Under the pieces are notes generated by a model. That model searched no databases and had not been told where the DNA came from. It was given only the letters and a program-made list of their open reading frames with translations. Below, piece after piece: positions 1 to 33,440 of a DNA stretch of 33,440 nucleotides. Position 1 is the first letter of the stretch. Each line of letters begins with the position of its first letter. Source of the DNA: Rariglobus sp. (lineage in GTDB: Bacteria > Verrucomicrobiota > Verrucomicrobiia > Opitutales > Opitutaceae); contig JAQSWS010000040.1 in NCBI GenBank assembly GCA_029266495.1, forward strand, positions 1-33,440. Direction: 5' to 3'. A program made the translations under genes and the position numbers.

Positions 1-300
1 TTCGAAGGCCGCTTTAATATTGGCGTCGATGCCGCCGCGGTGGCCGGCCCCCACGCCTCGGAAATCGAAAAAACCAACAAGGAGCTGCTGAGCGTGCCCG
101 TCCAGGTTTACTCCAGCCACGAAGGACTTTTTGCCGGCGCCTCCGTAAAGAGCGGCTACATCACTCGCAGCGACGCCGTGAACCGCGCCTTCTACAATGT
201 GGATTACGATCTGCCCGAGCTGCTTTACGGCAACTTCGTCGATCCCATCCCCTCTTATGTCAGGCCGCTGATGGAATACGTCACACAGCTGTCGCCCTGA
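1..300 (+). CDS. SYLF (Ysc84-type) domain protein, 3' end only
   Basis: The gene starts upstream of the window; the frame is open from base 1 and stops with TGA at 298-300, leaving about 99 residues. The pattern FNIGVDAAAVAGPHAS followed by GLFAGASVKSGYITR matches the second half of the SYLF/Ysc84 domain, a glycine- and alanine-rich fold known to bind phosphoinositides in eukaryotes and found in bacterial proteins that usually carry a signal peptide or lipobox. Any export signal would lie outside the window. The VOC gene starts 2 bases after the stop, so the two are probably cotranscribed. The domain call is fairly secure, but the bacterial role is unknown and nothing here adds to it. Confidence 0.8.
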   Translation, partial: FEGRFNIGVDAAAVAGPHASEIEKTNKELLSVPVQVYSSHEGLFAGASVKSGYITRSDAVNRAFYNVDYDLPELLYGNFVDPIPSYVRPLMEYVTQLSP

Positions 301-302
301 TC

Positions 303-731
303 ATGGCCTATCATAACCCCGTGCTGGGCGGCGGTGGCATTCACCACGTCGCCCTCAAGACGAAAACCTGGGATGCCTCCCTCGCCTTCTACAAAGGCGT
401 CCTCGGCTTCGCCGAAAAAATCACCTGGGCCTACCCTGACGGAAATCGCGCCGGCATGTTCGACACCGGCGGCGGCGGTTATCTGGAGATCTTCGAAAAT
501 CACACCGACACGCCCGCCGCCAATGGCGTGCTCATGCACATCGCCATCCGGACAACGAACGTGAACGCCGTGACCGAACGCGTGCGCGCCGCCGGCTGCA
601 AGATCACCGTCGAGCCGAAAGACGTCACCATCCAGACGACCAACGGCGCCGGCCCCGTGCCGGTTCGTATCGCCTTCTTCGAGGGTCCCAACGGCGAAAT
701 CTGGGAGCTGTTCGAGAATACGCTGACCTGA
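303..731 (+). CDS. VOC (glyoxalase/bleomycin-resistance fold) family protein
   Basis: A 142-residue single VOC module with two beta-alpha-beta-beta-beta halves. The four places where family members bind a divalent metal are occupied: His in GIHHVALK, Glu in GGYLEIFE, His in VLMHIAIR and Glu in GEIWELFE. It could therefore be a metal-dependent lyase, isomerase or dioxygenase, but the substrate cannot be read from sequence. The ATG lies 2 bases past the stop of the SYLF gene and no Shine-Dalgarno motif precedes it, which suggests translational coupling. An inverted repeat pair begins one base after the stop codon. The family call is firm; glyoxalase I or fosfomycin resistance activity is not supported specifically. 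Confidence 0.88.
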   Translation: MAYHNPVLGGGGIHHVALKTKTWDASLAFYKGVLGFAEKITWAYPDGNRAGMFDTGGGGYLEIFENHTDTPAANGVLMHIAIRTTNVNAVTERVRAAGCKITVEPKDVTIQTTNGAGPVPVRIAFFEGPNGEIWELFENTLT

Positions 732-801
732 TGTAGGCCCGACCGCCGGTCGGGTGGATCCAACACTTGACGAGGAAGCCCGACCAGCAGTCGGGCCTGC
801 A
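732..801. repeat. REP/BIME-like inverted repeat pair
   Basis: Two 23-base arms, 732-754 and 779-801, are inverted copies of each other with three mismatches. Each arm is itself a hairpin: CCCGACCG facing CGGTCGGG in the first, GCCCGAC facing GTCGGGC in the second. The outer foot is GTAG (733-736) on one arm and GCAG, read on the opposite strand, on the other. A GTAG-type foot beside an imperfect palindrome is the hallmark of REP sequences mobilised by RAYT (TnpA-REP) transposases. The element fills the space between two convergent genes. A bidirectional terminator role is also possible, but there is no T tract. Confidence 0.6.
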
Positions 802-1461
802 TCATTGCAACCACGTCAGCGCCGGCCGGTTCACCGACCAGGCGAGTTCGCCCGCACCCGCCCATTCGCACTTCCCCGTCCGCTCGTCCCCATCGAGGTA
901 GGCCACGAAGCTGAGCAGCGGCCCCCCTTCCGGCGAAACCCAGAACTTCACGATGTCGAGGGCCGGCAGCGTCTTCCGCCCCAAGATGTCCACGAGGGAG
1001 AAATCGATCATTCCGTTGAAGGCACGATACACCACCTCGGTGCACACAAGCTTGTCCGCGCTGAAAAAATCGAAATCGAAATCGTAGGGCTTGCCCACGT
1101 GGTCGAACGCCCGCGCGATCACCTCGCGTTTTTGCAGCGGCGTGAGGTTCGGACGCAACACCGCCACCGAATCCGCCTCGCCAATCGAATGCTCCACCGT
1201 GGTGAACACCACGCCTTCGCTCACCGCCTCGATGATCGCATAGCCGTGGCCCGCGGCATCGGTTTTCGAAAACGCCTCCAGGTGCCTCAGGATGCGCAGG
1301 TCATTGTCGAGCCCCTCCGCCTTCAATTGCTCCGGCGTGCCGACATACAGCGCCGAATGCGGCCAGTAACCGGGCAGAAAGGCGTTCGACAGATACCAGT
1401 TTCGCCGCTCGATCAGGATGTCGCCCGGCCTGAGCAGGGGACGCAGCGCCTTTCGCCGCAC
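802..1461 (-). CDS. YiiX/YebB-like permuted NlpC/P60 cysteine hydrolase domain (frameshifted C-terminal part of the upstream acyltransferase gene)
   Basis: This frame encodes a papain-like hydrolase domain of the YiiX type: RPGDILIERR, then WPHSALYVG with the probable catalytic His, then DKLVCTEVVYRAF with the probable catalytic Cys. That is the permuted order typical of this family of amidases and lipid hydrolases. No ATG exists at a sensible place; the only candidate is a GTG at 1461 with no ribosome site, lying inside the preceding gene. The preceding frame runs into this one at 1447-1453 with homologous-looking sequence on both sides. I read it as the C-terminal 215 residues of one fusion protein separated by a +1 shift. 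A standalone gene starting at GTG 1461 remains possible. Confidence 0.65.
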   Translation of the reverse strand: MRRKALRPLLRPGDILIERRNWYLSNAFLPGYWPHSALYVGTPEQLKAEGLDNDLRILRHLEAFSKTDAAGHGYAIIEAVSEGVVFTTVEHSIGEADSVAVLRPNLTPLQKREVIARAFDHVGKPYDFDFDFFSADKLVCTEVVYRAFNGMIDFSLVDILGRKTLPALDIVKFWVSPEGGPLLSFVAYLDGDERTGKCEWAGAGELAWSVNRPALTWLQ

Positions 1462-3607
1462 CGGTGACGTCGGCCAGCGCAGTATCGACCTTGTAGGCGA
1501 ACAACTCTCCCGACAGCTCGGCCGTGTTCTCCGCGGCGAGCCGGATCGCCCCGTGAAACATCTCATAACTGCCGTCCCGCCATAATCCGGCCTCCTGCCA
1601 TTCGGGCACCGTCTTCTGGTAATTTCTCCAGCCATTCTCCAGCCAGCGGCGATGGTCCGCATTCGCGAGGTTGGCGCGGATTGAATCATACGTGCCCGCC
1701 CGCAAATCCCAGCGCGGTTCCGCTTCGTTGAGCTTGCGAATCGCCTCCTCCTGCCCGGCAAACGCGCGCACAAAACGCGCCGAATAATCGTAGGCGACCG
1801 CCGCCGCCGTGTAATGCAGCAACAACGCCCGCAACCGCGCCTCCCTGGGCCTGATGTCTTCATGGCGCTGGTATTTCCACACCGTGCGCACCAGCACCGC
1901 GCGATAACTGAGGAACGTCACCAGCATCCGCCGGATTTCATCGTCATCCGCCTGCCGGTAATAGCTGCGCCGCCCCGCCTGGAGCTCGGCCTCGAACACC
2001 CGGAATGTCTTTTCCAATTCCGCCAGTCCACCGATGACCGCCGCCAGCGAGCGCTCGTCCGATGCCATTTCCTCGGCCAGTTCCGCGGCCGGCAGCGACG
2101 CCGGCTCGGGCGCGTCCGCACGCAAAAACTCCGTCGGCCGGTCGCGCAACAGCCACGCGCCAAACCACAAGGCGAACGCAAGGCTCGACGCGCCGACCGC
2201 AACATTGAGCCACAACGGCGGACGATACCGCCGCACCGACGCCGCGACCGTGACCGGGGCCGGCGGCGAGACCTCACGGAACTCCCTGGCGAGTTCGCCC
2301 AGTTCCCGCACCACCCCGGCTTGCGACTCGCGCAACACCGCGCGCCGCTTCGGTTGAAACAGCAACCGCGTCTCGGCGACGATGCGCGGCAGCAAACGGC
2401 GCCAGCGACGCGCGTTGTCCAGCGCCGCAAGGCCGCTCACCGGCATGATCAGCATCAAAGCCACCACGACCCAGGGAACAAAATAGCCCGCCAGCCACCA
2501 TGCGGTGAGCGCATACCAGGCTCCGTAAACCGGCAGGCCCAGCAAAAGACGGTTGAGCGCCAGCGTCATCCGCCCGGGAGCTGGTATCCAGGACGAAACT
2601 ACGCGAACAAACACATAGGGCGGCAGGTGCTTGATCGCGCCGACCACCCCGAGCACGGTCCCGACAAGCAGGACGGCGACCTTGCAGGCAAGGGAGCCCG
2701 CCAGGCGCCAGCCTTGCAGTGAAAGCTCCGCATCCTCCGCGGGAATGCCCGCCGCCCGCAACGCCGTGCCGTGCTCCCTCACCCGGGCCGCCGCCGCCTC
2801 CGCCCGCGGACGATCCGCCCGGTGAAAATAGTTGATCGCATCCACCGCCGCCTGCTGCTGGCGCAAACCCGCCAGCGCGTCACGCCGCTTGAATCCCGCC
2901 GCGGGCAGCAACGCCTCAAGGTCCTCCAGCAACGGCTGCCATGCCACCTCGTCGAGATGGAGCACCACGGCTTTCAACCGCGCGTTCAACTCGGCGGTCA
3001 GCGTGCGCATCGCGAGATGCTCGTCACCGCCATGCTGCGCGAGCCATGCACCCACGTCGACCGGCTCGCCGATCTTGGTCAACACGGCGCTGCGGAAACG
3101 CTCCTTCTGTTCGTAATGCAGGCCCACGGGCACGACTTTCAATCCCTGCGCGCCCGCCGCGAGCGCCTGCAACGCAAGGCGCGCCGCACCCGAGCGCACG
3201 AGCGCGAGTTGATTGTCATCGTGGCTTTTCCCTTCAGGAAAAATGCCCATCACATGCCCGTCCGCGATCTGCTTCGCCGCCGCCGCGAGCGACTCCAGGT
3301 TGCGGGCGACCAGCGAGCGGTCGTCGGTGCCGCGATACGCCGGCACCATGCCCAGCGCCCGGAGCAGTTTTCCAAAAAGCGGAATGTCGAAAAGAGGCGC
3401 CTTGGCCATCAACCGCACCGGCCGGCCCGCGGCGACGCCCAGCAGCACGGGATCGATGAGCGAGTTGGGATGGTTCGCCGCGAGCAACACGGGCCCGGAC
3501 CGGGGAATCCTGTCCGCGCCGGTGACCTCGATGCGCGGATAATAAAACTTCACCAGCGAACGCACCATCCGGCGCGCGAAAGAACCGGAGAATTCAGAGA
3601 ATGCCAT
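1301..3607 (-). CDS. PlsC-type glycerolipid acyltransferase, N-terminal part of a fusion interrupted by a probable frameshift
   Basis: The 768-codon frame begins with a PlsC/GPAT acyltransferase domain. NHPNSLIDP (residues 45-53) is the active-site motif in its H-x5-D form, as in Sct1/Gpt2-like enzymes, and FPEGKSHDD (123-131) is motif III. Acyl transfer from acyl-CoA or acyl-ACP to a glycerolipid at the inner membrane is expected. Hydrophobic segments near 305-330, 355-395 and 470-490 suggest a membrane-anchored middle region, followed by a soluble helical region. After about residue 719 (base 1451) the family-like sequence continues in another frame (see 802-1461), and the last ~50 residues here look like out-of-frame translation. 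Without one surplus base near 1450 the product would be about 934 residues. It is the last gene of a minus-strand unit, 18 bases after the pncC-like gene. Confidence 0.8.
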   Translation of the reverse strand: MAFSEFSGSFARRMVRSLVKFYYPRIEVTGADRIPRSGPVLLAANHPNSLIDPVLLGVAAGRPVRLMAKAPLFDIPLFGKLLRALGMVPAYRGTDDRSLVARNLESLAAAAKQIADGHVMGIFPEGKSHDDNQLALVRSGAARLALQALAAGAQGLKVVPVGLHYEQKERFRSAVLTKIGEPVDVGAWLAQHGGDEHLAMRTLTAELNARLKAVVLHLDEVAWQPLLEDLEALLPAAGFKRRDALAGLRQQQAAVDAINYFHRADRPRAEAAAARVREHGTALRAAGIPAEDAELSLQGWRLAGSLACKVAVLLVGTVLGVVGAIKHLPPYVFVRVVSSWIPAPGRMTLALNRLLLGLPVYGAWYALTAWWLAGYFVPWVVVALMLIMPVSGLAALDNARRWRRLLPRIVAETRLLFQPKRRAVLRESQAGVVRELGELAREFREVSPPAPVTVAASVRRYRPPLWLNVAVGASSLAFALWFGAWLLRDRPTEFLRADAPEPASLPAAELAEEMASDERSLAAVIGGLAELEKTFRVFEAELQAGRRSYYRQADDDEIRRMLVTFLSYRAVLVRTVWKYQRHEDIRPREARLRALLLHYTAAAVAYDYSARFVRAFAGQEEAIRKLNEAEPRWDLRAGTYDSIRANLANADHRRWLENGWRNYQKTVPEWQEAGLWRDGSYEMFHGAIRLAAENTAELSGELFAYKVDTALADVTGAAKGAASPAQAGRHPDRAAKLVSVERLSARLLAAFGAVCRHAGAIEGGGARQ

Positions 3608-3625
3608 AAAGAAGTCGAGAGGGCC

Positions 3626-4147
3626 TCAGCTTGCCTGAGGCCGGTTGGGCCTTGAAATTCTCAAATACGCCACCAGCTCCGCGATCACCGCGTCGGTCAC
3701 GCACTGCTGCGCCTCATGGCGGGTCATATCGGGGCATACCACGCGGCCGGTGACAATCTGCCACCGGCGGACGTCGATCCGGCGGACAATCGCCCAATGC
3801 GCAAACGGCGCGTCCACGTCCTGCGCCGGCGACGGCTCGGCATATCCCGTGGTGGCGGCCGCCACATCGGCGTCGAAAAGCCGCGCCGCACCCCGCGCCA
3901 TCTGCACTGCGACCTCGGCGGAGACCGCGTTGACCTTCGCCGCGGGCGCACGTTTCACGCCGAGATGCCGCACCTTCTGATCGAGCGTGTAGGCGGTGAG
4001 TCCGCCAAGAAAAAACCCGGATGCACCCGGCACGGCGGTGATCGCCGCCTGCACCCGCCCGCCCGTCATGCTCTCGGCCACCGCGAGCGTGAGCACGGGC
4101 TCGCGCAGGCAAAGCGCTTTGAGTTCGTGCGCGGCGGAGACAGGCAT
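3626..4147 (-). CDS. pncC: CinA C-terminal-type nicotinamide-nucleotide amidohydrolase
   Basis: A 173-residue protein corresponding to the stand-alone CinA C-terminal domain (PncC). This domain deamidates nicotinamide mononucleotide to nicotinate mononucleotide in NAD salvage. The family landmarks are visible: LAVAESMTGGRVQAAIT near the N-terminus, GASGFFLGGLTAYT, and the later AATTGYAEPS loop. The N-terminal molybdopterin-like domain of full CinA is absent, as in E. coli PncC. I start at ATG 4147, 11 bases after the SET gene's stop, because the longer frame upstream is unrelated sequence inside that gene. The family is clear. The exact activity is inferred, and several insertions (SPAQDVDAP) are unusual. 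Confidence 0.8.
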   Translation of the reverse strand: MPVSAAHELKALCLREPVLTLAVAESMTGGRVQAAITAVPGASGFFLGGLTAYTLDQKVRHLGVKRAPAAKVNAVSAEVAVQMARGAARLFDADVAAATTGYAEPSPAQDVDAPFAHWAIVRRIDVRRWQIVTGRVVCPDMTRHEAQQCVTDAVIAELVAYLRISRPNRPQAS

Positions 4148-4158
4148 GACGCGGCAGC

Positions 4159-4728
4159 TTACTTGACGCGCTCGACGCGGCGAGCTTTCGCGAGCCGCTT
4201 CCGTAAACGCCAGCGATGGCTCTTGGCCACAATGTAGCCGGCGCAGCGTTTCGCGCCGCACAGGCACGGGTGCTCCTTCCAGTTTTCCACGTCGAAACCG
4301 TAGTCGAAGGTCAGCTCCTCCCCCTTCGCGATGTCGCGCCGCGCGGTGATCCAGATGCGGCCGCGCACGTTTTTACTTTCGCAATTCGGTTCGCACGAGT
4401 GGTTGATCAACCGCGCGGTGTTCCATGCCATGTGGCCGTCGAGATCGTAACGCTTGTTGATCTCGAAAATATAAACGCACCCGTCGCCGCCGCGGGCCGC
4501 GCGGGCGGCGCGTTCCTCGTCACGACGATCCGACTCCGCCTTGGTGATGCGCTCGCCCTCATACTCGATGATGCGCGTGCCCGAGGGGATGTCTTTGCTT
4601 GCGATGACTCCGCGGCCATGGATCGCCGAGCGACGGACCTTCGCCCACGGCGACGTGGTCGGACGACGGCGCGTGGTGTTCGCGGCCGGCGCCGCGGTTT
4701 TTTTTACGGACGGTTTCGCTTTGCTCAT
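4159..4728 (-). CDS. SET-domain protein-lysine methyltransferase
   Basis: A 189-residue protein with a complete small SET domain: [17 protein letters not shown] at the start, [14 protein letters not shown] (the SAM-binding and pseudoknot NHSCxPN motif), GEELTFDYG with the catalytic-site Tyr, and a post-SET Cys cluster [12 protein letters not shown] that probably binds zinc with the NHSC cysteine. Such enzymes transfer methyl groups from SAM to protein lysines. The first ~30 residues are a basic Lys/Ala/Pro/Arg tail resembling histone-like tails, and the C-terminus is also strongly basic. The ATG overlaps the xth stop (ATGA at 4725-4728), so translation is probably coupled. The bacterial substrate is unknown. 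Confidence 0.92.
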
Positions 4729-5483
4729 GCGGTCAGTTCAAGTCCCACCGGGCAATGATCGCTGCCCATGACTTCGGGTGAAATCCACGCTCGCTTGAGG
4801 CGGGGCGCAAGCGCGGCCGAGGCGAGAAAATAGTCGATGCGCCACCCGATGTTGCGGGGACGCGCGCCGGCGCGGTAGGTCCACCACGAGTAATGGCCGG
4901 GGCCTTTTTCGAAACGACGGAACGTGTCGATGAAACCGGCGTTCAGGAACGCACGGAAACCGTCGCGCTCCTCGTTGCTGAAACCGGGGTTGCCCACGTT
5001 TTCCTTGGGGCGGGCGAGATCAATCTCCTCATGGGCGACGTTGAGATCGCCGCACACGATCACGGGCTTGGCGCGTTCCAGGGTCTTCAGATAGGCAAGG
5101 AAATCGCGATCCCATGACTGCCGGTAAGGCAGGCGCACGAGATCGTGCTGCGCGTTGGGCACGTAGACGTTGACGAGATAATAATCGGCAAACTCCACCG
5201 TGATCACGCGCCCCTCCTGATCGTGGGCGGCAATGCCGATGCCGTAGAAAACGTTGACCGGTTTGTGCCGCGTAAACACCGCGGTGCCGCTGTATCCTTT
5301 TTTCACGGCGGCGTTCCAGAGCGCGGTGTAGCTGTCCGGCCAGGTCACGTGCTGCACGTCGCCGGGGTGGCATTTGGTTTCCTGCAGGCAGATGACGTCA
5401 GGGCCGTTGACGCCGAGATGGTCGAGAAAACCCTTTTGAAGCACGGCCCGCAGACCGTTCACATTCCAGGAGACAAGTTTCAT
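4725..5483 (-). CDS. xth: Exodeoxyribonuclease III / AP endonuclease (Xth family)
   Basis: A 252-residue enzyme of the endonuclease/exonuclease/phosphatase fold, close to the usual ExoIII length. Landmarks: WNVNGLRA near the start, the metal-binding Glu35 in [26 protein letters not shown] with the catalytic Asp and Asn, RIDYFLAS, and [10 protein letters not shown] with the terminal Asp-His pair. It should cut DNA at abasic sites and remove 3' blocking groups in base-excision repair. It is the first gene of the xth > SET > pncC > acyltransferase unit and shares an ATGA overlap with the SET gene. A pyrimidine-rich tract rather than a Shine-Dalgarno site precedes the ATG. The promoter should lie in the 166-base divergent gap 5484-5649, where I see no clear -35/-10 pair. 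Confidence 0.95.
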
Positions 5484-5649
5484 GAAAGGCAGAAACTCGC
5501 CGCGCCTCCGCCGGGTTTCAACTCGCGATTAAGCAAAGATCCGCCCCGGGTCGCAACCGGTCCCTTGCGCTGGTGGTCCGGAGAAGCTCCGCCAGATCGT
5601 AAGAGCGGCGTTGCCAGCGGGCTCAGGATGGGGCCATTTTTGACGTTCC

Positions 5650-7158
5650 ATGTCCGCGTTTACCCATCTCCCGCTCGGTCAGCGTATCCCCGACAGCCTC
5701 CACGGCGTCTCCGCCAGCCTGCCCACGATGCACGATGTGATCGGCTACGAGGAAAAGAATCCCGAGGTCACGCGGCACATGACCTCCGGCTACCCGCGCT
5801 TCGTGGTTCATCCGTTCTCCAAGCGGGCCGGAGCCCACCTCTTGCGCACGCTCGGCCTCGAGGGCCGCGCCATCTGGCTCACCTCGTCCATCCGCGCCGC
5901 CGAACAGCTCCGTCTCCACCTCGGCGAACCCGCCGCCCTCCTGCCGGCCGAAGCCGCGCTGACCGGCGTGACGTTTCCCGAGGACGCCACGCTGTCGGCC
6001 CGCGCCAAAACCTTTCTTCAACACACCGGCATGTTTCTCTCCTCCCGCGAGGCCGAGGACTACTTGCTGCGCGTCGGCGAACTTTCCGCGGACCAGGCTC
6101 AGGACGAAAAGAGTTTCGATGGCTACGCCCCCGCCAATGTGAAGGGCCATGTCGCCCGCTTTTATCAGCACGCCGCGGCCTCCGACGTGTTCCTCGCCAC
6201 CAGTGGCATGAACGCCCTCGCCGCGGCCTTTCGCGTGGGTTCCGACCTGCAACGGCCGCGCGGCCGCACGCGCTGGCTCCAGCTCGGCTGGCTCTATCTC
6301 GACACGATCGCCCTCCTGCAAAAGTTCACCGACGCGCCCGCAAGCGACTACCTTTTCCAGAGCGACGTCTTCAATCTCGACGCGCTCAAGACCCTCTTCG
6401 CGGAACAAGGCGCCCGCATCGCCGGAGTCATCACCGAGGTCCCGACCAATCCGCTCATCCAGACACCCGACCTCCCCGCCATCGCCGCGCTCTGTCGTGA
6501 ACACGGCATTCTCCTCATCGTCGATCCGACGATCGCCTCGCCGCTCAACATCGACGTGCTCCCGCACTCCGACCTGGTGGCCAACTCCCTGACAAAATAC
6601 ACCGCCAGCGAAGGCGACGTCATCCTGGGTGCCGTCGTGGTGAATCCGCAGAGTCCGCACGCCGCCGATTTCCGCGCCCGCCTGCCCGGTGCGCTCGAGC
6701 CCGTTTACTCACGCGACGTGTCCCGGCTCGCCTGTCAGATCGGCGACGCGCCCGCGCTCATGGCGCAGATCAACCGCACCGCACCCGCGGTGGTCGAGTT
6801 CCTGCGCACACATCCGCGCATCAAGGAACTTTACTGGTCGCACCACCCCGCCTCTCGCGAAAACTACCTGAAACTCGCCCACAGCCCGGACGCGATCGGC
6901 AGCATGATTTCCTTCGTCGTCGACGGGCCGGTCGCCGGTTTTTACGACCGCCTGCGCCTGCCGAAAGGCCCGAGCTTCGGTATGAAGACGACGCTGATCT
7001 GCCCGTTCATCTACCTTGCTCACTATGATCTTGTGACGACCGGGAGCGGGCGCGCCACCCTCGCCGCCGCCGGCTTGCACCCGGAGTTGCTGCGCCTGTC
7101 CATCGGCGCGGAGCCTGCCGGCGACATCATCGCCGCGCTCGCCGAGGCGCTCGGCTGA
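5650..7158 (+). CDS. Cystathionine gamma-synthase-like PLP enzyme (fungal Str2-like type)
   Basis: A 502-residue PLP enzyme of the Cys/Met metabolism family. The N-terminal region has the HGVSASLPTMHDVIGYEE and TSGYPRFVVHP pattern that I associate with fungal cystathionine gamma-synthases of the Str2 type, rather than with the ~380-residue bacterial MetB. The PLP-binding Lys is probably K316 in NSLTKYTASEGD, and the PLP-stacking and phosphate-contact regions (TSGMNALAA, VDPTIASPLN) are present. It would join an activated homoserine with cysteine to make cystathionine, or perform a related gamma-replacement. The ATG follows a T-rich, SD-less leader. The DUF167 gene follows 15 bases after the stop. 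The family is certain; the reaction is inferred from the subfamily. Confidence 0.85.
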   Translation: MSAFTHLPLGQRIPDSLHGVSASLPTMHDVIGYEEKNPEVTRHMTSGYPRFVVHPFSKRAGAHLLRTLGLEGRAIWLTSSIRAAEQLRLHLGEPAALLPAEAALTGVTFPEDATLSARAKTFLQHTGMFLSSREAEDYLLRVGELSADQAQDEKSFDGYAPANVKGHVARFYQHAAASDVFLATSGMNALAAAFRVGSDLQRPRGRTRWLQLGWLYLDTIALLQKFTDAPASDYLFQSDVFNLDALKTLFAEQGARIAGVITEVPTNPLIQTPDLPAIAALCREHGILLIVDPTIASPLNIDVLPHSDLVANSLTKYTASEGDVILGAVVVNPQSPHAADFRARLPGALEPVYSRDVSRLACQIGDAPALMAQINRTAPAVVEFLRTHPRIKELYWSHHPASRENYLKLAHSPDAIGSMISFVVDGPVAGFYDRLRLPKGPSFGMKTTLICPFIYLAHYDLVTTGSGRATLAAAGLHPELLRLSIGAEPAGDIIAALAEALG

Positions 7159-7173
7159 GTTCGGACACCGCGC

Positions 7174-7455
7174 ATGAGTGCCGCCTCCTGCAAACTCGCG
7201 ATCAAGGCCATTCCCAACGCTCCCCGCACCGCCCTCGCCGGCTGGCTCGGCGACGTGTTGAAAGTCAAAGTCCACGCCCCCGCCCTCGAGGGCCGCGCCA
7301 ACGAGGAATTATGCGCCTTCATCGCCGGCATCCTCGGCCTGCCCAGGCGCTCCGTGTCCCTCGCCCAAGGCGACAAGTCCCGTCAAAAACTTCTCCACAT
7401 CGAAGGCCTCACCCTCCCCGAAATCCGAACCCGCCTCGACCCCCTTGTCACTTAA
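7174..7455 (+). CDS. DUF167 / YggU family protein
   Basis: A 93-residue protein that fits the DUF167 (YggU) family along its whole length: LAIKAIPNAPRTALAGW, then VKVHAPALEGRANEEL, then IAGILGLPRRSVSLAQGDKSRQKLLHIEG. The GRAN-E-L and G-KSR-K motifs are the diagnostic parts. Function is unknown in general; structures show a small alpha/beta fold. It follows the cystathionine gamma-synthase-like gene by 15 bases and is probably cotranscribed. Its TAA stop lies inside the palindromic repeat at 7445-7474. Confidence 0.9.
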   Translation: MSAASCKLAIKAIPNAPRTALAGWLGDVLKVKVHAPALEGRANEELCAFIAGILGLPRRSVSLAQGDKSRQKLLHIEGLTLPEIRTRLDPLVT

Positions 7456-7474
7456 TAGGTGACAAGCCTGCCTT
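7445..7474 (+). repeat. 30-bp palindromic repeat, copy A
   Basis: TTGTCAC and GTGACAA arms around TTAATAG form a hairpin, followed by GCCTGCCTT. The same 30 bases occur at 22789-22818 with a single A/G difference that keeps the stem paired (T-A versus T-G). The stop codon of the DUF167 gene is inside the hairpin, and the convergent MATE gene ends at 7473. Both copies lie at the 3' side of a plus-strand gene, so a terminator-like role is possible. The conserved GCCTGCCTT tail, however, is not a T tract. Confidence 0.6.
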
Positions 7475-8798
7475 ATTTTCTCGTTAGAAAAAGAAACCGC
7501 CAGGCCAGCAGCACCGCGGCGATCGCCAGTCCCGCCGCCAGTCCCGTCCAGATACCCACCGCGCCCAAGCGGGTGTGCAGGCCGAGAACATAGCCGGCCG
7601 GAATCGCCAGCAGCCAATAGGAGATGAACGTGATCAACGCCGGCACGCGCACGTCGGTCAACCCGCGCAACGTCCCCGAACCGATCACTTGCGCCCCGTC
7701 AAAAAGCTGGAAAATCGCCGCCACCACCAGCAGGCGCGCCGCCAGCTCCGCCACCGCCGGATCATCCACGAACCCGCGCGCCAGCCATGGACCGCCCAGC
7801 CAGAACCCCACCGCCGACATGCTCATCATCAGGCACGCGATGACCAGCGTCCCTCCCATGATCGGCCGCGCCAGGTCCAGCCGGCCTTCACCCACCGCCT
7901 TGCCCACCCGCATGCTCGCCGCCATCGAAAGCCCGAGCGGAAACATGAACATGAAGCCCGCGCAACTCAGCGCGATCTGGTGGGCCGCCAGCGCCACCGC
8001 GCCCAGCCAGCCCATCATCAGCGCCGCCATCATGAACGCGCCCACTTCAAAAAGCAGCATGACCGCCGCCGGCACGCCGATCCGCACCATCTCGCGAAAA
8101 CGCGCCGCCTGCAGGTTCCCCACCCAGGTCTCCGGCCACGCGTCACGAAACGCCCCCGACCGCCGCAACCAGCCGACAATCACCACCAGCACCAGCACGC
8201 GCGACACCAACGTCGCCCAGCCCGCCCCGGCCAGCCCGAGCACGGGCGCACCCAAATGGCCGTATATCAGTATCCAGTTTAGCACGACGTTGAGCGCCAC
8301 CCCGCCCAGCATGATGAGCATCGGCACCCACGGCCGTCCCAGGGCCTCGGCGAATTGCCGGAACACCTGAAACACCAGCACGGGCAGGAGCGACGCCACG
8401 ATGAGCGCATAATAGGGATGAATCCCGGCGATCACCTCGGCCGGCTGGCCCATCCGGTGAAAGCCTCCGGCCAGGGCGAGCATGAGGGCCATCTCGGCCA
8501 TGCTCGCGACCACCGCAAGGATGACTCCGTGCTGGAGCCAGCGCCCGCCCGCCCGGTCGTCGCCCGCGCCATGCTCGCGCGACGCCAGCACCGCCACGGG
8601 AAGTAACAACCCGAGCCCGACCACAAAAAAGACGGAGAATACGCCGCCGGCGAAAGCCGACGCCGCCAGCGGCACGGCGCCGAGCCGCCCGATCATGACG
8701 CTGTCAGTCACGCCGATGAGCATCTGGCTGACCTGCCCCACGACGATGGGCAGTGCGAGGCCCAGCGTGGCGCGGGCTTCTTTGAGGACGGCAGTCAT
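7473..8798 (-). CDS. MATE family efflux transporter (NorM-like)
   Basis: A 441-residue integral membrane protein with about twelve hydrophobic segments in two related halves. The N-terminal half opens with LPIVVGQVSQMLIGVTDSVMIGRLG, the typical MATE helix-1 region, and the second half repeats the fold (GVPAAVMLLFEVGAFMMAALMMGWLG). These antiporters use Na+ or H+ gradients to expel cationic drugs and metabolites, and NorM is the nearest well-known group. It is a single gene, convergent with the DUF167 gene. A perfect CGGTCA / TGACCG dyad at 8805-8819 ends six bases before the start codon and could be an operator or leader hairpin. No ribosome site is visible. The substrate is unknown. Confidence 0.93.
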   Translation of the reverse strand: MTAVLKEARATLGLALPIVVGQVSQMLIGVTDSVMIGRLGAVPLAASAFAGGVFSVFFVVGLGLLLPVAVLASREHGAGDDRAGGRWLQHGVILAVVASMAEMALMLALAGGFHRMGQPAEVIAGIHPYYALIVASLLPVLVFQVFRQFAEALGRPWVPMLIMLGGVALNVVLNWILIYGHLGAPVLGLAGAGWATLVSRVLVLVVIVGWLRRSGAFRDAWPETWVGNLQAARFREMVRIGVPAAVMLLFEVGAFMMAALMMGWLGAVALAAHQIALSCAGFMFMFPLGLSMAASMRVGKAVGEGRLDLARPIMGGTLVIACLMMSMSAVGFWLGGPWLARGFVDDPAVAELAARLLVVAAIFQLFDGAQVIGSGTLRGLTDVRVPALITFISYWLLAIPAGYVLGLHTRLGAVGIWTGLAAGLAIAAVLLAWRFLFLTRK

Positions 8799-8804
8799 GC
8801 GAAC

Positions 8805-8819
8805 CGGTCAAACTGACCG
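8805..8819. promoter_or_regulatory. Dyad just upstream of the MATE start
   Basis: CGGTCA (8805-8810) and TGACCG (8814-8819) form a perfect 6-bp dyad with a 3-base centre, six bases before the ATG of the MATE gene. A site this close to the start could be a repressor operator or a short leader hairpin. No regulator gene is adjacent. Confidence 0.3.
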
Positions 8820-8899
8820 TCGCCACGGCCAAGGCACGCGCGAAAAACAGACGGACCCCAGGATCCAGTCGCTCCGAGGCGTGAGCTGGGGATGAACGC

Positions 8900-8977
8900 A
8901 GGGCCGCCGCTTGCGGCGTGCCTCGCTGACTGGGCGGAACCCGGGTTCACGGAAGGCACGCCGCAAGCGGCGGCCCT
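8900..8977. repeat. REP/BIME-like perfect inverted repeat pair
   Basis: Arms 8900-8923 and 8954-8977 are perfect 24-base inverted copies around a 30-base spacer, and each arm contains a small internal hairpin (GCCGC TT GCGGC). Read outward-in, one arm starts after GCAG (8898-8901) and the other after GTAG (8976-8979 on the minus strand). This is the same foot arrangement as the element at 732-801, although the stem sequences differ. It sits between the MATE start and the end of the COG3014-type gene, in a 210-base gap with no other recognisable feature. Confidence 0.7.
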
Positions 8978-9008
8978 ACATCAACCAACGGCTACGACTT
9001 AAATCGCT

Positions 9009-10217
9009 TTAATTCTCCAGATCGCTGCGGATGATCACCAGATCACCCGGCAGGCCGGCCGTGCTGGCGAGGTCGGGCGCGGGCACGCTGATCACAAAGG
9101 TCTGCGTGCGGTCCTCGAGCAGGCGGCCCGCCGCGTTGTAAAATGTGAGCACCGCCGGATGATCGCCGGGCGGCAGACGCACCGCGCCGAAGCTGAGGTA
9201 ACGCGGCAGGTTGTTCCATGCGCGCACGTCGGCGCTGGTTTGCGTGGCGGCGCTGGTGAGCTTGCTGATGATGCCCACCGCCGCGAGGCCGAGCGCCACG
9301 TTGCCGCTGTCCTTGCCCGTGCCATAGGCGGCGGTGCCGAGCGCGCCCACCAGGGCAACGTCACCGATCGTGTCGGAGCGCTGCTTGAAGACGGCTTTGT
9401 TGCCGAGGATGTGGTCCATCACGCGCCCGCCGCGCGTGGTCGCCTGCCAGGACACGTCGTCGTAGGGCGGAAGGGGAATTCCATGATTGGCCACCGAAAG
9501 GCGGGCGGAGGCAACGGGCGATTTGTCGACGATGAATTTGAGCAACTCGCCGTATTCACCCGACGCATACTTGAGGGGACCGGGGCCGTATTCGACGAAG
9601 ACCAGCACGTTGGCCGAGGGATCGTAATCCGGCGGGGTGGCGCGGCCCTGGGCCTGCGCACTCGTCCGGGCGCGGGTGAGCGCGTCGGAGCCGTCTCCGC
9701 CGAGCTTTTTGGAAACGAGACCATCGAGATAATCGAGAAGCACCCAGTCGCCGGAGTAGGTTTTGTTCTCGGTGTCGCTGTCGATGAACTGACCGCTGCG
9801 AAAAAGGGCGCGCGCATTGTCGGCCTCGCCGTCGCGCCAGTAGAGCAGGCCGCGATAATAATTTCCCATGATGCGCTCGTAGGGTTCGCCGGCGAAGGGC
9901 TTGGTTTCCTCGCGCCCGAAGAGCTTGCGGGATTTGGCGGCATCGGCCCCTCCCGGGGCGAGCGCGGCGGCGGTGCGGGCCAGGGCGTCGTCGAGTTTCG
10001 CCCTGGCTTCGTCGGTTTGCCCGCGGCGAAGCGCCGCGGCGGCAACGCGGTATTCCCAGAGGGCCTTGTCGCGTTCGGGAGCCACCGCGAGGTTGGCGTT
10101 GCCATCGACGACCGGATCGCCCGTGTAGGGGACCGTGGCGCGGGGCGCGGTGGCGCAACCGGTGAGGCCGGCGGCCAAGGCAAGCGCGCAGAGGGAGAGC
10201 GAAAGGGAGCGAAACAC
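9009..10217 (-). CDS. COG3014-type TPR-like lipoprotein (second copy)
   Basis: A 402-residue lipoprotein: a GTG start, a hydrophobic signal and the lipobox GLTGC with lipidated Cys21. The body resembles COG3014-type proteins that sit beside ycfL and lpoB in proteobacteria. A helical TPR-like front carries GEPYERIMGNYYRGLLYW and GEADNARALFRSGQFIDSD, and a beta-rich back carries FVEYGPGPLKYASGEY and QATTRGGRVMDHILGNKAVF. The same blocks occur in the gene at 11947-13068, so the two are paralogues. This copy is lipidated; the other has a cleavable signal peptide. It is the last gene of the envelope locus, separated from the previous gene by a strong hairpin (10331-10363), so it probably has its own promoter. 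Function is unknown; an envelope partner of the LpoB/YcfL-like proteins is inferred. Confidence 0.8.
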   Translation of the reverse strand: MFRSLSLSLCALALAAGLTGCATAPRATVPYTGDPVVDGNANLAVAPERDKALWEYRVAAAALRRGQTDEARAKLDDALARTAAALAPGGADAAKSRKLFGREETKPFAGEPYERIMGNYYRGLLYWRDGEADNARALFRSGQFIDSDTENKTYSGDWVLLDYLDGLVSKKLGGDGSDALTRARTSAQAQGRATPPDYDPSANVLVFVEYGPGPLKYASGEYGELLKFIVDKSPVASARLSVANHGIPLPPYDDVSWQATTRGGRVMDHILGNKAVFKQRSDTIGDVALVGALGTAAYGTGKDSGNVALGLAAVGIISKLTSAATQTSADVRAWNNLPRYLSFGAVRLPPGDHPAVLTFYNAAGRLLEDRTQTFVISVPAPDLASTAGLPGDLVIIRSDLEN

Positions 10218-10263
10218 GGGGGAATTCGGATTTTTAACGAAAAGGATGAATCGTTTACGCGGG

Positions 10264-10311
10264 GTCTTGCTTTGCGATCTTTGCGACCTGGCCTGGCGTT
10301 TTTGCGTTAAG
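10264..10311. repeat. Degenerate TTTGCG-type intergenic repeat
   Basis: TTTGCG occurs three times within about 36 bases (10271-10276, 10280-10285, 10301-10306) in the gap upstream of the second COG3014-type gene. The wording CTTTGCGATCTTTGCGACC resembles short degenerate intergenic repeats I have seen in other high-GC genomes. It is not an open reading frame of note and has no obvious promoter character. Confidence 0.3.
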
Positions 10312-10330
10312 ATCGGCTGGCGATAAACGA

Positions 10331-10363
10331 TGACGCCGCACGTGGGACAACACGGCGGCGTCA
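10331..10363 (-). terminator. Strong hairpin after the 341-residue secreted protein gene
   Basis: TGACGCCGC (10331-10339) pairs with GCGGCGTCA (10355-10363), and CGTG/CACG extends the stem past one bulged base to a 6-base loop. It lies 26 bases after the stop of the gene at 10390-11415. Downstream on the minus strand there is only a weak T-rich stretch (TCGTTTATC), so termination may be partial. Confidence 0.5.
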
Positions 10364-10389
10364 GGGTTCGGGGGTCTTTGGCGGAACGG

Positions 10390-11415
10390 TTATTCGGTCG
10401 TGAGGGTGATGTCTTCCATCAGGGCGAGGGCGGTGGCCTCGGCGATGTCGCTCACGTCGAACTTGCGGGCCACGCGACCGGCAACCTTGTCCTTGCCGAG
10501 AACATCGGTGGCGCTCGCCTGGCCGATGATCGCGGAGTCACTCAGGCGGATCGCGGTGGCCTGGATGTCGGGCACGGTCTGGTAGGTGTCGCCAGAGATG
10601 TTGGCGACCTTGACGGTGCGGCTCGACACGAGGATCTCGACCACGACGTCGGTCACCTTGGTGAGAGCCTCGCGGTCCTTGCGGGCGGCCTCATTCGTCG
10701 CGGTGGTGAAATGATCGAGCGGTTTGTCGGAGATGAGCGCGGCGGCCGTGCGCTGGTCGGCGAGCTTCGCTCCGCCGGCGCGGAGGGGACGTCCGAAGAG
10801 GCGCTCGATGTCGCGCACGGTCTGTTTGTCCACCAGCGTGCCGGTGGTCTTCGGGCTGTAGGTGTAGGTGTTTTCGGCGGTGACGCGCGTGCCCCGGCCT
10901 TCGGCGCTGCCCTTGCCGGGCGTGTGGGTGTCGCCGTTGGTGGTGTTGCCGATGTTCACGTTGACCTGGGTCTCGGCGTTGCCCGCGGGAGGAGCGGCGG
11001 GCTTGGGCGCATTGGGATCAAGTTCGAAGGAGGACTTCGTCTCGCCTTGCACGCTCTCGGTCCGCTCCTTGCGGCCGGTCACGCGAAGGCCGGAGATTTC
11101 GTCAACGAGTTCGCGGTTCACGTAGATGAGATAACGGGGCTTGTCCTTCGCGACGGTGGTGCGGAAGGCATCGACGACCTGCTTCGCCTTTTCAGGCGAG
11201 ACGAGCGTGGTGCCGGGGCCGTAAAGCCGCTGGCCGGAGGCGGAGGGTTCGCCGCCGTCAACCGGCGCGGGTTGCGGACGCGGATCGGCCTCCGTGATCG
11301 GAACGGGAGGTTCGGGCTCCTTGGTGGAGGCGGTGGACGTGTCGTGCTTCTGCTGGGCGAAGAGCGCGGCGGGAACGATCGCCAGCGCAAGAACCAGAAG
11401 GGTGCGTGTTTTCAT
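10390..11415 (-). CDS. Secreted protein of unknown function in the LpoB/YcfL locus
   Basis: I do not recognise a named family for this 341-residue protein. It has a clear signal peptide (MKTRTLLVLALAIVPAALFA, then QQ). A Pro-rich linker leads to KPRYLIYVNRELVDEISGLRV, a disordered region rich in Asn, Gly and Thr, and a structured C-terminal half. That half has FGRPLRAGGAKLADQ, then DVVVEILVSSRTVKV and DIQATAIRLSDSAIIGQAS. The alternation in the last part (a strand ending 'vvVeI', then 'vpdIqATAIRLsDsaIIGQA') resembles the later strands of LpoB/CsgG-type folds such as 'SFQLIDAATSEIVWED' in the neighbouring LpoB-like protein. A divergent relative is my inference. It lies between the ycfL-like gene and the second COG3014-type gene. 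A 6-bp hairpin and pyrimidine tract (11416-11445) precede the ATG. Confidence 0.7.
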   Translation of the reverse strand: MKTRTLLVLALAIVPAALFAQQKHDTSTASTKEPEPPVPITEADPRPQPAPVDGGEPSASGQRLYGPGTTLVSPEKAKQVVDAFRTTVAKDKPRYLIYVNRELVDEISGLRVTGRKERTESVQGETKSSFELDPNAPKPAAPPAGNAETQVNVNIGNTTNGDTHTPGKGSAEGRGTRVTAENTYTYSPKTTGTLVDKQTVRDIERLFGRPLRAGGAKLADQRTAAALISDKPLDHFTTATNEAARKDREALTKVTDVVVEILVSSRTVKVANISGDTYQTVPDIQATAIRLSDSAIIGQASATDVLGKDKVAGRVARKFDVSDIAEATALALMEDITLTTE

Positions 11416-11521
11416 GAAGGAAAAGAGAGGGACATTTCGTGTCCCGGGGATGAGCCGGGGAGACGGGAAGGGACGTTGGTAGGATGGGCCCGGAGCTCAC
11501 GCCCAAGGCCACGGGTGATGA

Positions 11522-11932
11522 TCAGCGGGCCTGGCGGACGCGGATGGTGTAGGTGCGCGCCTGGGTGTTCATGGACTTGAAGTTGACCGCCTCGGTGGTG
11601 TTTTCGCCGAGGATGAGGTTCTGCCAGGGAGTCTCGTCTCCGGTGGAGAAGCCCTGGGCATCTTTGAAGACGCAGGAAACCTGGACCTGGATGCGGCGGT
11701 TTTCGCGATTCTTGATGTTGGCGACAACCTCCAGGCGTCCGTCGTCATTGACGCGTTGCTGGATGCCGGTGCTGGTCACGGAGTGCTGCACCTGCTTGTC
11801 CATGAGCACGAACTTCTCGGTGTTTTCGAGGGTGTATTTGGTGGTGTCCTTCGCGGCGTAGGGGCCGTGCGAACAACCGGTCAGCAAGGCGAGCGCGGCC
11901 AGGCCGGCGAGGGAGAGGAGGGTCTTTTTCAT
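11522..11932 (-). CDS. YcfL-like (DUF1425) lipoprotein
   Basis: A 136-residue lipoprotein: MKKTLLSLAGLAALALLTGC, with the lipidated Cys at position 20. The mature part fits the YcfL/DUF1425 family, a small beta-sandwich: VEVVANIKNRENRRIQVQ-like wording (here EVVANIKNRENRRIQVQV), then CVFKDAQGFSTGDETPWQ and EAVNFKSMNTQARTYTIRVR. In E. coli ycfL lies directly upstream of lpoB, the activator of penicillin-binding protein 1B; here the two are neighbours again with the COG3014-type gene between them. ATG 11932 is chosen because the lipoprotein signal starts exactly there. It follows the COG3014-type stop by 14 bases, so cotranscription is likely. Biochemical function is unknown. Confidence 0.85.
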   Translation of the reverse strand: MKKTLLSLAGLAALALLTGCSHGPYAAKDTTKYTLENTEKFVLMDKQVQHSVTSTGIQQRVNDDGRLEVVANIKNRENRRIQVQVSCVFKDAQGFSTGDETPWQNLILGENTTEAVNFKSMNTQARTYTIRVRQAR

Positions 11933-11946
11933 GGTTGGGAGGAAAT

Positions 11947-13068
11947 TCAGGAGGCGCGGTCGGAAACGAAGATGACGGTGTCCGGTTGTTCGGCGGCGAC
12001 CTTGATTACGACAGGGCGCGACACGACGGGTTTCCCGGTTTCGTCGATAAATTCCACGGTGGCGGCGTGTTCGCCGGGAGCGAGCTTGACGGAAATGAAG
12101 CCCACGCGGCCGGGAAGCGTGTCCCATGCGCGGGTATCGGCCTTCGTCTTGGTGAGCATCGAGGCGCCTTTAAAAAGGACCCCGCCAATCGCCAGACCGG
12201 CGCTGAGATCGCTGCTGCCGCCCAACCGGAGGCTGGTCGCGGCGCCCGCGAGCGCGACATCGCCGACCGTGCCGGTGCTCTCCTTAAACACAGCCTTGTT
12301 GCCCAACACGTGGTCCATCACGCGACCGCCGCGGGTGGTCGCCTGGAAATTCACGTCGTCCAGCACAGCGAGAGGAATGGCCTGGTCGCCGAGTTTGACA
12401 ACCGCCCCGGTGATGGGACTCACCCCGGGAACAACCTTGAGCAGCTCCTTGTTTTTGCCTTCGGCGACCTTGAGGGGACCCTGGCCGAACTCGACAAAAA
12501 CGAGCGTGTTGCCCGCTGCATCGAGCGCGGGAAGCGGCGCGGACGTCAGTTTGGCGGCGCGCTCGTAGGCGTCCTTGCCATCGCCGCCGAGCTTGGCGGT
12601 GGCGAGACCGTCGAGGTAGTCGAGGGTCACGTAGTCGGAGGCGTAGGCTTTGTTTTCGACGTCGGCGTCGATGAATTGCGCGCTGCGGAAACAGGCGCGG
12701 GCGTTGTCGGCCTCGCCGTCCATCCAGTAAAGGATGCCGCGATAATAGAAAGCCATCACGCGCTCGTAGGGTTCGCCGATGAAGAGCTTCGCCGATTCGT
12801 CGGACCAGAGGCTGCGGGCTTTTTTGGCGCCCGCTTCGTCGACGACAATGCCGCCGATGGCGGTGATCGCGGAATCGAGGCTGATCTTTGCGGAGGCAAA
12901 ATCCCCGCGGCGCAGCGCGAGGGAGGCAGCCTGGTATTCCTTAAGAATAAAATCCTTGTCGGGTTTTTTCGGTTTGGCGGCGAAAGCGGGCTGGGCGGTC
13001 GTGAGCAAGGCGAGCGTCAGGGCGCCGGCAAGGGAGGACCAACGGACGAGGGAACGGACGTGCGACAT
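11947..13068 (-). CDS. COG3014-type TPR-like exported protein (first copy)
   Basis: A 373-residue protein starting at ATG 13068. Its signal peptide (SSLAGALTLALLTTAQPAFA, then AK) has no lipobox Cys, unlike its paralogue at 9009-10217. The shared blocks are GEPYERVMAFYYRGILYW, DGEADNARACFRSAQFIDAD, FVEFGQGPLKVAEG and QATTRGGRVMDHVLGNKAVF, with similar spacing, which shows duplication within this locus. The front half looks like TPR-type helices and the back half is predicted beta-rich. It follows the lpoB terminator, so it must have its own promoter in 13069-13146 or depend on read-through. The ycfL-like gene follows after 14 bases. A role in the same envelope complex as LpoB/YcfL-like proteins is inferred from context only. 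Confidence 0.8.
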   Translation of the reverse strand: MSHVRSLVRWSSLAGALTLALLTTAQPAFAAKPKKPDKDFILKEYQAASLALRRGDFASAKISLDSAITAIGGIVVDEAGAKKARSLWSDESAKLFIGEPYERVMAFYYRGILYWMDGEADNARACFRSAQFIDADVENKAYASDYVTLDYLDGLATAKLGGDGKDAYERAAKLTSAPLPALDAAGNTLVFVEFGQGPLKVAEGKNKELLKVVPGVSPITGAVVKLGDQAIPLAVLDDVNFQATTRGGRVMDHVLGNKAVFKESTGTVGDVALAGAATSLRLGGSSDLSAGLAIGGVLFKGASMLTKTKADTRAWDTLPGRVGFISVKLAPGEHAATVEFIDETGKPVVSRPVVIKVAAEQPDTVIFVSDRAS

Positions 13069-13146
13069 GTGGGCGTGGGTTGAAGGCGCGAGGTGTGAAC
13101 CAAGGCGCACCGCACGGCTCTGGAATGCCGGCGGTGCACACTCTGC

Positions 13147-13180
13147 AAAAAAAGAGCCGCTCCGTGGAAGGTGGCGGCCC
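13147..13180 (-). terminator. Intrinsic terminator of the lpoB-like gene
   Basis: On the minus strand GGGCCGC (13180-13174) pairs with GCGGCTC (13160-13154) with one G-T pair, followed directly by seven T residues (13153-13147). It starts 10 bases after the lpoB-like stop codon. This is a textbook rho-independent terminator, and it separates lpoB transcription from the COG3014-type gene. Confidence 0.85.
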
Positions 13181-13190
13181 TTGTCAAAAA

Positions 13191-13826
13191 TCACCGGTAG
13201 GCGGCGTCCTCGAGACCCTGCTTCTTGATCTCGGCGGAGTCCTCCCAGACGATCTCGCTGGTGGCGGCATCGATGAGCTGGAAGCTGTAGAGAATGTAGT
13301 CGCTCAAACCCTGGCTCGTGCGGGCGGACATGCCCTGAAGCTTGCCGGTGAGGAAGTAGTCGGCGCCGCGGAACTGAACGACGTTGGGATCCTGCGAAGC
13401 GGTGACGAGGCCATCCTGCTTGAGCTGCTGCTCGCGCTCGAGCGCACGCATGTTTTCACGGGCGAGAAAGCGCACGCGGCCGGCGGCCTTTGAGTTGAGC
13501 TGGGTGCGAATGCGCGTGAGGAAGATGTCCTTGTTAATGGGAAACCGCGTTTCGTTCATGATCGGCTCCAGCACCACGCGCGGGGTGGTTTTGGCGTTGG
13601 TGATCTCGGGAATGCCGAGGATGCTCCGCGCCATCTTGTCGGTGACGGTGACGAGGTCCTGCGACTCGATGCCGGTGCCGGCGACGAAGCCGCGCTCGTC
13701 GGCCTTCATCTCGGTGACGGGCACGCCGGAGGGATTGCGAACGCCTTGGTTGGCACAGCCGGCAAGGAACGCCGTCGCGACGGCGCCCGCCATAAGGGCA
13801 AGATTACGATAGGTGGGTGGGTTCAT
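13191..13826 (-). CDS. lpoB: LpoB-like lipoprotein (penicillin-binding protein activator family)
   Basis: A 211-residue lipoprotein: signal, lipobox FLAGC with Cys24, a short linker, then the LpoB fold. Family landmarks are TDKMARSIL, TTPRVVLEPIMNETRFPINKD (a long strand-turn), FLTRIRTQL, RVRFLARENM, GADYFLTGKLQGMSAR and YILYSFQLIDAATSEIVWED. In E. coli LpoB spans the periplasm from the outer membrane to stimulate PBP1B in septal and lateral peptidoglycan synthesis. The linker here is much shorter than in E. coli LpoB, so reach and partner may differ. ATG 13826 starts the lipoprotein signal; the longer upstream frame has no signal character. It is bounded by terminators on both sides, so it is probably monocistronic. 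The family is firm; the PBP partner is unproven. Confidence 0.88.
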   Translation of the reverse strand: MNPPTYRNLALMAGAVATAFLAGCANQGVRNPSGVPVTEMKADERGFVAGTGIESQDLVTVTDKMARSILGIPEITNAKTTPRVVLEPIMNETRFPINKDIFLTRIRTQLNSKAAGRVRFLARENMRALEREQQLKQDGLVTASQDPNVVQFRGADYFLTGKLQGMSARTSQGLSDYILYSFQLIDAATSEIVWEDSAEIKKQGLEDAAYR

Positions 13827-13861
13827 GATTGGGTGGGAAGCGGGAAAATAAAAGACCGGCC

Positions 13862-13894
13862 AAACAAACGCCGCGCCCATGAAAGGACGCGGCG
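13862..13894 (-). terminator. Intrinsic terminator of the glycine-zipper gene
   Basis: On the minus strand CGCCGCG (13894-13888) pairs perfectly with CGCGGCG (13875-13869) around a 12-base loop, followed by TTTGTTT (13868-13862). It lies about 20 bases past the stop of the gene at 13915-14550 and ahead of the lpoB-like start at 13826. Confidence 0.75.
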
Positions 13895-13914
13895 GAGAGA
13901 CCGGCTGTTTCAAC

Positions 13915-14550
13915 TCAACGACCGAACATCGAGTTGGCGTTGCTCATCGGCGTGGAGGCACCGCCGTAGTAATTGTTGATAATCGTGATCTGCTGTGGCG
14001 GTTGCGCAGCCGGAACGGCCACGACCCGGGGTTGAAGGTGGTATATGTAGGAAGATCCGCCAAAAATCCGGCGGCCCGGACGCGCCGGCTCCGACAAACG
14101 TCCGAGCAGATAACCCGCTCCCGCGCCGATCGCGGCGCCTTCCCAGCCCTGGCGATGGTGATTATGTCCGATGATTGCACCGGCGATACCGCCCAGGAGC
14201 GTCGTGGTGGCGGTGCGACTCGGACGCGCATGCGACGGCGTGGCATGATACACCGGAGGCGCATAACCCGGCCCCGATGAATAATAATAAGACGGGCCGC
14301 CCGGATTGCCGTAGTAGGGCTGCGCCTCCCGGCGTGACTGCGCATACGCACTTCCCAGCAACCCACCCGCCACCGCGCCGATGACCGCACCCTCGGTGCC
14401 GTTGTTGCGCGATCCGGTGTTGTTGCCGATCACTCCGCCGGCAATTGCCCCCAAGGCGGCTCCGCCCACGGTGGACGGCGTAAACAACTGGGCTTGCGCC
14501 GGCACCGCCGCGGTCAGGACAAGCGCAAGGAGCGAAATCGTGGTTTTCAT
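13915..14550 (-). CDS. Exported double glycine-zipper protein
   Basis: A 211-residue protein with a signal peptide (MKTTISLLALVLTAAVPAQA) and two glycine-zipper hairpins. The first is GGAALGAIAGGVIGNNTG through GAVIGAVAGGLLGSAYA, around residues 28-70. The second is LLGGIAGAIIGHNHH through GAAIGAGAGYLLGRLS, around residues 115-150. Between and after them are Tyr/Gly/Pro-rich segments, ending in ITIINNYYGGAS. Glycine-zipper proteins (YMGG or Rick_17kDa-like families) insert in or associate with the outer membrane. It is the most upstream gene of the minus-strand envelope locus and has its own terminator (13862-13894). Its promoter should lie in 14551-14709, shared divergently with the LysM gene. 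Specific function is unknown. Confidence 0.8.
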   Translation of the reverse strand: MKTTISLLALVLTAAVPAQAQLFTPSTVGGAALGAIAGGVIGNNTGSRNNGTEGAVIGAVAGGLLGSAYAQSRREAQPYYGNPGGPSYYYSSGPGYAPPVYHATPSHARPSRTATTTLLGGIAGAIIGHNHHRQGWEGAAIGAGAGYLLGRLSEPARPGRRIFGGSSYIYHLQPRVVAVPAAQPPQQITIINNYYGGASTPMSNANSMFGR

Positions 14551-14709
14551 GGGATTAATCCGAATCCTTTTTTAAGACACCCCCGAGCCCTCAGGGTTGC
14601 AAGAATGTTGTTTTACACCCGGTTTACCATCCGGGCCGGCGCGTAGGGATAAATGCCGCTTTGCAAACTCATTGGCCCCCGCCAAGCTGCGCGCATCATT
14701 CGCACCGGC

Positions 14710-16683
14710 ATGAAAAAACCTCGCTCCCCCCGCCTCGCCCTCGTCCACGGTCTTCTCGGCTCCGCGCTCCTCGCCTCCCCGGCCTTCGCCCTCACCCCCG
14801 CCGAACTTGACTCCCTCCGCAGCAAGGCCGACCGGGGCAACGCCGTCGCCCAATACAACCTCGGTCTCGCCTACGCCGACCGCCGTGAACCCACCTACGA
14901 CCCCGCCCAAGCGTATGCCTGGCTCAGCCTCGCCGCGTCCAACGGCACCACCGGCAAGGCCTTGGGGCAGCTGACCAGCCTGCTCACCCCCGAACAACTC
15001 GCCGCGGGAAAACGCCAGCTCGTCGCACTTACCGCCAGTCCCATAAGCCCCGTCGCCCCCGCCGACTCCCCCATTATGGCAGCCGGCGAGCCCGCCGCGG
15101 CTGCTCCTGCCGACGACCAGGACCAGAAAAAACTCAGCGCCGAACTCGCCGCCGCTTGGAAAGAAAACGAACTCCTCAAAGCCGGCCTGACCGCCCAGCT
15201 CGCCGATGCCAACAAACGCATCGCCATCGCCGAGGCCGCCCTCGCCAGCAAGGACAAGGAAATCACGACTCTTCACACCCGCCTCACCGAGGCGTCCTCC
15301 ACCCCGGTCGCGCCCGCCGCCCCGATCGGAGCCAGCGCCGAACTCGCCTCCCTCCGCGCCGAACACGAGCAGTTGCAAGCCGCCGCCACCGCCGCCGCCA
15401 CGGAAGCGGCCGATCTCCGCACGTCCCTCGCGAAAGCCACCTCCGAGCAAGCCGCCCTTCGTGGAAAACTCGCGAGCGCCATCACCGATATCTCCGAAGC
15501 CCGCCGCGCCCAGAGCCTCGCCGAAGCTGAGGCCGCCAGCCTCAAGGCCGCCGCCGACCGCTCCAGCGCCGAACGCCTCGCTGTCGCCGCCCAACTCGAA
15601 ACCGTCACCAACGAACTCGCCGCCTCCAAGGAATCCGCCGCCTCCAAGCCCGCCGGTCCTAATCCCCTCGCCGAAACGGTCAAAACGCTCGAACAGGAAC
15701 GAGCCGCCCTCGCCCTCCAACTCTCCGCCGCCGTCGAACGCGCCGACGCGGGCGAAACCGCCCTGAAAGCCAAAGAAAAAGAGATCGCCAGTCTCCAGGC
15801 GCGCGTAGCCGAAGCCTCCGCTCCGGTCCAGCCCCTCTCCGACACCGGCCTCGCGGTTCTAAAAGTCGACCGTGACCGCCTCGCGGATTCCGTCAAAATC
15901 CTCACCGAAGAACGCGACGCCCTCACCGCCCAGCTCGCCGCCGCCAAGGCCGCCGTGCCTGCGGCCCCCGCTCCGGAAGTGGTGGCGGCCCCGATCCCGC
16001 CCGCCCCGACTCCCCCCGCCGCGCCCGATGCCGAGGCGGCCTCCAAACTGGCCGATCTTGAAAAAGCCAAGGCGGAGACCGACAGCAAACTCGAGGCCGC
16101 CCTCCGCAGTTTCACCCTTCAACAGGCTGAAATCGACCGCCTCCAAAAGTCCCTCGCCAGCATCGATGAGGAACGCGCCGCCACCGCCGCCAAACTCGAC
16201 TCCGCCAACCAGGCCATCGCCGAAAAAGCCTCCGCCCTCACGACCGCCCAAGCCAGCCTCGCCGACGCCCGCAAGACCATCGACACCGCCACCGCTGAAC
16301 TCGTCGCCACCCGCGACCAGCTTCGCCAGACCCAGGCCCAGTCCGCCGCCTCCGCGATCGAAGCCCAGCAGCTCAAGACCCGTCTCGCCCTGGCCGGCAA
16401 TCTGCCGGCAGCCACGTCTCCCTCGCGCCCCGGAACGATCCCCTCCATCTCGGTCAACCTGCCCGCGACCGCCGCCCCCGTCACCCCGCCTCCGGCCGCA
16501 CCCGTCGCGGAAACACCCGCCGCGCCGCGCACCCACACCGTCGCCCCCGGCGATTCCCTCTCGCGCATCTCGAAGCAATACTACGGCACCGCCGCCCGCT
16601 GGAACGACATCCTCCAGGCCAACAAGGCCGTGATCCGCAACCCCGACGAACTCGCCCTCGGCACCAAGCTGCGCATCCCGTAA
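14710..16683 (+). CDS. Periplasmic Sel1/TPR - coiled-coil - LysM protein
   Basis: A 657-residue exported protein. After a signal peptide (LALVHGLLGSALLASPAFA) comes a short Sel1/TPR-like segment (ADRGNAVAQYNLGLAYADRR, DPAQAYAWLSLAASNG). A very long Ala/Lys/Glu-rich coiled coil from about residue 130 to 560 has Pro/Ala hinges, and the last 49 residues (609-657) are a LysM domain: HTVAPGDSLSRISKQYYG to LGTKLRIP. LysM binds N-acetylglucosamine in peptidoglycan, so the protein probably ties a filamentous rod to the wall. ATG 14710 is chosen because the signal peptide begins there; the 19 extra codons upstream lack signal character. It is divergent from the envelope locus and may serve the same surface. 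Prediction of the individual domains is strong; cellular role is inferred. Confidence 0.88.
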   Translation: MKKPRSPRLALVHGLLGSALLASPAFALTPAELDSLRSKADRGNAVAQYNLGLAYADRREPTYDPAQAYAWLSLAASNGTTGKALGQLTSLLTPEQLAAGKRQLVALTASPISPVAPADSPIMAAGEPAAAAPADDQDQKKLSAELAAAWKENELLKAGLTAQLADANKRIAIAEAALASKDKEITTLHTRLTEASSTPVAPAAPIGASAELASLRAEHEQLQAAATAAATEAADLRTSLAKATSEQAALRGKLASAITDISEARRAQSLAEAEAASLKAAADRSSAERLAVAAQLETVTNELAASKESAASKPAGPNPLAETVKTLEQERAALALQLSAAVERADAGETALKAKEKEIASLQARVAEASAPVQPLSDTGLAVLKVDRDRLADSVKILTEERDALTAQLAAAKAAVPAAPAPEVVAAPIPPAPTPPAAPDAEAASKLADLEKAKAETDSKLEAALRSFTLQQAEIDRLQKSLASIDEERAATAAKLDSANQAIAEKASALTTAQASLADARKTIDTATAELVATRDQLRQTQAQSAASAIEAQQLKTRLALAGNLPAATSPSRPGTIPSISVNLPATAAPVTPPPAAPVAETPAAPRTHTVAPGDSLSRISKQYYGTAARWNDILQANKAVIRNPDELALGTKLRIP

Positions 16684-16696
16684 GCCGCGCCCGGCT

Positions 16697-16717
16697 CCGT
16701 GCCGGCGCAGGGCACGG
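16697..16717 (+). terminator. Possible terminator hairpin after the LysM gene
   Basis: CCGTGCC (16697-16703) pairs with GGCACGG (16711-16717) around a 7-base loop, 13 bases after the stop. There is no T tract directly after it; a second, weaker GC stem ending at 16759 is followed by AATCTTTT. Termination is plausible but not certain. Confidence 0.35.
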
Positions 16718-16797
16718 GAATCCGCCGGCGAATCAGCCGCCCTGCCGCCCCGCGCGGGCAATCTTTTCCACCAAACGCACCGTCGATCTTGACTAAA

Positions 16798-16827
16798 TCA
16801 TATTTTCAGTAATTACTGAAAATATGA
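16798..16827. promoter_or_regulatory. Perfect 30-bp palindrome over the GbsR-type start codon (putative operator)
   Basis: A perfect 15+15 palindrome with core TTTCAGTAATTACTGAAA covers the ATG (16824-16826) of the regulator gene. A TTGACT at 16789-16794 lies just upstream and could be the -35 box, with TAATTA (16810-16815) as a poor -10, which would give an almost leaderless mRNA. A repressor bound here would block both RNA polymerase and the start codon. The core pattern TTTCA-N8-TGAAA recurs at 17396-17413. Confidence 0.75.
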
Positions 16828-17351
16828 GCAAAGACGCCAGCGCCCGCAAACTCGCCGAGACCCGCGACCTGTTCATCACCCAGTGGGGCGCCCTCGGCAC
16901 GCAATGGGGCATCAACCGCACGATGGCGATGATCCATGCCCTCCTGCTCGTCTCGCCCGAGCCCCTCACCACCGACGAGGTCATGGAGCGCCTCGCCATC
17001 AGCCGCGGCAATGCGAACACCAACCTGCGCGACCTCACCGGCTGGGGACTCATCCGGGTGGTGATGCGCAAGGGCGACCGCCGCGATTTTTACGAAGCCG
17101 AAAAGGACGTGTGGCGCATGTTCTGCATCATCGCCCGCGAGCGCAAACGTCGCGAGACCGAGCCCGCCCTCGCCATCCTCCGCCAGTGCGCCGAAACCAG
17201 CGGCGACCTCGCCGGTGCCGAGGCAAAGGAACTCCACGCCCGGCTCACCGAGCTCGGTGAATTCGTCGCCCTCGCCAACTCCGTCATGGACAAGGTCGCC
17301 GCCGCCGAGCGCAGCTTCATCGTCCCCAAGATTCTCAAGCTGCTCGGCTGA
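16824..17351 (+). CDS. GbsR/MarR-family winged-helix transcriptional regulator
   Basis: A 175-residue regulator of the GbsR branch of MarR proteins. ITQWGALGTQWGINRTMAMIHALLL is the characteristic N-terminal region, and TTDEVMERLAISRGNANTNLRDLTGWGLI is the helix-turn-helix with recognition helix. RKGDRRDFYEAEKDVW is the wing, and a helical dimerisation tail follows. In Bacillus GbsR is a choline-sensing repressor, but the wider family senses diverse or unknown ligands. The start codon sits inside a perfect 30-bp palindrome, so the gene is very likely autoregulated. Two membrane-protein genes follow at 73 bases and then 3 bases, the first with a matching degenerate operator. The family is firm; ligand and targets are unknown. 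Confidence 0.92.
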   Translation: MSKDASARKLAETRDLFITQWGALGTQWGINRTMAMIHALLLVSPEPLTTDEVMERLAISRGNANTNLRDLTGWGLIRVVMRKGDRRDFYEAEKDVWRMFCIIARERKRRETEPALAILRQCAETSGDLAGAEAKELHARLTELGEFVALANSVMDKVAAAERSFIVPKILKLLG

Positions 17352-17395
17352 TCCTCCGGTCTTCAACTCCCGCAAGTCGCCACGATCGCATAAAC

Positions 17396-17413
17396 TTTCA
17401 CTGTTTCCTGAAA
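17396..17413. promoter_or_regulatory. Second TTTCA-N8-TGAAA site before the membrane-protein genes
   Basis: TTTCA (17396-17400) and TGAAA (17409-17413), with the right flank TGAAAATA also identical to the palindrome at 16798-16827 and the same 8-base centre length. It ends 11 bases before the ATG at 17425. I infer a weaker binding site for the same GbsR-type regulator. Confidence 0.6.
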
Positions 17414-17424
17414 ATACGTTTCCC

Positions 17425-17802
17425 ATGAACCTGCTCATTCCCACCTACGCGCTTTATCTGCTCATCAGCATCGGCCTCACCGCCTGGGTCGCACGCACGC
17501 TGCACCGCAACGGCCGGCCCTTTCTCGTCACGAGTTTTCATGGCAACGAAACGCTCGCCGACTCGGTGAACCACCTGCTCGTGGTCGGTTTTTATCTGCT
17601 CAACCTGGGGTTCATCAGCCTCACCCTCAAGGTCGGCCTCGCCCCGCATGACGGAGCCGCCGTCTTCGAGGTGCTTGGCACCAAGATTGGCGCCGTCCTC
17701 CTCATCCTGGGCTTCCTGCACTTCATCAACCTCGCGATTTTCAGCCGTCTGCATCGCCGCGTCCCTCCGCCTCTGGCCACACCTGCCGCCGGCACCCGCT
17801 AA
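17425..17802 (+). CDS. Small integral membrane protein in the GbsR-type unit
   Basis: A 125-residue protein with three or so transmembrane helices: residues 3-22 (LIPTYALYLLISIGLTAWVA), about 48-68 (DSVNHLLVVGFYLLNLGFIS) and about 85-110 (GTKIGAVLLILGFLHFINLA). The conserved-looking NETLADSVNHLLVVGFY stretch contains polar residues at the membrane edge. I do not recognise a characterised family. ATG 17425 is chosen because the membrane segment begins there and an operator-like site ends just upstream; the longer upstream frame overlaps the regulator gene. It lies between the regulator and another membrane protein (3-base gap), so the regulator's signal may relate to membrane stress or transport, which is inference. 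Confidence 0.82.
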   Translation: MNLLIPTYALYLLISIGLTAWVARTLHRNGRPFLVTSFHGNETLADSVNHLLVVGFYLLNLGFISLTLKVGLAPHDGAAVFEVLGTKIGAVLLILGFLHFINLAIFSRLHRRVPPPLATPAAGTR

Positions 17803-17805
17803 ACC

Positions 17806-18195
17806 ATGAAACCGCGCAACGCCTTTCTGCTCCGGTTCCTGCTTCCGCCGCTTTATGCCCCGATCGGCCTCGTCGCCGTCTTCGCAGTGCTCGAACGGAA
17901 CCAGCCTTCCGAGGTGTTTACCTATCTGGGCATATATATCCTTTACGCCTATGCCTTCGCCGGCCTTCCGGCGTTGCTGTTTGCCTTCCTTCTCGGGCGG
18001 TTCGCGCGCCGGCGTCCGGGCGCTGGCGGACGTTTGATGCGGGCCACGCTCCTCGGCTTCGCTTCGGGCGTTTTGATCACCGCCATGTTTGGTTTCAGCA
18101 GCGCCCCGTTTTTCCTGCCCTTGGGTGCCGCGGTCGGTTTCGCCGTCGAAGGCACCCTTGTGCTCATCGAACGTCCCGCTGCGCCCGAGGCATGA
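17806..18195 (+). CDS. Small integral membrane protein, partner of the preceding gene
   Basis: A 129-residue protein with four predicted transmembrane helices: residues 10-28, about 38-62 (YLGIYILYAYAFAGLPALLF), about 80-97 and about 100-122. Basic loops (RFARRRPGAGGR) fall between helices 2 and 3. No family recognised. The ATG follows the previous stop by 3 bases, so the pair is probably one operon under the GbsR-type regulator. Its last 32 bases overlap the convergent LytTR regulator gene (18164-18195), a tail-to-tail overlap that could make the two transcripts antisense to each other at their 3' ends. Confidence 0.78.
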   Translation: MKPRNAFLLRFLLPPLYAPIGLVAVFAVLERNQPSEVFTYLGIYILYAYAFAGLPALLFAFLLGRFARRRPGAGGRLMRATLLGFASGVLITAMFGFSSAPFFLPLGAAVGFAVEGTLVLIERPAAPEA

Positions 18196-18946
18196 TCAGC
18201 CGCCCGCCCGGCGCGATCTGGCGCAACCGCCGAAGCGCCGTCCGCCCGATGGTGACCGGCGCAGGCAGCCCATCGATCGTAAGCAAAGCCTCGTCGCGCG
18301 AGACCACCTCGATCCCGCGCACGAGCGAGATTTGCAGGATCAATGATCGTTCGAGCCGCGTAAAACACTCCATTGGCAGGCTCCGCGTCCAGTCGGAGAT
18401 CCCGCGAAGCACCGTGACCGGGGCGAGATCGCGCAACAACACACGTGAATAAGTCCCCTCCGCCACAATCGCGGCGATGCGACCGACCTCGGTCACTTGA
18501 ATCGTCCGCGCGCCTTTCAATGAAATCCGATCCTGCAATTGCAACGTCGTCACCGCGGGCAATGCGTTGGGCACCAGCGTCCCGACCAGCCCGCCGTGCA
18601 ACAGACGCCGCACAGTTTGCCCAAGGCGCGCCGGATTTACCGGCTTCAACAGGTAATCGAAAACGCCGGCGTCAAATGCCTGCACGGCGAATGCATCCGA
18701 GGCCGTGACGAACACCACCGCAGGCAACGGCACAGACAGCCGGGGCAGCAGGTCGAGTCCGCGTCCCCGCGAAAGCTCCACCTCCAGAAACACCACGTCG
18801 GGTTTCGCAGTCTGCATCAGCACCCGGGCCTCTTCGACGTCCGAGGCCTCACCGACGATCTCCACCTCCACGTGCCGTGCGAGCAACTCACGCAGCCGCC
18901 AGCGGGCCGGCCGCCCGTCATCCACCAGCACCACCCGTAACCTCAT
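18164..18946 (-). CDS. LytTR-family response regulator with Glu at the phosphorylation site
   Basis: A 260-residue protein: a receiver domain (residues 3-115) and a LytTR DNA-binding domain (about 145-250). The receiver keeps the acidic pair Asp9-Asp10 (VVLVDDGR), Thr81 (VVFVTASDAF) and Lys101 (YLLKPVNP). The phosphoacceptor position reads DVVFLEVELS, so the usual Asp is Glu55 and the following Pro is Ser. Phosphorylation by a kinase is therefore unlikely, and Glu may mimic the active state. ATG 18946 is supported by a rare purine-rich ribosome site (GGGAGGGAGGCGGC directly upstream), one of few in the window. No histidine kinase lies nearby. LytTR proteins typically control exported virulence, competence or surface genes; the target here is unknown. 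Confidence 0.9.
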   Translation of the reverse strand: MRLRVVLVDDGRPARWRLRELLARHVEVEIVGEASDVEEARVLMQTAKPDVVFLEVELSRGRGLDLLPRLSVPLPAVVFVTASDAFAVQAFDAGVFDYLLKPVNPARLGQTVRRLLHGGLVGTLVPNALPAVTTLQLQDRISLKGARTIQVTEVGRIAAIVAEGTYSRVLLRDLAPVTVLRGISDWTRSLPMECFTRLERSLILQISLVRGIEVVSRDEALLTIDGLPAPVTIGRTALRRLRQIAPGGRLIMPRAQRDVR

Positions 18947-19068
18947 GCCGCCTCCCTCCCGTTCGGATGGCTGCACAAACAGGTCGGCGCGCCGGTCGCC
19001 GTCCGGTCTGAAGAAGGAAACAAAGCACCGTTCATGGCTTTTTGATAGCGCCTGCCTCGATCATGGCA

Positions 19069-19089
19069 AAACCGGCCTCACGCCGGTTT
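19069..19089 (+). promoter_or_regulatory. Hairpin in the sulfatase leader
   Basis: AAACCGGC (19069-19076) pairs with GCCGGTTT (19082-19089) around a 5-base loop, followed by CGTTAAAAATT. It lies about 60 bases upstream of the sulfatase ATG, in the gap divergent from the LytTR gene. It could be a leader hairpin, an operator or a terminator for an unseen transcript; nothing decides between these. Confidence 0.3.
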
Positions 19090-19147
19090 CGTTAAAAATT
19101 CGGTCCACTTGGTGAACCTTCGCGTGCGAGCAGGTTGCACTTGCGCC

Positions 19148-21130
19148 ATGGATCAGCACCCCGATCCCCACGCCATGGCCCCCACCCCTTCGACTCCTTT
19201 TTCCCGACAAACCTCCCGCCGCGCTTTCTTGAAATCGTGCGCCGCCGCCGGAGCCGTCGCCGCCGGACATCCGTTGCTGAACATTTTTGTCCCCGGCGCC
19301 CGGGCCGATGGCGGCGTGCCTCCGGCCACGGCGGGCATGAATCTCATCCTGTTCATCACCGATCAGGAACGCGCCCTCCAGTGGTTTCCCTCCGGGTGGG
19401 CCGCCACCCACCTTCCCGCCTACACCTCCCTCTGCGCCAGCGGAGTGTCCTTCGATCGTGCCTGCGCCAACACCTGCATGTGCACGCCGTCGCGCAACAC
19501 GATCTTCACCGGTTTATTTCCCGCGCAACACCGCTCGGCCGACACGCTCACCGAGGGCTTTCCGCAATCCGAAACCGAACACCAGCTCGACCCCACACTG
19601 CCCAACCTCGCGACGACCCTCAAAGCGGCCGGCTACGAGGTCGTCTACAAAGGCAAATGGCACCTCAACAAAGCCGTCGAGGGTTGCGACGGCACCCTTC
19701 AGAACGACGACCTCACGCGCTACGGTTTCGACCAATGGGACGCCCCCGACGCCGGTCAGGACGTGAAGATCGAAAACTACGGTGGCGGCACCGCCAACCA
19801 CGACACCCGCTACATCAACGACGCCATCGCCTACCTCGAGCACAAGCGCGACAACCCCGGCGACAAACCCTTCTGCCTCGTGGTCTCGCTCGTCAACCCG
19901 CACGACGTGCTCGGCTACCCCGGCAACGGCGGCGCAGGGGGCTACACCGCCGCCGATCTCCTCGGCGATATCGGACTGCCTCCCACCCTCGCCGAAAACC
20001 TGGTCACCAATTTCAAACCCGGCGCCCATCAGCAAATCCTCCTTCGACTCAACGGCCTCGGCGTCCTCGCGACCGAAACGCAGCAACTCGCCTACCTTAA
20101 TTTCTACGGCAATCTCATGAAGCTCGTGGACGGACATCTTCAGAGTCTTCTGAACGTGTTCTCCGCCAACTCCGCCGGTGAAACCTTGCGCGCCCAGACC
20201 CTGATCGTGCGCACCTCCGACCACGGCGAAATGGGCCTGAGCCATGGCGGTCTCCGTCAGAAGGCGTTCATGTGCTACGAAGAAAACATCCGCGTTCCAC
20301 TGGTGTGGTCCAACCCCGGACTGTTCCCCGCCGGTCGCGTTTCCCACGCCCTCGTCTCGCATGTGGACCTCCTCCCCACGCTCTGCTCGCTGCTCGGCGT
20401 TCCCGACTGGCCGGCCTATCAATTCGCCGGCGTCGACTACAGCAGCCTCCTGCTCGATCCCGACGCCCCGGCGGTGCAGGACTACCTCCTTTTCACCTAC
20501 GACGACATCAACGCCGGCCAATCCGCCGACGGAACCAACGGCAACGGCATCGTCCCCGCGCCCAATCGCATCCAGATGATCCGCGAAGCGGACTACAAAT
20601 ACGCGCGCTACTTCGACGGCCAGGGAGTCGAGCCCGACCAGCAGGAATTCTACGACCTTCGATCCGGCTCCCTCGGCGGCACCGACATCGATGCGGGCAC
20701 CGGACTTCCCGTCGAGTTGCGCAACCTCTCCGCCTGGGCCGAAACCCTCCGCACCGCGCTCGATCAACCCACGCTGGCCACGCCCGATCAAGAGACGAAA
20801 CGCACCCAGATGATGCAGCGCCTCGCCGATGTCACCGCCACGCGCCTGCAGGCGCGTGCCTATACCGCGCCCGTGATGGCGGAAAATGTCACCATCCGCA
20901 CCGTCGCCGTGACCGATCCGGATACCTCCGTCACGACTGACATGATCGAGATCAAGTTCGTCTCTCGGTGGGGTTCAAACTACCAGCTTCAAAAATCCAC
21001 CAACCTCCAAAGCTGGACCGACCTTGGCGGGCCGCACGCAGGCAACAATGGCCCGATCCTCCTTTGCGATCCTTTGACGACCACCGCCGTGTTCTACCGC
21101 GTCGTCGCCACCGCACAGACGCCCGCCTAA
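19148..21130 (+). CDS. Tat-exported formylglycine-dependent sulfatase
   Basis: A 660-residue sulfatase with a twin-arginine signal (TSRRAFLKSCAAAGAVAAG). The activation motif CTPSR (Cys112 from this start) is the type whose Cys is converted to formylglycine. Other active-site parts are FITDQERALQW, GKWHLNK, VNPHD and TSDHGEMG. It should hydrolyse sulfate esters, probably on sulfated polysaccharides, outside the cytoplasm. The last ~55 residues (YQLQKSTNLQSWTDLG, then FYRVV) form a small beta module frequent at the ends of secreted verrucomicrobial proteins. The start is ATG 19148; an in-frame ATG 9 codons later is an alternative, and an upstream TTG is unlikely. No formylglycine-generating enzyme or anSME is in the window. 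The substrate is unknown. Confidence 0.92.
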   Translation: MDQHPDPHAMAPTPSTPFSRQTSRRAFLKSCAAAGAVAAGHPLLNIFVPGARADGGVPPATAGMNLILFITDQERALQWFPSGWAATHLPAYTSLCASGVSFDRACANTCMCTPSRNTIFTGLFPAQHRSADTLTEGFPQSETEHQLDPTLPNLATTLKAAGYEVVYKGKWHLNKAVEGCDGTLQNDDLTRYGFDQWDAPDAGQDVKIENYGGGTANHDTRYINDAIAYLEHKRDNPGDKPFCLVVSLVNPHDVLGYPGNGGAGGYTAADLLGDIGLPPTLAENLVTNFKPGAHQQILLRLNGLGVLATETQQLAYLNFYGNLMKLVDGHLQSLLNVFSANSAGETLRAQTLIVRTSDHGEMGLSHGGLRQKAFMCYEENIRVPLVWSNPGLFPAGRVSHALVSHVDLLPTLCSLLGVPDWPAYQFAGVDYSSLLLDPDAPAVQDYLLFTYDDINAGQSADGTNGNGIVPAPNRIQMIREADYKYARYFDGQGVEPDQQEFYDLRSGSLGGTDIDAGTGLPVELRNLSAWAETLRTALDQPTLATPDQETKRTQMMQRLADVTATRLQARAYTAPVMAENVTIRTVAVTDPDTSVTTDMIEIKFVSRWGSNYQLQKSTNLQSWTDLGGPHAGNNGPILLCDPLTTTAVFYRVVATAQTPA

Positions 21131-21199
21131 ACGGGCAGCCCTTAATTGCAGGACCGCACCACTCGACTGCCATCCGGCAGCCGTAATCCCGTGGCCAGC

Positions 21200-21850
21200 T
21201 CACTGACCCAGCCAGGCGGGGGTCAAATAAATCGCGTCGCCCGTCCCCACCAGTTCGACCGTCAGGGCCGAGGCACCGACATGGCCGTCCGCATAAGCCA
21301 GGTTCACGCGGTCTTTGTGCCTGGGATTGAGAGCCGTGCGGGACAACTCGTCCGTTCCCGACACGTCCCCGTAAAGCAAGGTGCTGCCAGGTGCCGTAAG
21401 ATCACCGGTGCGCACGACACGGGTTGCATCAGGCGCTCCCAGCAGGCGCACGTTCACCCCATAGCTGCGCTTCACCGTCGTGACGTCGTCGACCACCCCC
21501 GGACACTCGAACACGGTTCCCGCCAAAGCGGCGGGCGGGTCACCGGCGAGCACCGGCAGAGCCGCTTCGCTCCGATAGGCATAAGGCCACAAATCGAGCA
21601 CAAACTCGGCCGCCAGCCGCGGCAGCGTCTGTTTGTTATCGGCGGCAAACAAGCCGGTGGCCACGCCCAGCTGGCGCAGATTGCTCGCGCACTGCGACGC
21701 CTTCGCCGATGCACGCACGCTGCCCACCACCGGGATCAAGATCGCCGCAAGGGTTCCAATGATCGCGATGACCGTCAGCAGTTCGATAAGGGTGAAACCA
21801 CGCCGGCGAGTAAAAGAGCCGGCCGGAGAAAGGGCAGCGAGAGGAGTCAT
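21200..21850 (-). CDS. Type II secretion-type pseudopilin with prepilin N-terminus
   Basis: A 216-residue protein beginning with a basic leader and the prepilin peptidase site [22 protein letters not shown], so it is cleaved after Gly and inserted as a pilin-like helix. The rest resembles the large planctomycete/verrucomicrobial pseudopilin family: [19 protein letters not shown], then [12 protein letters not shown], the 'ADGHV' signature near the C-terminus. Start ATG 21850 is chosen because the short leader precedes the cleavage site there. The gene is solitary: no secretion ATPase, peptidase or other pseudopilin is nearby. It converges with the sulfatase and diverges from the SHD1-thioredoxin gene. 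Many such paralogues exist per genome in this group, and their individual roles are unknown. Confidence 0.9.
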
Positions 21851-21912
21851 GAGAGAACAGGTGGCGAGATTTGCAAAGTGCGGAAGGTCCACAGCATCTC
21901 AAGCGGCGGGCC

Positions 21913-21927
21913 AGTCAACTGTTGACT
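21913..21927. promoter_or_regulatory. 15-bp palindrome in the divergent gap
   Basis: AGTCAAC-T-GTTGACT is a perfect 7+1+7 palindrome between the divergent pseudopilin and SHD1-thioredoxin genes. Each half contains TTGAC on one strand, so the dyad could hold two opposed -35 boxes, but I find no convincing -10 box on either side. An operator is the alternative. Confidence 0.35.
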
Positions 21928-22008
21928 TCCTCCTCCTTCGCGGCGGCTCCGTCGCCGGACAGTTTGCGATGCTTGCCCCCCGGAATCACCCCGCTAAAAA
22001 GGGCCGCT

Positions 22009-22737
22009 ATGAAATATTTTGCCTGGCTTGCAGCGCTGAGCCTCACCGCGGTCGCGTTCGGAAAACTGGAGACGTGGACCAATCTCGACGGGAAAAGCAT
22101 GGAGGCCGAACTCGTGTCCGCCGACGACAACCACGTCTCGTTCCGCAAGGCCGACGGGTCCGGATACCTTTACCCTTTTGCCAAGCTCTCCGAAGCCGAC
22201 CAGAAGCGCGTGCGCGAGTCCGCCCCCACGGCTCCGGCCGGATCCCTCACGGCACCCGCCGCGCCCGTGCAAGCCGGCAAACTCACCTCCGAAATCGTCG
22301 GGAAACTGGTCACCCTGAAGAGCAACACCCTCGCCCCCTTTGGCCGTGAAAATGTCATGGGCGCCAAATACTACGCGCTCTACTTCTCCGCCCAGTGGTG
22401 CCCGCCCTGCCGCGGCTTTACCCCCGAGCTCGTCAACGCCTACAAAGACCTCAAGGCCGCGCAACCTGGCTTCGAAGTGATCTTTGTCAGCAATGACAAC
22501 AGCAAGGACGACATGCAGACCTACATGAGCGAATACAAGATGCCGTGGCCGGCGATCCGCTTCGACGCAGTCGAATCCTTGTCCGCGATCCAACGCTACA
22601 GCGGCGATGGTATTCCCAACCTCGTGTTCGTCACCGCCGATGGCGAAATCCTCTCCTCAAGTTACGTCGGCGGCAACTACGTGGGCCCGCGGAAGGTTCT
22701 GCGCGATATCCAGAAAAAGTTCGCCCCGGGAAGCTAA
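22009..22737 (+). CDS. SHD1 domain - thioredoxin-like (nucleoredoxin-type) exported protein
   Basis: A 242-residue protein with a signal peptide (MKYFAWLAALSLTAVAFG). Residues ~20-70 are an SHD1-type module (ETWTNLDGKSMEAELVS, VSFRKADGSGYLYPFAKLSE), a small beta domain common in planctomycete and verrucomicrobial exported proteins. A Pro/Ala linker leads to a thioredoxin fold (about 95-240) with WCPPC at 130-134, RGFTPELV, VIFVSNDNSKDDMQTYM and the cis-Pro region GIPNLVFV. The sequence is closer to nucleoredoxin/tryparedoxin than to classic thioredoxin. It should catalyse disulfide exchange outside the cytoplasm. ATG 22009 is chosen for the signal peptide and has a weak AAAAGGG upstream. The palindromic repeat copy B lies about 50 bases past the stop. 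Confidence 0.9.
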   Translation: MKYFAWLAALSLTAVAFGKLETWTNLDGKSMEAELVSADDNHVSFRKADGSGYLYPFAKLSEADQKRVRESAPTAPAGSLTAPAAPVQAGKLTSEIVGKLVTLKSNTLAPFGRENVMGAKYYALYFSAQWCPPCRGFTPELVNAYKDLKAAQPGFEVIFVSNDNSKDDMQTYMSEYKMPWPAIRFDAVESLSAIQRYSGDGIPNLVFVTADGEILSSSYVGGNYVGPRKVLRDIQKKFAPGS

Positions 22738-22788
22738 GCCGCCTTCCCGCCCGGCGCTCACACCTCCTCCGCCCGCCACCCAACCCGT

Positions 22789-22818
22789 TTGTCACTTAAT
22801 AAGTGACAAGCCTGCCTT
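22789..22818 (+). repeat. 30-bp palindromic repeat, copy B
   Basis: TTGTCACTT and AAGTGACAA arms around AAT form a perfect 9-bp hairpin followed by GCCTGCCTT, identical to 7445-7474 at 29 of 30 positions and in the same orientation. It lies 50 bases after the SHD1-thioredoxin gene and about 50 bases before the next gene. Confidence 0.6.
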
Positions 22819-22866
22819 GAAGGTCGCCTTCGCCGCGGTGCGTGACATAGAAAACGCCGCTTCGAC

Positions 22867-23802
22867 ATGGTCTCCGACAACGCCTTTCCCGTGATGGCCG
22901 AACCCGTGTGGCGCGCCCTCCAGCGCGCCCACGAGGCCCGCGTGCGCGCCTGGACCGATCCCCACCTGGAACGCGCCGGACGCGGCGAGAAACACCCGGT
23001 TTACGATTTTCTCTTCAGTTACTATTCGTTCCGGCCCTCGTGGCTGCGCCAGTGGCATCCCGGCCCCGGCGTGATCCTCGCCGGCGAAGGCGCCCGGGAG
23101 TTTCTTCGCTGGCCCGAATACCGTGAAACCCCGGACGGAGTGGCGATCGACCCGTCCACGCTTCCGGACAAGCGTCGCGTATCCATTCGATGGATTCACG
23201 ATCTGCTTGCCGTGATGACGGCGCGCCCGCCGGCCTTCGGCTGCTTCGGCCTGCACGAATGGGCGATGGTCTACCGGCAGACGCCCGACGAAGTCCGCCA
23301 CAACGCGTATCCGCTGCGCTTTCCGCCCGATGAACTGGCCCGCATCGTCGAAAGCCAGCCCGTGCGCTGCTCGCACTTCGACGCATTCCGTTTTTTCACC
23401 GCGCCCGCCCGCCCGCTCAACAAGCTCCAGCCCTCCCGTGAAACCGTGCCCGAACAGGAGCAACGCGGCTGCCTGCACGCCAACATGGACCTCTACAAGT
23501 GGGCGTTCAAACTCGCCCCTTTCACGCCGGCCGACCTGATCGCCGATTGCTTCGAACTCGCCCGCGACATCCGCGAAATGGACATGCGCGCGAGCCCCTA
23601 TGACCTGAGCGCCCTTGGTTTCGAGCCCATCATGATCGAAACGCCGGAAGGTCGTGCCGATTATGAACGTCATCAGCGTGTCTTCACCTCGCGCGGGGAA
23701 CCGCTTCGCGGTCGTTTAGTTATTTTGTGCGAACGACTTCTCGCCAACCCATCCGATCACGGCTCAGTCTTCGCGCCGTGCGCACGATCCGTCCCTCACT
23801 AA
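22867..23802 (+). CDS. Conserved protein of the group usually labelled 3-methyladenine DNA glycosylase
   Basis: A 311-residue soluble protein. The wording HPVYDFLFSYYSFRPSWLRQWHPGPGV, then RWIHDLLAVMTARPPAFGCFGLHEWAMVYR and RCSHFDAFRFFTAPARPLN is very characteristic of a conserved bacterial family that databases often label 3-methyladenine DNA glycosylase. I recall that label from family members and cannot see a helix-hairpin-helix glycosylase motif, so the activity is doubtful. Several conserved His, Cys and Glu residues (FGLHEW, CSHFDAF, GCLHANMDLYKW) suggest a metal- or heme-type pocket instead. The ATG at 22867 has no ribosome site. The 3' end overlaps the start of the protease gene by up to 76 bases in another frame. 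Confidence 0.65.
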   Translation: MVSDNAFPVMAEPVWRALQRAHEARVRAWTDPHLERAGRGEKHPVYDFLFSYYSFRPSWLRQWHPGPGVILAGEGAREFLRWPEYRETPDGVAIDPSTLPDKRRVSIRWIHDLLAVMTARPPAFGCFGLHEWAMVYRQTPDEVRHNAYPLRFPPDELARIVESQPVRCSHFDAFRFFTAPARPLNKLQPSRETVPEQEQRGCLHANMDLYKWAFKLAPFTPADLIADCFELARDIREMDMRASPYDLSALGFEPIMIETPEGRADYERHQRVFTSRGEPLRGRLVILCERLLANPSDHGSVFAPCARSVPH

Positions 23803-26800
23803 AGGTCTTCATTTTCATCGGCGCCCTCGCCGCCCTCTGGCTGAATGCGCCGCAACTCGGCCGGCACCTCACGGCCACCGGATCGTCGCAACCCGCACCG
23901 TTCCCGCCCTCCGTTTCCGCCGCTCAACCCCAAAGCGACGACTCCGCCTCCACCTCAGTTCCCGCGGAAACCCGTCGCCAGCCTGATTTGCAGGTCGATC
24001 CGGCCACCCTGCCGGAAGGCACCGTGTGGTCCTTCAGGGATGGTGGCACGACGCACACCTACGCGATCGCGATGGATGAATTATATGTGCCCGCCGGCAC
24101 GCGCGCGGAACGATTGCACGCCCTGGCGGTGCAACCGGATCTGGACGCCCTGCTCGCCGCCGCGGCAACGCTGGCCCGGGAAACCGGAGCTCAACCCCGG
24201 CTCGTCCTTTATCCGTTGTCGGGCCCGCGCGATGAACGCACCCGGCGCATCGTGACTCCCAAGGTCCACATCGAAACCGCCAGCCTGGAAACGGTGCGCA
24301 CGGCCGCCGCATCACTCGGGCTCACCGCGTGGCAAACGCCGGGCTATGCACCGGGTCACGCCATTGCCGAGATCGAAGGCGATCCCGCGCAACCGTTGCG
24401 CGCCGCCGCGGCGCTGGCGGCATTGTCCAACGTCACCGCAGCCTCCCCGTTGCTCGCCAGCCAGCACTTCAAACGCGCCGTCACCCTGCCGAACGATCCG
24501 CTGTTCTCGCAACAATGGCACCTGCGCAACACCGCCCAGCAAAGCGGCGTTTCCGGCATCGATGTCAACGTCACCCCCACCTGGACCACGCTGAAGGGCA
24601 CGGGTGTTTCCGTCGGCATCGTGGACGACGGCGTGCAGCTCACCCACCCCGACCTTTCGCCCAATGCAGCGGCGGACGGTCACTATGACTGGAACGACGA
24701 TGACACCAATCCCGCGCCCGACGTCACCGAGGATTACCATGGCACGGCGGTCGCGGGCCTGGCCGCCGCCCGCGGTGGCAACAGCCTCGGTGTTTCGGGC
24801 GTCGCTCCGCTGGCCACCCTCCACGGCCTGCGCCTCATCGCCCTGCCGTCCACCGACCAGGAAGACGCCGAGGCAATGGCGTGGGAAAATGATGTCATCC
24901 AGATCAAGAACAACAGTTGGGGTCCGGTGGATGACATGCCGTGGATCCTCGCGGACGCCGGCCCGCTTTGGAAAACCGCCGTGGCCACCGGCACGTCCAC
25001 CGGACGCGACGGGCTCGGCACGATCTACGTCTGGGCCTCCGGCAACGGTCGCACGCTCGGGGACCAGAGCAGCAAGGACGGTTACGCCTCCAATCGCCAC
25101 GTCATCGCCGTCGGCGCGATCACCAACCGGGGCGTCGCCGCCTCCTTCAGCGAGGGCGGCGCCCACCTGGTGACCAGCGCCCCGGGCGATGCCAGCCTCG
25201 GCCTCGTCACCACCGACCTGACCGGGTCGCAAGGCTACAACAACGGCAGCAAATCGGGGGAATTGAACGACGCCCAGTATACCCAGACCTTCAACGGCAC
25301 CTCGGCCGCCACGCCGGTCGTTTCCGGCGTGATCGCCCTCATGCTGGAGGCCAACCCCAACCTTGGCTGGCGCGACGTGAAGGAAATCCTGCTTCGCTCC
25401 TCGAAACAGGTTCAACCCACCAGCTCCGACTGGGTGACCCGCAACGGCGGTCAACCCTCCCTCCCCGCCATCAAGCACCACCCGCTCTACGGCGGCGGTC
25501 TTATCAATGCCCAAGCCGCCACCACCCTCGCCAGCATCTGGACCGCGCTGGACGCAGCAACCGTATTGACCCGGTCCACCACCTCGGGCGGACAGGATAT
25601 CGTGGACGCGGGTCCGGCTGTGATCATCCCGATCACCCCCGCCGCCAGTCCCGTCCTCCGGGTCGAACACGTCGAAGTGACCGTCAGCATCGTCCATAGC
25701 TACCGCGGCGACCTCGAAATCAAACTGATCTCTCCCGCCGGCGTTGTGAGCACGCTCGCCACGCCCACCTTCGCGGACGACGGCAGTGACTACGAACAAT
25801 GGACGTTCACCAGCGTCCGTCATTGGGGAGAAAGCTCCGCCGGCACCTGGAAACTCTCCATCCGCGATGCCTTGAGAGGCATCACCGGCTATCATTACTT
25901 TGTTTCCGCCACCCTGAATATCCACGGCGTCGCCGTGGCCCCGCCCACGATCACCCTTCAGCCTGAAGGCACCGTGACCACCGCGGGCACCGCGGTGACG
26001 CTCACCACGGCGGGCACCGGAACGAATCTCGCCTACCAATGGTCGCGAGACGGCGTGCCAGTCTCCGGGGCGACCGACGCCACCCTCGCCTTGGGCGCAG
26101 TCACCCTCGCCCAGGCCGGCACCTACACCTGCACGCTGTCCAATCTGGGAGGACCGGTCACCACTGATCCGGCCGAGGTCGTGGTCTATGTCCCCGCAGG
26201 CCAGGCGAGCCTGCTCGACACCGGCACCACCTTTACCGCCCCGGTCCTGGCCGCCGGCCCGATCGAATCGTTCCAATGGTTCCGTAACGGGGATCCGCTC
26301 GTCGATTCGTCCCGAATCACGGGCGTCACCACATCCGTTCTCACGGTGCGCAACCTCACTCCGGCCGACGACGGCACCTACACCCTCGAAGCAATGTTCG
26401 AGGGCTCTCCGCTCCCCACGGGAGCGTTCGCCCTCACCGTGCGTCCTCCACCCATCGTAAGCGCCCCGGCCCGGCAGACGCTCCGCCTCGGGGCTCCCGC
26501 GACGGTATCACTGATAAAAGAGGGCGGGCCCTACACCTACTACTACACCGGCCTGCCCGCGGGCGTTACCTACAACGCCTTCACCGGGGCCTTGGGCGGA
26601 CGACCCACCGCCACGGGAACCTTTGCGGTCGTGCTCACGGCCTTCAACACGAGCGGTCTCACCACCAGGATCAACATCACCCTCGTGGTCGAGCCCCTGC
26701 CGTCCGCACTCGTCGGCGTGTTCAACGGCTACGTGGCCCGCGATTCCGCCCTTAACGGCAATTTGGGCGGCGCGGTCACCCTGACCACCACCACCACGGG

Positions 26801-27809
26801 ACACCTCACCGGCCAGCTCACACTCGGAACCGGCACGTTCCCCTTCAAAGGAGCTCTCGACGGACTGCCCGGGGCTCCCGCCACCGCCAGGATCACGGTT
26901 CCACGCACCGGCCAGACTTCCCTCGTATTGCGGCTGACGCTGCCACTCACGAGCACCGCCGTCACCGGCACGGTGGACCAGACCGCGGCCGTCAGCGCCT
27001 GGCGCTCCGCCTGGAACAGCAACAAACCCGCCACCGCCTACGCCGGTCGCTACACCTTCGCCCTTGAAGCGCCCGATGGCTCCGGCTGGCCCGCCGGCTA
27101 CAGCGTCGGCACGCTCACCGTCGCGACGAACGGCGCCGTGAGCCTGACCCTCCACCCTGCCGACGGAAGCGCGATCATGACACGCTCGACCACGCTCTCC
27201 GCCAACGGCGCGCTGCCGCTCTTCGCCCTGACTCCCGTCGCGCCCCGGGGTTCGTTTGTCGGACAGCTCACGTTGCCGCCAAAGAGCACGCCCGCCGCCT
27301 CCATCACGGGCGAGGTCTCCTGGCTGCGGCGCTCAGCCACCTCGACGCTCTACGCCAACTCCGCCGGGTTCGGACCGCTGGACCTTGCGCTTCACGGCGG
27401 CCGCTACACCGCACCCCCGAGCGGCACCCGCTTGCTTGAGCTGCCCGCCACGACCGGCAATGTGGATCTCGAGTTCGGCGGCACCGACGTGGACCTGGGC
27501 GCCCAGGCCGCGGTGCTCGCCCCGTTCACGGTCACGTTAACGAAGGCGAACACCATCGTGCCGCCCACCCCGAACCCCACGGCACTCAAGCTCACGGTGA
27601 ACGTGACGACCGGGCAGTTCAGCGGCAGCTTCACGCTCACGGATCCCAATCCCGCCAGCCCGGGCAGCATGGTGAAGCGCACCCAGCAGTTCTTCGGGGT
27701 ATTCCTGCCCCAGGATGAGATTGGCGCGGGATTCTTCACCCTGCGCGCCCTGCCCGGCGCTTCCTCCGGCACCCGCTCCGGCTCGGTGCTGTTGATCGAG
27801 TCGCAGTGA
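23727..27809 (+). CDS. Large secreted subtilisin-like (S8) protease with P-domain and Ig-like domains
   Basis: A 1360-residue exported protease. Order: N-terminal hydrophobic signal (VFIFIGALAALWL), a prodomain to ~residue 255, the S8 catalytic domain ~265-605, a P/Homo-B domain ~630-735 (VTVSIVHSYRGDLEIKLISP to SIRDALRG), two Ig-like domains ~740-920 (LAYQWSRDGVPVSGATDATL and FQWFRNGDPL), a putative-Ig segment (GLPAGVTYNAFTGALGGRP) and a long beta-rich C-terminal region ~980-1360. Catalytic residues are Asp300 (GIVDDGV), His338 (DYHGTAVAG) and Ser526 (NGTSAATP), with WASGN supplying the oxyanion Asn. Kexin-like S8 plus P-domain is typical. The start is GTG 23727 or GTG 23778, both inside the preceding gene; neither has a ribosome site. 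The next gene follows after 32 bases. Confidence 0.9.
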   Translation: MRTTSRQPIRSRLSLRAVRTIRPSLKVFIFIGALAALWLNAPQLGRHLTATGSSQPAPFPPSVSAAQPQSDDSASTSVPAETRRQPDLQVDPATLPEGTVWSFRDGGTTHTYAIAMDELYVPAGTRAERLHALAVQPDLDALLAAAATLARETGAQPRLVLYPLSGPRDERTRRIVTPKVHIETASLETVRTAAASLGLTAWQTPGYAPGHAIAEIEGDPAQPLRAAAALAALSNVTAASPLLASQHFKRAVTLPNDPLFSQQWHLRNTAQQSGVSGIDVNVTPTWTTLKGTGVSVGIVDDGVQLTHPDLSPNAAADGHYDWNDDDTNPAPDVTEDYHGTAVAGLAAARGGNSLGVSGVAPLATLHGLRLIALPSTDQEDAEAMAWENDVIQIKNNSWGPVDDMPWILADAGPLWKTAVATGTSTGRDGLGTIYVWASGNGRTLGDQSSKDGYASNRHVIAVGAITNRGVAASFSEGGAHLVTSAPGDASLGLVTTDLTGSQGYNNGSKSGELNDAQYTQTFNGTSAATPVVSGVIALMLEANPNLGWRDVKEILLRSSKQVQPTSSDWVTRNGGQPSLPAIKHHPLYGGGLINAQAATTLASIWTALDAATVLTRSTTSGGQDIVDAGPAVIIPITPAASPVLRVEHVEVTVSIVHSYRGDLEIKLISPAGVVSTLATPTFADDGSDYEQWTFTSVRHWGESSAGTWKLSIRDALRGITGYHYFVSATLNIHGVAVAPPTITLQPEGTVTTAGTAVTLTTAGTGTNLAYQWSRDGVPVSGATDATLALGAVTLAQAGTYTCTLSNLGGPVTTDPAEVVVYVPAGQASLLDTGTTFTAPVLAAGPIESFQWFRNGDPLVDSSRITGVTTSVLTVRNLTPADDGTYTLEAMFEGSPLPTGAFALTVRPPPIVSAPARQTLRLGAPATVSLIKEGGPYTYYYTGLPAGVTYNAFTGALGGRPTATGTFAVVLTAFNTSGLTTRINITLVVEPLPSALVGVFNGYVARDSALNGNLGGAVTLTTTTTGHLTGQLTLGTGTFPFKGALDGLPGAPATARITVPRTGQTSLVLRLTLPLTSTAVTGTVDQTAAVSAWRSAWNSNKPATAYAGRYTFALEAPDGSGWPAGYSVGTLTVATNGAVSLTLHPADGSAIMTRSTTLSANGALPLFALTPVAPRGSFVGQLTLPPKSTPAASITGEVSWLRRSATSTLYANSAGFGPLDLALHGGRYTAPPSGTRLLELPATTGNVDLEFGGTDVDLGAQAAVLAPFTVTLTKANTIVPPTPNPTALKLTVNVTTGQFSGSFTLTDPNPASPGSMVKRTQQFFGVFLPQDEIGAGFFTLRALPGASSGTRSGSVLLIESQ

Positions 27810-27826
27810 GCTGCTCCTGTCGTCCT

Positions 27827-27854
27827 TCACGCGCCTCTTTCATGAGGCGCGTGA
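27827..27854 (+). promoter_or_regulatory. Perfect 11-bp hairpin covering the YdcF/ElyC-type ATG
   Basis: TCACGCGCCTC (27827-27837) pairs perfectly with GAGGCGCGTGA (27844-27854) around TTTCAT, and the ATG (27842-27844) straddles the loop and the second arm. It may be a terminator of the protease gene lacking a T tract, or a structure that controls access to this start codon. Confidence 0.45.
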
Positions 27855-28435
27855 GGATCACCACCTTGCGGCTTGGCGCCCTCTTCGCGTTTTTATGGCT
27901 CCTGGTGGTGAGCTGGCGGATCATCGACGTGGCGCGACTTCGTCCATTACCCGCCAGGGCCGATGTCGCGCTTGTGCTCGGTGCCGGCGCTCCCGGCGGC
28001 AGGCCTTCCCCGGTATTTGCCGGTCGAATCGACTATGCCGTGGAGCTTTTTCACACCGGCATCGTTCACTCCCTGCTGTTCACCGGGGGAACCGGCGCCG
28101 GGGAAAACATTCCCGATGCCGAAGCCGCGAAAACTTACGCCATCAGCAAAGGCGTGCCTGCGGACCGCATCCGCGTCGAAACCACCTCGCGCACCACCCG
28201 GGAAAACCTCGCGGAAGCCCATCGCCTGCTCCGGCAGGATTCACCGGAGTCCACATGCCTGCTGGTCAGTGATCCCCTGCACCTCTTCAGGGCTTCGTGG
28301 ATGATGAGAGACGAGGGTCTGGCCGGCATCCCCGCACCGGCACCCACCACACGCATCCGCAGTCTGCGCCATAAAAGCCGGTTCTTCATTCGCGAGCTGT
28401 GGTTTTACCACGTCTACCTCTTGACCGGAAAGTAG
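27842..28435 (+). CDS. YdcF/SanA/ElyC-family (DUF218) membrane-anchored protein
   Basis: A 197-residue protein with one N-terminal transmembrane helix (LRLGALFAFLWLLVVSW) and a DUF218 Rossmann-like domain. The domain reads DVALVLGAGAPGGRPSPVFAGRID, then SLLFTGGTGAGENIPDAEAAK, then ETTSRTTRENLAEA (the conserved S/T-R-T-x-E-N motif), then LLVSDPLHLFRASWM. E. coli relatives SanA and ElyC act in envelope integrity, ElyC on the undecaprenyl-phosphate lipid carrier used for peptidoglycan and surface polysaccharide. ATG 27842 is the likely start; a GTG at 27806 overlapping the protease stop (GTGA) is an alternative that would add 12 residues and coupling. An 11-bp hairpin encloses the ATG. Family is firm; exact activity unknown. 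Confidence 0.85.
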   Translation: MRRVRITTLRLGALFAFLWLLVVSWRIIDVARLRPLPARADVALVLGAGAPGGRPSPVFAGRIDYAVELFHTGIVHSLLFTGGTGAGENIPDAEAAKTYAISKGVPADRIRVETTSRTTRENLAEAHRLLRQDSPESTCLLVSDPLHLFRASWMMRDEGLAGIPAPAPTTRIRSLRHKSRFFIRELWFYHVYLLTGK

Positions 28436-28538
28436 GCTGTTTTTGTGCGGATGAAGACGGCGTGGTCCCCGATTTGGAATTGTCCAAGGCCCTCCTGAAT
28501 TGAACAAGTCAGCTTATTCAGCTGCGCTCATTCCCGGC

Positions 28539-31500
28539 TCAACTCGTGCGTTTGCCGCCACGACGGCGGCGGAACCAGAGGAGGCCGGTGGCGCTGCCGA
28601 GGATGAGCGCACCATAGGTGGAGGGCTCGGGCACCGGGGTGATTTGTTTCCAGCCCGTGGAATAACCCTGCCATGCAGCCTGACTGCCGTAGCCCTCGAA
28701 AATGATGCGGGAGAAATCGATGGTCGCGGTGTCCTTCACGAGGAAGAAGTCGGTGAACTCGATCCAATTCTTGATGGTGAGCGTGGCGTCACCGACGAAG
28801 TTGATGTCGCTAATGTTCAGGAAGGTCGGCGCGCAGGGATCGCCACCGGAGAAGTCAATGACGCTGTTCCCCTCAACAATCAGCGTGTTGAAGGTCTGGG
28901 TGGTGCCGTTGATGTCGAGCACCGCCTGGTTGGCGGTCGTGGCGGCGGCGCCCGTGAGGCCGCCCGAAAGCGTCACATTGGAGGTCACGGCGAGTTGCTC
29001 GTTGGTCGCGAAACGCAGGGTGTCGATTCCCCGGCCATCGCCCACCGTGATGTCGCCGGCAACCGCTTTGACACCGGCGGATTTGTTGAGCAGCAGCGTG
29101 CCGTCGTTCACGTAGGTCGTGCCGGTGTAGGTGTTGGCGGTGGTGCCGGAGAGTGTAAGGGTGCCCGAGCCGGACTTCGTAAGACCGGTGATATTCGAAT
29201 TGTTTTTGATGGCCGAGGAAATGTTCAGGCCACCCAAGTCGTAAACATGGGTGATGAGTTCGCGATTGCCGGTCCCGCCCACTTGAAGGTTGGAGACCGA
29301 AATGTTGCTGACCGTTTCGCCGATGGAGAGAATGCCACCCGTCTGAATGGTGAGGGTGCGGGCGCCGCCGCTCTCCCCCACATCAACGCCGCTGCCAAGG
29401 ATGAGCGCGCCGACGGTGCGGTCGGCAGAGAGCGTCTGGTCGGACGTATTCGCGATGATCGAGGATCCCCACGAGGACTGGTTGGTGCTGGTTCCGGTGG
29501 ATACGGTGATGGCGGCGCCGGCGGTGCCGGCGTGAGTCGCAAAACCGGTCGGCGTGGGGCCGTTGCCGGCGACCGCGTAGGCGAGGATGGTTTGTTCGCG
29601 CGTGGGCGCCGTGGTGAACTTGACGTTGGTGTCGGTGCCAAACGTGCCGGAGCCGGAGCGGGTCAGCTCAAGCGTGGCGCCGGCGGACCGCGAGAGACTG
29701 GAAAAGGTAAGGTTGGTGCTGGTGCCCGTGTTGCCGGAACGGGCGACATTGATCTGGTTCTCGCCCCGAAGCAGCTGGAGCTGCCCCATCGTCTCGGCGG
29801 TGGCCTGATTGTTGACGTTATTACCGATCAGGTCGATGCGTCCGCCCGAGAGCGCGGTGGTGACACTGCCGATACGGTTGGTGTTATTGGTGCCGGTATT
29901 GTCGAGGACGAGGCTGCCCCCTTGCTTGACGGTGAGGCCGGAGGACTGCGCGAGGTCACCACTGCCGGAGAGGCGCAGTTCGGAGCCTGCGACGGTCACG
30001 GCGCCGGTGTGCGTGTTGTCGGCGGTGAGATCGAGGCGGCCGGTGCCGGTGACCGCGAGGTTCGCCGCGCCGGAGACCGCACCGGAGAGAGTGCCGCTGG
30101 CGACCGTGGTGCTGGTGCCTTGGATTGTGCGAATCGTGCGCGTGTCCGTGCCCGTGCCGCCAAGGACAAGCGCATTGGCAAGGGTGACGGTGTTGCCGGA
30201 GCTCGTGGAGCCAAAGAGCAAGGCGTTCTCAGCGGCAACAAACCCACTGGTGGGAGTGGTCCCGCCCCACGTGACGGCACCGGTGCCATTGTTGAGGCGG
30301 ACGGTCCGGTCGGCGCCGGAAGCGGCGAAGCCACCGTCGCCCGTCCAACGAACATCGTCGCCACCACTGGTGCCAACGGTGCGGGTGAAATCGCCGGTGT
30401 TGACGGCATCAAGATCCCAAGCGATCTCCAGGACGCCGCCGTTGAGAACAAGATCGGAGCCGTTGACGCGGTTGGCATCGCCAACGCGGAGGGCGCCTCC
30501 GGAAATCTGGGTGGCTCCGGTGTAGGTGTTGTCCGCCGCAAGCTCGAGCGTGCCCGCACCCGTCTTGTTGAGACCGCCGGTGCCGGAAATGACTCCGGAG
30601 AGGACGCCATCCACCGCGGCGGACCCATTGGCGACGCGCACCTCGCGCTGAACGGAGCCAAGCGCAATGGCGTTGGTGAAGGTCAGGGTCGAATCCGCGT
30701 AAGCCGAGGAAAGCAGGAGGGCGTTGCCCGTGGGAACGAAGGAGCCCGAGCCCCAGGTGACGGTGCCACCCGAAAGGGTCACGGTGCGCGCATCGCCCGA
30801 GGCGGAGAAACCGCCGTCGCCGGACCAGAAGATCTGCTCCTCCCCTGTGCCGAGCTCGCGTGTGAACGTGGTGCTCGCGGCCAGTTCCAACACGCCTCCC
30901 GCCAGATTGACCGCTCCATAATTGTTCCCGGTATTCGTCGTGGCGTAACCGCCGGGAAGGCTGTCGACCGTCACCCGCAAGACACCCTCCTCGATCACGG
31001 TGTTGCCGCGGTAGGTGTTGGTGCCGGTCAGGTTCACCACACCCTGCCCGACCTTCGTCAACGAACGCGTGCCCCCGGATTGGCCGATCACGCCGCTGAG
31101 CGTCAAAACACCCTCGCGCGAGCCGATCGCGGCATCACCCGTCATCGTGATGGCTCCGGCAAAAGTATTGTTTCCGCCATCATTATGGATCGCACCGGCG
31201 GTCTCCCCAATGCCTCGCCCGATGCCACGGCCGGTGATTGAAAGCGCCTCGGCCACCGTGTAGTTGACCCCGCCGCGGAAGGCGAGCGTGGCACCGTCTT
31301 TGACGGTGGTGACGCCCGTGGTGTTGCCGAGCGCGCCGTCGGTGGTGACGACCACCTGGCCGCCATTGACCGTCACATTGCCCGACCAGGACGAGCCGTC
31401 GGAATTGTTGTTGTTAATCGTGGTGATGCCGGTCCCGTTTTTGATGAGATTGCCGGAGCCGGTGATGTCGCCGTTGAAATTCACCGCACCCTGGCCGTTG

Positions 31501-32819
31501 ACGATGACGTCATGGACGGTGGAGTTGGTGCTGGAAGCGTTGTCGTCGTAATTGGTCTGGATGACACCGTTAAGGCAGAGGGTGCTCAGCGAGTAATTGT
31601 TGATGCGGAGCTGCTCGGCGAGGCGGAGGTCGTTGTCGATTTTGTGACGGGCGTAGGAGTCGTTGTATTCGTTGACGTTGATCGACGGGAGACCGGACTG
31701 GAGGGAGTTGCCCAACGTGATCACGCCGGTGCCGCCGAGCTGGTAACTGGAGGACGAATCGAAGGTCAGTGACCGCACGCGGCCGTTCGTGCCGATATCC
31801 ACCACCTGGGTCGAATTGGCGGCAGGCTTGGATCCGAAGAGGAGGTCGGCGTTATCCGTCGGCAGCACGTTGCCCACCCAGTTGGTGGCGGTCAGCGCGC
31901 TGTTATTGGCGCCGCCGCCGTCGTCCCACTCGAAGGCACCTTCCTGAAAAGGCGTGGTGGAGACCTCGAGGTTGCGGATCTCGTGAATCTCGGTGGAACC
32001 GCCGGTGGCTCCGGTAAAGCCGAGCTTGAACGTTTCCGGACGGTCGTAAGCGGAAAGGTCGGCGATGAAAACCGACTGGAATTCACCCGTCGCGCCGAAC
32101 TTCATGAAGACCTCGAGCTGGTTATTGGCGTCGAGAATGATTTGGAACGCACGGTAATCGTCTCCCGTCTGGTCGGGCCGGGTGGTGGACGTCGGAAAAT
32201 CCATCTGCTGCGGCAACGGGTCGCTGGCGGCGATGAATTCGTAATCGCTGCTCTCAGGCCCGCGAACGGCGACCCGGTTGGGGTAAAGGGTGCCGTCCTC
32301 GCTCAGGCCGCCGTTGCGACCCTCGGCTCCATTGGAAAAATTACCAAAGTTATCGAGCGCGAAGCCGAGATAGCCGCCGGGCATGCCCGGAACGCCGGAG
32401 GGAGGCGCGGCGGTGGCGTCTTTCTGGGCATAGCCCATCGATCCACCATAAGCGCCCGGGGCAAAAGTCGAAGAGTCCACGCTGCCATCAACCAGAAAGA
32501 AGGTGATGCCGTCGGCGCCGGAGCCGTTGTAAAAGGCATACTCCATCGTGATGTTGATCTGCGCATTGACCGAAAAGATCTCCGTATCGAGAAACGCGAA
32601 CGTGGAACGGTTGTTGGCGTTGTCCGTCAGCCGCAGCCAGCCGGTGCCATCCGTATCGACCGTGTTGGCCGTCAGGGTCGGGGTATAATTGCCGCCAAAG
32701 ACCCAACCCGGTGCGGTTGTGCCTGTGAAACTCTCGGTAAAAACCGACTGCGCCAGCAGCCCCGACATGCCCGTCAGGGATGCCGCCAAAACCGATAGCG
32801 CGCGGTAAAACGATTTCAT
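28539..32819 (-). CDS. Lectin-like, beta-strand-repeat PEP-CTERM surface protein
   Basis: A 1426-residue exported protein. A signal peptide (SVLAASLTGMSGLLAQ) is followed by an L-type lectin-like beta-sandwich to ~residue 305 (FAFLDTEIFSVNAQINITM, GADGITFFLVDGS, YLGFALDNFGNF, FQIILDANNQLEVFM). A long passenger of autotransporter-associated beta-strand repeats carries at least five recognisable units such as GTGGLNKTGAGTLELAADNT. The end is a PEP-CTERM signal, VPEPSTYGALILG, a short hydrophobic stretch and WFRRRRGGKR. PEP-CTERM proteins are processed by an exosortase and attached or released at the surface, often with exopolysaccharide; no exosortase gene is here. The ~90 residues before the tail resemble the neighbouring partial protein. 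It is convergent with the YdcF-type gene, and a possible promoter with a dyad lies at 32837-32867. Confidence 0.92.
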   Translation of the reverse strand: MKSFYRALSVLAASLTGMSGLLAQSVFTESFTGTTAPGWVFGGNYTPTLTANTVDTDGTGWLRLTDNANNRSTFAFLDTEIFSVNAQINITMEYAFYNGSGADGITFFLVDGSVDSSTFAPGAYGGSMGYAQKDATAAPPSGVPGMPGGYLGFALDNFGNFSNGAEGRNGGLSEDGTLYPNRVAVRGPESSDYEFIAASDPLPQQMDFPTSTTRPDQTGDDYRAFQIILDANNQLEVFMKFGATGEFQSVFIADLSAYDRPETFKLGFTGATGGSTEIHEIRNLEVSTTPFQEGAFEWDDGGGANNSALTATNWVGNVLPTDNADLLFGSKPAANSTQVVDIGTNGRVRSLTFDSSSSYQLGGTGVITLGNSLQSGLPSINVNEYNDSYARHKIDNDLRLAEQLRINNYSLSTLCLNGVIQTNYDDNASSTNSTVHDVIVNGQGAVNFNGDITGSGNLIKNGTGITTINNNNSDGSSWSGNVTVNGGQVVVTTDGALGNTTGVTTVKDGATLAFRGGVNYTVAEALSITGRGIGRGIGETAGAIHNDGGNNTFAGAITMTGDAAIGSREGVLTLSGVIGQSGGTRSLTKVGQGVVNLTGTNTYRGNTVIEEGVLRVTVDSLPGGYATTNTGNNYGAVNLAGGVLELAASTTFTRELGTGEEQIFWSGDGGFSASGDARTVTLSGGTVTWGSGSFVPTGNALLLSSAYADSTLTFTNAIALGSVQREVRVANGSAAVDGVLSGVISGTGGLNKTGAGTLELAADNTYTGATQISGGALRVGDANRVNGSDLVLNGGVLEIAWDLDAVNTGDFTRTVGTSGGDDVRWTGDGGFAASGADRTVRLNNGTGAVTWGGTTPTSGFVAAENALLFGSTSSGNTVTLANALVLGGTGTDTRTIRTIQGTSTTVASGTLSGAVSGAANLAVTGTGRLDLTADNTHTGAVTVAGSELRLSGSGDLAQSSGLTVKQGGSLVLDNTGTNNTNRIGSVTTALSGGRIDLIGNNVNNQATAETMGQLQLLRGENQINVARSGNTGTSTNLTFSSLSRSAGATLELTRSGSGTFGTDTNVKFTTAPTREQTILAYAVAGNGPTPTGFATHAGTAGAAITVSTGTSTNQSSWGSSIIANTSDQTLSADRTVGALILGSGVDVGESGGARTLTIQTGGILSIGETVSNISVSNLQVGGTGNRELITHVYDLGGLNISSAIKNNSNITGLTKSGSGTLTLSGTTANTYTGTTYVNDGTLLLNKSAGVKAVAGDITVGDGRGIDTLRFATNEQLAVTSNVTLSGGLTGAAATTANQAVLDINGTTQTFNTLIVEGNSVIDFSGGDPCAPTFLNISDINFVGDATLTIKNWIEFTDFFLVKDTATIDFSRIIFEGYGSQAAWQGYSTGWKQITPVPEPSTYGALILGSATGLLWFRRRRGGKRTS

Positions 32820-32836
32820 GGTAGGTATGATCTCAC

Positions 32837-32867
32837 CTATAACATGGGTGTTTCACCCTAGACGCAA
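32837..32867 (-). promoter_or_regulatory. Possible promoter with internal dyad for the PEP-CTERM gene
   Basis: On the minus strand TTGCGT (32867-32862) and TTATAG (32842-32837) could be -35 and -10 boxes 19 bases apart. The spacer contains the perfect dyad GGGTG-AAA-CACCC (32858-32846). An operator inside the spacer would suit a repressor or a MerR-like activator, which prefers long 19-base spacers. AGGTGAG lies 13 bases before the ATG, a little far for a ribosome site. The rest of the 296-base gap up to 33115 shows no gene. Confidence 0.35.
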
Positions 32868-33089
32868 TCCGGGATTTTCAGGCCTATGCAAGAAGCGTAA
32901 AATCAATCGATTGTCGTGCAAAAACGCCTCGTCTCCCCGGCTCCCGGGAGAGTTGAGGCCCTGTTTTCCTATAAAGTGGTAGGTGCGGAACGGCCCTTGG
33001 GAAACGTCGCAAAGATCCATTTCAGTCACACGTGGCCGCGTGTCGCACGCCGCAAGCCCCGACCCCGGCAGGTCGCAACGATGACTTCG

Positions 33090-33114
33090 CCGACCCCCTT
33101 CGGGCGGGAGTCGG
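33090..33114 (-). terminator. Hairpin directly after the partial PEP-CTERM gene
   Basis: CCGAC and GTCGG, then CCC and GGG past one C-A mismatch, form a stem around TTCGGGC, starting one base after the TAA stop (33118-33116) on the minus strand. No T tract follows in that direction, so it is a weak terminator candidate or 3'-end stabiliser. Confidence 0.35.
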
Positions 33115-33115
33115 T

Positions 33116-33440
33116 TTATTGCGGGCCCGTGCCCGAAGTCTTGCGCCTGGCACCTTGACCGCGGCGAAACCAAAGAAGGCTGGCGGCACCGCCGAGGAAG
33201 ATCGCCCCGTAGGTTGAGGCTTCGGGGACGGGCGTAAGCTGGCCGTTGCCCGTTCCGTTGTAGGTATGCCACTTGGTGTCGCTGCCGACATAGCCGGCGA
33301 AAACAACCTGATTGGTCGGGCTGGCGCCCTGCGCACCCGGGCTGGTGCTGGCGAGGAAGTAGTCCACGTAGTCCGTCCAGTTCTGCACGGACAGCCCGCC
33401 GGCCCCGGTGACGTTGACAGAATCAAACTGGGCAATCGTC
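33116..33440 (-). CDS. PEP-CTERM protein, 3' end only (paralogue of the 28539-32819 product)
   Basis: The gene enters from beyond the window; about 107 residues are visible, in an open frame up to base 33439, ending at TAA 33116. The tail VPEASTYGAIFLGGAASLLW followed by FRRGQGARRK is a PEP-CTERM signal in the VPEAS variant. The preceding part (LSVQNWTDYVDYFLAS, VVFAGYVGSDTKWHTYNGTG) lines up with TIKNWIEFTDFFLVKD and IIFEGYGSQAAWQGYSTG of the downstream protein, so the two share a C-terminal ectodomain as well as the sorting tail. They are tandem, same-strand genes separated by 296 bases. Whether this one also carries beta-strand repeats cannot be seen. The valine codon GTG at 33388 is internal and should not be taken as a start. 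Confidence 0.88.
   Translation of the reverse strand, partial: TIAQFDSVNVTGAGGLSVQNWTDYVDYFLASTSPGAQGASPTNQVVFAGYVGSDTKWHTYNGTGNGQLTPVPEASTYGAIFLGGAASLLWFRRGQGARRKTSGTGPQ

Follow-up and report, generated by a model that had tools for sequence, protein, structure and literature searches.

A divergent form of the COG3014–YcfL–LpoB lipoprotein module in Rariglobus sp., an organism that appears to lack class A PBPs

Introduction

In Escherichia coli the lipoprotein LpoB activates PBP1B, and its gene lies in the order hinT-ycfL-lpoB-thiK. Typas et al. 2010 (PMC3060616) found LpoB and the UB2H docking domain to be confined to enterobacteria at stringent cut-offs, and described the two as having evolved together recently. 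In Aeromonas the corresponding order is hinT-COG3014-ycfL-lpoB-thiK. Since a COG3014 gene lies there between hinT and ycfL, the two E. coli genes seem to be what is left of a longer set; the absence of COG3014 from E. coli refers to the lpoB region only. Plasmid p1 of Azospirillum carries the series COG3014-YcfL-LpoB-DUF6844-CsgG-like. In the open-licence literature we noticed no publication on a COG3014–YcfL–LpoB module, and the term COG3014 itself found no match there.

Here we describe a locus of Rariglobus sp. (Opitutales; Opitutaceae) within a stretch of 33,440 nucleotides, hereafter the window (assembly GCA_029266495.1, contig JAQSWS010000040.1, positions 1 to 33,440). It encodes this triad together with a glycine-zipper secreted protein (GZ) and an exported orphan of 341 residues (N341). 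How does it compare with the systems above? With E. coli it shares the PF13036 and DUF1425 domains, the lipoprotein signals and the presence of both genes in one cluster. However, the window order is LpoB, COG3014, YcfL, with COG3014 in between, the LpoB linker is shorter, the window LpoB falls below the equivalog cut-off and, in contrast to E. coli with its PBP1B, no class A PBP was detected in the genome. Aeromonas has the core triad, with COG3014 adjoining YcfL and a short LpoB linker, but it also possesses a PBP1B with UB2H, and in the 13 kb compared profiles recognised no GZ, no N341 and no second COG3014. The Azospirillum plasmid has the same triad as the window, but in the gene order that we call type A, with a DUF6844 protein and no N341 recognised; its CsgG-like partner matches the type A profile at E 3.3e-22, and Pfam LpoB and TolB_N at sub-threshold level only. 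The type A module of the host's own order shares the core families and, in one congener, the chromosomal site too, but has CsgG-like and PEGA-like proteins where the window has GZ and N341.

Results

The locus in Rariglobus sp.

The initial annotation had described six consecutive minus-strand genes for exported proteins, and all six envelope ORFs are indeed present: GZ, LpoB, two COG3014-like proteins, YcfL and N341 (table 1). Gene starts were refined from the sequence; export signals and lipoboxes were judged by eye. The three lipobox lipoproteins claimed earlier were found again, as was a COG3014 pair in which copy 2 has a lipobox and copy 1 has none. Measured against locus L002, all six genes give dN/dS values of 0.08–0.15.

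Table 1. Features of the locus and its flanks. Positions are those of the window.
Feature	Position	Strand	Evidence
MatE transporter, flank; site marker outside the module	7473-8798	-	PF01554 E 1.1e-52
COG3014-like copy 2 (position b), lipoprotein, 402 aa	9009-10217	-	GTG start; lipobox LTGC; N-terminal half TPR-like (low-confidence model)
N341, exported orphan, 341 residues	10390-11415	-	no Pfam or NCBIfam match, no credible PDB match
YcfL-like lipoprotein (DUF1425), 136 aa	11522-11932	-	PF07233 E 2.1e-10; lipobox LTGC
COG3014-like copy 1 (position a), 373 aa	11947-13068	-	cleavable Sec-type signal, no lipobox; type B clade
Terminator-like hairpin and T run between LpoB and COG3014-like copy 1	13152-13182	-	gap fold; -15.6 kcal/mol by finder
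LpoB-family lipoprotein, 211 aa	13191-13826	-	PF13036 E 7.9e-20; lipobox LAGC; linker 33 residues
Terminator-like hairpin between GZ and LpoB	13869-13894	-	10-pair stem, then TTTGTTT, T-rich tail; -21.3 kcal/mol by terminator finder
Glycine-zipper secreted protein (GZ), first type B cluster gene	13915-14550	-	PF13441 (Gly-zipper_YMGG) E 3.6e-17; PF05433 E 2.7e-15
LysM protein with weak Sel1 match, flank; site marker outside the module	14653-16683	+	PF01476 E 9.6e-9

Are the six genes a single operon? The terminator-like hairpins after the GZ and LpoB genes leave such an operon without support. Among type B loci, the finder places a hairpin after GZ in 6 of 40 and in the LpoB–COG3014 gap in 7 of 25; most type B loci are free of these hairpins. 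The window's hairpin in the LpoB–COG3014 gap was missed by a simple pattern scan, and was seen by folding of the gap and by the finder. The pattern scan returned 9 sites, without excess over shuffled sequence (6.5); the scan for sigma-70 promoters returned 0 sites, and Rfam gave 0 matches within 8000–16000.

LpoB without a class A PBP

Is the window protein an LpoB? At 71.7 bits against PF13036 (gathering cut-off 22.3) it belongs to the family, whereas at 65.8 bits it stays below the cut-off of 110.55 set for the equivalog TIGR02722. A CsgG match lies below the Pfam threshold (E 0.0026), and the LpoB structure was not retrieved by phmmer of the window protein against PDB sequences. Identity with the E. 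coli LpoB domain is 18.8% (25 of 133 columns), so the functions could differ in any direction. The linker had been called very short; at 33 residues it is so beside the 58 of E. coli, but not beside the other homologues measured, which have 22–34. Nor does a short linker alone exclude PBP activation, since in Aeromonas a short-linker LpoB coexists with a PBP1B that has UB2H.

What might this LpoB activate? The initial annotation had favoured regulation of peptidoglycan synthesis through a class A PBP. In this genome, which is 99.75% complete, the GT51 transglycosylase gave no match at E ≤ 1, and the best UB2H score was 15.4 bits, below the cut-off of 27. Of 14 controls, 10 were positive in the GT51 search, as were four genomes of the same order. 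Because GT51 went undetected in so complete a genome, LpoB would seem to be left without a class A PBP to activate; to judge by its genes, the organism appears to lack these enzymes. Among PVC bacteria, clusters devoid of class A PBPs have been described (PMC8406291). Of 132 genomes of the host's order, 67 have an LpoB match and 4 have GT51; of 100 in its family, 69 have LpoB (68 of them above the cut-off) and 2 have GT51. The single-contig genomes with LpoB but no GT51 include G035, G114, G133, G173 and G197. With 98 of the 100 family genomes devoid of GT51, the class A route proposed earlier is not borne out. The Rariglobus genome does encode two SEDS and two transpeptidase genes.

Type A and type B modules among relatives

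We compared 119 loci, a number of loci and not of genomes, since G175, G160 and G199 contribute more than one each. The synteny set was drawn from the 67 LpoB genomes of the order and comprises the window's own and 58 others; G111 and seven order genomes with weak partial matches were left out. COG3014–YcfL–LpoB proved to be the common unit, and the expectation of a conserved neighbourhood was upheld, the envelope genes being kept. The order PEGA-CsgG-COG3014-YcfL-LpoB, or a shorter form of it, recurs across the order (type A). The window is a divergent type B, with GZ and N341 where type A has CsgG and PEGA; within the locus stretches of type B no CsgG-like or PEGA gene was found. Had the set been enlarged, as suggested initially? 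As regards COG3014 itself it had not, this being part of the common unit, but the duplication stands: both COG3014 positions are filled in the window and in L131 only.

GZ homologues occur in 41 of the 119 loci and N341 homologues in 39, always together with a B-clade LpoB. The A and B labels were set by the presence of GZ or N341, so that the restriction of these two to type B is partly circular. Independent support comes from the LpoB tree, in which all 42 B-labelled proteins and that of L159 form one clade (SH-aLRT 100; all trees were quick searches with SH-aLRT support only). L159 is type A by the rule and sits in the B clades, and its genome, G178, was counted as B. L159 encodes LpoB and COG3014, but its 14 kb contain none of GZ, YcfL and N341; within the 16 kb of the type B locus L152 no COG3014 was found. 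These incomplete sets count against a module, as the hairpins of the window count against one transcript.

Of 63 classified family genomes (six of the 69 with LpoB, having weak partial matches, were excluded), 22 carry type A only, 39 type B only and 2 both. The other 37 of the 100 have no recognised module, and the module is therefore dispensable. Type varies between congeners. In G050 a type A module (L063) is bordered by the MatE and LysM genes that also flank type B in the window; these homologues are 78% and 58% identical, respectively, and the LysM one lies on the same side. In G035 types A and B stand in tandem, and G174 has type A together with one YcfL that groups with the B clade.

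COG3014-like proteins and YcfL

YcfL scores 40.8 bits against PF07233, above the gathering cut-off of 28.3. The label COG3014, that of the initial annotation, is used here as a putative one for both copies, which are 48% identical. Their TPR matches lie below the Pfam threshold (for copy 2, TPR_12 at E 0.0015); the relative in L058 reaches 31.6 bits with TPR_2, over the cut-off of 27. A low-confidence model of copy 2 from 6 sequences (mean pLDDT 55.2) placed TPR chains at the top of the fold searches, with 0 of 878 Foldseek matches at E ≤ 0.001 and VIA-align Z ≤ 10.8 to TPR chains, a range regarded as common for helical repeats. Homologues of a type A COG3014 protein, 26% identical to it, lie next to ycfL-lpoB in Aeromonas and Azospirillum.

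By eye, 24 of 26 position-a proteins have a lipobox-like cysteine, atypical forms (NGC, DGC, PGC, TAC) included; the two without are window copy 1 and the protein of L131, a locus of the same genus on the same contig as L002. A strict automatic rule accepts 17 of 26 position-a proteins and 12 of 14 position-b proteins. A lax rule accepts 25 of 26 and 14 of 14, passing L131 through a cysteine that by eye lies outside the signal region. Judged on these sequences, one COG3014 copy has lost its lipobox in the window and in its congener. The position-b proteins form a clade of 13 rows (SH-aLRT 96), and in the COG3014 tree, from which two short rows were omitted, the branch between type B and type A measures 2.26 changes per column; a second tree also omitted five long-branch rows.

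N341

No Pfam family and no NCBIfam entry matched N341. When 38 homologues were searched, Pfam returned eight families, each in one member only. The likeness to LpoB and CsgG noted at first gained no support, and was not refuted: profile comparison, Pfam and a search of PDB profiles produced no credible match. The profile comparisons with these families reached ≤3.6% probability, over the signal peptide. We also disbelieve a PDB-profile match to TraK (E 0.019), which covers mostly the low-complexity N-terminal part. A structure model from 4 sequences had a pLDDT of 30.6.

Discussion

What is this locus for? On balance we favour, by no great measure, the reading that it is the divergent type B form of an old outer-membrane lipoprotein module with COG3014–YcfL–LpoB as its core, which acts without class A PBPs. 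Its lipoproteins would sit on the inner face of the outer membrane, where LpoB would contribute a small domain for binding, held on a short tether, and the COG3014-like proteins would serve as TPR-like scaffolds. GZ and N341 would be accessories of type B, in place of the CsgG-like and PEGA-like proteins of type A. The module would then be active at the interface of outer membrane and peptidoglycan by a route other than class A PBPs, and the activation of PBP1B in E. coli would be a later use of one of its members. It is plausible that the products form one assembly between outer membrane and periplasm. Since the set is present in bacteria apparently devoid of class A PBPs, it probably has another job than their activation, and perhaps an older one. 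A bolder version, to which we give not quite even credence, makes the triad an ancient outer-membrane machine that has nothing to do with class A PBPs. In this version the E. coli line would have dropped COG3014 at the site and lengthened the tether of LpoB, turning it into an activator of PBP1B, and the Opitutaceae would have acquired a second, deeply divergent edition, with N341 and GZ for CsgG and PEGA, the two editions swapping at one site.

Might the module instead regulate peptidoglycan synthesis through the SEDS polymerases (RodA/FtsW) and class B PBPs, the sole glycan makers here? The two SEDS and two transpeptidase genes in a genome without GT51, the membership of the window protein in the LpoB family and the PVC clusters that likewise lack class A PBPs speak for this. 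We nevertheless think it unlikely: the 37 family genomes without the module presumably depend on SEDS too, LpoB linkers are short, and no conserved cell-wall neighbour was noticed among the 25 largest neighbour clusters (inspected by eye, with many antisense shadow ORFs among them; two were checked with Pfam). An E. coli-like activation of a class A PBP, for which PF13036 and the nearby YcfL gene would argue, is scarcely credible given the missing GT51 and UB2H, the rarity of GT51 in the family and the score under the TIGR02722 cut-off.

A CsgG-like complex, in which LpoB and the CsgG-like and PEGA-like proteins have a CsgG/TolB-N-like domain in common and assemble into an oligomeric ring in the outer membrane for export or anchoring, with type B reduced and N341 replacing CsgG, seems to us quite unlikely. 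One of the two type A CsgG-like proteins tested matches PF03783 (E 7.8e-13), the CsgG-like and PEGA-like profiles align at 97–100% probability, the LpoB and CsgG-like profiles at 34% and 72% in two runs, and the sub-threshold CsgG match of the window LpoB points the same way. But the other CsgG-like protein, that of L058, has no CsgG match, LpoB and PEGA-like profiles reach 25% and 0.6% only (two runs), type B locus stretches contain no CsgG-like gene, N341 has no profile relation to CsgG, and no substrate gene was recognised. An accessory flagellar ring of the FlgO/FlgP/FlgT kind was suggested by sub-threshold FlgT_M and FlgT_C matches in type A CsgG-like, PEGA-like and Aeromonas LpoB proteins. 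We rejected it as very improbable: FlgH has no match in this genome, many other module genomes lack it as well, and in the family its presence shows no association with the module (37 of 63 genomes with the module, 21 of 37 without; Fisher p = 1.0, in a test that ignores relatedness).

Within an order whose sampled genomes nearly all lack a class A PBP, LpoB proteins above the Pfam cut-off are common, and the core of the module extends to Proteobacteria, against the enterobacteria-only view of Typas et al. 2010 (PMC3060616). What, then, is the task of LpoB in cells without a PBP1B? The question can be tested, and the reading of an old lipoprotein module joins YcfL and the COG3014-like proteins, both little studied, in one working hypothesis. 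N341 may in addition have a job of its own, since in genome G291, where no module gene was recognised in the surrounding 17 kb, a homologue of it stands alone.

LpoB in bacteria with no detected class A PBP

Does LpoB act through a class A PBP here, as the initial annotation held to be possible? This reading was not borne out. The window genome, 99.75% complete, gives no match at E ≤ 1 to GT51, the transglycosylase domain of class A PBPs, and none over cut-off to UB2H, the domain of PBP1B to which LpoB docks. The GT51 search does detect the domain in the clade, in four genomes of the order Opitutales and two of the family Opitutaceae. LpoB (Pfam curated cut-off and E ≤ 0.001) is present in 67/132 genomes of the order and GT51 in 4/132; 64 of the 67 LpoB genomes are without GT51. 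For the family the corresponding counts are 69/100 and 2/100, with 67 of the 69 LpoB genomes devoid of GT51. The central point is that LpoB occurs in genomes without class A PBPs.

Verrucomicrobium spinosum belongs to the same phylum as the Opitutaceae relatives of the window. It is listed as having class A PBPs (PMC4803751). Loss of class A PBPs is already known in PVC bacteria (PMC8406291); that text contains no occurrence of LpoB. According to Typas et al. 2010, who used stringent cut-offs, LpoB is restricted to enterobacteria (PMC3060616).

The six genes of the window

The six consecutive minus-strand genes proposed earlier are present on the sequence as described (table). As read from the sequence, their order of transcription is GZ (a secreted glycine-zipper protein), LpoB, COG3014-like copy 1, YcfL, N341 (an exported 341-residue orphan) and COG3014-like copy 2. 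Pfam matches identify LpoB (E 7.9e-20), YcfL (DUF1425, E 2.1e-10) and the glycine zipper (E 3.6e-17); N341 has no Pfam match, and the two COG3014-like proteins give only TPR, sub-threshold. For the cluster genes dN/dS is 0.08–0.15 between the window and L002, a locus of the same genus. Hairpins with T-rich tails lie 3' of GZ and of LpoB, and the cluster may therefore comprise two or more transcripts. Among type B loci (defined below; window counted in), such hairpins occupy the same gaps in 6/40 cases after GZ and 7/25 after LpoB (shuffles 0 and 1). The inverted repeat beyond the cluster may be a dispersed palindromic element. The DUF218 protein of the window belongs to the family of the E. 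coli envelope protein SanA.

Coordinates of the cluster and of other features in the window and comparison loci
Stretch	Positions	Feature
Window	9009–14550	Six-gene cluster, minus strand
Window	8900–8977	Inverted repeat, ~24 bases per arm, between COG3014-like copy 2 and MatE gene
Window	8900–9008	Stretch folding at −71.9 kcal/mol
Window	23727–27809	Subtilase with P-domain and Ig domains
Window	27806–28435	DUF218 protein
Window	28539–32819	Opposite-strand 1426-residue protein with passenger-associated-transport repeats (PATR)
L112 (genome G174)	6584–7009	Lone type B-like YcfL, adjoining a complete type A module
L185 (genome G291)	8252–9190	N341 homologue, standing alone
L171	8100–8639	E. coli YcfJ, matched by type B glycine-zipper profile (E 6.3e-6)

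Two editions of the neighbourhood

Is the neighbourhood conserved among relatives? Over 119 loci (58 from the order, the window, L003 and 59 further family loci) it proved to be, in two editions. The full type A order, PEGA-like, CsgG-like, COG3014, YcfL, LpoB, is the commonest (32 loci); a shorter type A form, the triad COG3014, YcfL, LpoB alone, accounts for 23. The type B order GZ, LpoB, COG3014, YcfL, N341 is found in 21 loci, and a variant with COG3014 behind N341 in 11. A locus was labelled B if GZ or N341 was present. Independently of this rule, the LpoB proteins of all 42 B-labelled loci, with that of L159, form one clade (SH-aLRT 100). N341 is present in 39/42 B-labelled loci; in the other three (L149, L154, L163) the contig ends just after LpoB or COG3014. 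L152 has no COG3014 within its 16 kb, and L159 no GZ, YcfL or N341 within its 14 kb. Across the phylum N341 occurs in 11/387 genomes, ten of them of the window's family. In the eleventh, G291, no LpoB, YcfL, COG3014 or GZ gene was recognised within its stretch of 17 kb.

LpoB and YcfL are families already known, and the triad is already in public records. In the open-licence literature, screened mostly by listings, we noticed neither a description of the type B edition with N341 nor a report of LpoB from bacteria that lack class A PBPs.

The proposed COG3014 pair, one lipidated and one soluble, also held: judged by eye, copy 2 is a lipoprotein, and the signal of copy 1 is cleavable and lacks a lipobox. 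The 40 COG3014 genes of B-labelled loci divide into 26 at position a (that of copy 1) and 14 at position b, the latter forming one clade (13 rows, SH-aLRT 96). Of the 119 loci, just two fill both positions: the window and L131, which comes from its genus. A lipobox-like cysteine is seen by eye in 24/26 position-a and 14/14 position-b proteins; the two exceptions are exactly the window and L131 copies, and L159, which the tree places closest to them among the remaining position-a proteins, retains it. The soluble copy is therefore a change that arose recently and locally, in a lineage where a lipidated copy is also present.

How are the two editions related? In the COG3014 tree the type B proteins make up a single clade (SH-aLRT 100), set apart by a branch of 2.26 changes per column, and the YcfL and LpoB trees concur on this split. 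Of 100 family genomes, 22 have only A, 39 only B, two both and 37 neither (Fisher p 1.2e-4, kinship ignored). Six genera hold both editions, in different species. The MatE and LysM genes that border type B in the window enclose, in the congener G050, a type A module. MatE homologues accompany 15 type B and three type A loci, in one of which (L066) MatE is on the module's other side. G035 carries A and B in tandem, and G174 has type A with one YcfL beyond it that falls among the type B proteins (support 100). An ancestral A+B tandem, from which one or other edition was then lost, is the simplest history; horizontal exchange is a possible alternative. Among the family genomes sampled, a GT51 gene persists in two, G174 being one of them.

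The triad outside the phylum

With a type A COG3014 protein as query, homologues are found in Aeromonas and Azospirillum at 26% identity. The Azospirillum order is COG3014–YcfL–LpoB–DUF6844–CsgG-like (the last by our own profile only). In Aeromonas it is hinT–COG3014–ycfL–lpoB–thiK, hinT and thiK being assigned as HIT and APH domain genes, whereas E. coli K-12 has hinT–ycfL–lpoB–thiK, with 2 bases between hinT and ycfL and no COG3014 there. By this comparison of gene order, the ycfL–lpoB pair of E. coli looks like what is left of the triad. E. coli ycfJ lies ~4 kb from lpoB; the presence of a glycine-zipper gene near lpoB both there and in type B may be chance.

Proposed working of the module

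Lipoprotein signals are carried by LpoB, YcfL and most COG3014 proteins, so the set would most likely be held at the outer membrane. Sequence matches and a model weakly suggest a TPR-like N-terminal half for COG3014. From LpoB's cysteine to its domain the linker measures 22–32 residues in type A (72 of 78 with a recognised lipobox) and 31–34 in type B (41 of 42). Aeromonas has 23 residues, Azospirillum 26 and E. coli 58. Given the short tether and the missing class A PBP, LpoB would most likely find its binding partners close to the outer membrane, first of all among its cluster neighbours. Aeromonas also has a PBP1B with UB2H, however, which counts against a simple reading of the short linker.

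The main rival is that the module regulates SEDS–bPBP pairs; the window genome has two SEDS genes and two transpeptidase genes. Binding of cluster neighbours is also preferred to a CsgG-like ring, which is less likely; within the stretches examined, the CsgG-like (43/43) and PEGA-like (38/38) genes are all in type A sets. A flagellar role is likewise less likely, as FlgH is absent from the window genome and is without association with the module in the family. FlgH is present in two congeners, G050 and G219; perhaps the genus is flagellated only in part and the window organism is one of those without flagella.
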